DNA from: Hwanghaeella sp.
Lineage (GTDB): Bacteria > Pseudomonadota > Alphaproteobacteria > UBA8366 > Aestuariispiraceae
DNA length: 64,000 nt
Direction: 5' to 3'
Assembly (NCBI GenBank): GCA_028282025.1
Contig: JANQIT010000074.1
Location: 1-64,000, forward strand
Shown piece after piece: positions 1 through 64,000 of this stretch (the stretch's first letter is position 1; every line of letters begins with the position of its first letter). The position numbers and the translations under genes are program-made. The notes below the pieces were generated by a model. That model was not told the origin of the DNA. It was given only the letters and a program-made list of their open reading frames with translations, and did not search any database.

Positions 1-2358
1 GCGTGAAGCGAAGTTGATGCCGGCTATATCCTTGGAAGCCGGCGCTGTCCCCCCACCGCCGCCGGCGGCCAGCTGACGCCGCAGGTCGGAAACCTCGCGT
101 TCCAGCTTCTTGCGCTCTTCCAGCAGACTGACAACACGCGCCGCCGCATCGGAGGGCGACGTTTTCAAGCTGCCCGCAATGTCCTGCAACTGCTGATCCC
201 GGGTGCGCGCATACTCAAGCGCGGCTTCTCCGGTCAGACATTCCACCCGGCGCACGCCCGCAGCGACCGCCGCCTCAGAGATGATGCGGAACGCCCCGAT
301 ATCCCCGGTCCGGTCGACATGGGTGCCTCCGCACAGTTCCGTGGAGAACACGGTCGTTTCGGTCTCCGGCGCGCCCATGGAAACCACCCGCACTTCTTCG
401 CCGTATTTTTCGCCGAACAAGGCCAGCGCGCCCGCTTCAACAGCGGCGTCCGGCGTCATCAACCGGGTGGCGACGTCCGCATTGCCCCGGATCTGCGCGT
501 TAACGATGCGCTCCACCGCCGCAATCTCTTCGGCGCTCATCGGTTTCGGATGGGCAAAGTCGAAACGCATGCTTTCAGGCGCAACCAGCGACCCTTTCTG
601 AGTGACATGATCGCCCAGGACTCGGCGCAAGGCTTCGTGCATCAGATGGGTAACGGAATGGTTGCCGCGCAGCTTCGCGCGCCTTTCTCCATCCACCTGC
701 AGGTCGAGAGCATCGCCAAGCGCCAAGCTCCCAGCTTCCAGCCGGCCGATATGCAGGAACAGATCATCCACCTTCTTCTGAGTGTCGGATACGCCGAAGG
801 ACTGGCCATCCGCCCCAGCGATACGCCCGGTATCGCCGACCTGCCCGCCAGATTCGCCATAGAACGGCGTCTGGTTCACCACGATGACCGCTTCGTCGCC
901 GGCGTCGATCCGCTCGACTTCCTGTCCATCCTTCACCAAAGCGGCGACCACGCCCTCCGCCCGCTCGGTTTCATAGCCCAGGAAATCAGTCGCCCCGACC
1001 TTCTCCTTCACGTCGAACCACACGGTTTCCGTCGCCGCTTCACCGGACCCGGCCCAGTTGGCGCGCGCCTTGGCCCGTTGCTCCTCCATGGCGGTCTCAA
1101 ACCCGGCCGTATCGACGGTACGGCCCTGGCCCCGCAGGATGTCCTGGGTCAGGTCAAGCGGGAATCCATAGGTGTCGTAAAGCGTAAACGCCATACGCCC
1201 ATTGAGCGGCTCGCCTTCCCCCAGCTTACCGGTTTCCTCCTCCAGCAGGCGAAGCCCCCGTCCGAGAGTGGCCTTGAAACGCTCCTCTTCAAGTTTCAAG
1301 GTTTCTGTAATCAGGGGTTCAGCGCGCAGAAGGTCGGGATAGTGCTGTCCCATCGTGCCGGTCAGCGCCGGAATCATCTTGTAAATGACCGGGTCGGACG
1401 CGCCCAGCATGTGCGCATGGCGCATGGCGCGGCGCATGATCCGGCGCAGCACGTACCCGCGTCCCTCGTTCGACGGCAGCACGCCATCGGCAATCAGGAA
1501 GGAACAGGCGCGTACATGATCGGCGATTACCTTGTGGCTGGCCCGTTGCGGACCGTCGGGATCGCTGTTTGTCAGATTGGCCGACGCCTCCATGATGGTG
1601 CGCAGCAGGTCGACATCGTAATTGTCGTGCTTACCCTGCAACACGGCGGTGATGCGCTCCAACCCCATCCCCGTATCGATGGAAGGACGCGGCAGCGCCA
1701 GGCGGTTGCCCGGTTCGATCTGTTCGAACTGCATGAAGACCAGGTTCCAGATCTCAATGAACCTGTCCCCGTCCTCATCGGGGGAACCCGGAGGGCCGCC
1801 CGGTATCGAGGGCCCATGGTCGAAGAAGATTTCAGAGCATGGGCCGCAGGGGCCGGTGTCGCCCATCTGCCAGAAATTATCCGAGGTTGGTATCCGGATG
1901 ATCTTGTCATCGCCAAGGCCGGCGATCTTCTTCCACAGGTCGGCAGCGTCCTCATCTTCCGAATAGACAGTGATCAGCATTTTGTCCTTGGGCAGTCCGA
2001 AATCGCGGGTGATCAGGTTCCAAGCCAGTTCGATGGCGAGATCCTTGAAGTAATCGCCGAACGAGAAATTCCCCAACATCTCGAAGAACGTGTGGTGGCG
2101 CGCGGTATAGCCGACATTTTCCAAGTCGTTATGCTTGCCGCCGGCGCGGACGCATTTCTGGGACGTCGCCGCGCGTTTATAGGGCCTCTCCTCCTGACCG
2201 GTGAAGACGTTCTTGAATTGCACCATTCCGGCATTCGTAAACATCAGCGTCGGATCGTTCCGCGGCACCAAGGGAGAGGAGTCCACCTGTTGATGGCCGT
2301 TCTCCTCGAAGTAGGACAAGAAGGCGGTTCGGATATCGTTCGCGCTGGTCATACTCAT
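1..2358 (-). CDS. alaS: Alanine--tRNA ligase (3' end outside window)
   Basis: Charges tRNA-Ala with alanine in the cytoplasm and edits mischarged Ser/Gly. The minus-strand frame is open from 2358 to the window edge, giving 786 residues. The family is about 875 residues, so roughly the last 90 (the C-Ala domain) lie outside. The N-terminus [15 protein letters not shown] and the class II core ([20 protein letters not shown]) are typical. The editing-domain zinc ligands are visible in [12 protein letters not shown] and [11 protein letters not shown]. Two in-frame ATGs lie 6 bp apart (2358 and 2352). AGGG sits 4 bases before the first and 10 before the second, so the exact start is open. recA lies upstream on the same strand but 506 bp away, so alaS probably has its own promoter. 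Confidence 0.97.
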
Positions 2359-2864
2359 GCAACCCTGAAAGTGGCCCATTTCTGCCGTGCGGCGCACCTT
2401 CTGCGGCACGATCCACGGCGGGACGCACTTACTAGCCCGGCCCCGTGGCACTGTCCAGAAACTCACAGCCGAAATGCGGCCCGGAATTGTACGCCGATGT
2501 AAGGGCCGGGACTATTTTTCAAGGGCCCATCCGTTCAAGGTTCAAACACGGTTGCCGCAACCGTGCGGTTCAGCATCCGGATACCGTTGGAGCGTCCGAA
2601 CGGAAGAAGGGTCCCACAATGGCCGACGAAACCGTGGATATACGGCACCTATTCAACGCCGCTCATGGTTGGCCGAACACACGGGAAAAGACGAACATGC
2701 TGACGGGTTTCGCCGTCATGCAACCGGCCGCCCAAGAGAAAACAGCCAGCCGCCTAAAGCGGTCCGGACCTGGAACATCCGGTTGGGCGCCTACACCCTC
2801 GGCGCGGCTGTTGCTACAGGCCGCGCCGCGATGAACTCACCTTCCGCCAAAAGGCGGCCCGGTT
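2359..2864. other. alaS-recA intergenic region
   Basis: This 506 bp stretch has no convincing gene. A short plus-strand frame from ATG 2619 to 2834 (71 codons) has a GGAAGAAGGG stretch upstream, but its translation resembles no family I know and it opposes both neighbours. Next to the recA stop a small GC stem (CCGCC, AAAA loop, GGCGG; 2844-2857) could be a weak recA terminator, although no T-run follows it. The remainder should contain the alaS promoter. Confidence 0.4.
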
Positions 2865-3965
2865 CTATTTGACCGGGTCGTCTCCAGGCCCGAGATCCGC
2901 GTCCTTGGCCTCCGTGCCGGAAGGCCCTTCAAGCATGCTGCTGTCCAACACCCCGGCATTTTCCCGGATCTTCAGTTCGATCTCGTTCGCGATGTCCCGA
3001 TTTTCGGTAAGGAACCGTTTTGCGTTCTCCCGGCCCTGACCGATCCGCTGACCGCTATAGGAGAACCACGCGCCCGATTTCTCGACAATGTTGGCGTTTA
3101 CGCCGAGATCCAGCAACTCGCCGGTTTTGGAGATACCTTCCCCATACATGATGTCGAATTCGACCTGCCGGAACGGCGGCGCCACCTTGTTCTTCACAAC
3201 CTTCACCCGGGTCTGGTTGCCGACCACCTCGTCCCGGTCCTTGATCTGCCCAATCCGGCGGATGTCGAGGCGCACACTGGCGTAGAACTTCAGGGCGTTC
3301 CCGCCGGTCGTTGTTTCCGGGCTGCCGAACATGACGCCGATCTTCATCCGAATCTGGTTGATAAAGATCACCATGCAATTGGTGCGGTTGATCGACCCGG
3401 TCAGTTTGCGCAACGCTTGGCTCATCAGGCGAGCCTGCAAGCCGACATGGCTGTCGCCCATTTCGCCTTCCAGTTCCGCACGCGGCACCAGTGCGGCGAC
3501 GGAGTCGATAACCAGAACATCGACCGCACCGGACCGGACCAGCGTGTCGGCGATTTCAAGCGCCTGCTCGCCGGCATCGGGCTGAGAGATCAGCAGTTCG
3601 TCCACGTCGACGCCCAGTTTCTTGGCATAGGCCGGATCCAGGGCATGTTCCGCATCGACGAACGCACAGGTTCCGCCACGCTTCTGCGCCTCCGCAACCA
3701 CATGCAGGGCGAGCGTCGTCTTACCGGAGCTTTCCGGTCCATAAACCTCGATAATCCGGCCCTTCGGCAGTCCGCCGATCCCGAGCGCAATATCCAGCCC
3801 CAGAGAACCGGTCGAAACCTCTTCGATATCCAGTACCTTCTGCTGGCCCAATTTCATGATCGAGCCCTTGCCATAAGCCCGCTCGATTTGCCCGAGGGCC
3901 GCTTCCAACGCCTTGCTTTTGTCCATTTCGTCCTTGCCTACCAACCGCAGTGCCGACTGTGTCAT
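2865..3965 (-). CDS. recA: Recombinase RecA
   Basis: DNA-dependent ATPase that forms filaments on single-stranded DNA, promotes strand exchange and triggers LexA self-cleavage. With the start at ATG 3965 it has 366 residues. Walker [10 protein letters not shown] is at residues 76-84, and the L2-region segment [20 protein letters not shown] and the acidic C-terminal tail are normal. The frame stays open upstream to ATG 4025, but that start would add 20 non-family residues and would cover the upstream inverted repeat. ATG 3965 is preceded by GGGGACAGCGAG, a good ribosome binding site. cckA lies upstream on the same strand, separated by about 240 bp, so recA is probably transcribed on its own. 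Confidence 0.97.
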
Positions 3966-4010
3966 CTCGCTGTCCCCGTTTCTGTCATAGGCGTTGAGTG
4001 CGTGCAATGC

Positions 4011-4046
4011 GAGAACTGTACACATTTTGTTCTCATTAACAAGTTC
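4011..4046 (-). promoter_or_regulatory. Candidate LexA/SOS operator upstream of recA
   Basis: An inverted repeat GAGAAC-N12-GTTCTC spans 4011-4034, 46-70 bp before the recA start, and another GTTC follows at 4043-4046. Alphaproteobacterial LexA boxes are usually described as the direct repeat GTTC-N7-GTTC. Here the direct GTTC spacing is 10, so the match is only partial. Position and the repeated GTTC/GAAC half-sites suggest SOS control, but this is inference. Confidence 0.4.
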
Positions 4047-4206
4047 TATTTTTGTTTCATTTTTTACAACGTTAATTCAATGCGTTATGAAAATTTGATC
4101 GCGGATTCAGTTCTTTGTTCGCTCGATGTTCGTCTGGCGTGCCGCAATCCGAATTGGGCCTTTGGAGCGAATGTCCGCGTTCAGCCGCAGAAGAGATTCG
4201 CAGACG

Positions 4207-6333
4207 TCAGGCGTCCTGCTGAAGGGCGGTCTTTACCTTGGCGGCAAGCTGTTTCAGGCTGAATGGCTTGGGTAGGAAATAAACACGCGGCAAAGACGTA
4301 ATTTCTTCCGCAACCGCCTCCTGCGTATAGCCCGAGATACAGACGACAGGCAGGTCCGGCATATCGCCGCGAGCCGTTTTGATCAGAGTCGCGCCATCGA
4401 CCTCCGGCATCATCATGTCGGTGACGAGGAGGTCGAACTGGTTTTCCGCCAAAATCTCCAGCGCGGCCGCGCCGGTGCGGGCCTCGGTAACGATGTAGCC
4501 CTTGCTGCGCAGCGCCCGGGCGCTGAACAGACGGACCGGATCCTCATCTTCGACCAGCAGGATTTCCCCACCACCGGTGCTGTCGCCTTCAGGTCCGACA
4601 GCGGCGGTATCGTCATGAATCTCTGTACCGTGCGGTGCAGCTTCGGGGATATACAGGCTGAATGTAGTGCCGGTTTCCCCGGCGGTGCGACTGTCGACGC
4701 CGACGAATCCTTCCATCTGTTGCAGGCTGCCATATACCATCGACAGACCCAATCCGGTACCGGCGCCGATATCCTTGGTGGTGAAGAAAGGATCGAAAAT
4801 CCGGTCGATGATTTCTTCCGGAATACCGGTGCCGCTGTCCGCCACGTCGATCTTCAGATACCGGCCCGCCGGTGCGGTGACCCCGCCGATCGCCTCAGGT
4901 TCCTCGAACTCGACCATGCCGGTCTCTATGGACAGCTTGCCGTCGCCTTCGATGGCGTCCCGCGCATTCACGGCAAGGTTGATGATGACCTGTTCCAATT
5001 GGCTGTGATCGGCCTTCACCAACCCCAGATCCCGGCCATGGGTCAGATCGAAACTGACCCGCTCCCCAAGCACACGCTTCAACAATGAGGAAATATCCGC
5101 CAGAACGTCGGTGACGTTGGTCAGCTTCGGTTCCAGCGGCTGCTGGCGCGAAAACGCCAATAACTGCCTGACGAGGCGGGCCGCGCGTTTTGCATTCTGG
5201 GTAATCTGCATGACGTCGGCGAATGTCTGCTCGCCCTGATGATGGCGCTGCAAAACCAGATCGCAGAACCCGATGATCGCCGTGAGCATGTTGTTAAAGT
5301 CGTGCGCGACCCCGCCCGCCAGTTGGCCCAGCGCCTGCATTTTCTGCGACTGTGCGAACTGCATCTCCAGTCGCTTACGCTCGGTGGCATCCAGCACATA
5401 GAGCAGCGCGCCCCCTCGGCCTCCCCTGTTTTCAGCCGTGCGCGATGCATGTAGCGTCAAGGTGGTTTCCGGCTCGGACAAGGGCGCGGCGTCAACCGGA
5501 GAAGTGCGCCCCTCCGGTCCCTGCGCGCCCAGCATTGTCCCAATGGCGGGGCGGTCCTGTTCGCGGAAAAGGCCGGCGAAGTCATGGCCGCTCAACGTAT
5601 CGCGGCCGACCATCTGGCGGAAAGTCGCGTTCGCCTCGCGGACGGTCCCATCTTCCCCCAGCAGAATCAGACCGAACGGCGCTTGCTCCAGGGCGCGTGA
5701 CAGAACCGCCAACCGGTCTCGGGCCTTTTCTTCCCCCCGGCTCAATTGGGTGACATCCCGGATTATCCAGACCCGGGAGCCATCCTCGGTAGGTACGGTC
5801 CAGATATGGAACCGGCGCGAATCGTGGCGTGCCCCTGGCCCCACGACCACCGCATGGCGCACGTCGGCGCCCAGCGGGCCCGAGCACAAGCCCCGAAGCG
5901 CCTGCTCGGACTCTATCGCCCGTCCCCCTTCGACCGTCCCCACCAGCGCCGCGGCAAGCAGGGACTCCACCGTGCCAACGGGAACATCCTCGACACCACA
6001 CAATCGCGCAAAGACGGCGTTCAGATACAGTATGCGCTGCGCGGTTCCGTCTTTAGAAACCGCTTCCACCGCGACCGCGTCTTCCAAATGGTCCAACGCA
6101 TCCCGAACCGCCTTGGCGCCCACTGCAGGCGTTGCGTCCCGCCGGGGCCGCCGGAACAGCCAGGCAGCGACCCCCAGCGCAGCAATCACAGAAAGTGTCG
6201 CGGCGACCGCTAACGGGTCCGTGTCCGCCCCCCAGAGCATCGCACCGACCGCCATCATACCCAAGGCCCACAATACGGCCAGCAACGGACCGCCTATACC
6301 GGTGCGTCCGGCGCGCCCCCCGTTATCCGCCAA
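4207..6333 (-). CDS. cckA: CckA-type hybrid histidine kinase/phosphatase
   Basis: Membrane hybrid kinase that heads the phosphorelay through ChpT to CtrA, controlling the cell cycle and flagellar genes in alphaproteobacteria. Its 708 residues contain two N-terminal membrane helices (about 15-35 and 40-60), PAS-like regions (about 80-320), a HisKA domain with the phospho-acceptor in GGVAHDFNNMLTA (His344), an ATPase domain (NLAVNARDAI, GTGLGLSMVYG) and a C-terminal receiver domain with Asp639 in LLVTDMMMPE. The order and length fit CckA rather than a generic hybrid kinase. Its start lies inside the end of flhB (11 bp overlap), so it is probably co-transcribed with the flagellar export genes. 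ChpT and CtrA are not in the window. Confidence 0.88.
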   Translation of the reverse strand: MADNGGRAGRTGIGGPLLAVLWALGMMAVGAMLWGADTDPLAVAATLSVIAALGVAAWLFRRPRRDATPAVGAKAVRDALDHLEDAVAVEAVSKDGTAQRILYLNAVFARLCGVEDVPVGTVESLLAAALVGTVEGGRAIESEQALRGLCSGPLGADVRHAVVVGPGARHDSRRFHIWTVPTEDGSRVWIIRDVTQLSRGEEKARDRLAVLSRALEQAPFGLILLGEDGTVREANATFRQMVGRDTLSGHDFAGLFREQDRPAIGTMLGAQGPEGRTSPVDAAPLSEPETTLTLHASRTAENRGGRGGALLYVLDATERKRLEMQFAQSQKMQALGQLAGGVAHDFNNMLTAIIGFCDLVLQRHHQGEQTFADVMQITQNAKRAARLVRQLLAFSRQQPLEPKLTNVTDVLADISSLLKRVLGERVSFDLTHGRDLGLVKADHSQLEQVIINLAVNARDAIEGDGKLSIETGMVEFEEPEAIGGVTAPAGRYLKIDVADSGTGIPEEIIDRIFDPFFTTKDIGAGTGLGLSMVYGSLQQMEGFVGVDSRTAGETGTTFSLYIPEAAPHGTEIHDDTAAVGPEGDSTGGGEILLVEDEDPVRLFSARALRSKGYIVTEARTGAAALEILAENQFDLLVTDMMMPEVDGATLIKTARGDMPDLPVVCISGYTQEAVAEEITSLPRVYFLPKPFSLKQLAAKVKTALQQDA

Positions 6334-7399
6334 CGGTCTGCCCCTTCAGACGCCAGACATAGCTGATCACTTCCGCCACCGCCTTGTAGTTTTCCTCGGG
6401 AATTTGTTGTTCGAGCTCACACCCCGCAAACAGCGCCCGGGCCAGGGGCGGGTTTTCGACGATCGGTATTTCCTGCTCCTCGGCAAGGTCGCGGATACGC
6501 TTGGCAACAAGGTCCTGCCCCTTCGCGACTAGGATCGGTGCTTCCATCGAATCCGGCTTGTAGGAAAGCGCGCAGGCAAAATGCGTCGGGTTGGTGATGA
6601 CGACGTCCGCTTGCGGGACCGCTTGCATCATCCGCGTCATAGCGCGCTCCATCCGGATCTGGCGCAGGCGCGCCTTAATCTGCGGATCCCCTTCCTGGTT
6701 CTTGAACTCTTCTTTAACCTCCTGCTTGGTCATGCGCAGTTGTTGGCGGTGCTGCATCCGTTGGAAAAAAATGTCGAACACCATGATCGCGAACAGGATG
6801 GCCAGCACCCCGGCCAGAATCCGCAGGATCAGAAACAGAATTTCGTACAGGTGATCCCCGATGGACAAGCTGGGCAGCACATCGAGGCGCTGGAAATACG
6901 GTGTGACCAGCAGAACCCCGACTGCCGCGACAACGGCCAGTTTCAGGAAGTTCTTCAGGAACTCCACATAGGTCTTCATCTGGATGTATTTCTTGGCGCC
7001 GGTCAGCGGGTTGATTTTGCTAAGCTTCGGCTTGACCGTTTCGGCGGTCATCAACCAACCGTTCTGAATCACATACCCGGACGCCGCCAAGACCGCAAAC
7101 AGGATCAACGGCCAGGCCATGATGCCGAGCAGGTCTAGCAGTAGTCTGGTAAATGTTGCACCCAGTTCGGACGGCCCATAAAGAACATCGTGCGGTCGCG
7201 CGACGAAGACATAAAGCGTCTGCTTCAGCGACGACACGACCGAGGGCGCCATCAAGGCCAGCATCACGGCGGTGCCGAACAGCATGATCCAGGTCGGCAC
7301 CTCACGGCTGGTCGGCAATTGCCCCTTGCTGCGCGCATCCGCCAGCCGTTTGCCGGTCGGTTCCTCTGTCTTTGTGCCGGGATCGTCGTCAGACGCCAT
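6323..7399 (-). CDS. flhB: Flagellar export apparatus protein FlhB
   Basis: Inner-membrane component and substrate-specificity switch of the flagellar type III export gate. It has 358 residues: a charged N-terminus (KTEEPTGKRLADARSKGQ), four membrane segments between about residues 30 and 210, and a cytoplasmic FlhBC domain. The autocleavage site NPTH is intact with Asn at residue 270, close to position 269 in Salmonella. AGGAAGGGCCA precedes ATG 7399. It sits 49 bp after fliR and overlaps cckA by 11 bp. A second gene encoding only a FlhBC-like domain lies at 10097. Confidence 0.97.
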   Translation of the reverse strand: MASDDDPGTKTEEPTGKRLADARSKGQLPTSREVPTWIMLFGTAVMLALMAPSVVSSLKQTLYVFVARPHDVLYGPSELGATFTRLLLDLLGIMAWPLILFAVLAASGYVIQNGWLMTAETVKPKLSKINPLTGAKKYIQMKTYVEFLKNFLKLAVVAAVGVLLVTPYFQRLDVLPSLSIGDHLYEILFLILRILAGVLAILFAIMVFDIFFQRMQHRQQLRMTKQEVKEEFKNQEGDPQIKARLRQIRMERAMTRMMQAVPQADVVITNPTHFACALSYKPDSMEAPILVAKGQDLVAKRIRDLAEEQEIPIVENPPLARALFAGCELEQQIPEENYKAVAEVISYVWRLKGQTVGG

Positions 7400-7448
7400 T
7401 GGCCCTTCCTATATCCGGATCGCCGCAGCAGCGTGGCGGCGGCATCCG

Positions 7449-8216
7449 TCAGTTAAACCGGATAAACCGGGCGAGACCTTCGGAGAAGTCGCCCAGAAAT
7501 ACCATCATGATCGCCTGTATGGTGATCAAAAACACCATTAAACCCAATACAATCTGCAAGGGCATCGCCAGGAAGAAGACCTGTAGCTGCGGCATCAGGC
7601 GCGCCAACAACCCCAGCAGAGCATAGAACACCACACCAACGACAATGAAGGGCGAGGCTAGTTTCATGGCGAGCGAAAAACTGTCGGCGACGGCGCGCGC
7701 GACCATGAAGGAAAAATCCCCCATTTCAGGGACATCGCCTGGTGTGAAGACCATATAGCTTTCGACCAGGCCGGCGAGCATAACGTGATGCAGGTCGGTC
7801 GCGAGTATGAACAGCACGCCCAGCAACGTCAGAAAGACGGATTGCAAAGACCCTTGATCTTCCAAAGCCGGGTTGAACAACACCGCGTTGGCGAAACCCG
7901 TGATGAAGGCGATGATCGTTCCCGTCGTCGCCAGGGCGGAAACCATAATCCTCACCATGACACCCAAAAAAAGGCCAACCAGGATTTCCGCCAGGATCAG
8001 TAGGCCGGTTGCCAAGATTCCGGCGCTCGGCAACGGCGGCAAAACGTCCTGCACAACAGGGGTCACAATAACGCTGAATGCCATGGCGAAGAGCAGGCGG
8101 ATGCGCGGCGAAATATAAGCTTCGCCAAAAACCGGCAAAATCAGAAAAGCCGCGCCCAGCCTTACAAAAACAAGCAGCAGGGAAAAGAGGCTAAAGGCGA
8201 GGACTTCAGCAAGCAT
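7449..8216 (-). CDS. fliR: Flagellar export apparatus protein FliR
   Basis: Integral membrane subunit of the flagellar export gate with FliP and FliQ. It has 255 residues with about six hydrophobic segments and the family signature MLAEVLAFSLFSLLLVFVRLG at the N-terminus. The first membrane segment, the region AFAMAFSVIVTPVV and the C-terminal tail SEGLARFIRFN match FliR. It lies 21 bp after fliQ and 49 bp before flhB in the same operon. Confidence 0.96.
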   Translation of the reverse strand: MLAEVLAFSLFSLLLVFVRLGAAFLILPVFGEAYISPRIRLLFAMAFSVIVTPVVQDVLPPLPSAGILATGLLILAEILVGLFLGVMVRIMVSALATTGTIIAFITGFANAVLFNPALEDQGSLQSVFLTLLGVLFILATDLHHVMLAGLVESYMVFTPGDVPEMGDFSFMVARAVADSFSLAMKLASPFIVVGVVFYALLGLLARLMPQLQVFFLAMPLQIVLGLMVFLITIQAIMMVFLGDFSEGLARFIRFN

Positions 8217-8237
8217 CGCGCCGTGCGTTCCCAGCCG

Positions 8238-8504
8238 TCATCCAAGCGAGACTACTTTGTCCATCACGAACTGCATCAGATCGGTCAGGACAGCAAGCAT
8301 GAAGGGCAGGAACACGAGCAGGGAGGCGAACACGACAAGAATCCGCGGAACGAATGTCAACGTCGCCTCCTGAATTTGAGTAAGCGCCTGGAACACCGCA
8401 ATCACAAGGCCGACGATCAAGCCGACAACCATGATTGGCCCGGACACGAGCAATGTCGCGCGGATGGCTTGGAAAGCGATGTCGAGTGCTTCGGATTCGT
8501 TCAT
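8238..8504 (-). CDS. fliQ: Flagellar export apparatus protein FliQ
   Basis: Small two-helix subunit of the flagellar export gate. The preferred start is ATG 8504 (MNESEALDIAFQAIRATL), which gives 88 residues, the usual FliQ length of about 89. The frame extends to ATG 8534 but the extra ten residues are not family-like. Two membrane helices (about residues 15-40 and 50-75) flank the conserved loop QALTQIQEATLTFVPRI. It is placed between fliE (91 bp) and fliR (21 bp). Confidence 0.95.
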   Translation of the reverse strand: MNESEALDIAFQAIRATLLVSGPIMVVGLIVGLVIAVFQALTQIQEATLTFVPRILVVFASLLVFLPFMLAVLTDLMQFVMDKVVSLG

Positions 8505-8595
8505 GGCCGCCGCCGTTACAAGCAGTCGTCCCACACCCTATTGCGATTCTCAGGCACGCCAAATCGCCGCAACGCCGTCATGCCCGTTCACCGCA

Positions 8596-8913
8596 TCAGA
8601 TGGGCATTCGGAGAACCTGCTGATACGCGTTAATCATGCGGTCGCGCACCCGGACCACGGTGCGCAGCGTGTTTTCAGCGTGCGAAATGGCCGTCACCAC
8701 ATCGGTCAAATCGGCGCGTCCCGCAATCGCATCGATGGAAAGCTGTTCTGCGGCTTTGTTAGCCTTTACGGTTTCCTGAACACCCTCCCGGACCATATCC
8801 AGGAAACTGCTTCCCGGCGGTTCGGCGCCGGCGGCCGGTGCGTTTAGCGTCCCGGGAACCGGGGTCGCATGGGCGCGGTAGGCCGCGGCTGCATCTGACG
8901 GATTGATTGCCAT
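8596..8913 (-). CDS. fliE: Flagellar hook-basal body protein FliE
   Basis: Periplasmic adaptor between the MS ring/export gate and the rod. It has 105 residues. The N-terminal 40 are Ala/Pro-rich and the C-terminal helical part (SFLDMVREGVQETVKANK, VVTAISHAENTLRTVV, VRDRMINAYQQVLRMPI) is diagnostic. No strong ribosome binding site precedes ATG 8913. It follows flgC by 86 bp, the standard flgB-flgC-fliE order. Confidence 0.96.
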   Translation of the reverse strand: MAINPSDAAAAYRAHATPVPGTLNAPAAGAEPPGSSFLDMVREGVQETVKANKAAEQLSIDAIAGRADLTDVVTAISHAENTLRTVVRVRDRMINAYQQVLRMPI

Positions 8914-8999
8914 TTATCTAAAATCCAATCTATTCCCAACCCTACCCGGAAAATCCTTAACCGTTCGTTAACGGATGGGTTTCGAACAGCATAGCGCCC

Positions 9000-9413
9000 C
9001 TACCTCAAAAGGTCGACCGTGGCGCGGACCATACGGCGGGTATTGTCGATTACGCTGACATTGGCGCGATAGGTCCGCTGGGCCTCCAACATGTCCATGG
9101 TCTCGACCAGCCCTTTCACATTCGGCGTCCGGTAATAGCCGTTTTCGTCCGCCGCCGGATGACTTGGATCGAAGCGGAGACCGAAGGCCGACGGGTCCTC
9201 TGTGACCCGGCGAACCTTGACCGCGTCTACATTCAATTCGCGGTCCATGGCATTCTGAAAGGTTACAACCTTGCGGCGGTACGGATCGCCGCCCGGCACG
9301 TTCGCCGTGGAGTTCTGGTTCGCAATATTCTCCGCGATGACCCGGATCCGCGTTCCCTGGGCCCGCATCCCCGAACCGGCGACGAAGATGGCGCTTTTCA
9401 GACTGTCGATCAT
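9000..9413 (-). CDS. flgC: Flagellar basal-body rod protein FlgC
   Basis: Proximal rod subunit. It has 137 residues. The N-terminal rod motif AENIANQNSTANVPGGDPYRR and C-terminal GLVETMDMLEAQRTYRANV with VIDNTRRMVRATVDLLR are family hallmarks. GAGGAAGCCACC precedes ATG 9413. The gene sits 27 bp after flgB and 86 bp before fliE. Confidence 0.97.
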   Translation of the reverse strand: MIDSLKSAIFVAGSGMRAQGTRIRVIAENIANQNSTANVPGGDPYRRKVVTFQNAMDRELNVDAVKVRRVTEDPSAFGLRFDPSHPAADENGYYRTPNVKGLVETMDMLEAQRTYRANVSVIDNTRRMVRATVDLLR

Positions 9414-9440
9414 GGTGGCTTCCTCTTCTATGCCGCTGCT

Positions 9441-9851
9441 TTAGGAGTTTTGATTTTGGCCCAACGCCAGACCGTAAAGCTGGCCGTATTTGCGAAAGAT
9501 CTGGGTCGCAAGCTGATAGTCGCCCTGAGTCTGATTCAACTTCATGACCTGCTCTTCCAAGATCACGCCGTTTTCGTCAGGGGTGACTTCATACGGATAC
9601 CGGTTGCGCGATACGCGATAGGCATCGGTATTGTTGCCCGCGGCAAAACTTTCCCCATCAGCCGAGGAAAGCCGAAGATTGGATTGAGTTTCCCGCAATG
9701 TCGCCCGGAAATCCAAAGCACGCAGATCCTGCGCGTTATAACCGGGCGTGTTTGCGTTCGCGACGTTTTGAGCCAGGACCCGCTGGCGCTGGGTGAGCCA
9801 CTGCATGCGCTCTCCCGTCATCAGCATAAGGGCCGTATCCTTCAACGGCAT
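9441..9851 (-). CDS. flgB: Flagellar basal-body rod protein FlgB
   Basis: Proximal rod subunit and first gene of the operon. The start ATG 9851 (MPLKDTALMLMTGERMQWL) is chosen because AAGGAGAGAG lies directly upstream. It yields 136 residues. The frame extends to 9881, but those ten residues would contain the ribosome binding site. The motif VLAQNVANANTPGYNAQDL is the rod-family signature. A consensus sigma-54 promoter lies at 9898-9912, about 50 bp upstream. Confidence 0.96.
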   Translation of the reverse strand: MPLKDTALMLMTGERMQWLTQRQRVLAQNVANANTPGYNAQDLRALDFRATLRETQSNLRLSSADGESFAAGNNTDAYRVSRNRYPYEVTPDENGVILEEQVMKLNQTQGDYQLATQIFRKYGQLYGLALGQNQNS

Positions 9852-9897
9852 CTCTCTCTCCTTTTTAACGGGTCTCTCCAAACCCGTAGAACACCCA

Positions 9898-9912
9898 GCA
9901 ATCCGTGTGCCA
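9898..9912 (-). promoter_or_regulatory. Sigma-54 promoter of the flgB operon
   Basis: Read on the minus strand the sequence is TGGCAC-ACGGA-TTGC, an exact match to the -24/-12 consensus TGGCAC-N5-TTGC. Transcription would start about 12 bp further, near 9886, leaving a short leader before flgB at 9851. RpoN control of middle flagellar genes is established in Caulobacter. Confidence 0.85.
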
Positions 9913-10096
9913 ATTCACAGAAACAAAGACGCTTAGCGGTTCTTGGAAGAAGATGAGGCGATTTTCAAAAGTTCACAAATATTACTTCAAGTATTACAAA
10001 ATAATCTGCGCTTCCGCGGAAATAAAATCGCGTTCTCGACCGGGTCCGCGCTTTGCTCTAGGTTTTCATCTTGAGGAACCATGAGAAGAGCGCGCC

Positions 10097-10447
10097 ATGT
10101 CCGGTTCGCAGAAAGATGGCAAGATTTTGCCGCACAGCCCCGGCGCGCCCGGCAACCGCGCCGTGGCCCTGTCGGACTCGGATGGGTCGGCCATTGGACC
10201 GACCGTGGTGGCCACCGGCGCCGGTTTTCTGGCCGATCGGATCGTCGAGGAAGCCTTGAAATCCGGAGTTCCCGTTCGCACCGACGCGGATCTTGTGCAA
10301 ATCCTGGCCGAGACTGAGGTGGGCGAAGAGGTTCCCGTCGAAGCGTTCGTCGCGCTGGTGGAAGTGCTCCGCTACGTCTATGACTGTAACAGGGCTTCGA
10401 AAGACGCCCGCGACGATGCGGTGCACGGTTCGGCGCCCATCTTCTGA
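10097..10447 (+). CDS. FlhB C-terminal-domain paralogue (FlhX/YlqH-like)
   Basis: 116 residues resembling only the cytoplasmic domain of FlhB. RAVALSDSDGSAIGPTVVATGAGFLADRIVEEAL and GEEVPVEAFVALVEVLRYVYD line up with the part of FlhB that follows its NPTH cleavage site. There are no membrane helices and the NPTH motif itself is absent, so self-cleavage is not expected. Such stand-alone FlhBC-like proteins occur near flagellar genes in several bacteria and can partly replace FlhBC. It is divergent from flgB and followed 17 bp later by a small gene, with which it is probably co-transcribed. Confidence 0.85.
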   Translation: MSGSQKDGKILPHSPGAPGNRAVALSDSDGSAIGPTVVATGAGFLADRIVEEALKSGVPVRTDADLVQILAETEVGEEVPVEAFVALVEVLRYVYDCNRASKDARDDAVHGSAPIF

Positions 10448-10464
10448 TCGAGAAGGGAACGGCC

Positions 10465-10770
10465 ATGCAACGCGACGAAATCGAACTCGAACTGCGAACC
10501 TTGATCGAGGAAGTCAACACCGGGCGCGAACGCCTGCTGGCTGGAGAGGATTTCGGGATGCAGGGCATTTCTCAGCGCATCGACACAGCCTGCAAGGCAG
10601 CCCTAGCCCTGGAAAACGAAGAAGTCGTCACCCTGCAACCGATCATGCTGGATCTGCGTAACCATCTGCGGGAATTCTCAGAACTGATGCACTCGGCCAT
10701 GAAACAGGCCGAAACCCCGTCCGAGGATACGGACGGAGGCCCGGACGGCGCTGCAGACGGCGGCGAATAG
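10465..10770 (+). CDS. Small unknown protein in flagellar locus
   Basis: 101 residues, mostly helical and rich in Glu and Leu, ending in an acidic Gly/Asp tail. Spacing to the FlhB-like gene is 17 bp and AGAAGGGAACGGCC precedes the ATG, so the gene is almost certainly real. Size, helical character and position would suit a flagellar export chaperone (FliT-like), but I see no diagnostic motif. Confidence 0.75.
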   Translation: MQRDEIELELRTLIEEVNTGRERLLAGEDFGMQGISQRIDTACKAALALENEEVVTLQPIMLDLRNHLREFSELMHSAMKQAETPSEDTDGGPDGAADGGE

Positions 10771-11011
10771 CGCATCATCCCACCCCTAACACACGGTCGG
10801 CACACGCTTCTCAAGCCTGGATAAAGCTTTCGGCGGATTGTTCGCCGGGATCATCCGATGAAAGCTCACCTCTGGCGAATCGGATAGGCTTGCGTCTGGT
10901 AAATCAGGCGGACGGGAACAGTCCGAATGCGCTTGCCTCATTTTCCATGAAGGCTGGCGCAGAGGTCCACACCACGCCGTACCGAATCGACCACGGCAAG
11001 GCATCTCTCGC

Positions 11012-11428
11012 ATGGGCGAATTTTTCGACATTGCAGGCTATTTACGGTTCGTTATCGCCCTGGTGGCGGTGCTTGCCTTGATCCTCACCACCGCGCATGT
11101 GGCGAAGCGCTTCCTGCATGGCCGGGTTGCGCTTGCCAGGGCGGGCGCCGGGCGACGCCTGTCAGTCAGCGAGGTTTTGCCCCTGGACGCCCGCCGGCGC
11201 GTGGTGCTGCTGCGGCGGGACGGACAGGAACATCTGATATTGGTCGGCCCGGATGGCGACACTGTCATCGAGCGCGATATCGACGCCCCAGAGCGCAAGG
11301 CGGACAAAGACGAGACTGAGAAGAATGTGGCATCCGTGGAACGTCTCACTCAGACCACGGGCGGAACGCCTGACACGGAACGCCGATCAGGTCCCTTGAA
11401 GACATTGCTGCGGGCGGTTCAATCGTGA
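11012..11428 (+). CDS. fliO: Flagellar biosynthesis protein FliO
   Basis: 138 residues with one N-terminal membrane helix (about 9-29, LRFVIALVAVLALILTTAHV) followed by the FliO cytoplasmic core RRLSVSEVLPLDARRRVVLLRRDGQEHLILVGPDGDTVIE. FliO helps assemble the FliP ring of the export gate. The C-terminal 40 residues are charged and probably disordered. Its stop overlaps the GTG start of fliP (GTGA, 4 bp), which supports both calls. The 241 bp before it contain no gene and probably hold its promoter. Confidence 0.93.
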   Translation: MGEFFDIAGYLRFVIALVAVLALILTTAHVAKRFLHGRVALARAGAGRRLSVSEVLPLDARRRVVLLRRDGQEHLILVGPDGDTVIERDIDAPERKADKDETEKNVASVERLTQTTGGTPDTERRSGPLKTLLRAVQS

Positions 11429-12216
11429 AATTGCTCGTTGAAGCTACAAAGCGGCCATTCTCCTCTTCGGTCAAGCTGGCGTATTGGCTGCTGCCGGTTT
11501 GTTTCGTGGCAATCCCCGCCGCCCTTTGGGGCGGATCCGCTTTCGCACAATCGCTGAGCATCGACATCGGCGAGGGCGGGTCGGTGACCGGCCGCCTTGT
11601 GCAACTGGTCGTTCTGCTGACGGTTATCTCCCTAGCCCCGTCCGCGTTGGTGATGATTACCTCTTTCACCCGCATGGTCATCGTGCTGTCTCTGCTGAGG
11701 ACCGCCCTGGGCACGCAGCAGAGTCCGCCCAACACGGTCATGATCAGCCTCGCCCTGTTTCTGACCTTCTTCATCATGCAACCGGCGTTCGAAGAGGCCT
11801 ATAACACGGGCATCGCACCCTTGATCGAAGAGCGGATAACGGAAGAGGAAGCGTTCGATCGTTCGATCGCCCCGTTTCATGCTTTCATGCTGCGGCATGT
11901 GCGCGAAAAGGATCTGGCGCTGATGATGGATATCGGCCAGATCCCGGCGGTCGTGACCCCTTCGGAGACGCCGCTGCGGGCCCTGATCCCCGCCTTCATG
12001 ATTTCAGAATTGAGGCGGGCTTTCGAGATCGGCTTCCTGATCTTCGTTCCCTTCCTGGTCATCGATATGGTTGTTGCGTCGGTGCTGATGTCGATGGGTA
12101 TGATGATGCTGCCGCCCGTGATGATCGCCCTACCGTTCAAACTGATTTTCTTCGTCCTTGTGGACGGCTGGTATCTGGTGGTCGGCAGCCTGGTTCAAAG
12201 CTTCGACCCCGTTTAG
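11425..12216 (+). CDS. fliP: Flagellar export apparatus protein FliP
   Basis: Core subunit of the export gate channel. It has 263 residues. A hydrophobic N-terminus ending in WGGSAFAQS looks like the cleaved signal peptide known for FliP. The motifs MITSFTRMVIVLSLLRTALGTQQSPPN, ALFLTFFIMQPAF and LIPAFMISELRRAFEIGFLIF are highly conserved. It starts at GTG 11425 overlapping fliO. fliP lies away from fliQ/fliR/flhB, on the opposite strand. Confidence 0.97.
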   Translation: MKLLVEATKRPFSSSVKLAYWLLPVCFVAIPAALWGGSAFAQSLSIDIGEGGSVTGRLVQLVVLLTVISLAPSALVMITSFTRMVIVLSLLRTALGTQQSPPNTVMISLALFLTFFIMQPAFEEAYNTGIAPLIEERITEEEAFDRSIAPFHAFMLRHVREKDLALMMDIGQIPAVVTPSETPLRALIPAFMISELRRAFEIGFLIFVPFLVIDMVVASVLMSMGMMMLPPVMIALPFKLIFFVLVDGWYLVVGSLVQSFDPV

Positions 12217-12276
12217 GAACCAGTTCGCCGTACAGACACGTATCGGCATTGGGCCAGTGGGACGAACGCCGTTTCT

Positions 12277-15200
12277 TTAGGAATCCTGCAAACTGTTCGT
12301 GCCGCTGGTCACGGGCGCACTGTCTTCCGATCCTAAGACCGGGGTCAGCAGCCGGTCGCGGTAGTTCTCCATAAAGGCATTGAAGCCGTCATTCGCCGCC
12401 AATTGCTGTAGGCTGGCCTGGAGGTTCGCGCCGCCTTCCTCGTTAGGCGCGACGATATAATTGAAAACATCCCGGAAGGCGGACAGGTTCATCGCCGGCC
12501 CATACAGTTCACGCACCTGGGCCAAGCCCGCCTCGTCCTTGTCCAATTTCAGGGCCACCGCCCAGTTCACGACATGGCGGGCGTTCTCCTCGTTGATTTC
12601 CTGATCCTCCTCCGGCGGATCCCCGGAGAGACGCTGCAACACCTTTGCCGCTTCAGTCCAATTTTCGCCTTTGCGGAAGATATCCTGCCGCAAAATGTCT
12701 GCGTCGATGCTGGTATCGCCGGCCAGCAGCTTGACGGCCTCCTCATCGCGGTCGAGTTCGAACATCGCCTTGGCTTCAAGCCGGCGGCGGTCGTCGTCGA
12801 GTTCCCGGTCGATCTGCGGAAAGTTGGTTTTCCGAAGCGCATCCACCGCGCCGATAGGATCGCTGTTCAGCAGACGGACAAAGGCCAGCTTCGTTCCGAT
12901 CCGCGCCTTCTCCCGGCCTTGCTCCTTCAAGCGGAACTCAATCTGTTGATCCAGCAGGGCCGAGGCGCGGTCGAGCAGATCAACATCGATCAGGCGGTTG
13001 GCAAGCAGTTCGATCAACAAATCACCGTCCGCCCCGGCCGGGGTCAGTTCCCGGAATTCATCGTACAAGGCCAGTGCACGCAACGGCGGCATCCGGTCTG
13101 CCTCGCCATCGATATAGAGACGCCGGAACAAGTCGGTCATATCCTCGGCCAGTTCGCGGGCGGAATCTTCCTCGGCGAAGTATGTCACCGCGAGGCGCCA
13201 TGTCGTCAGGCCATTCAGGTAGTCGCCCTTATCGATATAGCTTTGCCCAAGCCGGCGCAGGACCCGAAACTCAAAGCCGTCGCCGCGCCATTGAAAGCGC
13301 AACCTTTCCAGCCGTTCTACAACCTCGTCATCATCGATCTCGTTTTGCCGCCGCTGCATGTTAATAAGCAGAAATTCCGCGCGTGCGGCATATTTCGGAT
13401 CGCTTCCTTCGACCAATTCGGTCCAGTAATCGTAGGCCAGTTCCAGATCGTTCTGGGTAAAGGCGATCTGACCCTGATGGAAACGCAGACGGCTGTACTG
13501 TCCCCGAGTCAACAGTTCGACATCCGAATCGAGTTCATCGAGCCATCGGCTGGCGGATCGCCTGTCCTGTGTGGCGATGGCCGCCTCAACACGCAGCAGG
13601 CCGAGATAGGCTTTCAGAGGATAGGGGTAGTCGCGCAACAGCGTATCGCCGACGCGGAACTGATCGGCAGCCCCCTTCATATCGCCGAGTTCCGCCAGCA
13701 CCGCCCCGCGCCAAAGCGCCGCTTCCGCAAAACCGTCCAAACGGGGATCGCTTAGGTCCTGGCGCGCCGCTTCCAGGTCGTTGTTAAGAACCCGAACGGC
13801 GCCACGCAGCGCCCGCAGATCCGCCTTCTTGAAAATCGACTCATCCAGGCGCTCTATCACCTGCATGATGCCGTTGGCTTCGGGACCACGATGCCGGGCG
13901 GCATAGAATCTCACCATGTCGAGGCGAGCGTCCATCCGGCTATCTTCTGGAACTTCGGTCACGGCCTGCAGCAGTTTATACTCGCTGGGAAGATAATCTC
14001 CCTCGCCGCCACGCACCCATTCTTGGAAATTGAACAGCCGGCGGGCGGAATAGTTCTGAGCCGTGCTGGCGGGCGCCTCCGGCGACACCGCGGAGATATG
14101 CAGCCCGTCTGTGCCGGAAACGGCAAAACCGTCGAAACTGCGTTCGAACAGCACCTCGTCGCCATTCGATTCCACGACCACGCCCTGTGCCGAGGACAGC
14201 ACGCGAAACTCGGGATAGACCCGGGTACCAGCAACACCAGTCCCGGACTCGCGATATGTAGCCACCAGAAGGGTATCGCCAACGTCGGGATCGGGAATGG
14301 TGACCAGGCCGCCCGGATTGGCGGTCGGAAAGATCAGTTTCGGCCCGGCATCAGCGTCTGCCTCCGCGCGGATTTCGACCTGGTTCTGCGGCGCGTAGGG
14401 CTCGGTCCGGAAATCGACCACCCAGTTGAACCCTTCCAAACGGACTACGGGATGGACCTCCGGCTTGGTGCGTAAGCGCAAGGCCGTCGCATTGTTCAAC
14501 GGCAACTGTTCGATACGGTCTATCAGGGGTGCGCCCTGCTGGCGCAGCGGGTTCAGGTCGATGGGCGCGCGCCGGTCGAAGACAACCCAAACATACTCGC
14601 CGCGCCGATAAACCGCCGCACCGACCTCCTCTGGCCAATCGAAAGAGAAACTGACTGGCGCGGGTCCATCCGCGGAAACCGCCCGCCCGCTGTCGTCGCG
14701 CTTGAACTGGACGGTTCCCTCCTCCAACGCCCGCTGCACCGCGAGTTGCTCCGCGGTCCGGGGTCCCTGGACGTCGTCACCCGCTGTTCTGACGCGGGTT
14801 TGCAGGCTGTCGCCCGTCGTCGCAGGATCGGATTCGGGGGTTTCCTCCGGCTCTATCCCTTCCGTAGTTGCGGACGCTTCCGCTTCGGCCTGTGCCAGGG
14901 CCGCTGCTTCCTCTGCCGCGGCGTCCTCTTCCTCAAGAATGCGGCGGGCTTCCGCTTCTGCTTCGGCTTCCGCATCATCCAGCGGAGGGGCCAAACTGAC
15001 CGGACCTTCATCGGCAGCAGCGACACCGGAATCGGCCACCGCCGGCGATTCCTGATCCGTACCCGGCTGTTCGGCGGGTTGCTGTGCCGCCTCGGATTGC
15101 GTTTCCACCCCGGCGGTCTGTTCTTCCGCCGTCTCCGGCGTGAGTTCGACGGTGTTGGCCTCCGCCGTTTCCGGTTCCGGCTCCTGCACCTCGGCCTCGG

Positions 15201-16068
15201 TTTCCGGCGTCGGCGTCTCGGCGGTCTCCGTTTCCTCTGGCGGCGGGGTCACGGGGGTCAAAATCTCGGTCGCGCCCGCCGATGCTTCAGCCACCGGACC
15301 GCTGCCCAAGGTGATGTCGAACACCACTTTGTCGCCCGCAACGAGATCTCGCATTGTCGACCCGCCCGCGACCGGCAGCACGAAGACCATTTCGTCGGAC
15401 GACGCGGCGGATTGCGGCGGGCCGAATCCTCGCGGCAAACGGCCGGCAAGCTGCGCGGCGTCGACCCGTGCAGGCCGGTTGAAGCGCGCAGTGAGGACGC
15501 CCCCCGCCAGATCGACGGTGTAGTCCGTCGGTTCTGTCCAGTCGAAGACGATACGGGTGTAGGTCGGATGCCGCCCCACCCTTACGGGCACCACCGGCGT
15601 CTCCGTCTGCGCGGTCTGGGCGCTATCCGCGCTGCTATCCGGCCTGAGGTCGACCGCGATAGAGTTACCGCTTCTGAAACTGTTGACCGTAACCGGCTGC
15701 GCAAGTTCAAGGCGGACCGTCGCGCCGCCATCTTCCAAGCGGGCAGAACGGACATAAGCGCCCAAGATGTTGAGAAGGTTGGTAAAGTCCGTCGTCACCG
15801 GCTCCTGGAACCGGACCAGCAAGGCCCCGCCGGCCAGCTCCGTTTGAAAGTCGACCTGCCGCGGCCAATCGAAAACCACCCTGCCGTAATCGGGGTGGAA
15901 ACCGCCGCGCGTCTGTATCGCCTCCTGCGCGTTACTTGGCGCGGCGCTCGACAATAGCACCGGGGCCGTCAGGGCCGTCACCATCAAGAACGCGCGGAAC
16001 CGCCCCGCCGGCCTTTTGTCGCCGTTCGTGCAAAGGGCGTTCATGTCATCTGGCTTACCTGTGGCCAT
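12277..16068 (-). CDS. Large periplasmic AMIN-like/TPR protein linked to MotB-like genes
   Basis: 1263 residues, not named by any family I can assign with certainty. A signal peptide (about 23-48, ending PSNAQEA) sends it to the periplasm. Three AMIN-like beta repeats follow (about 55-150, 165-260 and 470-560), recognisable by HPDYGRVVFDWP, HPTYTRIVFDWT and VSFSFDWPEEV. Between them lies an acidic Pro/Thr/Glu/Ala-rich linker (about 270-440). From about 690 to 1200 the protein is helical with TPR-like pairs. The ATG directly follows the stop of the MotB-like gene, so it is translationally coupled. AMIN domains commonly bind peptidoglycan or envelope proteins. A role as envelope scaffold for the neighbouring stator-like proteins is inference. 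Confidence 0.8.
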   Translation of the reverse strand: MATGKPDDMNALCTNGDKRPAGRFRAFLMVTALTAPVLLSSAAPSNAQEAIQTRGGFHPDYGRVVFDWPRQVDFQTELAGGALLVRFQEPVTTDFTNLLNILGAYVRSARLEDGGATVRLELAQPVTVNSFRSGNSIAVDLRPDSSADSAQTAQTETPVVPVRVGRHPTYTRIVFDWTEPTDYTVDLAGGVLTARFNRPARVDAAQLAGRLPRGFGPPQSAASSDEMVFVLPVAGGSTMRDLVAGDKVVFDITLGSGPVAEASAGATEILTPVTPPPEETETAETPTPETEAEVQEPEPETAEANTVELTPETAEEQTAGVETQSEAAQQPAEQPGTDQESPAVADSGVAAADEGPVSLAPPLDDAEAEAEAEARRILEEEDAAAEEAAALAQAEAEASATTEGIEPEETPESDPATTGDSLQTRVRTAGDDVQGPRTAEQLAVQRALEEGTVQFKRDDSGRAVSADGPAPVSFSFDWPEEVGAAVYRRGEYVWVVFDRRAPIDLNPLRQQGAPLIDRIEQLPLNNATALRLRTKPEVHPVVRLEGFNWVVDFRTEPYAPQNQVEIRAEADADAGPKLIFPTANPGGLVTIPDPDVGDTLLVATYRESGTGVAGTRVYPEFRVLSSAQGVVVESNGDEVLFERSFDGFAVSGTDGLHISAVSPEAPASTAQNYSARRLFNFQEWVRGGEGDYLPSEYKLLQAVTEVPEDSRMDARLDMVRFYAARHRGPEANGIMQVIERLDESIFKKADLRALRGAVRVLNNDLEAARQDLSDPRLDGFAEAALWRGAVLAELGDMKGAADQFRVGDTLLRDYPYPLKAYLGLLRVEAAIATQDRRSASRWLDELDSDVELLTRGQYSRLRFHQGQIAFTQNDLELAYDYWTELVEGSDPKYAARAEFLLINMQRRQNEIDDDEVVERLERLRFQWRGDGFEFRVLRRLGQSYIDKGDYLNGLTTWRLAVTYFAEEDSARELAEDMTDLFRRLYIDGEADRMPPLRALALYDEFRELTPAGADGDLLIELLANRLIDVDLLDRASALLDQQIEFRLKEQGREKARIGTKLAFVRLLNSDPIGAVDALRKTNFPQIDRELDDDRRRLEAKAMFELDRDEEAVKLLAGDTSIDADILRQDIFRKGENWTEAAKVLQRLSGDPPEEDQEINEENARHVVNWAVALKLDKDEAGLAQVRELYGPAMNLSAFRDVFNYIVAPNEEGGANLQASLQQLAANDGFNAFMENYRDRLLTPVLGSEDSAPVTSGTNSLQDS

Positions 16069-16782
16069 CTATTGTCCGCCCGCAACCGAATACAAAACCA
16101 CATCGACACGCCGGGACATATCATACCGCTGTTCCTCCGGTATGCGCGGATCGAGATGCCGAAAACGGGAATCGCCGCGCCCGACTGCCGCGAACCGCCC
16201 CGTATATCCCGCCTCAGTCAAAATGTTCGCCACTCTCAAAGCGCGCGCCAGCGACAACTCCCAATTGCTCTCGTAGACGCCACCCTCCGGCGGCAGCGGG
16301 TCCGCGTGCCCGACAACCTCTATCTGGTTGCCGACAAGCGTCAGCACAGCCGCCAAATCCGAGATAGCGCGGACCGCCTCCTCGCTCAAGGCATCCTTTC
16401 CCGACTCGAACATCGCATCGCTTGGAAGCGAAATCACCATCGTCCCCTCTAAGGGCGTTAACACCGCGCGGGACAACACCGGATCGGCAGCAAGTTTCTC
16501 GGACAGGATTCGGTGCAGATAGTCGGTCGACAGGCCGGGCAGAACCTGCACGGTCGGTATATTCAATTCGCTTATGGGCGCGGGCTTGGTCAGATCCGTC
16601 GGTTGAAGCTTACGATTCAGCAGGCTGGTTACTTCATCCCATTTTTCCGACTTCACATAGGACATCGAGAAAAGCATGACGAAGAAAGTCAGCATCAGCG
16701 CCGTGACGTCGCCCATGCTGATCAACCAGGCGGGCGGCTTTTCCGTCGCATCCGGCTTTTCTTCCTGATCCAAGGGAGTCAT
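16069..16782 (-). CDS. MotB-like stator subunit with OmpA domain (proton-binding Asp present)
   Basis: 237 residues: a short cytoplasmic N-terminus, one membrane helix GDVTALMLTFFVMLFSMS (about 24-41) and a C-terminal OmpA-like peptidoglycan-binding domain (about 110-235) containing QIEVVGHADPLPPEGG and SLARALRVANILTEAGY. Asp25, eight residues before the Phe-Phe pair, matches the proton-binding Asp of MotB. Its start overlaps the stop of the gene before it (ATGA, 4 bp). No MotA partner is encoded next to it. It could drive flagellar rotation or another envelope machine. Confidence 0.88.
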   Translation of the reverse strand: MTPLDQEEKPDATEKPPAWLISMGDVTALMLTFFVMLFSMSYVKSEKWDEVTSLLNRKLQPTDLTKPAPISELNIPTVQVLPGLSTDYLHRILSEKLAADPVLSRAVLTPLEGTMVISLPSDAMFESGKDALSEEAVRAISDLAAVLTLVGNQIEVVGHADPLPPEGGVYESNWELSLARALRVANILTEAGYTGRFAAVGRGDSRFRHLDPRIPEEQRYDMSRRVDVVLYSVAGGQ

Positions 16783-17657
16783 TGCCCGCCCTCCCCTGCA
16801 CCGGCTTCGCCCGACACACTCTCGGAAAACGTCAATTGGGCCTGCGATGCATCCAGGATTTCAAACCGCAAGCGCAGACGATTGTTTCGGCGTTCGGAAA
16901 TGCCGACCGAGAGGCCGTCCGGCGGCGCGCCGGCATCCACCACAGCCGCCGCAAAACGGGCGGCGCGAAGGAAAGGTAAGTCGTTCGGCGCATAGGACGG
17001 ACCTTCGCCAACCAATGGTTCGCTGGTATCGGGATCCAGCAGGGCAAGGGCGTCGATCACGTCGACCGCATCAGCCTGGGCGTCCTCGCCCTCCGCCGAC
17101 CCGGCGGACTCGCCATCGGCTGCCCCATCAACGGACGGAGAAGCGGCGGTCGCGATTTCAACGTCTTCCAGATTTTCAGTTGGAATGGTGAAGTGAAGCT
17201 GGACGGAAAACCCCTCCAAGCGCGCCGCAAGGGCGAACGCCGTCGCCTTCAGCAGCGCTTGGCGGTCCCCACGCAGCGCCGGTTGGCCGCCGACGAAAAC
17301 CTCGGTCTGGGGCAGGGAAAGCTGCAAGGTGCGCCCCCGTGTAAGCGCATCGACCCGGGTAATCGGCACCGCGGTCAGCCACAAACGCTCCAGATCCTCA
17401 ATGACATCCTCAGGCTCCGGGACCGGGCCGAGGGTGGAAACCAGGATTTCCGCCGTATTGTCGGGGATAATGTCACTTTTGAATGTCGCCGCGAGGGAAC
17501 TCAGAACATCACGGGATTTGGTTTCTTCCAGTGTTGAGATCGCCGTCAGCAAAATGAAGAAAGCCAACAACAGCAGGAACAAGCTCAAAAACATCAGGGG
17601 TCCCGTATCGGGAACCGGTTTTTGAGCATCGATCTGCTTCTCGTCGTGCTGCAGCAT
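16779..17657 (-). CDS. Second MotB-like protein, proton-binding Asp replaced by Ser
   Basis: 292 residues. One N-terminal membrane helix (about 20-41, GPLMFLSLFLLLLAFFILL) aligns with that of the next gene, but the position of the MotB proton-binding Asp is Ser25. The periplasmic part resembles a divergent OmpA domain (RTLQLSLPQTEVFVGGQPAL, then RAARFAAAVVDAGAPPDGLSVG), interrupted by an acidic Ser/Ala/Asp-rich insertion near 170-205. It begins a three-gene operon. Together with the Asp-containing partner it may form a mixed dimer, which is inference. Confidence 0.8.
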   Translation of the reverse strand: MLQHDEKQIDAQKPVPDTGPLMFLSLFLLLLAFFILLTAISTLEETKSRDVLSSLAATFKSDIIPDNTAEILVSTLGPVPEPEDVIEDLERLWLTAVPITRVDALTRGRTLQLSLPQTEVFVGGQPALRGDRQALLKATAFALAARLEGFSVQLHFTIPTENLEDVEIATAASPSVDGAADGESAGSAEGEDAQADAVDVIDALALLDPDTSEPLVGEGPSYAPNDLPFLRAARFAAAVVDAGAPPDGLSVGISERRNNRLRLRFEILDASQAQLTFSESVSGEAGAGEGGQ

Positions 17658-17818
17658 GGCAGTTCATCTTTCAGGCACGGGTATCGCAGCCGAACCTAGC
17701 AAGAATCCGACCGACCGGCCGCGTGCGCACCGCGTCTAAGCCTGCAGTATAGTGTTGATTCCGCTCACCGCGCCACCATCCCGGACCGCGCAGTTTCCCC
17801 GCGCCCAAATACAAAGAA

Positions 17819-17836
17819 GGCGGCCAAAGGGCCGCC
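17819..17836 (-). terminator. Terminator-like hairpin after cheY
   Basis: A perfect 7 bp GC stem (GGCGGCC / GGCCGCC) with a four-base loop lies 29 bp beyond the cheY stop. On the minus strand it is followed by TTCTTTGT, a weak T-rich stretch. It separates cheY from the MotB-like operon. Confidence 0.65.
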
Positions 17837-17864
17837 CGCCTTGTCGTTTGCGTGATGGTCCGGC

Positions 17865-18248
17865 CTAGAATGGCCCCAGAACGCTGGTCAGCTTCTGCTT
17901 CAACGTCGCCGCGTTGAAGGGTTTAACAATATAATTGCTGACACCGGCCTGTTTGGCGGCGATGACGTTTTCGGTCTTGCTTTCCGCCGTGATCATGATG
18001 AACGGCAGATCCTGCATGCGTTTGTCCGCACGCACCTCCCGGAGCAACTGGATCCCGGTCATGGGTTCCATGTTCCAGTCCGAAATCACCAGACCATAAT
18101 CTTTCGCCCGCAATTTCTGCAGAGCTTCGCTTCCGTCCATCGCCTCATCGACGTTGTTGAAGCCAAGCTGTTTAAGCAGGTTGCGAATGATCCTGAGCAT
18201 CGTTTTGTAATCGTCGACAATCAAGACCTGCATGTTCAAATCGACAGC
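17865..18248 (-). CDS. cheY: CheY-family response regulator
   Basis: 127-residue single receiver domain. The acidic pocket Asp13/Asp14, phospho-acceptor Asp58 ([13 protein letters not shown]), Thr in FIMITAESK and Lys in YIVKPFNA are all present, and Trp-Asn follow the Asp as in enteric CheY. ATG 18248 is preferred because GGAG lies 7 bases upstream. A longer frame from 18281 adds eleven unlikely residues. Its place among fliM, motE and stator-like genes suggests it binds the motor switch, although alphaproteobacteria often have several CheYs. Confidence 0.92.
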
Positions 18249-18541
18249 CATGCAACAACTCCGTCCCTTTAATTCTCTCAAGCCTCAGTCAGGCGCAGGC
18301 TCATACTTTCGACTGGCCTTCAAACAGTATGGGATCCGTTATGGCCCCATTCGGTTCAATGCGCGTTCCGAAGCGGCCCGCAGCACCACTATCTACCGCA
18401 TGGTGTTACCAATTGGTTAAATCCCATATAATTAGTTAAATCCCATATATACGTGGGTCAATTGCGGATTTTCTCTGTTTTGCCGCGTTGTTCCCGCAAC
18501 CGCGGCCCCACCCGCGGCACGATCACGGCGGACCGGCATGG
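18249..18541. other. cheY-motE intergenic region with tandem repeat
   Basis: 293 bp without a gene. It contains two copies of a 15 bp AT-rich direct repeat (listed separately) and should hold the cheY promoter. Confidence 0.5.
18416..18449. repeat. Two 15 bp direct repeats upstream of cheY
   Basis: GTTAAATCCCATATA occurs at 18416-18430 and again at 18435-18449, 19 bp apart start to start, so on nearly the same face of the helix. The repeats lie about 170 bp before cheY. The arrangement suggests a regulator binding site, but no protein can be named. Confidence 0.7.
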
Positions 18542-19225
18542 TCACTCGGGTATTTGCGGCAGTTCGTTCCGCTCCGCAAGTTCACGGGTCAGTATACGGG
18601 CCCGGTCCGGGCTCATGGCGGCAATGATCGGCGCAACCTTTCGCGCGCTCATACCGCGCAGAACCCCAACCAATGTATCGAGTTCCAACTCGTTGAAGAT
18701 TGCGGCCGCCGATTTCGGTTTCATGGCGGAGTAGATGCTGCGCAGACGCTCCTGATCTTCGTCCTGCTCCTGATCGTACTCCTGGACCAGACTGCGGATA
18801 TCCTCGCGGATGCGCTCCAACTGCTGCTGCTTCACGACAAGTTGTTGTTCCGCGGCCCGCAGCAGGGCTTCGCGCTCCGACACTTCGCGTTCCTTCACCT
18901 CGATGGCGTCGCGGCGGCTGGAAAGATCGTAGAGGAGCCGCAGTTCACCCGGCGTCAATGACGCCAGCTCCGAGAGCTGGTCTTCCTGATCGGTCGTTTC
19001 CGCTTCGACAGCGCCGTCCGGCAGTTCGTCCTCAAAGGTCTCGAACCCTTCATCCGCCTCATCCAAGGCCGGTGCCGACTGAGCGGCGGCCTGCTGGGTT
19101 TGGACAGGCGCCTGCGCCAATGGCCGGCCCGCCGTGACAGCTTCCCAAATCGACCCGACCTTCACCGTCAGCATCAGGGCGGCGACGAAAATCGTGATAG
19201 GAAGTATCCGGAAACCCAGTTTCAT
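18542..19225 (-). CDS. motE: MotE-like flagellar motor accessory protein
   Basis: 227 residues: an N-terminal signal or membrane anchor (about 5-25), a Gln/Ala/acid-rich linker, a long coiled coil (about 95-150, with ERE and LERIREDIRSLVQEYDQEQ) and a C-terminal MgtE-N-like domain (about 160-220) with KPKSAAAIFNELE and MSARKVAPIIAAMSPDRA. In rhizobia MotE is a periplasmic chaperone for the motility protein MotC. The 1263-residue protein nearby might be its partner here, which is inference. It follows the PflI-like gene by 67 bp. Confidence 0.85.
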   Translation of the reverse strand: MKLGFRILPITIFVAALMLTVKVGSIWEAVTAGRPLAQAPVQTQQAAAQSAPALDEADEGFETFEDELPDGAVEAETTDQEDQLSELASLTPGELRLLYDLSSRRDAIEVKEREVSEREALLRAAEQQLVVKQQQLERIREDIRSLVQEYDQEQDEDQERLRSIYSAMKPKSAAAIFNELELDTLVGVLRGMSARKVAPIIAAMSPDRARILTRELAERNELPQIPE

Positions 19226-19292
19226 CGACTATCTTTCCAACGCGGAGACATGTACCGACTACCATATCGGCAAAGTGTTAACAGGCCGTTTT

Positions 19293-19901
19293 TTACCGCA
19301 TTCCCTGCAAGGCGCGCAATAAGGCCGATTTTTTCTTGGATTTGTCGTCCTCAACACCCTCTCTGGCATCCCCTGTCTTGGCAACGGTGGGTTCCGTGGA
19401 CCCACGCAGCGACGGCACCGTGGACGGCGCATCTGCTTGCGCGGGCTCCGCCCTCAGCGAGCGCGGCGGAGTCTCATTGCGTTTCTGCGGCGCATCGGCC
19501 GCCATCCGGGCCGCGCGCATGGCGTCCTCTATATCAGAGGCCGTATCGCCCGCCTTGCCCGTGGATTTACCGCGGTGTTCCGCAATCGACCCGTCCATGC
19601 GGTCGGCCACGCTGTTTCCACGCTCGATCATAAAAGAGAGGTCTTCGCGAAGCCCGTCGGCCTCGCCGAGCAGTTTGCCCAGCGTTTCCTTATTCTTGTT
19701 CGTTGCTTCCTTGACGTTCTGAATGGCGCGTTCCGCCTTGTCCGTTGCCTCCGTAAAGCCGGCGAGCAAGGTCTCGAGCTCTTCCTTGCTCCTCTGAAGG
19801 ACCGACAGGCTGCGGTTCAAGCGGACAGCATACACAATGACCGCGATCAGCAAGATCGCGATCAGAACATCGAGAACCAACGCCAGTTCGGGCTGAATCA
19901 A
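19293..19901 (-). CDS. PflI/DUF6468-like membrane protein
   Basis: 202 residues with one N-terminal membrane helix (about 8-28), a coiled coil (about 30-100, RSKEELETLLAGFTEATDKA) and a Pro/Ala/Ser-rich cytoplasmic tail. The ATG overlaps the end of fliM by 4 bp, so translation is coupled. Alphaproteobacteria regularly carry a gene of this form between fliM and motE. In Caulobacter the flagellar positioning protein PflI has a similar layout, but the identity is only suggested by architecture and context. Confidence 0.75.
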   Translation of the reverse strand: MIQPELALVLDVLIAILLIAVIVYAVRLNRSLSVLQRSKEELETLLAGFTEATDKAERAIQNVKEATNKNKETLGKLLGEADGLREDLSFMIERGNSVADRMDGSIAEHRGKSTGKAGDTASDIEDAMRAARMAADAPQKRNETPPRSLRAEPAQADAPSTVPSLRGSTEPTVAKTGDAREGVEDDKSKKKSALLRALQGMR

Positions 19902-20995
19902 GCTTCGCCCTCCGCCTTTCCTTCGATCTTTACCGCAATGTTACCCGATTTCTGGCCCATATGCGCGCTGAACATCGGGATGCTGCCGCATCTTAGCATG
20001 ACTTCCGAATTCGGAGTCGCCGAGAGCGGCAGGAACGTACCGGGCTGCCATTCAAGCACATCGCCAAGGCTGCTGGCCATTTCATCCAGCACCACTTCAA
20101 TCGGCACTTCGGTAAACCACAATTCGGTCGCCAAGTGGTTTTCCCAAATAGAGTCACGGCCGAACTTCTCGCCCATGAACATCTGAAGCAGCAGTTCGCG
20201 GACCGGCTCCAGCGTGGCATAGGGCAGCATGAGTTCCAGACGGCCGCCGCGATCTTCCATATCGATCCGCAAACGGGCCAGGATGGCGGCGTTGGCCGGA
20301 CGGGCGATGGTTGCAAAGCGCGGGTTGGTCTCCAGCCGGTCGAACCGCATGGTTACAGAGGATAGCGGATCGAACGCAGCCGACAGGTCGGCCAGCACAA
20401 CCGCGATCATCCGCTCAACGAGATTTCGTTCAATGGTCGTATAAGGACGCCCCTCAATACGCATCGCCGCCGTGCCGCGGCGTCCACCGAGCAGCACGTC
20501 GACAATGGAATAGATCAAAGAGCTGTCGACCGTGATCAGACCGTAATTGTCCCATTCCTCCGCCTTGAACACAGTCAACATTGCGGGGAGCGGAATTGAG
20601 TTCAGGTAATCCCCGAAACGGATGGAGGTAATGTTATCCAAGCTGACTTCGACGTTGTCGGAGGTGAAATTCCGCAAGCTGGTCGACATCATCCGCACAA
20701 GCCGGTCATAGACGATTTCCAACATGGGCAGGCGTTCGTAGGACACCATGCCGCTGTCAATGATCGCTTCGATCCCCGACTGCGTACCGTCGTCTTCGCC
20801 CTCCTGGAACCCCAGAAGGCTGTCAATCTCATCCTGATTTAGAACGCGCGCCGTACCGCCGCCGCCACCGCCGACAAGGTCGTCGTCATCCTCGGCCATC
20901 GCGGCCCATTCTTCGGCCAGGGCGTCATCGCCGCCCTCTTCACCCTCGCCGGCCATTGCTTCCATCTGCTGGGCAATGTCTTCTTCGTCACTCAT
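19898..20995 (-). CDS. fliM: Flagellar motor switch protein FliM
   Basis: C-ring subunit that binds CheY-P and FliG. It has 365 residues. The CheY-binding motif LNQDEIDSLLGF is not at the N-terminus but about 50 residues in, behind a very acidic, Gly-rich extension. The middle CheC-like domain (GMVSYERLPMLEIVYDRLVRM) and the C-terminal FliN-like domain (TEVPIEVVLDEMASSLGDVL, KSGNIAVKI) are intact. A near-consensus sigma-54 promoter lies at 21034-21048. No fliG or fliN is present in the window. Confidence 0.96.
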   Translation of the reverse strand: MSDEEDIAQQMEAMAGEGEEGGDDALAEEWAAMAEDDDDLVGGGGGGTARVLNQDEIDSLLGFQEGEDDGTQSGIEAIIDSGMVSYERLPMLEIVYDRLVRMMSTSLRNFTSDNVEVSLDNITSIRFGDYLNSIPLPAMLTVFKAEEWDNYGLITVDSSLIYSIVDVLLGGRRGTAAMRIEGRPYTTIERNLVERMIAVVLADLSAAFDPLSSVTMRFDRLETNPRFATIARPANAAILARLRIDMEDRGGRLELMLPYATLEPVRELLLQMFMGEKFGRDSIWENHLATELWFTEVPIEVVLDEMASSLGDVLEWQPGTFLPLSATPNSEVMLRCGSIPMFSAHMGQKSGNIAVKIEGKAEGEA

Positions 20996-21033
20996 ATCCG
21001 CGTCTCATCAAAGATCGATCCGCATTCGCCCCC

Positions 21034-21048
21034 GCAACAAACGGGCCA
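21034..21048 (-). promoter_or_regulatory. Sigma-54 promoter upstream of fliM
   Basis: On the minus strand the sequence is TGGCCC-GTTTG-TTGC, one mismatch from TGGCAC-N5-TTGC and with correct spacing. It lies in the 71 bp between fliL and fliM, 39-53 bp before the fliM start. Confidence 0.65.
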
Positions 21049-21066
21049 ATCCGCCGAACTACGTGC

Positions 21067-21594
21067 TTATTGTATCAGCATGTCCCCAATCAACACGTCC
21101 CGAACCTTTACCGGGTGCGCCGCCTGGTTGACCCGCGCCAGCATTTCTTCCTTCACCCGGTATAAACCTTCGCTGCCCTCCAGCTCCTCGACGCGAAGCT
21201 CGCGCAGGAAGACCTGAAAATTATCGATGATTTTCGGCATGAATGCCTCAATCGTCGGCTGATCCTCCGGCTGCATCAGTTCAAGACTGATCCGCAGCTT
21301 CAAAATCTGCTGCTTACGTCCCGAAGAGCGCAGAGAAACAATCATCTCCCGGACGTCGAGATAATGGCCCGGTGTCGCCACAACGGGCTCCTCACCCTCG
21401 CCCACACCTTCTTCGCCGCCTTCTTCCGCCGTTTCCTCGATGCCCAGAAGCGGGTCCAGCAGGCCACTCATGTATACGCCCACCCCCGCGCCCGCGAGCA
21501 CCACGATCGGCAGCAGAATGAACAGGACGAGTTTTTTGCCGCCGACTTTCTTTTTGCCGCCGCCGTCGCCTTCATCTTCGACTTCTTCGCTCAT
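21067..21594 (-). CDS. fliL: Flagellar basal-body protein FliL
   Basis: 175 residues: charged Lys-rich N-terminus, one membrane helix (about 23-45, LVLFILLPIVVLAGAGVGVYM), an acidic Gly/Glu linker, and the periplasmic domain with SGRKQQILKLRISLELMQPED and ending VKVRDVLIGDMLIQ. FliL surrounds the stator units and stabilises their activity. It is upstream of fliM on the same strand and divergent from flgF. Confidence 0.94.
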   Translation of the reverse strand: MSEEVEDEGDGGGKKKVGGKKLVLFILLPIVVLAGAGVGVYMSGLLDPLLGIEETAEEGGEEGVGEGEEPVVATPGHYLDVREMIVSLRSSGRKQQILKLRISLELMQPEDQPTIEAFMPKIIDNFQVFLRELRVEELEGSEGLYRVKEEMLARVNQAAHPVKVRDVLIGDMLIQ

Positions 21595-21775
21595 AAGGCC
21601 CTTTGCCCCGTTTGATCGATGTCGGCAGGCATCCCGCCGCCACCCCTTACCTCTTCAGCCGAATATAGGCGATGCGCGCGATATTCTCAAATATACGAAA
21701 TAGTTAGAAGTAATCGCATAATATAGACCAGCCCTGTTCTACTAAGATACCGCCCTTGTCGCCGACGCCTCCCCA

Positions 21776-21790
21776 CGGCAATTCCTGCCG
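21776..21790. promoter_or_regulatory. Palindrome, possible activator site for the flgF promoter
   Basis: CGGCA-ATTCC-TGCCG. Sigma-54 promoters need an upstream activator, which is FlbD for flagellar genes in Caulobacter. Position and symmetry fit such a site, but there is no direct evidence of the protein. Confidence 0.3.
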
Positions 21791-21879
21791 GTACACATGG
21801 GCGTTTCCCGGCCCCGCCCTTGCCGGCTTCGATTTCCTGCGATCCTCGCCAGCCCATTGATATTCCTTGATTTTATTTC

Positions 21880-21894
21880 TGGCACACTCCTTGC
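21880..21894 (+). promoter_or_regulatory. Sigma-54 promoter of the flgFGAH operon
   Basis: TGGCAC-ACTCC-TTGC is an exact match to the -24/-12 consensus. The predicted transcription start is near 21906, about 80 bp before flgF. Confidence 0.88.
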
Positions 21895-21986
21895 GACTGG
21901 CTTTGTCGAGAGAGAGTACGTGATTTCGTATCGGCTGTTGACCTTGCAAGTGCGAGTTCAGCCGGGAGTGACGAGAGAGGTAGAGC

Positions 21987-22709
21987 ATGTCTAATTCCAT
22001 ATTCATTGCCCTATCGCGCCAATCGGCGCTGCAACGAGAACTGGACATCGTTGCGAACAATCTGGCGAACGTTAATACGCCCTCCTACAAGGCTGAGCGG
22101 CTGGTATTCCGGGAATTCCTGGTAGATACACAACCCCGCGCACCGGGCCTCTCCTATGTTCAGGACGTGGGCCAGTACAGGGTTCAGGACGAAGGCCCGA
22201 TCCGGCAGACCGGGAACCCGCTGGACGTTGCGATCAGCGGCGATGGCTATTTCGTTGTTGGGACGGACCTGGGCGACCGATACACACGCCACGGCCGTTT
22301 CCAACTGGATGCCGACGGCACCCTGACGACCGGCAATGGAGAGCCGATCCTGGGTCAGGCCGGACCGATCACGATCCCACAAGGCGAAACGGACATCTCG
22401 ATTTCGGGCGACGGGGTCATATCCGGGCGCGACGGTCAGCTTGGCCGGCTTCGGGTCGTCCGCTTCGATGAACCGCAGGAATTGCGGCACGCGGCCGACA
22501 GTCTTTTCACAACACTGGAAGACCCGATCGAGGTTCCCACACCCCGCGTCGTCCAGGGCAGCCTTGAAGACTCCAATGTCCAGGCGGTTCTGGAGCTGAC
22601 CAACATGATGCGGATTTCCAGATCCCACCAGTCGGTAAAGCGCTTCCTGGACCAGGAAGACAAACGCCAGCGCGACATGATGGACCGGCTCACCCGGGCG
22701 GTTTCCTAG
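21987..22709 (+). CDS. flgF: Flagellar basal-body rod protein FlgF
   Basis: Proximal rod subunit. It has 240 residues with the rod motif LDIVANNLANVNTPSYKAERL at the N-terminus, central GNPLDVAISGDGYFVVGTDLG, and C-terminal LEDSNVQAVLELTNMMRISRS. GAGAGGTAGAGC precedes ATG 21987. It is the first gene of flgF-flgG-flgA-flgH and is followed by flgG after 41 bp. Confidence 0.96.
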   Translation: MSNSIFIALSRQSALQRELDIVANNLANVNTPSYKAERLVFREFLVDTQPRAPGLSYVQDVGQYRVQDEGPIRQTGNPLDVAISGDGYFVVGTDLGDRYTRHGRFQLDADGTLTTGNGEPILGQAGPITIPQGETDISISGDGVISGRDGQLGRLRVVRFDEPQELRHAADSLFTTLEDPIEVPTPRVVQGSLEDSNVQAVLELTNMMRISRSHQSVKRFLDQEDKRQRDMMDRLTRAVS

Positions 22710-22750
22710 GCATGGACGCGGCACAAAAACTAAGTTTCAGGAGACCATAA

Positions 22751-23536
22751 ATGCGATCCCTATCCATCGGCGCGACAGGAATGCTGGCTCAGCAGCTCAA
22801 TGTCGAAGTGATCTCCCACAATATCGCGAACTTGAACACCACGGCGTTCCAGCGCCGCCGACCGGAGTTTCAGGATCTGCTGTATCAAAACCTGCGGCGT
22901 GTCGGGTCCGATTCCTCAGATGCGGGAACGATTGTCCCTGCCGGCGTACAGGTCGGGCTTGGCGTACGCACCGCCGCCGTATACCGCATCACCGAACAGG
23001 GAAACCTGTCCCTGACGGAAAACCCGCTGGACATCGCGATCAACGGCAACGGCTATTTCCAAGTTAGTCTGCCGAACGGCGATACGTCCTACACACGGGC
23101 GGGCTCTCTACAGCTCGACGCCAACGGACAGATCGTCACGGTCGACGGTTTCACCGTCCAACCGGGCATCACCGTGCCGCAGAACGCCATCGATATCTCG
23201 GTCAACGCCAGCGGCCAGGTTCTGGTCAGCTTGGATGGCCAGACCACACCGCAAAATGTCGGGCAATTCCAATTGGCGACCTTCCCGAACGAAGCGGGCC
23301 TGATCGCTGTTGGCGACAACCTGTTCCTTGAAACGCCCGCGTCCGGCGCTCCGGTCACGGGAACGCCGGGTTCCACCGGGTTCGGGACCCTGCAACAGGG
23401 CTTCCTGGAAACCTCTAACGTGAACGTTGTTGAAGAGATTACCAACCTGATCTCCGCCCAGCGCGCCTATGAAATGAACTCCAAGGTCATCGAGACCTCG
23501 GACCAGATGCTGCAGACCGTTTCCAACATTCGCTAG
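22751..23536 (+). CDS. flgG: Flagellar distal rod protein FlgG
   Basis: 261 residues, the standard FlgG length. MRSLSIGATGMLAQQLNVEV at the N-terminus, NPLDIAINGNGYFQVSLPNGD in the middle and LETSNVNVVEEITNLISAQR at the C-terminus are diagnostic. AGGAGACCATAA precedes the ATG. Confidence 0.98.
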   Translation: MRSLSIGATGMLAQQLNVEVISHNIANLNTTAFQRRRPEFQDLLYQNLRRVGSDSSDAGTIVPAGVQVGLGVRTAAVYRITEQGNLSLTENPLDIAINGNGYFQVSLPNGDTSYTRAGSLQLDANGQIVTVDGFTVQPGITVPQNAIDISVNASGQVLVSLDGQTTPQNVGQFQLATFPNEAGLIAVGDNLFLETPASGAPVTGTPGSTGFGTLQQGFLETSNVNVVEEITNLISAQRAYEMNSKVIETSDQMLQTVSNIR

Positions 23537-24618
23537 TGACGACGGTTGACCGGATCGAGAACATGGCCATGAGACACGACCAAACACCCGATACACTAAC
23601 CCGGTTCCGCCCGGTCTGCATCGCCACGCTTCGCGCCGGTGTCTTCGGACTGGCGGCTTTGTCGCTGGCCTTGGCCGCGACCGTGTGGGACGCCAACGCC
23701 AATCCTGCATCCAACACAGCCGAAGCGCCTGTGCGCCTGACACCGTCGGTTCAGATAATGGGCAAGAATCTGACCCTGGGCGATGTGTTCGAGAATGCCG
23801 GCGCCTATGCGGATCGCGTGATCGCCCGCGCCCCGGCGCCCGGACAATCGGTGACGCTGGAAGCCCGTTGGCTCGCCCGTGTAGCCCGTGCCTTCCGCCT
23901 GAACTGGCGTCCTCAATCGCGGTACGATACGGCGACGGTCACCCGGCTAAGCCATCATCTGTCCAGCGAAGTAATCCAGTCGCAGGTCAAAGCCGAGATA
24001 TTGTCGCTACGCGTGGATTTGCCGCCGGAAGAGGTTGAAGTCCAGTTGGACAACCGGCTGCTGACCCTGACGCTTCCGACTGACCGGCCCGCGACCCTTG
24101 CGGTCCGCCAACTTCAAGTCGACCCAAGGACAAACCGCTTCAGCGCCATGCTGGCCTCTCCGGCTCAACCGCCCTACGCGGTTCAGGTTCCGGTCACCGG
24201 CCAACTGCATCGAATGGTCGATGTTCCGGTTCCGGCTGACCGTATCCTGCGCGGAGAGATCATTTCCGCCAACGACCTCTCTTACGTACGCGTACGCCGT
24301 AACAGTTTGCCGGCAAATGCGATCCTGGATGTGGCGGAGCTGATCGGCCAAAGCGCCAAACAAAGCCTGACCTTGGGCAAGCCGATTTCCCTTAATGCGA
24401 TACAGCCGCCGGTTCTGGTGAAAAAGGGGGCGTTGGTCACCGTGAAACTGCAATCGAACAATCTGCTGCTGACGGCGCGCGGACGCGCCATGCAGAACGG
24501 CGGGCTGGACGATGTCATCCGCGTGCAAAACCTGCAGAGCAGCCGGACCTATGACGCCATCGTAACCGGATCGGGCCAAGCGAAAGTAAGCCTGCCAAGC
24601 CAGATCGCGCTGCAATAG
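23536..24618 (+). CDS. flgA: Flagellar P-ring assembly chaperone FlgA
   Basis: Periplasmic chaperone needed for P-ring formation. A signal peptide near residues 25-55 ends in WDANANPAS. The C-terminal SAF/FlgA domain (about 230-355) contains VPADRILRGEIISANDLSYVRV, KQSLTLGKPISLNAIQPP and LVKKGALVTVKLQS. The start is uncertain: GTG 23536 overlaps the flgG stop, while ATG 23563 and ATG 23569 are also in frame and give a more normal signal peptide. Its client FlgI is not encoded in the window. Confidence 0.9.
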   Translation: MTTVDRIENMAMRHDQTPDTLTRFRPVCIATLRAGVFGLAALSLALAATVWDANANPASNTAEAPVRLTPSVQIMGKNLTLGDVFENAGAYADRVIARAPAPGQSVTLEARWLARVARAFRLNWRPQSRYDTATVTRLSHHLSSEVIQSQVKAEILSLRVDLPPEEVEVQLDNRLLTLTLPTDRPATLAVRQLQVDPRTNRFSAMLASPAQPPYAVQVPVTGQLHRMVDVPVPADRILRGEIISANDLSYVRVRRNSLPANAILDVAELIGQSAKQSLTLGKPISLNAIQPPVLVKKGALVTVKLQSNNLLLTARGRAMQNGGLDDVIRVQNLQSSRTYDAIVTGSGQAKVSLPSQIALQ

Positions 24619-24652
24619 GCGCGGACGAACGGTGGGAATTGGAGGATTTGCG

Positions 24653-25423
24653 ATGAGAGTTCATTCAAGCAAGGGATCAAGAAAGCTTTTCCGCTTCAGC
24701 GCCCTGTTGCTGATGGGAACGCTTCTCGCCGGGTGCAACGCCCTGTCGCGGCTTGCCGATGTCGGCGATGAGCCCGGCCTCTCGGAGATCAAGAACCCGA
24801 CGCACAAGGTGGACTATCAGCCGGTCAGCATGCCAATGCCCCCGCCGACGATCGCCCGGCGTCTGCCGAATTCCCTGTGGCGTCCTGGATCGCGGGCCTT
24901 TTTCAAGGATCTGCGCGCCAGTCAGGTCGGCGACATCGTAACGGTCGTAATCGCCATCGATGATGACGCGGAGTTGGAAAATACCACGACGCGGTCTCGG
25001 ACGAATGTCGAAAACCTGGATATCGACTCGCTGCTGGGCTTCGAGGGCGACCTGGACACATTCCTGCCGGAAGCGGTCAACCCCGGCGACATCCTGGCCA
25101 CAGACAGCAACAGCAGCAACCAGGGTACGGGGGTCATCGACCGTGAAGAGGAAATCAACCTGCAGATCGCGGCCATCGTGACCCAGGTTCTACCGAACGG
25201 GAACCTCGTGATTCACGGACGTCAGGAGACTCGGGTGAACTATGAAATCCGAGAATTGCAACTCGCCGGAGTGATCCGTCCGCAAGACATCACCAACGAC
25301 AATACCGTGGCCTATCAGCAGATTGCCGAAGCGCGTCTTTCCTATGGCGGGCGGGGCCATATCACCGACGTACAGCAGCCGCGCTACGGATCGCAGATCG
25401 TCGACATCATCTTGCCGTTCTAA
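24653..25423 (+). CDS. flgH: Flagellar L-ring lipoprotein FlgH
   Basis: Outer-membrane ring subunit. ATG 24653 is chosen because GGAGG lies 7 bases upstream, which gives 256 residues. The signal peptide ends in the lipobox LLAGC. LWRPGSRAFFKDLRASQVGDIVTVVI, ANGNLVIHGRQE-type sequence (LPNGNLVIHGRQETRVNYE) and SYGGRGHITDVQQPRYGSQI match FlgH. It closes the operon. A strong terminator follows at 25698. Confidence 0.96.
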   Translation: MRVHSSKGSRKLFRFSALLLMGTLLAGCNALSRLADVGDEPGLSEIKNPTHKVDYQPVSMPMPPPTIARRLPNSLWRPGSRAFFKDLRASQVGDIVTVVIAIDDDAELENTTTRSRTNVENLDIDSLLGFEGDLDTFLPEAVNPGDILATDSNSSNQGTGVIDREEEINLQIAAIVTQVLPNGNLVIHGRQETRVNYEIRELQLAGVIRPQDITNDNTVAYQQIAEARLSYGGRGHITDVQQPRYGSQIVDIILPF

Positions 25424-25816
25424 CCGCGAACGGACGCTTGAAGCCGGATAAGACAAACGCACTGAGGACATACCGCTACGAACAGGAACCGATACAAAAC
25501 GTTTCGCATGGTTGAGGAAACGAGCGCCGGCGGCCGCGAATGCGGCGCAGGCGGCGGCGAGGAGACATCGAAACGTTAAAGGCCCATGGCGGCGCAGTAC
25601 AACCACGCCAACATGAGCCCGGCACATCGAATCCGGTTTGGATTTACGCCCGCACTCTCCTCTCTCTCATCTCTCCTCTCGCTGGCGTAGATCCGTTGGA
25701 GACGCCCCCCGAGTCCAACCGGGGGGCGTTCTCCATTTCAGCCGCGGCGTTGAGTTGACCGGCGGCTGCGGCTACAGGTGATGCTGACGGCTCGAACAAT
25801 TCGGAACGACAGCAGT
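25424..25816. other. Region downstream of flgH
   Basis: 393 bp without a supported gene. It contains the flgH operon terminator at 25698-25734. Short frames here have no ribosome binding sites or recognisable products. Confidence 0.5.
25698..25734 (+). terminator. Strong hairpin terminator after flgH
   Basis: GGAGACGCCCCCC (25698-25710) pairs with GGGGGGCGTTCTCC (25721-25734) around a ten-base loop, with one bulged base. The T-run is short (ATTTCA). It ends the flgFGAH transcript and insulates the next genes. Confidence 0.75.
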
Positions 25817-26155
25817 ATGCCGCCACGCTCCAACCCTCTGAAACTGAACAAATTGCAACTCCGGACACTCGCCCTCATCCAGGTGCTGATCAATGAAGCC
25901 GGACAAGGCGACCGCGACCCGGATACGGGCGATGTCACCTTGCTGACCCTGCCGCAGCCGCATGGCGATCACGTTCATCTCGGGCCCTATACCGTATCCG
26001 CGCGGGAGATGAGCGGGTTTTCCAACGCCGGCGTCTGGGGCGCTCTGGCGCGCAAGGGCCTGGCCCGCGGAGGGCCGCCGGTAACGATCACGAAAGAAGG
26101 GCTTGCATACGATACCGGGCTGTCGGACAGGTTCATCAAACAGAGCGACCATTGA
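25817..26155 (+). CDS. Small conserved-looking protein of unknown function
   Basis: 112 residues from ATG 25817. A GTG at 25778 is also in frame, and neither has a strong ribosome binding site. Composition and phase are gene-like: KLNKLQLRTLALIQVLINEAG is helical, and the centre (LTLPQPHGDHVHLGPYTVSAREMSGF) has a His/Gly-rich segment. The C-terminal region (LARKGLARGGPPVTITKEGL) recalls a compact wing. I do not recognise a family. It is followed 66 bp later by the gamma-glutamyltransferase-family gene. Confidence 0.6.
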   Translation: MPPRSNPLKLNKLQLRTLALIQVLINEAGQGDRDPDTGDVTLLTLPQPHGDHVHLGPYTVSAREMSGFSNAGVWGALARKGLARGGPPVTITKEGLAYDTGLSDRFIKQSDH

Positions 26156-26221
26156 AGCGGGCGAACAAGCGCTCCGTTTCAGACACCCGGAAAAACCCAA
26201 CAATATCAGGAAACGCCTTCC

Positions 26222-27811
26222 ATGCTGAAAACAGTCACCGGTTACCAGGGGATGGTGACCACCCCCCATCATTTAGCTTCGCAAGCAGGCGTCTCCGTCT
26301 TGAGGGACGGCGGCAACGCTGTCGAAGCGATGGTCGCCATGGCCGCGGCAATCGCGGTGGTTTATCCGCATATGACGGCAATCGGCGGCGATGGATTCTG
26401 GCTGATCACCGAGCCGGGCAAGGACCCCATCGGCATCGACGCATGCGGCGCGGCGGCGGAAAATGCGACACGTGCTTTCTATACGGACCAGGGTTTCGAC
26501 AGTATCCCCACCCGCGGCCGGCTCGCCGCCTTAACCGCCGCCGGCACGGTTTCAGGTTGGCGGGCCGCCCTGGCGCACGCGCAGTCTTGGGGAATGGCCA
26601 TGCCCTTGGGCCGGCTGATGCAGGATGCGGTGCGTCACGCCCATGAAGGGGTCGCGGTTGCGCCCAGTCAGGAAACCCTGACCCGGGAAAAACTGGCGGA
26701 GCTGAAGGACGCACCAGGCTTCGCCGAAACCTTCCTGCGGGACGGCGATGTGCCGTCCGCCCGTAGCAAGCTCGCCAATCCCCGGCTCGGCGAGACCCTT
26801 CGACATCTGGGCAAGGCCGGTCTTAGCGACTTTTATGACGGGGAACTCGCCGGACGCATTGCCGACGACCTTGCGGCCGTGGGCAGCCCCGTCTCAGCGG
26901 CGGATCTGCGCAGTCATGCGGCGACGCTGGTGAAGCCGCTCTCGGTTCGGACCAGCGACGGTGTCCTATACAACATGACGCCGCCGACTCAGGGTCTCGC
27001 CTCGCTGATTATTCTGGCGCTGTACGACCGGTTGACCGAGCCGGAAGCCGCCGAGTTCGACTTCGTCCACAGGCTGGTCGAAGCGACGAAACGCGCCTTT
27101 ATCGTCCGGGACAGCCATGTCACCGACCCGGCCTATATGACCCGGGATCCGCAAGAATTCCTGACCGACGCGTTCCTGGATGCGGAAGCTGCGAAAATCG
27201 ACCGTGCAACGGCGTTACCCTGGCCGCATGTCGCCGCACCGGGCGACACGATCTGGATGGGCGTTATCGACGGAGAAGGCCGGGCGGTCAGCTTCATCCA
27301 GAGCCTCTATTGGGAATTCGGATCGGGCGTCGTGCTGCCGGAAACCGGGATTCTTTGGCAGAACAGAGGCATCAGTTTCTCGCTGCAGGAAAACGGCCCG
27401 CATCCGCTGCAACCGGGCCGGAAGCCGTTTCATACCCTGAACCCGCCGCTCGCCGTTCTGAACGATGGCCGCACCGTCAGCTACGGCACCATGGGCGGAG
27501 AAGGCCAGCCACAAACCCAGGCCGCCCTGTACGCCCGTTACGTGAAGAAGGGGATGGACTTGCAACAGGCGATCAGCGCGCCCCGGTGGCTGCTGGGCAG
27601 AACCTGGGGGGACCAGTCGACGAACCTGAAGCTGGAGTCCCGTTTCGATCCGGTGACCGTTCAAGCGTTGAAAGACGCCGGCCATGACGTGGCCGTGGTT
27701 GACGCCATGACCGACATGATGGGGCATGCCGGCGCCATCGTGCATCACCCGGACGGCCTTTTCGAAGGCGCCACCGACCCACGCAGCGACGGGGCGGCGA
27801 TGGCCGTTTGA
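26222..27811 (+). CDS. Gamma-glutamyltransferase-family hydrolase
   Basis: 529 residues of the Ntn-hydrolase gamma-glutamyltransferase family, which self-cleave into two subunits and act on gamma-glutamyl amides such as glutathione. DGGNAVEAMVAMAAAIAVVYPHMTAIGGDGF at the N-terminus and the C-terminal VSYGTMGGEGQPQTQ are family motifs. Thr343 in GDTIWMGVIDGEGRAVSF is the likely nucleophile that starts the small subunit. There is no signal peptide, unlike classical Ggt, so it resembles cytoplasmic YwrD-like members. The substrate cannot be inferred. Confidence 0.88.
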   Translation: MLKTVTGYQGMVTTPHHLASQAGVSVLRDGGNAVEAMVAMAAAIAVVYPHMTAIGGDGFWLITEPGKDPIGIDACGAAAENATRAFYTDQGFDSIPTRGRLAALTAAGTVSGWRAALAHAQSWGMAMPLGRLMQDAVRHAHEGVAVAPSQETLTREKLAELKDAPGFAETFLRDGDVPSARSKLANPRLGETLRHLGKAGLSDFYDGELAGRIADDLAAVGSPVSAADLRSHAATLVKPLSVRTSDGVLYNMTPPTQGLASLIILALYDRLTEPEAAEFDFVHRLVEATKRAFIVRDSHVTDPAYMTRDPQEFLTDAFLDAEAAKIDRATALPWPHVAAPGDTIWMGVIDGEGRAVSFIQSLYWEFGSGVVLPETGILWQNRGISFSLQENGPHPLQPGRKPFHTLNPPLAVLNDGRTVSYGTMGGEGQPQTQAALYARYVKKGMDLQQAISAPRWLLGRTWGDQSTNLKLESRFDPVTVQALKDAGHDVAVVDAMTDMMGHAGAIVHHPDGLFEGATDPRSDGAAMAV

Positions 27812-27895
27812 GTCTCCGACCCTTTCGCCAATTTGCTAGGACCCGCCCTAAGCTTGCGATAGGCTTTCCGAATCGCAACGGCTGGGCGGCTTGGC

Positions 27896-28615
27896 ATGAC
27901 CCTGGATCAGTACATTGAGGATATTCTGAACATCGAAGGAGAAGACCTGCTGTTCGCGCGTCTTCTTTCGTTTCTGCATCAGTTTTCCGCCGATGTGCTG
28001 AGCTATCACGTCGTAACCGAACATTTGCGGCGGCTAAGGCTCGATCAGGGGCTCGTCTATCACTGTTTCCCCCCGGCCTGGGTGTCGCGGTACAAGGAAA
28101 TGGACTATTACGACATCGACCCGATTATCGAGCGCGCGATGCGGACCCGGGAACCCTTCTGTTGGTTCGATATCGATAAGCTGCAGCGCCTCTCGACAGC
28201 CCAGAAGGCGTTGCTCACGGACCTGCGGTCGCACGGCATGGTGGACGGTTACGCCGTTCCGATTTTCGGCCCGCAAGGAACGACCGCCTATTTCGGTGTG
28301 GGGTCCACATATGGCGACATGCATGTCGATGCGGTCGCGTTGCGGCAGATCCAATACGCCTGCAACACGCTCCACAACCGCTACCTGGAAATCCATGGCG
28401 AAATCGACAGCAGCCAACCGTCGCTGACCAACCGCGAACGCGAGGTCCTGACCTGGATCGCCCGCGGCAAAAGCAATTCGTCGATTGCCGGAATTCTCGG
28501 CATTTCCGAACATACGGTCGATACCTTGGTGCGGCGGTGTTTCCACAAACTGGCCGTCAGCGACCGGATTTCCGCGTCGCTCAAAGGTGTCGCCACCGGC
28601 GTGATTTCTCCGTAG
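27896..28615 (+). CDS. LuxR-type transcriptional regulator with autoinducer-binding domain (solo)
   Basis: 239 residues: N-terminal autoinducer-binding domain (about 15-160) and C-terminal LuxR HTH (about 175-235, LTNREREVLTWIARGKSNSSI). All six residues conserved among acyl-homoserine-lactone receptors are present at a constant offset of five from TraR: Trp62, Tyr66, Asp75, Pro76, Trp90 and Gly118. No luxI-type synthase is encoded in the window, so it is a LuxR solo here, sensing either a signal made elsewhere in the genome or one from neighbours. A PAS protein follows 103 bp later. Confidence 0.92.
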   Translation: MTLDQYIEDILNIEGEDLLFARLLSFLHQFSADVLSYHVVTEHLRRLRLDQGLVYHCFPPAWVSRYKEMDYYDIDPIIERAMRTREPFCWFDIDKLQRLSTAQKALLTDLRSHGMVDGYAVPIFGPQGTTAYFGVGSTYGDMHVDAVALRQIQYACNTLHNRYLEIHGEIDSSQPSLTNREREVLTWIARGKSNSSIAGILGISEHTVDTLVRRCFHKLAVSDRISASLKGVATGVISP

Positions 28616-28718
28616 AGCCTGTCAGCAGTGACCTGAACGGATTTGTCACGTACCTGCGGGACAGACAGGAATACCGCATCTCCCTATAAACGCGCGAAAC
28701 TCCTTCAGGATTGAAGCA

Positions 28719-29261
28719 ATGCACACCGAGTTCGCGGAATGGCCCGACCCGGATCGGGCCGATTTTTCCTGCGACCGGGTAGCCGGCGTATTCGACTACT
28801 GGTCGGGGATCGACAAATCGTCATCCGGACTTCCTCTGCGCGAGGCCTGCGAGCCGCTGGTGGATATCCCCCGGCTGGTCACGATCATCATGCTTATTCA
28901 GATACCGGATCCCGACGATCTGGACACCATGTTCTACCGGGTCATCGGCAGTGAGTTGGCGGACTGGACCGGCGGACAAACGGGAGAAACGGTGAAACAC
29001 GTCTATCTGGGAACAGACTGGCAAACGGTCGAGACCCAGCATCGCTATGTGATCGAACAACGCAAACCGCAACTGGTGCGCCGTCAGCTCGGCCATATCC
29101 GGGAGCGGGACTTCCGGGCTTACGAACGTGTCCTGATGCCGTTGAGCCGGGACGGCGGTTCCGTGGATATGATCCTGGGCGCGTGCACTCAACTCTCCTT
29201 CTCCGGGCCAAACCTGCTGCGCTGCGGTGCAATGAGAAGGACTCCCGGCGAGAGCCGCTAG
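28719..29261 (+). CDS. PAS_5-type single-domain sensor protein
   Basis: 180 residues. The middle part (about 35-165) has the pattern of the alphaproteobacterial PAS_5 domain: LPLREACEPLVDIPRLVTII, then FYRVIGSELADWTGGQTGE and YERVLMPLSRDGGSVDMILGA. No output domain is attached, so it probably acts through another protein. AGGATTGAAGCA precedes the ATG. It ends 4 bp into the convergent M20 gene. Confidence 0.75.
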   Translation: MHTEFAEWPDPDRADFSCDRVAGVFDYWSGIDKSSSGLPLREACEPLVDIPRLVTIIMLIQIPDPDDLDTMFYRVIGSELADWTGGQTGETVKHVYLGTDWQTVETQHRYVIEQRKPQLVRRQLGHIRERDFRAYERVLMPLSRDGGSVDMILGACTQLSFSGPNLLRCGAMRRTPGESR

Positions 29262-30535
29262 CTGCTTGCGGTCTCGCCGTTCAGAAGCGTCAAGGCGGCC
29301 CCCGCCATAACCTTGGCGGATGTCATGATCGCGTCGATCTCAATATACTCGTCCGGCTGATGGGCCAGATCCAGGATACCGGGCCCATAGGCGATGCAAT
29401 CCTTCAACTGACCGATCCGGAAGACATGTTTCTGGTCGTAGGTCCCCGGGGAGCAGATGGTTTCCGGTTTGTGACCGAACTGCGCTTCGATCTGATCGGA
29501 GACCGCCTGAACTACCGGCGCTTCAAGATCGGTCAGCGTCGGCTCGAATTCCATGATGTCGCGCACATCGTAGCGGAATCCGGGACGTTCTTTCTCCAGC
29601 GCGTCCAGCAAGGCGACAATCTCCGCCTTCACCTGGTCCAACGGTTCTTCAATCAGGAAACGGCGATCCAGGATCACCTTGCACAGGTCCGGCACCAGGG
29701 AACTCGGCAATCCGTTGAAATTGTCGGGCAACCCGCCGTGAATGGACGCGATGTTCAAGGTGGATTGCTTCGCCCCTTCCGGAACCACCGGCATCGCCGT
29801 TTGGCGGTCGGCCAGCGCCGGATACAGATCGCTCTCCAACTTGTCCAGAAACGCCCCCATGTGGCGGACCGCGCAGTCCCCAAGAAACGGCATGGACCCG
29901 TGCGCGATGTGACCGTGTGTGCACACCTCCGCCCACCAAACGCCCCGGTGACCGACACACACCCGGTCGACATTCAGCGGTTCGGGAATGATCACATGAT
30001 CGACGCGGGGTTTGCTGAAAAAACCCTTGCCGGCCAGATAGGCGACACCGCCGTATCCCCCGGTCTCCTCGTCCACCGTCCCTGAAATCTCTATCGCACC
30101 ATCGAAGGGTACGCCTTCCTGCAGGATCGCTTCGGCGGCGATGATCGATGCCGCGATGCCGCCTTTCATATCGCACGACCCGCGGCCATAAATCCTGCCA
30201 TCCTCAACCTCCGCACCGTACGGATCGCGCGTCCAACCTTCCCCCGGTTCCACGACATCGATATGACCGTTGAAATGGAGACAGGGGCCGGGCCGCCGCC
30301 CCTCTCGGCGCGCCACGATATTCGTGCGGGGATGCTTGTCGCTGTCTCCGGGGGTTCCTTCGCCGCGTTCGTAAACGACATCGAACCCAGCCGCCCGCAA
30401 CCGCTCGCCAATCAACTCCGCGCAAGGAGTGTAGGCGTCGCCCGGGGGGTTGACGGTGGGGATGCGGATCAGGTCCTGTGTCAGGGAGACGGCAGCCTCC
30501 TCAAGTCCGTCGATTCGCTCAAACAGCTTTTGCAC
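29258..30535 (-). CDS. M20-family ArgE/DapE-type deacylase
   Basis: Zinc-dependent amidohydrolase related to acetylornithine deacetylase and succinyl-diaminopimelate desuccinylase. Metal-binding motifs are clear: HFNGHIDVVEPGEGW, GRGSCDMKGG, DEETGGYGG and PEPLNVD. The frame is open to 30874, but that extension has no family character and overlaps the divergent gene. GTG 30535, with GGGGGGCC a few bases before it, gives 425 residues, the usual length. The start is still uncertain. The exact substrate is not visible, and linkage to argininine or lysine synthesis genes is lacking. Confidence 0.88.
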   Translation of the reverse strand: MQKLFERIDGLEEAAVSLTQDLIRIPTVNPPGDAYTPCAELIGERLRAAGFDVVYERGEGTPGDSDKHPRTNIVARREGRRPGPCLHFNGHIDVVEPGEGWTRDPYGAEVEDGRIYGRGSCDMKGGIAASIIAAEAILQEGVPFDGAIEISGTVDEETGGYGGVAYLAGKGFFSKPRVDHVIIPEPLNVDRVCVGHRGVWWAEVCTHGHIAHGSMPFLGDCAVRHMGAFLDKLESDLYPALADRQTAMPVVPEGAKQSTLNIASIHGGLPDNFNGLPSSLVPDLCKVILDRRFLIEEPLDQVKAEIVALLDALEKERPGFRYDVRDIMEFEPTLTDLEAPVVQAVSDQIEAQFGHKPETICSPGTYDQKHVFRIGQLKDCIAYGPGILDLAHQPDEYIEIDAIMTSAKVMAGAALTLLNGETASS

Positions 30536-30599
30536 CTCGGCCCCCCAGTCTTTGAAGACAATATGGTCGCGGGCAAATCCGGGTGAGGCAAGAGAAACG

Positions 30600-31331
30600 A
30601 TGCCGGCACAGGCGAAACTATCCAGGCGGCCAATGGTTCGCACCCTTCTACCGCCGAAGAACGACGTTATTGTGACATCGGTCGCGGTCGGCCTGAACTG
30701 GACATTGGTGGTGTCGGATGTGGGCGCCGGCGTTGTGCACACTCCCGCTAAGCCAAGCCAGGGATGCGGTCCGGTTGACGGCGCCGGCGTCTTGGCCGGC
30801 CAGCCGCTGCAGAATCTGATCGACCGGATCGACGGCCCGAACCCCATAGAGCAAGCTTTGGGGTTCGCCGCCATAAACGCCTACTGGAACCGATACGACC
30901 TGGATGCGCCAACGGCGAATGGGCTGGACGTTATGAACCCGGCCAGCGACAAAAAGACCGTCGTAGTGGGCCGTTTTCCCGACCTTGATAAAAAACTTCC
31001 CAATGCGGCGGTCATAGAACGGAATCCCCGCCCCGGCGACCACCCGGAAGAGGCGGCCGCGACCCTGATCCCCGATGCAGACCAGCTTGTCATCACCGGC
31101 TCCGCCCTCTCCAACGGATCGCTCGACGGCCTGTTGGCTCTGAGGATAAGGGCGCAGACCGCACTTGTCGGGCCCAGCACCCCGCTATGCCGCGACCTCT
31201 TTTCCTTCGGCATCGGCGCCCTGGCAGGTTTTCGCATCGAAGATCCGGACCGCGCGCTGCGCGCAGTTATCGAAGGTGGCGCGGCCAAGGCGTTGAAGGC
31301 GGCGGGAAAGCCCGTCAGCCTGTACGCGTAA
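30600..31331 (+). CDS. DUF364-family protein
   Basis: 243 residues from ATG 30600. A longer frame to 30450 is read through the M20 gene start and is discarded. LNWTLVVSDVGAGVVHTPAK at the N-terminus is enolase-N-like (DUF4213), and the C-terminus (LDVMNPASDKKTVVVGRF, ADQLVITGSALSNGSLDGLL, TALVGPSTPLCRDLFSFGI) is the DUF364 putative metal-chelation fold. It is divergent from the M20 gene with 64 bp between starts, which suggests a shared control region. Confidence 0.82.
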   Translation: MPAQAKLSRRPMVRTLLPPKNDVIVTSVAVGLNWTLVVSDVGAGVVHTPAKPSQGCGPVDGAGVLAGQPLQNLIDRIDGPNPIEQALGFAAINAYWNRYDLDAPTANGLDVMNPASDKKTVVVGRFPDLDKKLPNAAVIERNPRPGDHPEEAAATLIPDADQLVITGSALSNGSLDGLLALRIRAQTALVGPSTPLCRDLFSFGIGALAGFRIEDPDRALRAVIEGGAAKALKAAGKPVSLYA

Positions 31332-31425
31332 GTCGGAACAGTTCGACCGCTACCGAACCGATCTACTCTCCAGCCCCTTAGAACTCTGCGCATTTCCAGT
31401 CCGGCGAATACGGAGTGACATCAGG

Positions 31426-32685
31426 ATGCGGATCTATTTTGGCTGGTACGCGGTGGCGGCCGCTTTCGTTCTCGCGATCTTCGGATGGGGATTGGGTTTC
31501 TATGGACCGCCGATCTATCTGCAGGCCGTTCTAGACCGGACGGATTTCTCCATCGCAGCCGTATCGTGGGCCGTGACATTTCACTTCGTAATGGGCGCGG
31601 CCATGGTCCTCTGCCTCCCTGCTCTTTATCGGAAACTGGGCGTCGCCACCGTGACCTGCCTAGGTTGTCTCATATTGGTTGCCGGCCTTTTCGGATGGGC
31701 GCGGGCGGACAGTCTCCCATCGCTCTACCTCGCCGCATTTGGAACCGGCTTGGGTTGGGTGACAATGGGGGCCGCCGCACTGAACGCCATAGTCTCACCG
31801 TGGTTCGAGGCACGCCGCCCTCTCGCCCTTTCCATGGCCTACAATGGCTCCAGCCTGGGCGGCGTCGTCTTCTCCCCGCTTTGGGCCATCATGATCGCGG
31901 CGGTCGGATTTGCGGACGCCGTATTCGGCGTCGGCGTCCTGTTGGTCCTGGCCGTTCTCTCTTTATCGCTGACTATTCTTCGGAGAAGCCCGAACGGGAT
32001 GGAGGAAGACAGAGCAAAACAACTAAACCCGCACGCATCGAAGAGAGAAGTAGCGGCAAAAACACATTGCCGTGCATTCCCGACACTTGCGCTTGGGATG
32101 GCGCTTGGTCTGTTCGCACAAGTCGGCTTGATCGCACATCTGTTCTCGGTGCTGCACGATCTAATCGGACATCAACAGGCGGGTTGGGCCCTTAGTCTGG
32201 CAACCGTTTGCGCCGTAGCGGGCAGAACCTTGTGCGGTTGGTTTATGCCGCAAAATACCGACAGACGGCACGTGGCGGCCGCCAGCTATGCCGTTCAGAT
32301 CGTCGGTTGTCTCTGCCTCGGTGCGGGCGTCAATGGCGAATTGCCGCTCATATGGGCAGGCATAGCGCTATTTGGTCTCGGCATCGGCAACGCCACGTCC
32401 CTACCCCCTTTGATCGCTCAGGCCGAGTTCCCGCGCCAAAGCGTAACATCCATTGTCGCACGCACCGTCGCGGCGGCCCAGTTCTGCTATGCCTTCGCCC
32501 CAGCTGCCTTCGGCGCGTTACGTCAATACTGGCATGGATCGGATATCGGGCCGACGACTGCGATTCTGGCGTTCGCCGCCATGGTGAAACTGCTGGCCGC
32601 CGCTGTTTTCCTGTACGGCAGACGCCCTATAGTAGGACCAGAGCCGCAAGACCGAGAAATGCAAAGAAACCGACGACATCCGTGA
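31426..32685 (+). CDS. MFS transporter
   Basis: 419 residues with about twelve membrane segments. The N-terminus FGWYAVAAAFVLAIFGWGLGFYGPPIYLQAVL and loop RRPLALSMAYNGSSLGGVVFSPL are typical of the oxalate/formate-antiporter-like or monocarboxylate branch of the major facilitator superfamily. A cytoplasmic loop (about 190-215) divides the two halves. The last 19 codons run over the 3' end of the convergent mgtE gene. The substrate is unknown. Confidence 0.88.
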   Translation: MRIYFGWYAVAAAFVLAIFGWGLGFYGPPIYLQAVLDRTDFSIAAVSWAVTFHFVMGAAMVLCLPALYRKLGVATVTCLGCLILVAGLFGWARADSLPSLYLAAFGTGLGWVTMGAAALNAIVSPWFEARRPLALSMAYNGSSLGGVVFSPLWAIMIAAVGFADAVFGVGVLLVLAVLSLSLTILRRSPNGMEEDRAKQLNPHASKREVAAKTHCRAFPTLALGMALGLFAQVGLIAHLFSVLHDLIGHQQAGWALSLATVCAVAGRTLCGWFMPQNTDRRHVAAASYAVQIVGCLCLGAGVNGELPLIWAGIALFGLGIGNATSLPPLIAQAEFPRQSVTSIVARTVAAAQFCYAFAPAAFGALRQYWHGSDIGPTTAILAFAAMVKLLAAAVFLYGRRPIVGPEPQDREMQRNRRHP

Positions 32686-34042
32686 CCGTCGTCAGGACGA
32701 CCGTCGACCCGATGGCCGGATCGATGTCCAGCCGGTCCAGGACCAGCGGGATCATGGTTCCGGCAAATCCGGCGATCAAAAGGTTGATCACCATGGCCGC
32801 CGCGATCACGCCGCCAATCGACGGATCGGAAAACCATAGCCAAGCCAGTGCACCCATGATGATGGCGAAGACGACCCCATTGGCGCTGCCGACCAGAACT
32901 TCCTTTAGAACGATGCGCATGGCGTTCGCAGGGGTCAGTTCGTTGACCGCGAGCGCACGGACCGCAACGGTCAGCGTCTGCGTCCCCGCATTGCCGCCCA
33001 TCGACGCCACGATGGGCATCAGCACCGCCAGCGCCACGACCTTCTCAATGGTTGCTTCGAAAAGCGCGATCACCAGGCTGGCCAGGATCGCCGTCATCAG
33101 GTTCACGAACAGCCAGGAAAAGCGCAACCGCGTGGTTTCCACAAAATCGGAATAGAAATCGTCCTCCCGCACCCCGCCGAGCTTCAGGATGTCCTCCTCA
33201 TGCTCCTCGTCCAGGACCTCGACGATATCGTCGACCGTAATGACGCCGACCAACCGGCCCGCATCGTCAACCACCGGCGCTTCGACCAGACCGTACTGCC
33301 GGAAGAAAAAGGCCACATCTTCCTGATCCATCGCCACCGGGATCTGCTTGGGCTCCGGTTCCATCACCTCGCCAACGGAAACCGGCCGGCGCGTACTGAG
33401 CAACTTGGAGAGGGGCAGGGAGCCCACAGGCTTCCGGCTGGGGTCGATAACGGTCACATTATAGAAATCGTCCGGCAATTCGCTGTCGTCGGAACGCATG
33501 TAGTCGATGGTTTCACCGACCGTCCAAATCTCGGGAACGGTCACCACTTCGTGCCGCATCAGACGGCCGGCGCTGTCTTCGGGATAGGACAGGGATTGCC
33601 GATAGATCAGCCGGTCATCCGCGGGAAGCGCTTCGAGGAGTTCCTGCTGCTCCTCCTCGTCCAGATCCTCGATCAGATCGACCGCGTCGTCGGTCTCCAG
33701 ATCGTTGACCAGATTCACCAGCTGTTCGGTGTCGAGGTAATCGACAATGTCCTCCCGCACGGAATAGTCCATGTAGGAGAGGATTTCCGGGTCCATTTCA
33801 TGGCCCAGCGCGTCGACCACCGTTTCGCGATCGCCGCTGGTCAGCCGCTCCATAAGATCGGCGATATCCGCGGCGTGCAGCGGTTCCAGAAGCTCGCGGA
33901 TCTGCACCTGGTCGCCGGCCTCGATGGCATCATCGATGGCGTCGGAGACCTCGTCGGTCAGACCGTAAAGTTCGTCGAACGCCTCGTCGGCCTCGGCGCT
34001 CGACAGCTTATCCGTCGCATCGATGGTGTGCGGATCCGCCAT
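32627..34042 (-). CDS. mgtE: Magnesium transporter MgtE
   Basis: 471 residues: an acidic cytoplasmic N domain (about 35-145, with LEPLHAADIADLMERLTSGDR), two CBS domains (about 150-275, VPEIWTVGETIDYMRSDD and EDVAFFFRQYGLVEAPVVDD) and five membrane segments (about 305-470) with VLMPIVASMGGNAGTQTLTV, the signature of the Mg2+ pore. It lies 61 bp after maeB on the same strand and could share its transcript. Its 3' end overlaps the convergent MFS gene by 59 bp. Confidence 0.96.
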   Translation of the reverse strand: MADPHTIDATDKLSSAEADEAFDELYGLTDEVSDAIDDAIEAGDQVQIRELLEPLHAADIADLMERLTSGDRETVVDALGHEMDPEILSYMDYSVREDIVDYLDTEQLVNLVNDLETDDAVDLIEDLDEEEQQELLEALPADDRLIYRQSLSYPEDSAGRLMRHEVVTVPEIWTVGETIDYMRSDDSELPDDFYNVTVIDPSRKPVGSLPLSKLLSTRRPVSVGEVMEPEPKQIPVAMDQEDVAFFFRQYGLVEAPVVDDAGRLVGVITVDDIVEVLDEEHEEDILKLGGVREDDFYSDFVETTRLRFSWLFVNLMTAILASLVIALFEATIEKVVALAVLMPIVASMGGNAGTQTLTVAVRALAVNELTPANAMRIVLKEVLVGSANGVVFAIIMGALAWLWFSDPSIGGVIAAAMVINLLIAGFAGTMIPLVLDRLDIDPAIGSTVVLTTVTDVVGFFAFLGLAALVLL

Positions 34043-34103
34043 ACCAGACTGCCCTAACCTAACGCGCTGCTACGGACACTGGCGTGGCCGCCGCCACCCG
34101 GTC

Positions 34104-36377
34104 CTAGTCCGCCGCGTGCGCCTGCGCGTCGACAACTGCAAGGGCGGACATGTTCACGATACCACGCGCGGTCACCGAGTTTGTCAGGACGTGCGCCGGC
34201 TTGCCCGCGCCGATCAGCATCGGCCCGACCGTCAACCCGTTCGCAAGTTTCTTGACCACGTTATAGGCGATGTTGGCCGCGTCGATGGACGGCATGATCA
34301 GGATATTCGCCTCGCCCTGCAATTTGCTGCCGGGCAGAAGCGTGTCCCGCAAGCCCTGATCGAGCGCGGTATCGGCGTGCATTTCACCGTCCGCTTCCAG
34401 TTCCGGATGATCGCGGTGCAGAATCTCGACGGCGCGGCGCATGCGCTGCGAACAGCCTTCCTGTGAGGAACCGAAGTTGGAATGCGAAAGCAGGGCGATC
34501 TTCGGGTCTATCCCGAAACGCCGCGCTTCCACGGCCGCCATCACGGCCATCTCCGCCAGTTCTTCCGACGTCGGTTCAATTGTCACATGGGTGTCCGCCA
34601 GGAAATAGATCCCCTTCTCCAGCACCATCATGGTCAAGGCCGAGAGGTCCCTGACGCCGTCTTTAAGGCCGATGATATCGCGAACGTGGTCGATATGCCG
34701 GCGAAAGCGTCCGGTGACGCCGCACAGCATGGCGTCCGCTTCGCCGCGTTCCAGCATGATGGAGCCGATGACCGTCGTGTTGGTGCGCACGATGGTGCCC
34801 GCATTCACCGGCGTGACGCCGCAACGGCCGAGCGCCTGCTGGTAGTGCGTGCGGTATTCCGAAAAACGGGGATCGTTTTCCGGATCGCAAAGTTCGAAAT
34901 CCCTGTCCACTTTCAGGCGCAGGCCGAGCTTCTCGATCCGCCGCATCAGGACCTCCCGGCGCGCGATCAAAATAGGCCGGGCGATACCGTCATCGACGAC
35001 GATCTGCACGGCGCGCAGCACCCGGTCGTCCTCGCCTTCGCAATAGACAACGCGTTTCGGCGCTTCGATGGCCTGATCGAAGACCGGCTTCATAACCGTT
35101 CCGGACCGGAACACGAACTCGGACAGTTGTTGCCGGTACGCGTCGAAATCCTCAATGGGCCGAGTGGCCACACCGCTATCCATCGCCGCCTTGGCGATGG
35201 CCGGTGCGATTTCCATAATCAGGCGCGGGTCGAACGGCCGGGGAATGATGCTATCGCGCCCGAAACCGCCGGCCTGCTCGCCGTATGCCTTGGCCACAAC
35301 CTCCGACACTTCCCGGCGGGCCAGGCTGGCGATAGCCTTGACGCAGGCAATCTTCATTTCCTCGTTAATGGTGGTCGCCCCGACATCCAGCGCGCCTCTG
35401 AAGATAAAGGGAAAACACAGGACATTGTTCACCTGGTTCGGGAAATCCGAACGGCCGGTGCAGATGATGGCGTCCTCTCTGGCCTCCTTGGCCAGGGCCG
35501 GGTCGATTTCCGGCGTCGGGTTGGCAAGCGCCAGGATAACCGGGCTTTCCCCCATCTTCTTGACCATCTCGGGCTTGAGAACCCCCGGGCCGGACAGGCC
35601 CAGGAACACATCCGCCTTTTCAATCGCCTGATCGAGGGTGCGCAGATCGGTCTTTTGCGCAAAGACGGCCTTGTATTGGTCCATCTCCTCGTTGCGGTCG
35701 ACATGCACCACGCCGCTGCGGTCGCAGACCAGGATATTCTCCTGCTTCGCGCCCATCGACAGCATCATGTTCAGACAGGCCAGCGCCGCCGCACCGGCGC
35801 CGCTGCAGACAATTTTTATATCCTCGAACTTCTTACCGACCAGTTCCAGTGCGTTATAGACCGCCGCCGCGGCGATGATCGCAGTGCCGTGCTGGTCGTC
35901 GTGGAAGACGGGGATGTTCATCCGCTCCCGCAGCCGGGATTCGATTTCGAAACATTCCGGCGCCTTGATGTCCTCCAGATTGATTCCGCCGAAGGTCGGC
36001 TCCAGCGCGGCCACGACATCACAGAACTTCTCGATATCGTATTCATCCACCTCGATGTCGAAAACATCGACATTGGCGAACTTCTTGAACAGCACGGCCT
36101 TGCCTTCCATCACCGGCTTGGAGGCAAGCGGTCCGATATCGCCCAGGCCCAGGACCGCGGTGCCGTTGCTGATCACCCCGACGAGGTTTCCGCGCGCCGT
36201 CACCGTGGCGGCTTCCGCCGGATCGTCGACAATGGCGTTGCAGGCGGCCGCGACACCCGGAGAGTAAGCCAAACTAAGATCCCGCTGGTTCGCCATCGGC
36301 TTGGTGGCGACAATGCTGAGCTTCCCGGCCGGTTTCATCCGGTGGTAAATCAATGCGTGTTGGTCGAGATCTTCCAT
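34104..36377 (-). CDS. maeB: NADP-dependent malic enzyme MaeB
   Basis: Oxidative decarboxylation of malate to pyruvate with NADPH formation. The start ATG 36377 ([20 protein letters not shown]) is preceded by GGGGGAAGAACA and gives 757 residues. Upstream ATG 36410 adds non-family sequence. Domains: malic N (about 15-150, [15 protein letters not shown]), NAD(P)-binding (160-400, [16 protein letters not shown]) and a C-terminal phosphotransacetylase-like domain (430-757) that regulates activity through acetyl-CoA in related enzymes. This fusion is the standard proteobacterial form. Confidence 0.97.
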
Positions 36378-36519
36378 TGTTCTTCCCCCTGTGATGAACC
36401 GCGCCCGCAATCGGATCTAGAAGTTAACGGAGTGTGCGGGGAAACGCCGAAAAACGAAAGGGTTGTCAGCAAGATAAATCCGCCGCTAACGCTAAAGAGT
36501 GAATACAGCGCGGAACCGG

Positions 36520-37893
36520 TTATGGCCAGATCGGCGGATGCGTTCCCAGCGGAACCGCCGGTTGCGCCCATCGCGCCGGTGTCTCGGATAGAATCGCGGC
36601 ATGACTGGTATGGGTCAATGTCCCAAATCCCGACTGGGCCTCTGTAAGGAATGACGCTGTTTCCCCGTCCGACGGCTCCGGACAGATAGGCCCTTCGGGA
36701 ACCCGTCCCAATCCGTCCAGCCAGCGCGCGGTCGACGCCAGCGCAACGCGGACATGCCAACTGCCGCCTTCCTGCGCCCGCCGCATCAGTCCCGCCATCG
36801 CCCCCAGCGCGATAAAGTAGCCGGACGCATGGTCGAGCGCCTGACACGGCATCGGCTTCGGCCCCTCGACACCGGCGGCCGCGGCCTCCATGTGGTTCAT
36901 GCCCGTGGCGGTCTGGACCAGGGAATCGAAACCGCGCTTGTCCGCCCAGGGGCCCTTGTGACCATAGGCGGACAGGGAGACATAGACGATCCCCGGCCGG
37001 ACCTCCGCGGCCCGCTCCGGCGAAAACCCCCGTGCGGCGATACCGCCCGGCCGGTACCCTTGGATGAAGACATCGGCGTCGCCCAGCAGTCGTTCCAATC
37101 CGGCGCGCCCGGCATCGCTTTCCAAATCCAAATGGGTGGAAAGTTTACCGCGGCCCGTTTCCATCACCAGAACGGGAATACTGGGTAGATAGGGCGATGC
37201 GACCCGCATCACCGTCGCCCCATGGGCCGCCAAGGCCCGGCCGCCCGTGGGTCCCGCGATAATCCGGGTCAGATCCAGAACGCGCACACCGCTCAAAGGG
37301 CGGTCCCCCGGCCCAAAGCCTTGCGCGGGCGCTTCACCGATCCGTTCGATCAGGATCGGTGGGATGTCCGCCTGAGGGTGCGCCAGCCACTCTTCCCGGC
37401 TGCGCATCAGCGCGACCACCAGACCCTGGCTGGACGCTTCCTCCTCGAAATCCGCGCCGCTCCAATCTTGCAGCGCGTCGGCAACGGCCTTCCGGTCGTT
37501 GTCGCAGCCCAGGATGCGCAGAACGCCGTCGCGGTGATGGTCGAAATTGGTGTGCAGACGCACCCAGCGTCCGTCGCCGCATCGATAGGTCCCGGCGATG
37601 GCATCCCAAAGCTCCGGCGCTTCGCCGCCATTCACCCGAAGCAGACGCTCGCTGCGGAATTCCGCTGCGGCATGGCGCATATCGACGGATACAATCTGTT
37701 CGGCACCGGTGCGGAGACGGTGCAGTTCGGCAGCCGCCAGACCGGTTGCGGCAATAGAGGCCTGGGCCGCCTCCCCAACCTTATAGACCGACGGGAGAAC
37801 CGGATCCGCTCCTGTAAGACTAAGCGCGGAGAGAGCTTCTCCCCTCAATTCGAGGAGAGACCAAAGATCGCCGACGGCACCCAAGTCAGTCAT
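36520..37893 (-). CDS. CaiB/BaiF-family CoA-transferase
   Basis: 457 residues from ATG 37893, preceded by AAGGCGGT. The frame upstream runs through the autotransporter gene and is not coding. Family III CoA-transferase motifs are clear: LSGVRVLDLTRIIAGPTGGR, LGDADVFIQGYRPG and the catalytic-Asp region RGFDSLVQTATGMNH. An N-terminal section of about 200 residues precedes the first motif, a layout seen in two-part members of the family. The acyl substrate is unknown. It follows the autotransporter gene by 80 bp. Confidence 0.85.
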   Translation of the reverse strand: MTDLGAVGDLWSLLELRGEALSALSLTGADPVLPSVYKVGEAAQASIAATGLAAAELHRLRTGAEQIVSVDMRHAAAEFRSERLLRVNGGEAPELWDAIAGTYRCGDGRWVRLHTNFDHHRDGVLRILGCDNDRKAVADALQDWSGADFEEEASSQGLVVALMRSREEWLAHPQADIPPILIERIGEAPAQGFGPGDRPLSGVRVLDLTRIIAGPTGGRALAAHGATVMRVASPYLPSIPVLVMETGRGKLSTHLDLESDAGRAGLERLLGDADVFIQGYRPGGIAARGFSPERAAEVRPGIVYVSLSAYGHKGPWADKRGFDSLVQTATGMNHMEAAAAGVEGPKPMPCQALDHASGYFIALGAMAGLMRRAQEGGSWHVRVALASTARWLDGLGRVPEGPICPEPSDGETASFLTEAQSGFGTLTHTSHAAILSETPARWAQPAVPLGTHPPIWP

Positions 37894-37973
37894 ACCGCCT
37901 TGTACCGGCCCACCTTGGCCCCCGGCAAGGAAAAGCAATCTTTCCGTCTGGGCCGTCCAGGCGGGACGGGTGA

Positions 37974-39992
37974 TTAGTACCGGTAGCGCAGCGTGCCTTG
38001 GACACGCCCGTCCATGCCCGCCCCGGCATCCGGATCGCGGGCTCGGAGCCCGTCCAGGATCAGGCTCATGTCCAGCCGGCCGATGTCGTCGCTGTAGCCC
38101 AGGCCCAGGCCCGCCTCCACCTGAGCCGCCGACATGCCGAAGGAGAGGCGCGGTGTGAAGGTGCCCACGATATCCTGCAAGGCCATCCCCTTCACGACAT
38201 TGCCGCGCAGGTTCCATTGTTCGTAATCGTCGCGCCCGACCAGGCTGGTCGCCTCCAGCGAGGCCGTCATGCCCAGGCTTCGCGACGTCCAAGTCGCCCC
38301 GCCGCCGACCTCCGCCGCCACCGGATCGTTGTTCGTCAGGTCCTGGAATTCGAACGTACCCTGCGCCGTCACGAAGGGCGTCAGCAGATTGTTGGGGTTA
38401 AGGGTCAGCGCATAGGCCGCCTCCGCCCCCGTGCGGACCAGACTGGTGTTGGATGTGACGAACTCGGTAAAGGCACCCTGGCTGTCCGTAAAGGAATCCA
38501 CCCGGCGGCGGGACCGCACATAGCCGACCGAACCCGCCACGGTGATTTTATCCAGACGATAGGTCCCCTTCGCCCCGACGCTGAGATAGAGCGTATGGGC
38601 GTTGGGGTTGGACTCCGCGACCGTGGTACTGCGGTTCTGGGACTGGTCGATGCGGCTATAGGTATAGCCGGCGCTGGCGTTCAGCACCAACCAGTCAAAC
38701 GGTGTGTAAACGAAGTACGGGGCCAACGTATAGCCGTCCTCGTCATACCGCCCGTCGTTAAAATCCGTATCCAGGGCGACCGAGGAATAACCCGCGCTGA
38801 CGCCGGCCAGCAGGTCGGTCCGGAACCAATGGTCGATCCCCCCCGACACAGTCAGGATATCGCCGTCGAACCGCTGGTCGTCGCCGGGCAGATTGCGTTC
38901 GTTGGTGAGGCTGGAATAGCCGCCGTATAGCCAGACGTTGGTATCGGTATCGGCTCGCTCCAAGCGCTGGGGCGGGCCCGGCTCCGGGCGGTCGGATTGG
39001 TTTTCCGTCTGGTTGAGTCGCCGGTCCGCGCCCAGGAACGTGTCCAGCGTGTCGCCCTTGGCGGAATCGAAATTCAGCTTGGGCAGCAGGAAGCGCGCCG
39101 CCTCCCGCGTCGTGTTCGCGCCCACCATGTTGCGGCGGGGGGCCTTCTCATCCTCCCGGAGAAAGGCCGAGAGTAGCCTCTCGGAGAACGGATCGTCCCG
39201 CGATACCGCCACCCTCGGCGCGGCGCTGGCCGGTTGCTCAGGCTCCCCAAAGTTCTCAGATCCCGATGGACCGCCGGGAGTCGGCTCAGGCACTCCAGCG
39301 CCGTCCCCTGCGCCTGCGCCGGCCCCTGCACCCACGACGCCGCCGCCGGTCAACAGGTCCACATGCCGCTGAATGTTCTGGGTCGTGAAGCGAGTCTGCG
39401 TCTTGGCTACCGTCGCCGTTAGGACCGGCGCGGCGGAGGAAGGCGTACCCGCGACCGGCGCGGCATCGATCTCCGTCAGGCTGGCGAAGGCGGCGGTGAC
39501 CGTCGCGGAACCGGTACCATCGGCGGTCGCGGTGAACCTGACCTGATTCAACTCGCCCGTGACCGAGTTGACGTTACCGAGGGTCACTGTGCCGCTAAAC
39601 GGGTTGCCCCCTGACGGGAACGCCTGACAGCTCGCCGTCGACGCCGACGTGCCCGGCATGTCGCAGGTTTCGAGAGCGGCAGCACTCGCACTTGTCCCGT
39701 CCCCGACAAAACCCAGAAGTTCGTCGGCATCGGATGAGAAGGTGATCACGTTCGCGGCATTCGAACCTGCGGCCAGGATTTGTCCTGAACCCAGAACCGA
39801 AACTGTACAGACCCTTGTATCCGGATTGAAAACCACAGCGATATTTAAGATTGCATCCGTCGTTGCCGGCAAGCCGGAACAGGCGATCTGCTGCGCAACG
39901 GCTGTTTTCGGTGTGAAAACGGTCCCCAAAAACGCAAGTGAAACTACAAAGAACGCAAAGACCGACGCAAAGATGCGCGTACCCCGTACCAT
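37974..39992 (-). CDS. Autotransporter with C-terminal beta-barrel
   Basis: Surface or secreted type V protein. ATG 39992 is preferred (672 residues). GTG 40013 is also in frame. The signal peptide ends near TAVAQQ. The passenger is short (about 30-330), with an Ala/Thr/Ser-rich beta part containing four Cys, then a Gly/Ala/Pro-rich linker (GAGAGAGAGDGAG). The C-terminal 310 residues form the barrel (WLYGGYSSLTNER through to the terminal LRYRY). The passenger resembles no enzyme I recognise. Its upstream region is very AT-rich, in contrast to the coding sequence. Confidence 0.85.
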   Translation of the reverse strand: MVRGTRIFASVFAFFVVSLAFLGTVFTPKTAVAQQIACSGLPATTDAILNIAVVFNPDTRVCTVSVLGSGQILAAGSNAANVITFSSDADELLGFVGDGTSASAAALETCDMPGTSASTASCQAFPSGGNPFSGTVTLGNVNSVTGELNQVRFTATADGTGSATVTAAFASLTEIDAAPVAGTPSSAAPVLTATVAKTQTRFTTQNIQRHVDLLTGGGVVGAGAGAGAGDGAGVPEPTPGGPSGSENFGEPEQPASAAPRVAVSRDDPFSERLLSAFLREDEKAPRRNMVGANTTREAARFLLPKLNFDSAKGDTLDTFLGADRRLNQTENQSDRPEPGPPQRLERADTDTNVWLYGGYSSLTNERNLPGDDQRFDGDILTVSGGIDHWFRTDLLAGVSAGYSSVALDTDFNDGRYDEDGYTLAPYFVYTPFDWLVLNASAGYTYSRIDQSQNRSTTVAESNPNAHTLYLSVGAKGTYRLDKITVAGSVGYVRSRRRVDSFTDSQGAFTEFVTSNTSLVRTGAEAAYALTLNPNNLLTPFVTAQGTFEFQDLTNNDPVAAEVGGGATWTSRSLGMTASLEATSLVGRDDYEQWNLRGNVVKGMALQDIVGTFTPRLSFGMSAAQVEAGLGLGYSDDIGRLDMSLILDGLRARDPDAGAGMDGRVQGTLRYRY

Positions 39993-40013
39993 CCTCAGAA
40001 ACCCTCTCACCAC

Positions 40014-40489
40014 TCAAGACCGGACAAATCGAAACAGCCGGCATCCAAAGACTTACTGCCCCACTTTCTTCAATCAAAACGAGATTATCTCACTCTGCAT
40101 AACGGAGCTGAAGCACCATCCAGAAGTCGGCATGAAGCACGTGGGGAAAAAGAACCTATCTTAGATATATTGCAGTTTAAACGTAAAAAATCCTTTAAAA
40201 TCAATAATTTATATTACTATATTTTTATATTAAAAATCCTGCGAAACCTGCACACGCGATCTTCCGGGCCTGACGCCGGTGACCTGCCCAAAGTCAGGGC
40301 CCAGAGATTATTCTATTATAGATAGTGATTGAGTTTCGAAGCTGCCTGGACTCCGGATATCGCGTGCGTCGTCCGAACCGGCGCATACCAGCGTATGCAC
40401 AACCCGCGTCACGCAGAAACGGCGTTCAGTTTATCAAGATTGAAGGGACCCGGGCCCCGTACAGGGCGAGAAGACCTTGCAAAAAGGCT
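40014..40489. other. AT-rich region between autotransporter and integrated element
   Basis: About 480 bp without a supported gene. The stretch 40160-40245 is strongly AT-rich and includes TTTTTATATTAAAA (40222-40235), also found upstream of the gene at 59683. It probably carries the autotransporter promoter. Short frames near 40325-40592 have GTG or TTG starts and cross the attachment site, so I do not call them. Confidence 0.5.
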
Positions 40490-40506
40490 TGGTGCGGTCG
40501 AGAAGA
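40490..40506. repeat. Left attachment site (17 bp)
   Basis: TGGTGCGGTCGAGAAGA, identical to the last 17 bp of tRNA-Leu at 55279-55295. After this core the two sequences diverge. No other part of a tRNA is found here, so this is the displaced copy at the distal end. Confidence 0.92.
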
Positions 40507-40568
40507 GACGGACGATGACTCGACACACAGCCCATAAGATACTGAATTTAATCAAATTATTCCACGAA

Positions 40569-40581
40569 ATCTATAACACAA
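40569..40581 (+). repeat. Putative integrase arm-type site, left end
   Basis: ATCTATAACACAA, identical to 55215-55227 at the other end of the element and partly inverted at 55232-55242. It starts 63 bp inside the left core. Arm-type sites of tyrosine integrases are short repeats of this sort near both ends. Confidence 0.6.
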
Positions 40582-40590
40582 ATAATTCAT

Positions 40591-40625
40591 AACATTAGTG
40601 TATAGCAAAAACCAACACTAATGTT
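40591..40625. repeat. Perfect 11 bp inverted repeat at left end of element
   Basis: AACATTAGTGT (40591-40601) and ACACTAATGTT (40615-40625), 13 bp apart. AT-rich, about 95 bp upstream of the first gene. It could be an operator, an excision-factor site or a terminator stem. The sequence does not decide. Confidence 0.6.
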
Positions 40626-40719
40626 GAAACCGAAACGCTCGAATCCCGCTATATGATCTTGAGTCTCTTAAAACAGCGAAAACTGAAACACCGAAGCCAT
40701 CTAAATAGAGGTAATATTG

Positions 40720-41679
40720 ATGGTCGCCGACCTCTCAGAATGCCCGATTTGTGGGTCCAAACTGACGACTCCGTCATCGACAATCGGGATGCTCGATGCG
40801 TATCGCTACGACTGTCCAAACTGCGGGCCTTACGAGCTTACAGGAACCGCAGATCATCTGATAGTACCATCGTTGGCCGGCGCACCAGCAAAACGGCCTA
40901 TTGTCTCACACCATGTTCGGAGGTGGTCTACCGGGTCGGAAGTGCCAAGGTTGGATTGGGATCAGTGCAAAAATTTGCTCGAACGCGGGGAACTGCCGAC
41001 AGTTCATGAGCAGTCCGAGAACCTTATTCGATTCATTGGTGATTCAACGACTGACCCAGGGAAGGGCCACACGTTTAAAGCTTCGAGTGCTCTTGCAACC
41101 GTTGGAGCGCTATCGCCAGAGTCAATTGCGTTTTGCTTGAGCGGCCTTGCAGAAGAAGACTTAGTCAAAGTCAGATCAAGGACACTCGATGGCGAGTCTA
41201 CAGTAGTTCTAACGTTTCACGGCTGGGGTCGATATGAAGAACTTCGCCGTGGTAAAACGTCGGGCACAAAGGCATTCATGGCGATGGCCTTTGGCGATGG
41301 AGTTCTAAATAGCCTGCTCAATGACCATTTCAGGTCGGCGGTGGCGCAAACTGGGTTCCATCTCACAAGGCTTGATGACGCCCCGAAGGCAGGGAACATC
41401 GACAATCGAATGCTGGCAGAAATCCGCTCATCACGCTTTCTAATCGCCGACCTTACCCACGATAATTCGGGGGCATACTGGGAGGCTGGCTTTGCGGAGG
41501 GACTGGGCAAACCCGTTATCTACACCTGCTCAAATGAAGTTTTCAGCGATAAAGGGACGCATTTTGACACGAACCACCATCAAACTGTTCTGTGGGATGC
41601 CGCTAGCCCTGAAGCTGCGTGCGACTTGCTTAAGGCCACGATCCGGAACACGTTCCCAGATGCCAAACAGGAGGACTAA
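40720..41679 (+). CDS. Zinc-ribbon protein with nucleoside 2-deoxyribosyltransferase-like domain
   Basis: 319 residues from ATG 40720, with GAGG about 8 bases upstream. An N-terminal zinc ribbon has CPIC (Cys8, Cys11) and CPNC (Cys32, Cys35). A middle helical part follows (about 90-175). The C-terminal domain (about 185-310) has the deoxyribosyltransferase/TIR-like fold pattern: AFMAMAFGDG, SRFLIADLTHDNSGAYWEAG and AEGLGKPVIYTCS. Glu255 matches the catalytic Glu position of these glycosyl-bond-cleaving enzymes. Related domains cleave NAD or nucleotides in antiphage defence. That role here is inference, supported by the mobile setting. Confidence 0.75.
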   Translation: MVADLSECPICGSKLTTPSSTIGMLDAYRYDCPNCGPYELTGTADHLIVPSLAGAPAKRPIVSHHVRRWSTGSEVPRLDWDQCKNLLERGELPTVHEQSENLIRFIGDSTTDPGKGHTFKASSALATVGALSPESIAFCLSGLAEEDLVKVRSRTLDGESTVVLTFHGWGRYEELRRGKTSGTKAFMAMAFGDGVLNSLLNDHFRSAVAQTGFHLTRLDDAPKAGNIDNRMLAEIRSSRFLIADLTHDNSGAYWEAGFAEGLGKPVIYTCSNEVFSDKGTHFDTNHHQTVLWDAASPEAACDLLKATIRNTFPDAKQED

Positions 41680-41724
41680 AAAAATCAGACCAGAGCAGAG
41701 TTGCCCCTACTCCGGCCCATTGCA

Positions 41725-41889
41725 CTACGCCTTATCCGCTAGGCGGACACGACGCTTTATAGGACGTCTCTCAATGCGCCCGCCCCCGGCAGTGCGATAG
41801 ACAATCCGCCCTGAGTCGTATTCCTCGTCGTCGCGTTTACCACCGCCGCCTTGGAGCGCCTCAAACCTCTTCTGGTCAAAACCAGCCAC
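41725..41889 (-). CDS. 54-residue basic protein downstream of terminase
   Basis: Small gene found by reading past the terminase stop. GTG 41889 follows GGAGG (the last codons of the terminase gene) at six bases, an excellent ribosome binding site. The product, beginning VAGFDQKRFEALQGGGGK, has an acidic centre and a strongly basic C-terminus (RIERRPIKRRVRL). It is likely translationally coupled to the terminase. The function is unknown. Small basic proteins near terminases may bind DNA, but nothing proves that here. Confidence 0.65.
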   Translation of the reverse strand: MAGFDQKRFEALQGGGGKRDDEEYDSGRIVYRTAGGGRIERRPIKRRVRLADKA

Positions 41890-41891
41890 AC

Positions 41892-44186
41892 CTAACCTCC
41901 TAATTTCTCTGCAATTCGATCTTGGAAACTGTCAAACGTCATCCCGTGTCGAACGTGATGACCACCTTGTTCGTATTGTGCGAGTTGTGCCTTTAACTGC
42001 TCAATGAGCAGCGCAAGGTCCGACGAAGGAAGCCCCATAGCGACTTCATCGGCATGGGTCTCTATCACCGCGTTCAAGCGCTCCCTTAGCTCCTCAGCGT
42101 TCTCATCTTGAGCCGCCCAGGCGTCCAACATGTCGTCTGGAACCGCGCACATACGGATTGGGAGCTTTCGAAGCCGCTCAGCGCTGAAGCGAGCACTTGC
42201 AATGTAGGCTGCTGGATCTGCGCACAGGATGTCCTTGAACGCGGCTACGGCGTAGCTGAGAGCGTCTACAATGTCGTCGTGCTTGAGCCGCCGCCCATCG
42301 TAATTGATGCCAGTAAGTTGGTTTACAAATTCGATACCGCTATCTGGTGACGTTAGCACCGCCTTGCAAACAAACACTCGTTTCGAGGCGAAGGCCGGAA
42401 CCAATGTCCCAATGATACGCGCACCTTTCTTTTGCTTCCCGGTTGTGACCGGCTCCACATTGAGTGGATAGCCCCTAGCCGCCAGTTCACGCGACAACTG
42501 GCTCGCAAACAGACCATCACGCTCTTGTTCCACATAAACACAGTTCGCCCTGTGCAAAGCGATCAAACGTGCGCACTCCTGGATAGATGACTGAACGGTT
42601 TCGGTTCTGACCCCAACAGCCTGTCTAACGATGACAGCGCCCCCGCCGGTCGATGATGCTATTGCCAGCCCAATCGCGTCACCTTTACCAACAAGCCCAC
42701 CCGCAGGGTCAACAGCCGCTACTGTCAAAGTGTAGGGACTCGAGTCACTTGAAACCTCAGACACGCCCCTCCAGTTGTCGTCTTTGGCGGCATTTCCCTT
42801 AGAAAGCCCAGAGATCACTCCACCCCCACCTCTCAGCACAATCGGTGCTGTCGGTAACAGCGGATCGAGATCGACCACACTTAGTGACGATATCCTGATG
42901 GGCCGCTCATCGGTCGCGGCTTGGGACAGATCAATGCGCCAGTGCAGGGCGAAGAGCCGCGCGGACATATTTCGCTTTCTTCCAGCAATATCGTCTGCGC
43001 TAAACCGATCCGGCCAACGGCTATGGAACACCTCCTGGCCGTTAAGAACGTCGGACTGGAAAAGACATGCTCTATGCACGTCCCACTCCCCCGACTCCAC
43101 AAGGCGTCCATACAGAGACATTTGGGACTGGGGTGTGCCCAAAACGATGATGCGGCTTTGCGGTCCAGGAACGATGACATTGTGAGCCTCAGAAATTTGG
43201 TCCGACAGCTTGTCGATTGCCTCAGCGCTGTCATGCTTTGGGGTCTCCACATCGTCCAGGATGATTAGGCGTGCACGCTTACCTGTGATCTGTCCGGTGA
43301 TACCGATTGATCGGAAACTCACAGACATCCCAAGTTGCCCGGTCGCGGGCCCAACGACGAATTGGGACATGTTGTCTGGGCTGTCGTCTGCAGGTGTCAG
43401 CTCACCAAGAACGGGGGAACGCTCAATGAGATCTCGAACCATACGGAGCATATCGCGCGCATGGCTTTCACCTTGTGACACTACGAGAATCGTCTCGTTC
43501 TCTGGGTCCCGCCACAACCGCCAGAGTGCGTAGAAGGCTGTGAAGGTGGACTTTGCAGAGCCCCTTGAGGCCAAGACGAGAATGTTGCGGCACTCGGACA
43601 TTAGCCCACTCACGATGTCATCATGGATCGGCCCAGGATCACACCAGCCGGTAACCAAGGGTCTCACCACCGCTCGGACGAAAACCCAGAAAGCTATCGT
43701 CTCATCACTCATTCGGCCAAAGCCAGCGGGATCAGTCTTCAGCCGCGTTGCGGCTTTGATTGCCGTCAGTAGTTCGTCCTGACGCACTAGATCTGGCCGC
43801 TTGGAGCCAATCAGCTCTGTTAGCTCGGCCACTGAACCCGACACCTCTTCAATGAAGCGCTCTATGTTCGATTCCGGTTTTGCTGTATACGTAGATACCG
43901 AGGCAGGGACTCCGACACTTGTCGACCACTTTTTGTTTTCACGTCCGATAGCCTCGCCGTTTGGAGCGGTCGCTGATTTTCTTCCCTGACACTGGCGACA
44001 CGTCGTGTGCCACCCAGTCTCCGAAGACTTCAACAGCGCAAAATTTTCGTGCCCCAAAGATTTAGTCGATCCGCAAGAAACGCACTTGAAGGGCTGACCT
44101 AGGTGAGCTTCGGCAACTGGCCCCGGAACGAGGGCTCTGGACTTTCTCTGTGTGCCTTTGAATTGGCCTTTTGTTTCTTTCGTCAT
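41892..44186 (-). CDS. T7-like terminase large subunit with N-terminal zinc-binding extension
   Basis: Packaging motor ATPase/nuclease of podovirus type, 764 residues. The ATPase domain has a Walker A-like ASRGSAKSTFTAFYALW (about 215) and Walker B LIILDDVETPKHD (about 315). The C-terminal RNase H-like nuclease has VAAVDPAGGLVGKGDA, VEQERDGLF and LKHDDIVDALSYAV with its acidic residues. Ahead of these is an unusual extension with CVSC and CRQC pairs (about 36-70) resembling a zinc ribbon or an HNH remnant. Typical T7-like subunits of about 580 residues lack it. The frame is intact. A phage gp14-like gene precedes it. Confidence 0.88.
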   Translation of the reverse strand: MTKETKGQFKGTQRKSRALVPGPVAEAHLGQPFKCVSCGSTKSLGHENFALLKSSETGWHTTCRQCQGRKSATAPNGEAIGRENKKWSTSVGVPASVSTYTAKPESNIERFIEEVSGSVAELTELIGSKRPDLVRQDELLTAIKAATRLKTDPAGFGRMSDETIAFWVFVRAVVRPLVTGWCDPGPIHDDIVSGLMSECRNILVLASRGSAKSTFTAFYALWRLWRDPENETILVVSQGESHARDMLRMVRDLIERSPVLGELTPADDSPDNMSQFVVGPATGQLGMSVSFRSIGITGQITGKRARLIILDDVETPKHDSAEAIDKLSDQISEAHNVIVPGPQSRIIVLGTPQSQMSLYGRLVESGEWDVHRACLFQSDVLNGQEVFHSRWPDRFSADDIAGRKRNMSARLFALHWRIDLSQAATDERPIRISSLSVVDLDPLLPTAPIVLRGGGGVISGLSKGNAAKDDNWRGVSEVSSDSSPYTLTVAAVDPAGGLVGKGDAIGLAIASSTGGGAVIVRQAVGVRTETVQSSIQECARLIALHRANCVYVEQERDGLFASQLSRELAARGYPLNVEPVTTGKQKKGARIIGTLVPAFASKRVFVCKAVLTSPDSGIEFVNQLTGINYDGRRLKHDDIVDALSYAVAAFKDILCADPAAYIASARFSAERLRKLPIRMCAVPDDMLDAWAAQDENAEELRERLNAVIETHADEVAMGLPSSDLALLIEQLKAQLAQYEQGGHHVRHGMTFDSFQDRIAEKLGG

Positions 44187-44246
44187 TTGTCTCCAAAATG
44201 AGAGAAGGGAGCCGCAGCCCCCTCATTCTCAACGTCCTGATCTTCC

Positions 44247-44786
44247 TCAGGTCTCTCTTTCTTTTTTGCTTATGTCGCGTAGGTCCTTGCCCAACTGTAA
44301 GCCGGAACCGATGGCGTTGAACAATGCCCCCCGGCTCGAGGCTCTGGACTGTTCCCGCAGCCCTTGGATTTGGGCCAAGGTTCCCAGCTGGGACGACTTC
44401 GACTGGGCTTGTATGCGTTGAACTTCGTTCTCCGCGTTCCGCTCAATCCGACTAATGTCTATTCCTTCATTGGCACCAACTTCGACCACGAACGGGGTGA
44501 GGTTAGCGATTCCCATCTCACCAGCAGCGGCCTGGATGGTGGCGAGCTCCTGGTTTGCTAAACGTTCGCGATCTGAGATTTGTTCGGTCTCAATTTCACG
44601 AACCTCTCGTTGGAGCCTTTGGTTCTCTTGAACAATGAAGGCATGGTTTTGGTTTGCAATAGCCGCCGACCGTTCTGCGGCCTTGGTCTGCTGACGTGCT
44701 TGGGCAAAGCCGTTCGCAGTGCTAGCCAATGCTGAACCAGCGGCCAGGACTTTTCCAAGTGTCAGAGCCTCAAGTCCTGTGCACAT
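44247..44786 (-). CDS. T7 gp14-like internal virion protein
   Basis: 179 residues. The N-terminal MCTGLEALTLGKVLAAGSALAS (Met-Cys start, then a hydrophobic helix), the long Gln/Glu/Arg-rich coiled coil and the patch TIQAAAGEMGIANLTPF followed by DISRIERNAENEV strongly recall gp14 of T7-like phages, an ejected internal core protein that forms part of the DNA-entry channel. The similarity is a judgement of pattern rather than an alignment. It lies between the 297-residue gene and the terminase. Confidence 0.65.
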   Translation of the reverse strand: MCTGLEALTLGKVLAAGSALASTANGFAQARQQTKAAERSAAIANQNHAFIVQENQRLQREVREIETEQISDRERLANQELATIQAAAGEMGIANLTPFVVEVGANEGIDISRIERNAENEVQRIQAQSKSSQLGTLAQIQGLREQSRASSRGALFNAIGSGLQLGKDLRDISKKERET

Positions 44787-44792
44787 ATAAAG

Positions 44793-45686
44793 TTACCTCC
44801 GAATTACTTGGGCATCACGATAGCGGGACGGGTTATTCCGCTTGAGTGTGTCCCATGCAGATTTTTCAACTTCGATCTTACGACCCTCAACCATAACCAA
44901 GACAGTGTGCGAGGAGCACTGGCCAGTTTCTCGACGGCCTCCTTCAAGCCCGGGCAGAGTTGCTGTTGAAGTCACATACTTTGCGGCCCAGCTCTCAAAC
45001 GTGCTCATCTGGCCTAGCCGGACCACCTCAATTCCAACGCTGTAGACTTTGTCGGAACCGTACTGCTGGTGAGCCCAGTGCCAGAAACCATCGAAGTCAG
45101 TCAGCCCAGCAGATTGCTGAAGGTGTTGGTTTATGGACTGCTCCACGTCGTGTACCACTGCTTGGGCCTGAGCGACGAACTCCGACTTGCCGATGCCGTG
45201 GGCATCTGCCAATTCGTCCACTCCTGACGGCAGTCGAGTCCGATCAAGTAGAAACTCAGACATAGCCTGTGTACCTGCTCCTTTGCCAAGTTCGTTGTCG
45301 ATAAAGGGGAGCCAGTTGCCCAACGCATCTGCTGTTTCAGAGGATACTTCTAGATCACCGCCCTGGGCTTCTTGGTTCGTGTCTGCTGTGTCGGCAGAAA
45401 AAGTCTCTTCGAGCAGCGTGTCCTCATAGAGGCCCTCAGTGTTCTTGCGTATGAACCCGCGATTGGCGGCAGCGTCGACGGTCATCTCAATGCCTTTGAC
45501 CGTAACAAGGTCGTCCGGCTGTGGAGCCCTACCACCCAAAGAGCTGCCATTTCGGCCAACTGCGGTAGACATAATCGGACCGCCGTTTTGAATGGAAGTG
45601 TGGCAGGGATCGAGCAAGTGACGTTCACCTCCCGACTCGTATCTGGAGACCCGGACTTCCGGCTCCGACGTTTCAAGCTCTGACAT
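44793..45686 (-). CDS. Unknown phage-associated protein
   Basis: 297 residues from ATG 45686, with AGGAGAAAAT directly upstream. A longer frame to 45746 would include this ribosome binding site. The N-terminal half is acidic and low in hydrophobics, and the C-terminal half (about 140-297) is more globular with aromatic patches such as DFDGFWHWAHQQYGSDKVYS. It ends only 6 bp before the gp14-like gene. Acidity and position would allow a scaffold-like role, but I do not recognise the family. Confidence 0.7.
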   Translation of the reverse strand: MSELETSEPEVRVSRYESGGERHLLDPCHTSIQNGGPIMSTAVGRNGSSLGGRAPQPDDLVTVKGIEMTVDAAANRGFIRKNTEGLYEDTLLEETFSADTADTNQEAQGGDLEVSSETADALGNWLPFIDNELGKGAGTQAMSEFLLDRTRLPSGVDELADAHGIGKSEFVAQAQAVVHDVEQSINQHLQQSAGLTDFDGFWHWAHQQYGSDKVYSVGIEVVRLGQMSTFESWAAKYVTSTATLPGLEGGRRETGQCSSHTVLVMVEGRKIEVEKSAWDTLKRNNPSRYRDAQVIRR

Positions 45687-45775
45687 ATTTTCTCCTGTGT
45701 TGTCAGCGTTCGATGTAAAAAAAAGCGGCCCAATTAGGACCGCCAAATCTAGTTGTCTGTATTTTGATAGGCCGG

Positions 45776-45976
45776 CTACGCTGCTCCAATAAGAGCATTC
45801 AGGTTTCCGACCACGGTTGCCTCCCGCAGCGGGCAGTGTGGACTCTGAACCTCCCAGGATTGCTCCCCAGACATTACTTCTGAGGATGGGCCCAACTTCT
45901 TCATGGTGATCTCTCCTGCACCATCAATTCGGACTACATATGTGTCCGAGGCGTGGTGGTGGATGAATTTAGGCAT
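45776..45976 (-). CDS. Small unknown phage-region protein
   Basis: 66 residues from ATG 45976. AAAAGGAAATTCG precedes it, while the open frame to 46045 has no such site. The sequence starts MPKFIHHHASDTYVVRIDG and shows beta-like alternation. No family is recognised. It heads the run of four genes leading to the terminase. Confidence 0.6.
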   Translation of the reverse strand: MPKFIHHHASDTYVVRIDGAGEITMKKLGPSSEVMSGEQSWEVQSPHCPLREATVVGNLNALIGAA

Positions 45977-46313
45977 CGAATTTCCTTTTCTGTTTGGGTT
46001 TGCTAGCCTTACGTTTGGACTGCAACAAACGTCCGAGAGACGCACGTAACCACCCCGACATAATTCAGGTAATTAGGTGCTCTGAGGTAGATTGAGTGGA
46101 TCTGTTGGGCTTAAGGCGGACCTAGAGTTTTTCTCAAACACTAATTGGATTGACCGACACAACGACCCCTCTGAGGATCAAATTTAGGTCCGTCTATTGA
46201 GTGGCTCTTAATTTGCGGCCTTGCCCCGCCGCGAATAAAGCACAAATCCATTGAGGGGGTATAGTCACCCTAAGAACAGTATAAGGGCTACAGTACCCCC
46301 CTTAGTGTCTGAA
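45977..46313. other. Control region between helicase-like and phage-structural genes
   Basis: 337 bp without a gene. It contains a large hairpin at 46255-46300 (see next entry) and a widely spaced 8 bp inverted repeat CGGACCTA/TAGGTCCG (46117-46124, 46185-46192). It probably holds the promoter for the 66-residue to terminase gene run. Confidence 0.45.
46255..46300 (-). terminator. Nested hairpin downstream of the helicase-like gene
   Basis: GGGGGTA (46255-46261) pairs with TACCCCC (46294-46300), and inside it CCCT pairs with AGGG. It begins 14 bp after the stop of the helicase-like gene. No T-run follows, so it may be a weak terminator or an RNA-processing structure. Confidence 0.4.
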
Positions 46314-48095
46314 CTAGGCCGCCTTTGAGAAGGCTTTCGCTTGGCCGCATTTCACGACCGACACACCAAGGTCATACATACTATCGATGACCTTCTCCTT
46401 CTTCGTCAGCTTCCTGAAGTTCTCTTTGGATACACCGAGCCGACCTCTAGCTACTGGAAATGTCAGCGTTTGTCCGGGACTAAGGTCGGCCAAAGTGCGA
46501 ACCAAACGGTCCGCTTGGGTAGTACCTTCACCAGCCATACGCGTACCAATTGGAACCCAAGTCTGAACTTTAGCGCCTGGAAACCATTCAGGAAGTCTGT
46601 GTCTTATTCCTGTATTCGGCGCAGCCATAACCCAAGCCTCACACGCACCACAATCTCCACCATTCGGCAATCTAACAGAGGCTCTGCACAGTGCTTGCAA
46701 GATGTGGTGTCCGTGCTCACCGAGACGGACTTCAGCGCGTTCTTCGGAGCTTACCTCTTCGTCGGAACTCAGCTCCGCAGAAGCCCGTTTCATAGATTCA
46801 TAGTTGTATTCCGGATAGAACAGTGTTCCGGCCAGAATGACATTGGGAACGTCCAAGTGTTCGTTGGTTGCTGTGTGGCGGCCCCAGTTGAGAAATGAGA
46901 CATTACTCGGTTGGTTCAAGAGTCTCTTGAGTTCCTTCGGGACATCATTGATACCAATGTTGGAACGACCGATCTTGTTCTCCGCCTTGTGGTGCACAAC
47001 GAGCCATTTTTCATTCGGTTTAGTGTTTATTGTGTTCGCTATGGCTTGAACGTATTCCGCAAACCTGTCCGGCTTACGCCATGCGGTCTTTGAACCAGAA
47101 ACTGGCCAAAAATTCACAGTCAGATTTCTGTACATCTTCCGAGCAGAGGGCAGCTGACACGCGACACCTAGCCGTTCTTGATCTGCGTACTGTTGACGAA
47201 TCCTACCCGAGGCATCCGTAACCACGACCGGGTATATGTCCTTAGGCAGAGTTGGTCTGTAGTGCAGAGCAGCTGTGTCACTACCGTGCCGGCAAACACG
47301 GGTCTGCTTGCCGGAAATCGCGGCAAGATCTAACACCATTTCTCTACCGAGATCATATCCAAGGGCGCAATCATGATAGTCTTCCACATGTGTGTGGTGG
47401 AGAAGGCGGACCCAATCCGGGAAATCAAACTCCGTACGGTCTTTCCACCCCTTGAGCGCCGTTAGGGCCTCAGCTAAAGCCTCTGCCGCATCAGACTCTC
47501 CGAACTTGGAAAGTAGTCCGATGGCCTCCCCAAGGGCCTTCTTGTTAGCGTTGATTGGGCGGGTCGTAGAGAACGTTTCATCCCATATGCGAAGCGACCG
47601 ACAATCGCCCTCGAAGTAGAGTTCATGTGCCTCGCGTAAGGGCCGACTTTTGGTCAACCTTCGGACCCGTTCGTGGGTGGTCAACAGGATCGGCTTGGAG
47701 TCTAAAGCGTCAGATTTTTCCTCGGACGTCCAAAAACCGACCCTAGTGCCACACACACGCATACCTACAATTTGGTCGCGTACGTCGCGCGCTTGGTCAA
47801 TCCGCTCCACACAGACGAGAGCCCCCGGGTGCGTCGAATTCGCGTGGGCTTCGTCCAGCGCCGCCAAGAAACTGACAATGGCGGTCGTTTTGCCTATACC
47901 TGGGTCCAGCGTGGCCAAATAGGCTAGAGGCTTTGCCCGCCCATGCGCAGCGTCGTCAAAGGCCGTCAGGAGCGCTCCAAGTGCAGTCCACTGATCCTCT
48001 GAGAGGGTCGCCCCTCTTGTGTCCATAGACTGTTTGAGACGCCAATGCGCGGCACTGGCGACTTCGGGTAACTGTACCGCCAATTCTTTCTCCAA
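46314..48095 (-). CDS. P-loop ATPase, helicase-like
   Basis: 593 residues. Walker A is in LATLDPGIGKTTAIVSF (about 60-76) and a Walker B-like DE occurs in SLRIWDETFSTTRP, followed by LLTTHERVR-type helicase motif spacing. The C-terminal half (about 330-480) resembles the second RecA fold with EKWLVVHHKAENKIG. This would suit a superfamily 2 helicase or replicative ATPase of the element. The start is unclear: TTG 48095 has no good ribosome binding site, and a stop lies 13 codons upstream. No primase domain is visible. Confidence 0.7.
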   Translation of the reverse strand: MEKELAVQLPEVASAAHWRLKQSMDTRGATLSEDQWTALGALLTAFDDAAHGRAKPLAYLATLDPGIGKTTAIVSFLAALDEAHANSTHPGALVCVERIDQARDVRDQIVGMRVCGTRVGFWTSEEKSDALDSKPILLTTHERVRRLTKSRPLREAHELYFEGDCRSLRIWDETFSTTRPINANKKALGEAIGLLSKFGESDAAEALAEALTALKGWKDRTEFDFPDWVRLLHHTHVEDYHDCALGYDLGREMVLDLAAISGKQTRVCRHGSDTAALHYRPTLPKDIYPVVVTDASGRIRQQYADQERLGVACQLPSARKMYRNLTVNFWPVSGSKTAWRKPDRFAEYVQAIANTINTKPNEKWLVVHHKAENKIGRSNIGINDVPKELKRLLNQPSNVSFLNWGRHTATNEHLDVPNVILAGTLFYPEYNYESMKRASAELSSDEEVSSEERAEVRLGEHGHHILQALCRASVRLPNGGDCGACEAWVMAAPNTGIRHRLPEWFPGAKVQTWVPIGTRMAGEGTTQADRLVRTLADLSPGQTLTFPVARGRLGVSKENFRKLTKKEKVIDSMYDLGVSVVKCGQAKAFSKAA

Positions 48096-48550
48096 AGCTG
48101 TGATTAAAATATCCTGTGGGCGCGGCCCGCCCTAGCGGTTGAGACCACCAGAGCGGGGCGTGAACAGACCGCACAGGAGATTGAGGCTCCGTACTGGCCG
48201 GAACCTTCGCGGTGGCTTCAGGCACCATCGCAAAAAAAGGGTGTAGTCAATCCTGCCGGAACTTAGCTGATCGCTTGGTGAATTCTTATCCGTCTGTTCT
48301 CTCAGGCGGATGATCTGGTCTACGACTTCGAGACCGTTCTTCTGTTGAGCTGGGGCCCTCAGGTGTTACATGACAGAGGAAAGCGCGAGCAAACACCTCA
48401 GAACTAGCGGGTGGCTGCGTGTCTAGGTGTCTCGTCGTGTTTCCCTGGTTCGGTCACCAGACCTAAGTCTCCGAACAGAGGTACTACCTCCCTCTAGGTG
48501 AAGCCTTTTTCTGTTACCTGTCCTGCACCTGACGAAGGTGGCTTTAGCAC
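48096..48550. other. Gene-free stretch inside the element
   Basis: 455 bp. A minus-strand frame from ATG 48228 runs into the helicase-like gene in another phase and could be a leader peptide, but it has no ribosome binding site. Nothing else is convincing. A replication origin or regulatory RNA is possible but not visible. Confidence 0.4.
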
Positions 48551-48844
48551 CTAGTTTTGCGGACCGAGATTGTCTGGGCGAGACGAACGCCTCAGGTTCG
48601 CGACCACTGGGCCCGCAACGACCCAAGGCCTCAAAGGATTCAAAACCTCGTGGCTTATGAAAACCGCCACGCCTTCTAACCCGGTCAGATATCCTTCAAT
48701 GTACTGGCATTCCGCTTCGATGACAGGCGCGCCCCAAGCCACGCCCGGAAACTCTCTCTCAAGCGATGCTCTTATGCCAGCCGTAGCTTGGATCAGAGCA
48801 TGGGCTGACTTTTCGCTTGGGAACTGGATAACGTTGTCGGACAT
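48551..48844 (-). CDS. Small unknown protein of the element
   Basis: 97 residues from ATG 48844, with AGGAGACCAAAA upstream. It starts MSDNVIQFPSEKSAHALI, and the VIQFP pattern is common at the N-terminus of small phage proteins. The middle part is amphipathic helix. No family is assigned. It is read in the same direction as the resolvase and helicase-like genes. Confidence 0.6.
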   Translation of the reverse strand: MSDNVIQFPSEKSAHALIQATAGIRASLEREFPGVAWGAPVIEAECQYIEGYLTGLEGVAVFISHEVLNPLRPWVVAGPVVANLRRSSRPDNLGPQN

Positions 48845-48913
48845 TTTTGGTCTCCTAGTCGGCACCTAAACCACTTGGCATCGCTGGACTTCAATTACAG
48901 TAGTTGGTTCTTG

Positions 48914-49585
48914 CTATTTTTCGGCAGCCTCCAAAACGCGCTTCACTTGTTGCGGGTGCCACACCCCACCACGGGCAGACGGAATGCCGCGTGCCGTCAG
49001 CTCCGATGCGATGGCCCGAAGAGACGACGCCCCACCCTCCCGAATGTGGTTGATCACATGCATTAGGTCTGCCGACCGCTCCTGCGCTATTTGGCGGACT
49101 TTAGCTGAACCCAAGGCCCTCCCCTTCGCGGCCGCCTCGGCAGACAGATTCGCGGGATTGCCCAGAACCCTACCCCGCCGCTTGGCGGCTTTAAGTGCGG
49201 CCTTGGTGCGTTCCGAGATGGCTTTGCGTTCTTGCTGAGCGACGACAGCCATAATCCCAACAGTCATCTCGTTGGCGTCCGGCATGTCTGCGGCAACGAA
49301 GCGCGTCTTGCTGTTCTGCAGCGTCAATAGGAATGCTGCATCACGAGACAGCCGGTCCAGCTTTGCTACCACTAACGTCGCATTGTAGAGACGACAAACA
49401 GAGAACGCCTCGGTCAACCTCGGACGATCATTCTTTCCACCGCTCTCAACCTCGGTGAACTCTGCCGCCATAGACCAATTCCTGCCTCTGACGAGGTCGG
49501 TGACCGCAGACTTCTGGGCGTCTAACCCAAGCCCCGACCTACCCTGCTGGTCCGTCGATACGCGATAGTATGCAACGTATTTCAT
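48914..49585 (-). CDS. Serine recombinase (resolvase/invertase type)
   Basis: 223 residues from ATG 49585 (GGGTTGGGACAC upstream). The catalytic Ser lies in MKYVAYYRVSTDQQGRSGLG, and VAKLDRLSRDAAFLLTL and AVVAQQERKAISERTKAALKAAKRRG are the conserved catalytic-domain motifs. A C-terminal HTH region (about 180-220, SLRAIASELTARGIPSARGGVWHPQQV) follows. It could resolve multimers or invert a segment. No obvious inverted target pair was seen nearby. Confidence 0.92.
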   Translation of the reverse strand: MKYVAYYRVSTDQQGRSGLGLDAQKSAVTDLVRGRNWSMAAEFTEVESGGKNDRPRLTEAFSVCRLYNATLVVAKLDRLSRDAAFLLTLQNSKTRFVAADMPDANEMTVGIMAVVAQQERKAISERTKAALKAAKRRGRVLGNPANLSAEAAAKGRALGSAKVRQIAQERSADLMHVINHIREGGASSLRAIASELTARGIPSARGGVWHPQQVKRVLEAAEK

Positions 49586-49930
49586 GTGTCCCAACCCTCT
49601 GAACGTCCATTTACTGCCTTGTGACAATCATATTGAGTCGGGTGAGTCCGCTTGCAAGGGAAATTTGTGTGCGATGGACCGCCGCTTTGGGCTCATAATC
49701 TGGCAGACACCAGGGTCGATTCTAGAGGCCACTGATGCGCGGCAAGCCCTGCGCCCTTGCACACTAGGAAGATCTCCACGAGTGAACCCAGCGACTCCAG
49801 AATGGCCTCCTGTGGCCCCCTATTCGACCAGCATTGGGGCGGGGGGAGGGGTCCGGGGGAAAATCAGAACACGCGCTGGGGAAACTGACATCGGGCACAA
49901 GTAGATTGGCACCCGGGGTGGCCAATGAGG
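49586..49930. other. Gene-free stretch between resolvase and unknown gene
   Basis: 345 bp. Plus-strand frames here lack ribosome binding sites and plausible products. It may hold the resolvase promoter and the recombination (res) site, which usually lies beside its gene, but I did not identify one. Confidence 0.4.
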
Positions 49931-50977
49931 TCACTTCCCGGGACCCAAACGCTCGACTATGGAAACAACAGATTGGTCGAGTGGTGGCAAGCCAAGGGAC
50001 AGGCCCAGCGAATAAAGATGGGCCACAGTCAAGATTCCCAGACCACCTTGGACCACTTTTCCGTAAGTGCTATTCGCCACCGCTCCCAGAAAGGCTTTGA
50101 TGTTGGCTCTCGCCGCCCTGGCGCTTTCCTCGAACTGCTTGTCAGAGGACTCGACAGAAAGCAGATCATTCAATCGCCGCAGCTCGTCACGTACTTCTCG
50201 CAACAGTGCGGTCAACCTTTCGGCGTCCTCAACGTCCCCCCAAAGCGGGTCCGCGTTTGTTGCTCGGTCATGCAGCCGCCCATCGTCATAGTCATCGATC
50301 AACCTAACCAAAGCTGACACTAGCAGTTTGTAATGGGCCGGGTTTGCTCTAATCCTTGCAGCGACCGACTGGTCTCTGTCCCGCCACGTGACTTTGGCTT
50401 CTACCTGCTCTTTGGAAAAGGGTGCGATTTCCCCTACTTCGCCAACGACCGGTTCCTCTTCAATTACGTTGAGAACTGAGTCGTCTTCTATCGACCCGTC
50501 TAGGAGTCCCGCACCTTCAACTAGTTTAGAAAGAGCGGACGAATGATCACCGTTGTCATCTACTTGGAAACCTTGGCCCCTCATGAATTGGACGGCTTGG
50601 TCCAAGTACTCATCGGAAGGATACTCAATCCAGATTGCGTCTGTTGACAAGTCAGTTGCCCCCGAGCCGCTTCCCCAACTCGACAGGCTTGCTGACTCAT
50701 TGTCAGCCCTCGGCACTTCAACCCGAACCGGGTAACTGCTCCCAACACAGGACTTATCGTCTACAACGGCAACTACTGATACAGTGGCCCGACTTCGCCA
50801 GGGGTTTAACGGAAGCTCCTTTTCAAGGGCCCATGACGCAGCTTTGTCAAAAGCTATATGTGCAATCTGCCTCGCGACATATTCGTTTGGAGCAGTCACG
50901 CGACAGCGCCCTTTCCGGATACTGCGCTCCAAGTCAGGATGGTTCAGGTCAACAGGCTCAAGAGTGTACTTCGGCAA
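49931..50977 (-). CDS. Unknown protein with C-terminal membrane helix
   Basis: 348 residues. N-terminal about 90 residues look globular (KYTLEPVDLNHPDLERSIRKG), followed by an acidic low-complexity centre (about 90-195), a charged helical stretch (about 200-300, RLTALLREVRDELRRLNDLL) and a hydrophobic segment near the C-terminus (about 310-335, VVQGGLGILTVAHLYSLGLSLGL). No family is recognised. It is divergent from the Mrr-like nuclease gene, with 206 bp between starts, and may be part of the same defence locus. Confidence 0.6.
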   Translation of the reverse strand: MPKYTLEPVDLNHPDLERSIRKGRCRVTAPNEYVARQIAHIAFDKAASWALEKELPLNPWRSRATVSVVAVVDDKSCVGSSYPVRVEVPRADNESASLSSWGSGSGATDLSTDAIWIEYPSDEYLDQAVQFMRGQGFQVDDNGDHSSALSKLVEGAGLLDGSIEDDSVLNVIEEEPVVGEVGEIAPFSKEQVEAKVTWRDRDQSVAARIRANPAHYKLLVSALVRLIDDYDDGRLHDRATNADPLWGDVEDAERLTALLREVRDELRRLNDLLSVESSDKQFEESARAARANIKAFLGAVANSTYGKVVQGGLGILTVAHLYSLGLSLGLPPLDQSVVSIVERLGPGK

Positions 50978-51183
50978 CCTTTCTGGCCCCCCTCCTTACA
51001 ATGCAACAAGCCCAAACGCGCACATTCAGCGACAAAAGAACTGATGGAGTATTGTTTCGCGGCCACTAACTTCAAGCCACTCATCGGCGACCTAAAATCT
51101 AGAACCTCAGTTGGGCTAGTTCACACTTTCCCGCTAAACTTGTCGAGCCGCTCGTCAGCTAATACGGTTTTCACTGCCATAAA

Positions 51184-52377
51184 TTGAAATGTGAGACAAA
51201 ATTGAAAATCGAAGATGTAACTCTGTTGGCTGGACTCGGACTGATTGGGGCGGTTTTTATTCTGTTCTCCAAATACAAGACTGCAAGGAAAGAGTTAGCG
51301 AGCACTTCACATCGAGCACTGATTGTGTCCCGCCGATTGGATGAGCTTGGTCCTCAGGCAAACAAGCTTGAGCGTAGGATTTACGAACTTGAGAAGGCGA
51401 TCCAAGCAAAAGACCTTATGTATGAGCGCCTATCTGCGGAAGATGGCGACCCGCTTCTAGGCATTGCCTCACTGGTCGCGGACCACGCAACTCGCCAATT
51501 TGAATACTCTGCAAGATATCTTGAGACCAAACAGCGTCCTGCACGCAAGGAAGCTGAGAGAATACGCACACTCAAGGAAGAGACCAGGGAGCATATCAAG
51601 AGGCTCAAACTGATGGAGTACAAGTACGAGTATTTGCTGGGGCTCTTTCCCGACCTCGCACTATACGCCGACGATGTTGAATCGCTGCGCAGTCTCTCCG
51701 AGGCGATAAGTGTAACCGAAGCCGAAGCTGAAGCCGACCGAACACGAAACTACCTTTCGCCTGAGGAATACCAGAAACTCCCTGAACGAAAGCGCAATCA
51801 GCTCGCTCTTGATCGCTACATCCGAGGTAAAAAATCGACGTGGCAGATTGGTCGTGACTATGAGCTCTTCGTTGGCCACCTCTACAAACAGGAAGGCTGG
51901 GAGGTACAGTACACGGGAATTGAGCACCGGCTCATGGACATGGGCCGTGATCTTGTCGCGAAGAATGGTGCGGAAATACATGTGGTACAGTGCAAATACT
52001 GGTCCCGCGATAAAGTAATCCACGAAAAGCATATATGCCAATTGTATGGTACAGCGGTCCAATACCAACTCGCGAATGGTGTCGAGGCCGTGACGCCTGT
52101 CTTTTACACCAACATCGAACTATCAAGAACAGCTCAAGAGTTCGCCGAACACCTGGGCGTCCTCGTCTTTCGAGAGGAACTAGGCGATTTCCCACGCATC
52201 AAATGCAACATCAATCGCGGAGCCGACGGAGAACGTGTCAAAATCTATCACCTTCCAATGGACCAGCAATACGACAGTACAAAGATTGACAAACCCGGCG
52301 AGTTCTTCGCGTTCAAGGTCAAAGACGCAGAGCGATCAGGCTTCCGACGCGCGCTCCGATGGCGAGGCTCCAAATGA
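51184..52377 (+). CDS. Membrane-anchored Mrr-like restriction endonuclease
   Basis: 397 residues from TTG 51184. TTG 51202 is an alternative. An N-terminal membrane helix (about 10-28, VTLLAGLGLIGAVFILFS), a long coiled coil (about 35-150) and a restriction-endonuclease-like domain (about 235-350) follow in order. In the last, GRDYELFVGHLYKQEGWEV, then MGRDLVAKNG and VVQCKYW (Gln269-Lys271) give the D...QxK active site of the Mrr family. Such proteins attack foreign, often modified DNA. Anchoring to the membrane with a coiled-coil sensor is unusual and suggests attack at the point of DNA entry, which is inference. The membrane protein gene follows 64 bp later. Confidence 0.82.
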   Translation: MKCETKLKIEDVTLLAGLGLIGAVFILFSKYKTARKELASTSHRALIVSRRLDELGPQANKLERRIYELEKAIQAKDLMYERLSAEDGDPLLGIASLVADHATRQFEYSARYLETKQRPARKEAERIRTLKEETREHIKRLKLMEYKYEYLLGLFPDLALYADDVESLRSLSEAISVTEAEAEADRTRNYLSPEEYQKLPERKRNQLALDRYIRGKKSTWQIGRDYELFVGHLYKQEGWEVQYTGIEHRLMDMGRDLVAKNGAEIHVVQCKYWSRDKVIHEKHICQLYGTAVQYQLANGVEAVTPVFYTNIELSRTAQEFAEHLGVLVFREELGDFPRIKCNINRGADGERVKIYHLPMDQQYDSTKIDKPGEFFAFKVKDAERSGFRRALRWRGSK

Positions 52378-52441
52378 CTTAGAGGCCGTTCGCCAATCAT
52401 TCGGTCCAATTGGTAGCTGATATGCGACATGGGGGCGTCTT

Positions 52442-53884
52442 ATGGACGTAGCTGTCCTCACATTGAACAGTCGGGAAATCTCGATTGTAGTGTGGACTAT
52501 TCTGTATCTGGTATTGTCGGTATCAGTCCCTCTCTTCCGACCAGTAGCCATCTCTTTAGGTCAATTCCTCTGGTCCGCTCGCAGCTACATCCTTCATAGG
52601 CGTGTCCGGAGAGCGATCTACGCCGCTGCGCTGTACAACCTTGCAGTGGTCTGGCTTCTGCACAACGTCGGTCTGTGGTTCCTCTCGGACATCAAAGCGA
52701 CCACATTGTGGTTCCTAACGGTCGTGTCCGTCGCAATGTTCCGCGTTCAGAAGCGGCTTGGCGACGTACCCGATATCCGCGAAAGCGTGAAGGAGCTTGC
52801 CGCGATCACAGTGGTGCTCGAATTCATCGTAGAGTTTCATACCTTGCCGCTATGGGCCGAAGTGATAGCAACACCTGTCATCCTAGGCATAGTGCTCTTC
52901 TACACTCTGCTCAGAAACGATGCCGACTTGAAAACCGCTAAGGGCGTAGCTCGCTGGGTACTCATTGGTTACGGATTAGTCGTCCTGGCTAATGGCGTGT
53001 ATCATGTATGGGAAACCCCCGGTCTCTTCTTCCAAATCTCCACGCTCAGGGATTTCCTCTTGATCCCAGTCTTGAGCGCCTTGTTTCTTCCTTTCCACTT
53101 CCTTATGTCGACTTTGGTCTCGTTCGAGATTGCCATCAGGGATCTACAAGGACTTATCCCCAATCTTTCGCTTCGCCGGTATACGGCCTTCAAGGCGTTG
53201 AGGGCGTTCTTTTGGCGGACCGAGTTACTAAAGTGGTGGATGATCAGATTTCGTAGGAATCCACCAGAGGACCGAAACCAAGTAGACGTCTCCATTGCGA
53301 AGGTACTCGCGCTGGCCAACGCTTCCGCCGATCCTCCAGCAGTCGATCCTAGTCTAGGCTGGTCTCCCTATTGGGCGGGGAAGATATTCGTCACGGAAGG
53401 TCTTCAGACAGGCTGGTACGATGAACTCGCGGGGCGTGAACATTGGTTCTCACACTCAGAATATCTAAAGTTCGGTCCAGGCATCGACGTGAACCACATT
53501 ACCTACCACGTCTATGGCAATGAGGAAGTGGCCCGTTGCTTGAAGCTTTTCTTGCACATCAACGAACCCCACGACGAGTCCGAGGCCCTAGCGGTGTTCG
53601 AAGCCCTAGCCCACAAGCTATGTCATCAAGTGACCTCCCAAGAGCTACCAGACGCTATCGACTTCAAGGCGCTGTTCCGAGACACCGTGAAAGCGCAGAT
53701 AGGCGACTATGAGGTAGTACTCAACCACTTTTCCTCCGAGTGGGACGGCCGCAAGGACTACGAGATGCGGTTCTCGGTCCGCAAACCTCCATCCACCGAA
53801 GAGGAGATGATTTGGCGATGTTCGCACGGAGCCGGAACCTCAAACGACGAACTCATCAAATCGCTCAACGGGTTTATCGATTGA
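52442..53884 (+). CDS. Polytopic membrane protein of unknown function next to nuclease
   Basis: 480 residues. About six hydrophobic segments lie in the first 245 residues (for example IVVWTILYLVLSVSVPLF, AAALYNLAVVWLLHNVGLWF and FLLIPVLSALFLPFHFLM). The C-terminal 230 residues are soluble, with HWFSHSEYLKFGPGIDVNHI and DYEVVLNHFSSEWDGRKDYEM. No catalytic motif is visible. Its position 64 bp after the Mrr-like nuclease suggests one operon. It could be the effector or anchor of a two-gene defence system, but nothing in the sequence proves it. Confidence 0.7.
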   Translation: MDVAVLTLNSREISIVVWTILYLVLSVSVPLFRPVAISLGQFLWSARSYILHRRVRRAIYAAALYNLAVVWLLHNVGLWFLSDIKATTLWFLTVVSVAMFRVQKRLGDVPDIRESVKELAAITVVLEFIVEFHTLPLWAEVIATPVILGIVLFYTLLRNDADLKTAKGVARWVLIGYGLVVLANGVYHVWETPGLFFQISTLRDFLLIPVLSALFLPFHFLMSTLVSFEIAIRDLQGLIPNLSLRRYTAFKALRAFFWRTELLKWWMIRFRRNPPEDRNQVDVSIAKVLALANASADPPAVDPSLGWSPYWAGKIFVTEGLQTGWYDELAGREHWFSHSEYLKFGPGIDVNHITYHVYGNEEVARCLKLFLHINEPHDESEALAVFEALAHKLCHQVTSQELPDAIDFKALFRDTVKAQIGDYEVVLNHFSSEWDGRKDYEMRFSVRKPPSTEEEMIWRCSHGAGTSNDELIKSLNGFID

Positions 53885-53911
53885 ACCTCTCTTGACTCTC
53901 GCAGTGAAACC

Positions 53912-55201
53912 CTAGGAAACCCTCCTCAGCACATCCTTTGAATACACCTCAAAGCCCATCTTAATCCGCTTCTTTTCCGGTCCGCTCGAATACACGTCAG
54001 TCAGCAGCTTCCCGGTCTTATGGCCGATCATGCGTTCTTTTAGCGTCGGCTCTATGCCCTCTAAGTTCTCTAGAACTGTTCCGGCCCATCGGCGAATGCT
54101 GTGTAGGTCCAGGCCCTGCTCCTTGGCGTTCGGTAGGGCCTCGGCAAGGGTCGCCCTCATGCGCTTCGATAGAGAATGCCCAAGCTTGTGGTCCTGACCA
54201 CCGGGCCTTAGTTCCTCGAAGAGTTGGTCCTCAGGTTGTTTCCCTCCCGTACGTCGATTGAGCACCTCTTGTGCCCGCTCAGAAGGGAAGAACACGACGC
54301 GGTTCCCCGCCTGTGTCTTCGCGTCCCGGATATGAACCTCACCATTTGGTTGGACGTCTTTCACCCGCAGCTCGCAAATCTCGTTTAGGCGGCAGCCGCT
54401 CTCTATTAGCAACAACCCGACGTCGTACTGCTTGGGGCTCTGGTTCCAACGGCGCTCAAGAGCCTTGTAGAAGATCGTCAACTCCTTGTCGGTAAAGGCC
54501 CGCTTCTTCTTTGCCGCCTTCGGGAGTTCGCGAGCCAAGTCAGCGAAAGGCGAGATCCCCTGGCAATACTCTCGCTGGCGTGCCCACTTCCAAAGCAGGT
54601 TCATAGCACCAATGTACCGCCCGAGGGTCTTGGGAGAACGTCCTGATTTTTCCAGGTGATCGCTGAGCCACTTTGAGGCCGTCCTTGGCCGGACCTTGTT
54701 CATCATTAGGTCGCCCATAGCTTCTATGAACAAGCCAACAGCATGGCGACGGCCGTCTATGGTTCCCGGCGTAACCTTCCCTTGAAGAGACGCCAACCAC
54801 TGATCAGCCACCACCGATATGGGTACGCCCTTGCCGGTGGCGATATCAAAGTATCGCTGCGCTTCTGCCTCATGCCCTTTGTCGGCTATGTCCTGTGCAC
54901 GGTCGTCTATGATGCCCTCATAGATGTCCCTTAGGTCCTCCCTGGGCTCGTCCAGCAGCACGCCAGCGGCCTCTTGGGCCTCCTCGGTGCCGCCCAGCTT
55001 TGAGGCCACTAGTTGCTCAACCTCCCGAATGATCTCATCCAGCTTGGCGTGCTTCCTGCGCCGGGCCTGATCAAGGTCTCGGGTCTTCAGCGTTCTGGAT
55101 ATGGAGTCTTTGCCGACGATCTTCCGCCATTTGGTCGGAACTACGTACCGGACATACCAAGTATGCCCCTGCCGGTAGATGTTCTGGGTCATATAAGACA
55201 T
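53912..55201 (-). CDS. Tyrosine integrase of the element
   Basis: 429 residues. The N-terminal part (YRQGHTWYVRYVVPTKWRKI) is the DUF6538-type arm-binding segment, followed by a core-binding domain (about 130-230) and a catalytic domain with Arg in ESGCRLNEICELRV, His-x-x-Arg in LDLHSIRRWAGT, the second His in MIGHKTGKLL and the nucleophilic Tyr in LTDVYSSG. ATG 55201 is used, and a second ATG three codons later is possible. It lies 77 bp from the tRNA-Leu 3' end and is divergent from no other gene, as in many tRNA-targeting elements. Confidence 0.95.
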   Translation of the reverse strand: MSYMTQNIYRQGHTWYVRYVVPTKWRKIVGKDSISRTLKTRDLDQARRRKHAKLDEIIREVEQLVASKLGGTEEAQEAAGVLLDEPREDLRDIYEGIIDDRAQDIADKGHEAEAQRYFDIATGKGVPISVVADQWLASLQGKVTPGTIDGRRHAVGLFIEAMGDLMMNKVRPRTASKWLSDHLEKSGRSPKTLGRYIGAMNLLWKWARQREYCQGISPFADLARELPKAAKKKRAFTDKELTIFYKALERRWNQSPKQYDVGLLLIESGCRLNEICELRVKDVQPNGEVHIRDAKTQAGNRVVFFPSERAQEVLNRRTGGKQPEDQLFEELRPGGQDHKLGHSLSKRMRATLAEALPNAKEQGLDLHSIRRWAGTVLENLEGIEPTLKERMIGHKTGKLLTDVYSSGPEKKRIKMGFEVYSKDVLRRVS

Positions 55202-55214
55202 GTAAGCCCCACGG

Positions 55215-55242
55215 ATCTATAACACAATCAGGTGTTATAGAT
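55215..55242. repeat. Putative integrase arm-type sites, right end
   Basis: ATCTATAACACAA at 55215-55227 and its inverted copy GTGTTATAGAT at 55232-55242 form a palindrome with 11 bp arms and a 6 bp spacer. The direct copy is identical to 40569-40581 at the left end. It also overlaps the integrase promoter region, so the integrase may repress itself. Confidence 0.6.
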
Positions 55243-55278
55243 TTCGCAAGACTTTGATTTTACTGAATAAATCAGAAA

Positions 55279-55295
55279 TGGTGCGGTCGAGAAGA
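55279..55295. repeat. Right attachment site inside tRNA-Leu 3' end (17 bp)
   Basis: TGGTGCGGTCGAGAAGA: CCA end, acceptor stem and part of the T-arm of the tRNA, identical to 40490-40506. Confidence 0.92.
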
Positions 55296-55365
55296 CTCGA
55301 ACTTCCACTCCGGTTAAGGAACAGCGACCTCAACGCTGCGCGTCTACCAATTCCGCCACGACCGC
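55279..55365 (-). tRNA. tRNA-Leu (anticodon GAG)
   Basis: 87 nt including an encoded CCA end. The acceptor stem GCGGTCG/CGACCGC, D-loop AATTGGTAGACGC, anticodon stem CAGCG/CGCTG with loop TTGAGGT (anticodon GAG), a long variable arm and T-loop GTTCGAGTC are all present. It is the integration target. The element restores its 3' end. Confidence 0.97.
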
Positions 55366-55547
55366 ATTGCACCAAGTGCCGGAACCGGGCGTGTAGCAAA
55401 AGCCCGCTGCCCAATCAAGCCCGCCCACGCCCTCATTGTGAGGCTTCGTTGCCCATGCTTCCAGTCTGCACAGAATACCCACACATTTTTTAATCCATTC
55501 TGCGCGCATCCCCGTACCCCTAGTGTGGATATTTTGGGGAGCTAAAC

Positions 55548-56090
55548 ATGGATGGCCAGCAGGACCAGGAAGCCGAGGATCAGCGCTTTTTCGAAGGATT
55601 CTCCAGAAGAATGGACGGGCTCGTCTACGAGATGCTGCCGGTAAGACGGTCCAGCGTTCAGATCGTCGCGCCGGAAACGGCCCATTCTAAGGCTAGTTTC
55701 TGGCGGGCTTGCCGCCTCTCCGACATCTGGCAAAGCCGCACCAAGAACGGCCTGCTGCCGCCTCCGGAAGTCTTTAACGGATTCACCATCGGCTTCAGCC
55801 TGTTGCCCTATGTATCGCTTTACGACCAAACGGGGGACGAATATCGCCGCCGGTCGCCCGCCAATGACGTAGGCCGGAAAACCGGGGCCGATCACCTGTT
55901 GGATTTCTCAGGAGAACATGGGTTTCAGACCGTGATGACCCTGGCGGCGGACCGTAAGGATCCGGTTTTCTTCTCCATCGACCTGGGCGGAGACGCCAAT
56001 ACGGCCCGCGGGCTGGACGGCGTCATCCTACCGTTGGCGGCAAACGGCCGGACCGTCACCGCCTTATGCGGTTGCATGGCCCCCCGATAA
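55548..56090 (+). CDS. PAS_5-like small sensor protein
   Basis: 180 residues, preceded by GGAGCTAAAC. The sequence has the same loose pattern as the PAS_5 proteins of this group, with VRRSSVQIVAPETAHSKASFW early and DGVILPLAANGRTVTALCGC at the end. No output domain. It lies 182 bp after the tRNA and 66 bp before lipB. The fold assignment is tentative. Confidence 0.6.
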   Translation: MDGQQDQEAEDQRFFEGFSRRMDGLVYEMLPVRRSSVQIVAPETAHSKASFWRACRLSDIWQSRTKNGLLPPPEVFNGFTIGFSLLPYVSLYDQTGDEYRRRSPANDVGRKTGADHLLDFSGEHGFQTVMTLAADRKDPVFFSIDLGGDANTARGLDGVILPLAANGRTVTALCGCMAPR

Positions 56091-56156
56091 TGTCTTTATA
56101 GCTGTCCACCCGCGGCGGAAATGCAGTTCCCGCCGCCGCCTTGAAACGACAGCGGC

Positions 56157-56846
56157 ATGACGGAAAGATCGAACCACCCTGCGCCCTCATCCTCGGCGAA
56201 TGCGCCTGAATGGCGGCTTTCGCGCGCGCCGGTCGCCTATGACACGGCAGTGGCGGAGATGGAGCGCAGAGTGGCGGACATCCGCGCCGGCGCCGCATCG
56301 GAAATGGTCTGGCTGCTGGAACACCCGCCGCTCTACACAGCGGGCACCAGCGCAAAGCCGTCCGATCTCCTCACACCGGACCGTTTCCCAGTTCACAGAA
56401 CCGGACGCGGCGGCCAATACACCTATCATGGACCGGGTCAGCGGATCGGCTATGTGATGCTTGATCTGAAGCGCCACGGCGGCGACGTGCGCTGTTATGT
56501 CCACAAATTGGAAGAATGGGTGATCCGGGCGTTGGCCAGTTTCAACCTCTCGGCGGAACGGCGGGAGGGGCGCGTCGGTATCTGGGTGGACAGAGGCCAG
56601 GGCCGCGAAGACAAGATCGCCGCGATTGGCGTGCGGGTCCGCCACTGGGTCACCTTCCACGGGGTTTCCATCAATCTTGAACCGAATCTGGAGCATTTCG
56701 GCGGCATCGTTCCCTGCGGGATCGGCGAAGAGAATTTCGGCGTCACCTCACTGGTCGACCTGGGTTATCCGGTTACCATGGAAGACCTGGACCTCGCCCT
56801 GATGCGGGCGTTTGACGAGGTGTTCCTGAACGGAAAAGGCGATTGA
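56157..56846 (+). CDS. lipB: Octanoyltransferase LipB
   Basis: Transfers octanoyl from acyl carrier protein to lipoyl domains, the first step of lipoate synthesis. It has 229 residues. [40 protein letters not shown] and [21 protein letters not shown] are family motifs. The catalytic pair is Cys187 ([16 protein letters not shown]) and Lys153 (DKIAAIG). It stands alone, and lipA is not in the window. Confidence 0.97.
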
Positions 56847-56941
56847 ACACTCGGTTTCCCGAACATCCAATCGCCTTCGTATCCGTTGCGGCGGCGCGCC
56901 TTCGCCGGAAGCCCGGACCTTAAGCGCGGCGAGGTCTCTCC

Positions 56942-58756
56942 TTAAGCCGCCTCAGACTCCGCACCCTCTTCGCGGATCGACACCAGGAAGTTCCGGACTT
57001 CAGACGACAGTTTCTCCGCCTCCTCGGAGAGCTGGCGTGAGACATCCTGAACCTCCGTCGCGGCCTTGCCTGTTTCGCCCGCGGCCGAGTCCACCGCCTC
57101 CGCGGTTTGCGACACCGTTTCAGTACCGATGGACGCTTCTTGGATGTTCTTGGCGATTTCGTTGGTCGCCTGACTTTGCTGCTCGATAACGGACGCCACG
57201 TCGTTCGACGCCGCGCTCAGATCGGTCATCATCGACTCGATCTCCCGGATTGAGGAGACCGTGCCTTTGGTGGCGGTCTGCATGTCCGCGATTTGCCGCC
57301 GAATATCTTCGGTGGCGGTAGCGGTCTGATTGGCGAGGCTCTTCACCTCGTTCGCCACCACGGCGAACCCTTTCCCGGCTTCGCCGGCACGCGCGGATTC
57401 AATCGTTGCGTTAAGGGCAAGCAAGTTCGTCTGTTCGGCGATATCGCTGATCAAGGTGATCACGTCGCCGATCTTCTGCGCCGCGCTGTGCAACTCACCG
57501 ATCCGCTTGCTTGCATCTTCGATCTTAGTGACCGCCTTCTGCGCGGAAGCGTTGGAGGACGATACCTGATCGCTGGCTTCGCTGAGCGATGCGGATAGCT
57601 CCTCCGCCGCCGCCGCAACGGTCTGAACGTTCCGGGCGGTTTCAGCCGCCGCGTTCGTCACCGTGTTCGCACGGTCCGTGGTTTCAGTGGTGGTGGAAAT
57701 CATACCGTCCGCCGTGCTGGACATTCGCGCCGCCGCGGAACCCAATTCTCCAAGCATGCCGGTTACGGTGCGGTCGAAGGACCGGGTCATCCCCTCCATG
57801 GCTTCGCGTCTGCGTTCACGCGTTGCAAGGCGCTCCCGCTCGCGTTCGGCGGCTGCATCCTGCTCGCGCAGGGCTTCGCGGAAAACGCCGAGCGTCTTGA
57901 CGATATCGCCGATCTCGTCCGACCGGGCCGGCGGCAAGGATACATCGTAGTCACGTTCGGAAAGCCTTACCATCGCTTCCGACGTCTGCCTCAACGGCCA
58001 TGCCAGCCGACGGTTGCTGATCATTACCGTGACGGCGAGAACCGCGAGGGACACCAGCAGGATGACGGCGAAGACACCGTTCCGGACCAGGGACAGAAAC
58101 TCGGCCCCCTCTGCCGCTTCCGCGCGTGCGGTGGCCATTACTGTGTCGGAAACGGAATCGATGACCGTATTGCCCGTTCGCACCAGCCGCTCGGCCAGCC
58201 CCGTCAACACCCGCTCGCGATTAGCTTCCTCGAACGTATAGTTCGCGACAGCGGCCTCCCGCCCGGACTCTTCAAATACCTTGATCGTGCGCGCCCTCGA
58301 CTCGTTTAAAAAATCGATATAGCGCGACAGCGAATCGCTGCTGTGGACCAAAAACCTGACGGCGATTCTTACATCTTCATTCGCACCCGTCTCGAACTCC
58401 GGCTTCGACAGGGTTTTCTTGAACAAAGCCGCCATCTCGTCCGCGGCCTTACCCGCAGCCTGCGATTCCGACAGTGCCTGCTTGGACTTTTCAATCCGGC
58501 CGGTCGCCAGGCCGGAAAGATGCGATTCGGTGGAACGGTATAGCTGCGACAACAGCTTGTCCGTCGCCGCGACAATCGAGACGCCATCGTCGCGAATCTC
58601 GGCCACCTCTGTCAGTCCGGATACTTCGGCGTTCCTAACATCTTCTGCAATGGTTTCGATCACCAGATTCGAACCGATCGCCAGCCCTGCAAGAATCGCC
58701 AAAGGAATCGCCGCCAATAGAAAGGCAAGGCCGGATACACCTTTAAAACTGATCAT
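56942..58756 (-). CDS. Methyl-accepting chemotaxis protein
   Basis: 604 residues: membrane helix (about 8-30), a periplasmic helical domain (about 31-210), a second helix (about 215-237), HAMP (about 238-295, [23 protein letters not shown]) and a long signalling domain with the conserved hairpin tip [37 protein letters not shown]. Adaptation-type Gln/Glu pairs flank the tip. GGAGGGGCGGCAG precedes the ATG. It lies 12 bp after the repeat protein gene, so the two are one operon and may sense together. Confidence 0.95.
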
Positions 58757-58768
58757 CTGCCGCCCCTC

Positions 58769-59683
58769 CTACTGAAGTCTTGTCAGGATCGTGTGGGCGG
58801 TTTCGAGCCGTTCAAAAACATCCGACGGCGTCATGCCCCCGACGGGCGGACGAAATTCGGTCTCGGCCTCAATCCCCAACTGCACTTTGGCAACCACAAG
58901 ATCAGCCAAAACCATGCCGAGCAAATCGTTGACATGCGCGGGTGTGATCCGCCCGGTCCGCATGGTCGGTTCGACAACGCCCGCCGGCAGTTGAACCAAC
59001 CTGTCGTCGCCGTTCAGATCTCTCAGCGCGGTTAAAAGGTCAGCGCCACGCTTATAGACGTCTCCGGGTTTCTTGCCGGCGACCGCCGGGCTGTTATCGG
59101 GAACGTTTTCCAACCCGCGGTGCCGCGCCAGTTCCTGTGTAACGCTGACGATCGTGTCGGCAACGCGATACACATCGTTCGGCAGCGGTGGCGGAACGTC
59201 CATCGCCTGGGCAAGTTGAAGGCTGCGCAGCAGGGCGCGATAGACATCCGTGGGGGATTTCTTGTCCGAAAGATCCTGCGCCGCAGCTGCCGGCAGCGCG
59301 AGCTTGCCCGCCAGCTCATTAGTGTCGGACAGCACGGAATCCACCAACTGCTTCACATCGACCGGCGTCAAATCGCGTCCGGGAATGGCCGGGAGAGAGC
59401 GCGCTTGAAGCCCGTTCAGTTTCCGGACCGTTTGCAGAATCTCGAACACCGCACGCGCTTTCTGAAAGACGTGCCGGGGCCGCCGGTTCGACAATTCAAT
59501 GGTCTCAGCCGCCGGGACCGGCAGCAGCGCCGCTCCCAGCAACTCTTCTAGTTGAGAATTCGTTGCCTGGACGACACTGTAAACTTGTGTTGGCGTGATC
59601 TTTGTCTGCGCATGCACCGGTGCAGCAGACAAACCAAGCCCGAACGCAATTGCCGAAAAGACGGCAAGACGCGGAATCGACAT
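58769..59683 (-). CDS. Periplasmic protein with eight P-x-D-V-Y repeats
   Basis: 304 residues from ATG 59683 (GGGGAGATGAA upstream). A signal peptide (1-25) ends PVHAQ. The mature protein is built from eight helical repeats, each opening with a Pro-x-[Asp/Gln/His]-Val-[Tyr/Phe/Lys/Asn] motif. The Pro residues are 31, 69, 107, 144, 168, 206, 248 and 286, so most units are 37-42 residues. I know no named family. It is 12 bp upstream of the chemoreceptor in the same operon. A role as its periplasmic ligand-binding partner is inference. Confidence 0.8.
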   Translation of the reverse strand: MSIPRLAVFSAIAFGLGLSAAPVHAQTKITPTQVYSVVQATNSQLEELLGAALLPVPAAETIELSNRRPRHVFQKARAVFEILQTVRKLNGLQARSLPAIPGRDLTPVDVKQLVDSVLSDTNELAGKLALPAAAAQDLSDKKSPTDVYRALLRSLQLAQAMDVPPPLPNDVYRVADTIVSVTQELARHRGLENVPDNSPAVAGKKPGDVYKRGADLLTALRDLNGDDRLVQLPAGVVEPTMRTGRITPAHVNDLLGMVLADLVVAKVQLGIEAETEFRPPVGGMTPSDVFERLETAHTILTRLQ

Positions 59684-59861
59684 TTCATCTCCCCTTGGGA
59701 TCAGGTCTCTTTCATGCTGTCTAGATCGCATTCCAACGATTAACGATTGGTAAAAGAACTACCTGAAATCAAATGGCATTTAGGTTTTTATATTAAAATA
59801 ATATTAGGATATCATTTTATTCCTATTCTCTTGTTCGGCCGAAAACCCATCGCCGCCATCC
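59684..59861. other. AT-rich promoter region of the repeat-protein/chemoreceptor operon
   Basis: 178 bp, strongly AT-rich at 59770-59820 and including TTTTTATATTAAAA (59785-59798), identical to 40222-40235 upstream of the autotransporter. Such tracts suit AT-binding silencers or a promoter UP element. Confidence 0.4.
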
Positions 59862-61295
59862 TCACTTCAGAAGTGTCGTCGGCGCAGTACCGTTCTCCAC
59901 CCACTCTTCGAGAGCGGTCAACGGGTCGATGCTGAACTGATTCAACCCATCCTTACCGGGTAACAGGCCGCAATGGTCCATTCCGGGGATCATGAAAAGT
60001 CGCACCGTATCGTCCGCCTTGTCCACGCCAAGCGTGGCCTTAACTTTCTCATGCCAGTCGACCGTCTTGTATGGTGTAACAATAGCATCCGCCCAGCCGT
60101 GCCAGACAATCATCTTACCGCCGGCTTCCTGGAACTTGCCGATGTCCGGATTGTCCGAGTTGTAGACCGAGGCCATCGCAGCCAGGCGCGCCGGGTCCGC
60201 ATCGAAATCAAAGTCCAGAGGCGAATAAGACGGTCCCGGATCGTCGGCAAAAGCCATATAGGCCCCAAAATTCTTCGCGAAAAGCGGCACCAACTTGCCG
60301 CCACCACCAACCTTTCCAGTTAACCAAAGCCACCAGAACCGTTCCGACCCTTCCGGGATTCCACCGGGATAAAGTTGCTGACCTGCCGCATTCACCGGCC
60401 CCTGACGCCATTTTTCGACAACGCCCAACTCGGCATCCGTCAGACAGCTTTCCCCGGACTGGCCGGCGGCGCATTTTAGGACGCTGAGATCGACCGAACA
60501 TTGCCGCGGGTCTCCGATCAATCCGTCTACCGCGCCGTCGGCCCCGTCACACTGTTTCATCACCGCGTCACCGATCAGCTTATCCTTGCCCGCCACCAGG
60601 ATGGCCGCACCGTCGGCACCGGTATTCGCCTGTGTCAGCCACGCCATTTTCAAAGCGACGAGCCCGGTATAGTCCATCGCCGGCGCACCGGAGATGATGC
60701 CGTCGAACTGGTCCGGATATTTGAGAGAGGCCATATGGGCCATCCGTCCGCCGGTAGAGCAGCCCTGGAAATAGCTGTGCGCCGGCGCACCACCGTAGAA
60801 GGCGGCGATCATTTCCCTGGCGACCCGGTTGGTCTCACCGATAGAACGCCAACCCCAATCCCGCTCCGCATGCGGGTTGTTATGCGCCCAACCGGCGTCG
60901 ATGACATTCAGCCCATGGTGACCGCTGTCAGACGTGGCGGTTGCATAGCCCCTGCGCAGTCCCGGCCCCATGGCGTTGATGAAGGCGCCTTGACCGTCGG
61001 CGCGGCCAAGAATGCCGCAAAAACCGCCGCATCCCGCCTGATAGTATTTTCCGTTCCACCCTTCCATCGGCAGGCGCACTTCGATGGAGATTGCCGGCAA
61101 GGCGGTCGCACGGATCTGGCAATAGGCCGGGTTGTCGTCGGCGGCTGCGATAACATTCGCTGAGGAGACGAATCCGCCGTTCAACGGATAGTTCGCCAAC
61201 CCTTCGCAACGCCCCTTTGTTTCCGCCTTTGCCGCCGTCGCCACCGCCGCCAGCGCGGCGAAACCCAGGATTCCGATACGTGCGATCCGCCTCAT
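59862..61295 (-). CDS. Tannase/feruloyl-esterase-family hydrolase
   Basis: Secreted esterase of plant phenolics. ATG 61295 is preferred over GTG 61301 (GGGGGTGAGT upstream), which gives 477 residues. The signal peptide ends near KAETKG. The catalytic Ser lies in YFQGCSTGGRMAH, with Cys next to it as in fungal tannases. The Asp is in WHGWADAIVTPYKT and the catalytic His in IPGMDHCGLLPG, whose flanking Cys could form the CS-D-HC disulfide. A dense Gly/Cys patch (GCGGFCGILG) is typical. The native substrate is unknown. Confidence 0.92.
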   Translation of the reverse strand: MRRIARIGILGFAALAAVATAAKAETKGRCEGLANYPLNGGFVSSANVIAAADDNPAYCQIRATALPAISIEVRLPMEGWNGKYYQAGCGGFCGILGRADGQGAFINAMGPGLRRGYATATSDSGHHGLNVIDAGWAHNNPHAERDWGWRSIGETNRVAREMIAAFYGGAPAHSYFQGCSTGGRMAHMASLKYPDQFDGIISGAPAMDYTGLVALKMAWLTQANTGADGAAILVAGKDKLIGDAVMKQCDGADGAVDGLIGDPRQCSVDLSVLKCAAGQSGESCLTDAELGVVEKWRQGPVNAAGQQLYPGGIPEGSERFWWLWLTGKVGGGGKLVPLFAKNFGAYMAFADDPGPSYSPLDFDFDADPARLAAMASVYNSDNPDIGKFQEAGGKMIVWHGWADAIVTPYKTVDWHEKVKATLGVDKADDTVRLFMIPGMDHCGLLPGKDGLNQFSIDPLTALEEWVENGTAPTTLLK

Positions 61296-61301
61296 ACTCA
61301 C

Positions 61302-61553
61302 CCCCTATGCTCGCAATCGTCTGTTGTGATACCGCTCATGTTTGCATACTGAGATACGCATATCCACGGCTGTTTTAAAGGATGCGTCGCGGTAGAGCTT
61401 TGGCGCAGATCAAGCGCATCCCGCGCGCAAAATGTCCGCTGGATGCTGCTGGTGCTGGGTGCGCCCCACGACCCCATCCGGTCGGGCGGGGCGGGTGGCA
61501 ATCCCGACCGAGCAGTCCTTCTGGACGGGTATGCGTAAGGGTCGGTCGTGGTA
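61302..61553. other. Region between FAD oxidoreductase and tannase genes
   Basis: 252 bp without a supported gene. It should contain the promoter of the tannase-family gene. No clear terminator hairpin seen. Confidence 0.4.
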
Positions 61554-62897
61554 TCAGAGTTCCCGGCCCGCCCGCAGTTCCTTCCAACGAATCTGCGCCG
61601 TCGCACCGAGCCAAGCGAACGGTTCGGGGGGCAGTTTGGACGGTGTCCCTGCCGACAATTGCATCTGTGTGAACGTACTGTTCCTTCCGGCCGCCAAATC
61701 TGCCGCCGCAACCCCGGCAAATGTTCCTTTCGCGGTTCCCAGCCCGTTCTGGCAGCAGGCCGCGAACAGACCCTCCTCAATTTCTCCGAACGCCGGGGCG
61801 TTGTTGAGCGACAGACAGAGACGCCCGCCCCAGCGATACTCCATCGGAACATCTTTCAGTTCGGGAAAACGCGCGCGGAAGGAGCGGTCATGCTCGCCCG
61901 CGATCCGGGCGATCCTCATTTCGGAGATTTCCATGGAGGCATCGTAGGTGAAGCGGTTTCTAACGACGATGCGGTCGCCGCCCGCACCCGAAACACGCCG
62001 CACGGTCGTGCCCATCGGATCGGCCGGGGTCGCCCCCCAGGTCGGCAATCCCCCCAGACGTCTTACTTCATCCAGCGACAATTCCCGTGTCATCGACGCG
62101 TAGGTGAAGACATGCGCCAGCCGGCGGCGGAAGAAGCCGAAGCTCTCCGCATGCCCGTTTACCGCCAGGATCACCTTGGGGGCGGTGACTTGGCCCTTGG
62201 GCGTCGTGGCCGTCCACGCGCCGCCATCGCGCGTGAGATCGAGTACCGGCGTATTCTCATGAATTGAAACGCCGTTCAGTTTCAAGCCCTCCGCCACGCC
62301 ACGGACGAACATGGCCGGCTGCAGCATCGCCGCGTTAGGCGTGTACAAACCGCCCAAATAGTAATCCGAACCCGTTCGCTCCCGCATCGCCGCCGCATCG
62401 AGAAGCTCATAATCCTCTCCAAGGGCGGCTAGATGCCGTGCGTAATCCGCATTGTGTTTCAGCCCCTTATCCGTCGCCGCGGCGTTTATTTTCCCGGAAC
62501 GGGCAATGGATTCGGCCGGCATACCGAAGGAGGAAGCCGTGCTAAGGGCGAAATCTATGGCCGACCGGTTTACGGCAATCTGCAGCCGGTCGGCATCCAA
62601 CGATCCGCCGTAGTTGTCCGACGACAGGTCGTGCGGCAGGTCAATCATAAAACCGGAATTCCGCCCGGCGGGTCCCTCGCCAACCCGGACGGCATCCAGA
62701 ACGATTATCCGCTCCCCGGGCCCGATCTGCCGCAACCTTTGCGCAGCGGCCAGGCCGGCAAATCCCGCCCCGATGATAATCCAGTCGGCCATGACGGCGG
62801 TTTCCAACGGTTCCGGTTCGTCCGCCGGCGGCAGAAGCGCGTTCCATCCGGCCGGCCCGGTGTCTTTCGGCAGCCGTCTTACCTTGACTGAAGTCAT
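61554..62897 (-). CDS. FAD-dependent amine oxidoreductase (DadA/PuuB-like)
   Basis: 447 residues. The dinucleotide-binding motif IIIGAGFAGLAAAQRL (about residues 40-55) and RNSGFMIDLPHD, with a C-terminal FAD-contact region near GLFAACCQNGLGTAKGTFAG, place it in the DAO family. It oxidises an amine or N-substituted amino acid. It lies 36 bp after an aldehyde dehydrogenase gene on the same strand, which recalls the puuB-puuC pair of putrescine breakdown. The substrate is inference. Confidence 0.85.
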   Translation of the reverse strand: MTSVKVRRLPKDTGPAGWNALLPPADEPEPLETAVMADWIIIGAGFAGLAAAQRLRQIGPGERIIVLDAVRVGEGPAGRNSGFMIDLPHDLSSDNYGGSLDADRLQIAVNRSAIDFALSTASSFGMPAESIARSGKINAAATDKGLKHNADYARHLAALGEDYELLDAAAMRERTGSDYYLGGLYTPNAAMLQPAMFVRGVAEGLKLNGVSIHENTPVLDLTRDGGAWTATTPKGQVTAPKVILAVNGHAESFGFFRRRLAHVFTYASMTRELSLDEVRRLGGLPTWGATPADPMGTTVRRVSGAGGDRIVVRNRFTYDASMEISEMRIARIAGEHDRSFRARFPELKDVPMEYRWGGRLCLSLNNAPAFGEIEEGLFAACCQNGLGTAKGTFAGVAAADLAAGRNSTFTQMQLSAGTPSKLPPEPFAWLGATAQIRWKELRAGREL

Positions 62898-62933
62898 CGC
62901 ACGGGAACGCCCGCCATTCCGGAATCGGACCGT

Positions 62934-64000
62934 CTAGCCAACCGCGTCGCCAGACGCCGGGTCGGTCAGATCGATCCAAATGGTTTTCAACTCCGTGTAC
63001 TGGTCATGCGCATGGACGCCATTGTCGCGTCCACCGAAACCCGACTGCTTGTACCCGCCGAACGGCGTCGAGATATCCCCCTCGCCATAGCAGTTGACCG
63101 TAACGGTGCCCGCCCGGATGGAGCGGGCCATGGAGATGGCGCGCCGCGCATTGGCGGTGAAGACCGATGCGGTCAGCCCGTAGTCGGTGTCATTCGCCAA
63201 CGCCACCGCCTCTTCATCAGACGAAACGGTTAGAACGGACAGTACGGGACCGAAGACCTCCTCCCGCGCCAGCCGGTGGGACGGGCCGACTTCATAGATC
63301 GTCGGCGGGACGAACGGTCCGTCCGCCTTGCCGCCCACGACCGCATCCTTTTTCAGGAAGGATTTGATCTTCTTGAGATGCGTCTTATCGACAATGGCCC
63401 CCAGATTGTTCACGGGGTCGAGCGGGTCGCCGGTACGCCAGTCACGCAGCCGCGCCAGCATTCTCTCCAGCAGCGGCGCCTTTACCGCCTCGTGAACGAT
63501 CAGGCGGGAGTTTGCGGAACAGTTCTCCCCCATGTTCCAGAAGGCCGCGTTGACAAGATGTTCGGCAACCAGATCGAGGTTCTCCGCATCCTCCAGAACC
63601 ACCGCGGGGTTCTTACCGCCGCATTCCAAGACGACTTTCTTGAGGTTCGAATCCGCCGAATAGCGCAGGAAGCGCCGGCCGGTCTCGGTAGAGCCGGTAA
63701 AGCTCACCATGTCGATGCCGGGATGGCGGCCCAGCGGCTCACCCACCGCGGGACCATCGCCGGGAAGAACCTGCAGCACCCCTGCGGGGACGCCTGCCTC
63801 GGCGGCGAGTTCCGCGACGCGCAAAGCGGTCAGGCTGGTCTGTTCCGCAGGTTTCACAATGACGGAACATCCGGACGCCAAGGCGGGCCCGATCTTCCAG
63901 GCCAGCATCAGAAGCGGGAAGTTCCAGGGTAAAACCGCAGCGACCACGCCAATCGGCTCCCGAACGATCATCGCGATGGCGTCGTCGCCGCCGGGGGCGG
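62934..64000 (-). CDS. Aldehyde dehydrogenase (5' end outside window)
   Basis: NAD(P)-dependent oxidation of an aldehyde to an acid. At least 355 residues are in the window, and the frame is open to its right edge; about 130 N-terminal residues are missing. REPIGVVAAVLPWNFPL, VSFTGSTETGRRFLRY, the catalytic Glu in LECGGKNP, and the catalytic Cys in WNMGENCSANSRL are intact. FGGYKQSGFGGRDNG near the C-terminus fits PuuC-like enzymes. It precedes the FAD oxidoreductase in one operon. Confidence 0.95.
   Translation of the reverse strand, partial: APGGDDAIAMIVREPIGVVAAVLPWNFPLLMLAWKIGPALASGCSVIVKPAEQTSLTALRVAELAAEAGVPAGVLQVLPGDGPAVGEPLGRHPGIDMVSFTGSTETGRRFLRYSADSNLKKVVLECGGKNPAVVLEDAENLDLVAEHLVNAAFWNMGENCSANSRLIVHEAVKAPLLERMLARLRDWRTGDPLDPVNNLGAIVDKTHLKKIKSFLKKDAVVGGKADGPFVPPTIYEVGPSHRLAREEVFGPVLSVLTVSSDEEAVALANDTDYGLTASVFTANARRAISMARSIRAGTVTVNCYGEGDISTPFGGYKQSGFGGRDNGVHAHDQYTELKTIWIDLTDPASGDAVG

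Follow-up and report, generated by a model that had tools for sequence, protein, structure and literature searches.

The element described here, a 14.8-kb island in an alphaproteobacterium of the genus Hwanghaeella, probably belongs to a family of integrative elements in Alphaproteobacteria that live as satellites of T7-like podoviruses, a family that we presume to be mobile. We put the probability of this reading at roughly two in three. The island lies in the 64,000-nucleotide stretch of DNA that we analysed as a whole (the window), and its features are collected in Table 1. As the first-pass annotation had described, it carries a T7-like terminase (TerL; phrog_38, 8.4e-75) and a gp14-like internal virion protein (PF24072, 1.1e-12) next to small phage-like genes. 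That annotation had left the choice between a satellite and a relic. The satellite is the better supported of the two and the relic is disfavoured, because the same small gene subset recurs in open, diverged copies, the islands are of narrow size, their genes are under purifying selection, and the corresponding site of a congener is free of the island.

Boundaries and gene content of the island

The integrase gene adjoins the tRNA-Leu gene that serves as the integration site, and the G+C content falls from about 60-65% in the flanks to 47-58% between the repeats. A 15-nt inverted pair just inside the island ends is a possible arm site for the integrase. In a congener (G004), the left flank (window positions 32784-39896) and the tRNA gene are collinear and only about 1.5 kb apart, versus 15.4 kb in the window, which indicates that the island is missing from that site. 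An autotransporter-type gene (37974-40013) lies directly to the left of the island and is kept at the congener's island-free site. An Rfam scan gave tRNA as its only match.

Table 1. Features of the island and its integration site (window positions)
Feature	Position	Strand	Remarks
Island	between 17-nt repeats 40490-40506 / 55279-55295		repeats 14,789 bp apart (14.8 kb)
attL	40490..40506	n/a	TGGTGCGGTCGAGAAGA, 17-nt duplicate of tRNA-Leu 3' end
Inverted-pair arms, 15 nt	40565..40579 + 55232..55246		just inside island ends
Cargo: zinc-ribbon + nucleoside 2-deoxyribosyltransferase/TIR-like	40717..41679	+	defence-type
54-aa product	41725..41889	-	2-bp gap, downstream of TerL; no PHROG or Pfam family
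T7-type large terminase TerL, 764 aa	41892..44186	-	all catalytic motifs present; N-terminal extension rich in Cys
gp14 internal virion (ejection pore) protein	44247..44786	-	PF24072 1.1e-12; phrog_805
o317, scaffold-like (candidate)	44793..45686	-	297 aa from ATG, 317 from TTG at 45746; sister islands have it conserved, upstream of gp13/gp14
66-aa product	45776..45976	-	no PHROG or Pfam family
SF2 helicase, DinG/XPD fold (modelled)	46314..48095	-	conserved in about 40 related islands
104-aa product	48551..48865	-	no assigned family
Serine resolvase/invertase	48914..49627	-	
348-aa product	49931..50977	-	no assigned family
Cargo: Mrr_cat restriction-type nuclease	51184..52377	+	
Cargo: 480-aa protein	52442..53884	+	hydrophobic, membrane-like N-terminal half
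Tyrosine integrase, DUF6538 domain	53912..55201	-	
attR	55279..55295	n/a	within tRNA gene
tRNA-Leu (gag)	55279..55365	-	integration site

Five of these genes form a same-strand run, o66-o317-gp14-TerL-o54. TerL retains Walker A (ASRGSAKS), Walker B (LIILDDVE), motif III (GTPQS) and the acidic residues of the nuclease, and it scores above the cut-off of the Pfam Terminase-T7_RNaseH-like profile. In a tree its branch, next to the T7-type TerLs, is very long, at 3.7 changes per column, and yet all ATPase and nuclease motifs are kept. As the sole search key, with the patterns applied, it brought up no relative among viral or genomic contigs, and TerL searches elsewhere returned distant phage or prophage terminases only. 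The idea that such an element supplies its own packaging motor holds for the window copy and fails for every other island found, none of which has TerL.

The rest of the element holds the recombinases, helicase-like ATPase and defence-type genes that had been recognized at first pass, namely the DUF6538 integrase, the resolvase, the ATPase, the Mrr_cat nuclease and the TIR-like protein, a homologue of which is present in a Geomonas helicase island (L094). Judged from its structure model (26-row alignment, mean pLDDT 85), the ATPase is an SF2 helicase of the DinG/XPD fold. The best matches of the model were DinG and XPD structures, with E values of 2e-11 to 4e-10; a comparison with PDB sequences gave nothing significant, and the placement comes from the fold search. 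No phage record searched contained a homologue of this helicase, and a scan of 84,980 species gave no cyanobacterial match.

PHROG and Pfam profile scans found no portal, capsid, tail, gp15, gp16 or fibre gene inside the element, in agreement with the earlier claim that capsid, portal and tail are lacking; nor does it hold the gene set of temperate Autographiviridae (portal, capsid, tail tube, gp15, gp16 and RNA polymerase). Two general traits of a satellite were found: the element is integrative, with att sites and an integrase that it encodes itself, and in it, as in its sister islands, a complete virion gene set is absent.

Profile searches with the 54-, 66- and 297-residue products, for which a comparison with podoviral scaffold, portal and capsid families had been suggested, gave no PHROG or Pfam family for any of them; the 297-residue product (o317), in a profile with its relatives, weakly matched T7-type scaffolds. 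Six o317 members are 15-21% identical to the window protein and have in common with it their length class (about 310 aa) and their place just upstream of gp13/gp14. The o317 profile matches T7 gp9-type scaffolds over T7 scaffold residues 150-230, with a P value of 1.1e-4 or 4.5e-4 (probability of 56% or 33%), depending on the scaffold set. Twelve other control profiles gave no match (P >0.1), and the score was directed at scaffolds, not at capsid or portal. None of 300 column shuffles reached it (35.5 versus at most 23.1), and it falls to 24.6 when the window member is left out. The resemblance, weak but specific and leaning on the window member, is a lead for o317 as a putative T7 gp9-like scaffold. 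A tblastn search of phages with o317 found none, and its structure model is too poor to bear on this reading. An o317-first search of 385 genomes returned one further island, in G228, and one apparently false match. The G228 island (C13:55975-63793, L203) is about 8 kb long, splits a comM/yifB-like gene and holds genes for a large serine recombinase, a resolvase, the helicase, an HNH-type protein and o317; gp14 is not detectable in it.

Related islands in other Alphaproteobacteria

A look for the same gene set in other genomes had been suggested, and related capsid-less islands with gp14 are present in at least nine other alphaproteobacterial genomes, along with two partial copies. The window island is therefore unlikely to be a one-off relic. 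A PF24072 (gp14) search of 337 genomes of the class returned both full T7-like prophages and gp14 genes without capsid genes; such gp14-keyed searches guarantee gp14 in whatever they return. Two islands (L073 and L076) were found via the helicase, a search that is blind to virion genes, and they have o317 and then gp14, in the window's order. Some sister islands have gp13, a DUF6538 integrase is usual, and the resolvase, the DinG/XPD-like helicase and an upstream o317 are often present. The cultured strain Aestuariispira insulae CECT 8488 (G001) carries gp13 and gp14 in a 13.9-kb island (L033, on contig C12, NZ_QRDW01000012) with 32-nt repeats at a tRNA-Ser gene, a DUF6538 integrase, an NgoMIV-type restriction-modification system and a putAbiC gene. 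In G321, gp14 is accompanied by the resolvase and the integrase. Searching the taxonomic order to which G321 and L076 belong gave further islands, with the genes arranged int-res-helicase-o317-gp13-gp14 in G449 and int-res-helicase-o317-gp14 in G457; the same search also gave the islands of G493, G490 and G446, and G458 and G440 have partial or damaged copies.

Portal, capsid, tail tube, gp15, gp16 and fibre profiles gave no match in the sister islands, although these custom HMMs readily detect such genes where the same bacteria carry a full prophage. In viral contigs we found no gp14-bearing island, and a search of them for the helicases of gp14 islands returned none; one gp14-less relative was found there.

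A search with the window ATPase gave 30 loci, nearly all alphaproteobacterial and many of them with DUF6538 integrases and tRNA repeats. Most helicase islands are without gp14, and no other virion genes were found in 36 helicase loci. The gp14 carriers are a subset of a wider family of helicase islands. Their distribution over the helicase tree takes at least three changes to explain, which means that gp14 was gained or lost several times.

Several observations concern this wider family. Helicase islands without gp14 lie at tRNA genes in L070 (10101-22870, on the Ruegeria sp. TM1040 megaplasmid), L066, L069, L079 and L085; they have DUF6538 integrases and restriction-modification or other cargo and are 4-12.8 kb long. 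A small Cys/His-rich, zinc-finger-like protein is encoded beside the helicase in gp14 islands (L136:12253-12873, L137:3903-4805, L134:6258-7055 and L073:12173-12889); it is missing from the window, where TerL has the Cys-rich N-terminal extension. One Ruegeria contig carries two inverted helicase copies about 7.6 kb apart (L081:309-2225 on the minus strand and 9836-11752 on the plus strand). Contig ends often fall no more than about 1 kb from the helicase gene (L074, L080, L083, L084, L086 and L098), and in Tranquillimonas rosea the same stretch is found at two contig ends. These contig ends suggest that the sequence near the helicase is repeated or multicopy in those loci.

Size, selection and alternative readings

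Seven islands are bounded by att sites, and they measure 14,789 (window), 13,867, 11,484, 14,525, 13,520, 14,757 and 14,274 bp; helicase islands without gp14 are more variable, at 4.0-12.8 kb. Among phages, RHEph01-like Autographiviridae have the closest gp14, and their genomes measure 40.5-45.7 kb. A gp14 island thus has about one third of the length of a T7-like alphaproteobacterial phage (40-46 kb), a correlation with a helper that is itself presumed. P4 and its helper P2, and likewise SaPI and 80alpha, stand at a one-third size ratio. One third of the helper size is described as typical for satellites (PMC10803314). In pairs of sister islands, the divergence of gp14, gp13, o317 and the helicase is highest at third and lowest at second codon positions; for gp14 of L136 and L138 the values at the three positions are 0.35/0.26/0.56. 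The island genes are open and, as this codon-position divergence shows, under purifying selection. The aligned island copies of gp14 are all open and have the initial Met-Cys in common with phage gp14. Broken frames or relaxed codon pressure in relatives, which had been named as marks of decay, are mostly absent, with a stop codon in gp14 of the G440 copy only and third-position divergence highest.

These data also bear on other explanations. If the island were what is left of a temperate T7-like phage that was mostly lost, terminase and gp14 would be chance survivors in or beside an unrelated island. Such prophages are common in these bacteria, the window has only two certain virion genes, and the stop codon of G440 would fit decay; against this, diverged islands of narrow size share one and the same small subset, the genes are under purifying selection, the TerL motifs and the att sites are intact, and not a fragment of portal, capsid, tail, gp15 or gp16 is left over. 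We consider this explanation unlikely. Elsewhere in the genome of the window there is a prophage region of T7 type in which genes for portal, capsid and tail tube are present (G000:C271:22662-39914, L169). It may be interrupted, as portal and capsid are separated by 11 kb that include a transposase-like gene. Its presence is in line with the satellite reading but is no evidence of a specific pairing with the island, because such prophages are common in a related clade. T7-type portals were found in 10 of 14 island carriers versus 44 of 76 in one clade at large, which does not show an enrichment.

It would also be improbable, in our estimate, that the island is a defence island moving by other means, in which gp14, o317 and TerL act as dominant-negative or decoy parts and keep T7-like phages from assembling or entering properly. 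Such interference is favoured by the presence of restriction, Abi- and TIR-like genes in the same islands, by the fact that most helicase islands have defence genes and no virion gene, and by the G228 island, which has o317 without gp14. A decoy, however, could dispense with the catalytic motifs, every one of which is present in TerL, and the narrow size of about one third of a phage genome is seen in the gp14-bearing islands only. That several products have no family leaves room for a small phage that is complete, with its capsid and portal genes hidden among them. We rejected this possibility, which is very unlikely, as portal, capsid, tail tube, gp15 and gp16 are unmatched in the element and the sister islands, o317 scores against scaffolds, and the other large genes are the helicase, the recombinases and cargo.

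A probable satellite of T7-like phages and its relation to known families

For a satellite, the life cycle could run as follows. On infection by, or induction of, an RHEph01-like phage of the T7 type, the island would excise, and helicase and resolvase would support its replication and resolve multimers. o317 and gp14, with gp13 where present, would join the capsid, portal and gp15/gp16 of the helper to give particles with room for about a third of a helper genome, and the island would be packaged by its own TerL (window copy) or by the terminase of the helper. T7 gp14 leaves the virion first and makes a pore in the outer membrane (PMC8954989); the island's gp14 would form this pore at delivery, after which the island would integrate at a tRNA gene in the recipient. 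It is conceivable, although we would not count on it, that the family in this way redirects T7-type assembly from inside the shell, using its own scaffold (o317) and gp14/gp13 to obtain small particles of helper capsid protein that take about 14 kb and deliver it through an outer-membrane pore specific to the satellite, and that the window copy has acquired a dedicated TerL whose added Cys-rich domain could select satellite DNA.

P4-like elements, PICIs (SaPI) and PLEs are likewise integrative and equipped with a replication gene, defence-type cargo and an incomplete virion set, and their size of about one third of the helper resembles that of the island relative to its candidate helper type. 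Their helpers and genes are unrelated, and the island has no Sid/Psu, CpmAB or pri-rep, carrying instead T7-type gp14/gp13, a scaffold-like gene and, in the window copy, TerL. We rejected membership of the P4-like or PICI families because Pfam and PHROG scans found no psu, sid, alpha primase, alpA or pri-rep. cfPICIs have some virion and packaging genes of their own, as does the island, whose packaging genes are podoviral (T7-type); membership of that group was rejected because the island lacks its own major capsid and portal genes. Tycheposons and VEIMEs are integrated at tRNA genes and have a tyrosine recombinase, a helicase, cargo and, in some, packaging genes. This comparison is by description only. 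They were described from marine bacteria; the helicase family of the island has no cyanobacterial match in the species scan, and to our knowledge ejection genes are not among their features. RHEph01-like Autographiviridae (RHEph01, RHEph21, Pasto and TRX32-1, the last recorded as induced from a lysogen) have the closest gp14 to L136-type islands and the same gp13-gp14 order, but they are 40-46 kb in size, have full virion genes and have no helicase of the island family.

In open-access papers we found nothing relevant on satellites that carry genes of T7-like phages, ejection genes or internal virion genes, and the papers that we read do not describe T7-type ejection genes for P4-like elements, PICIs, cfPICIs, PLEs, PICMIs and tycheposons/VEIMEs. 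The island is probably an unrecognised kind of phage satellite, outside the P4-like, PICI, cfPICI and tycheposon families, the tycheposons being judged by description only. With a named cultured carrier, A. insulae CECT 8488, and T7-like phages of Rhizobiales in hand, the system can be tested. If our reading is true, it would mean parasitism via the internal core and the injection step of the virion, and the T7-like phages of Alphaproteobacteria would have a resident parasite.
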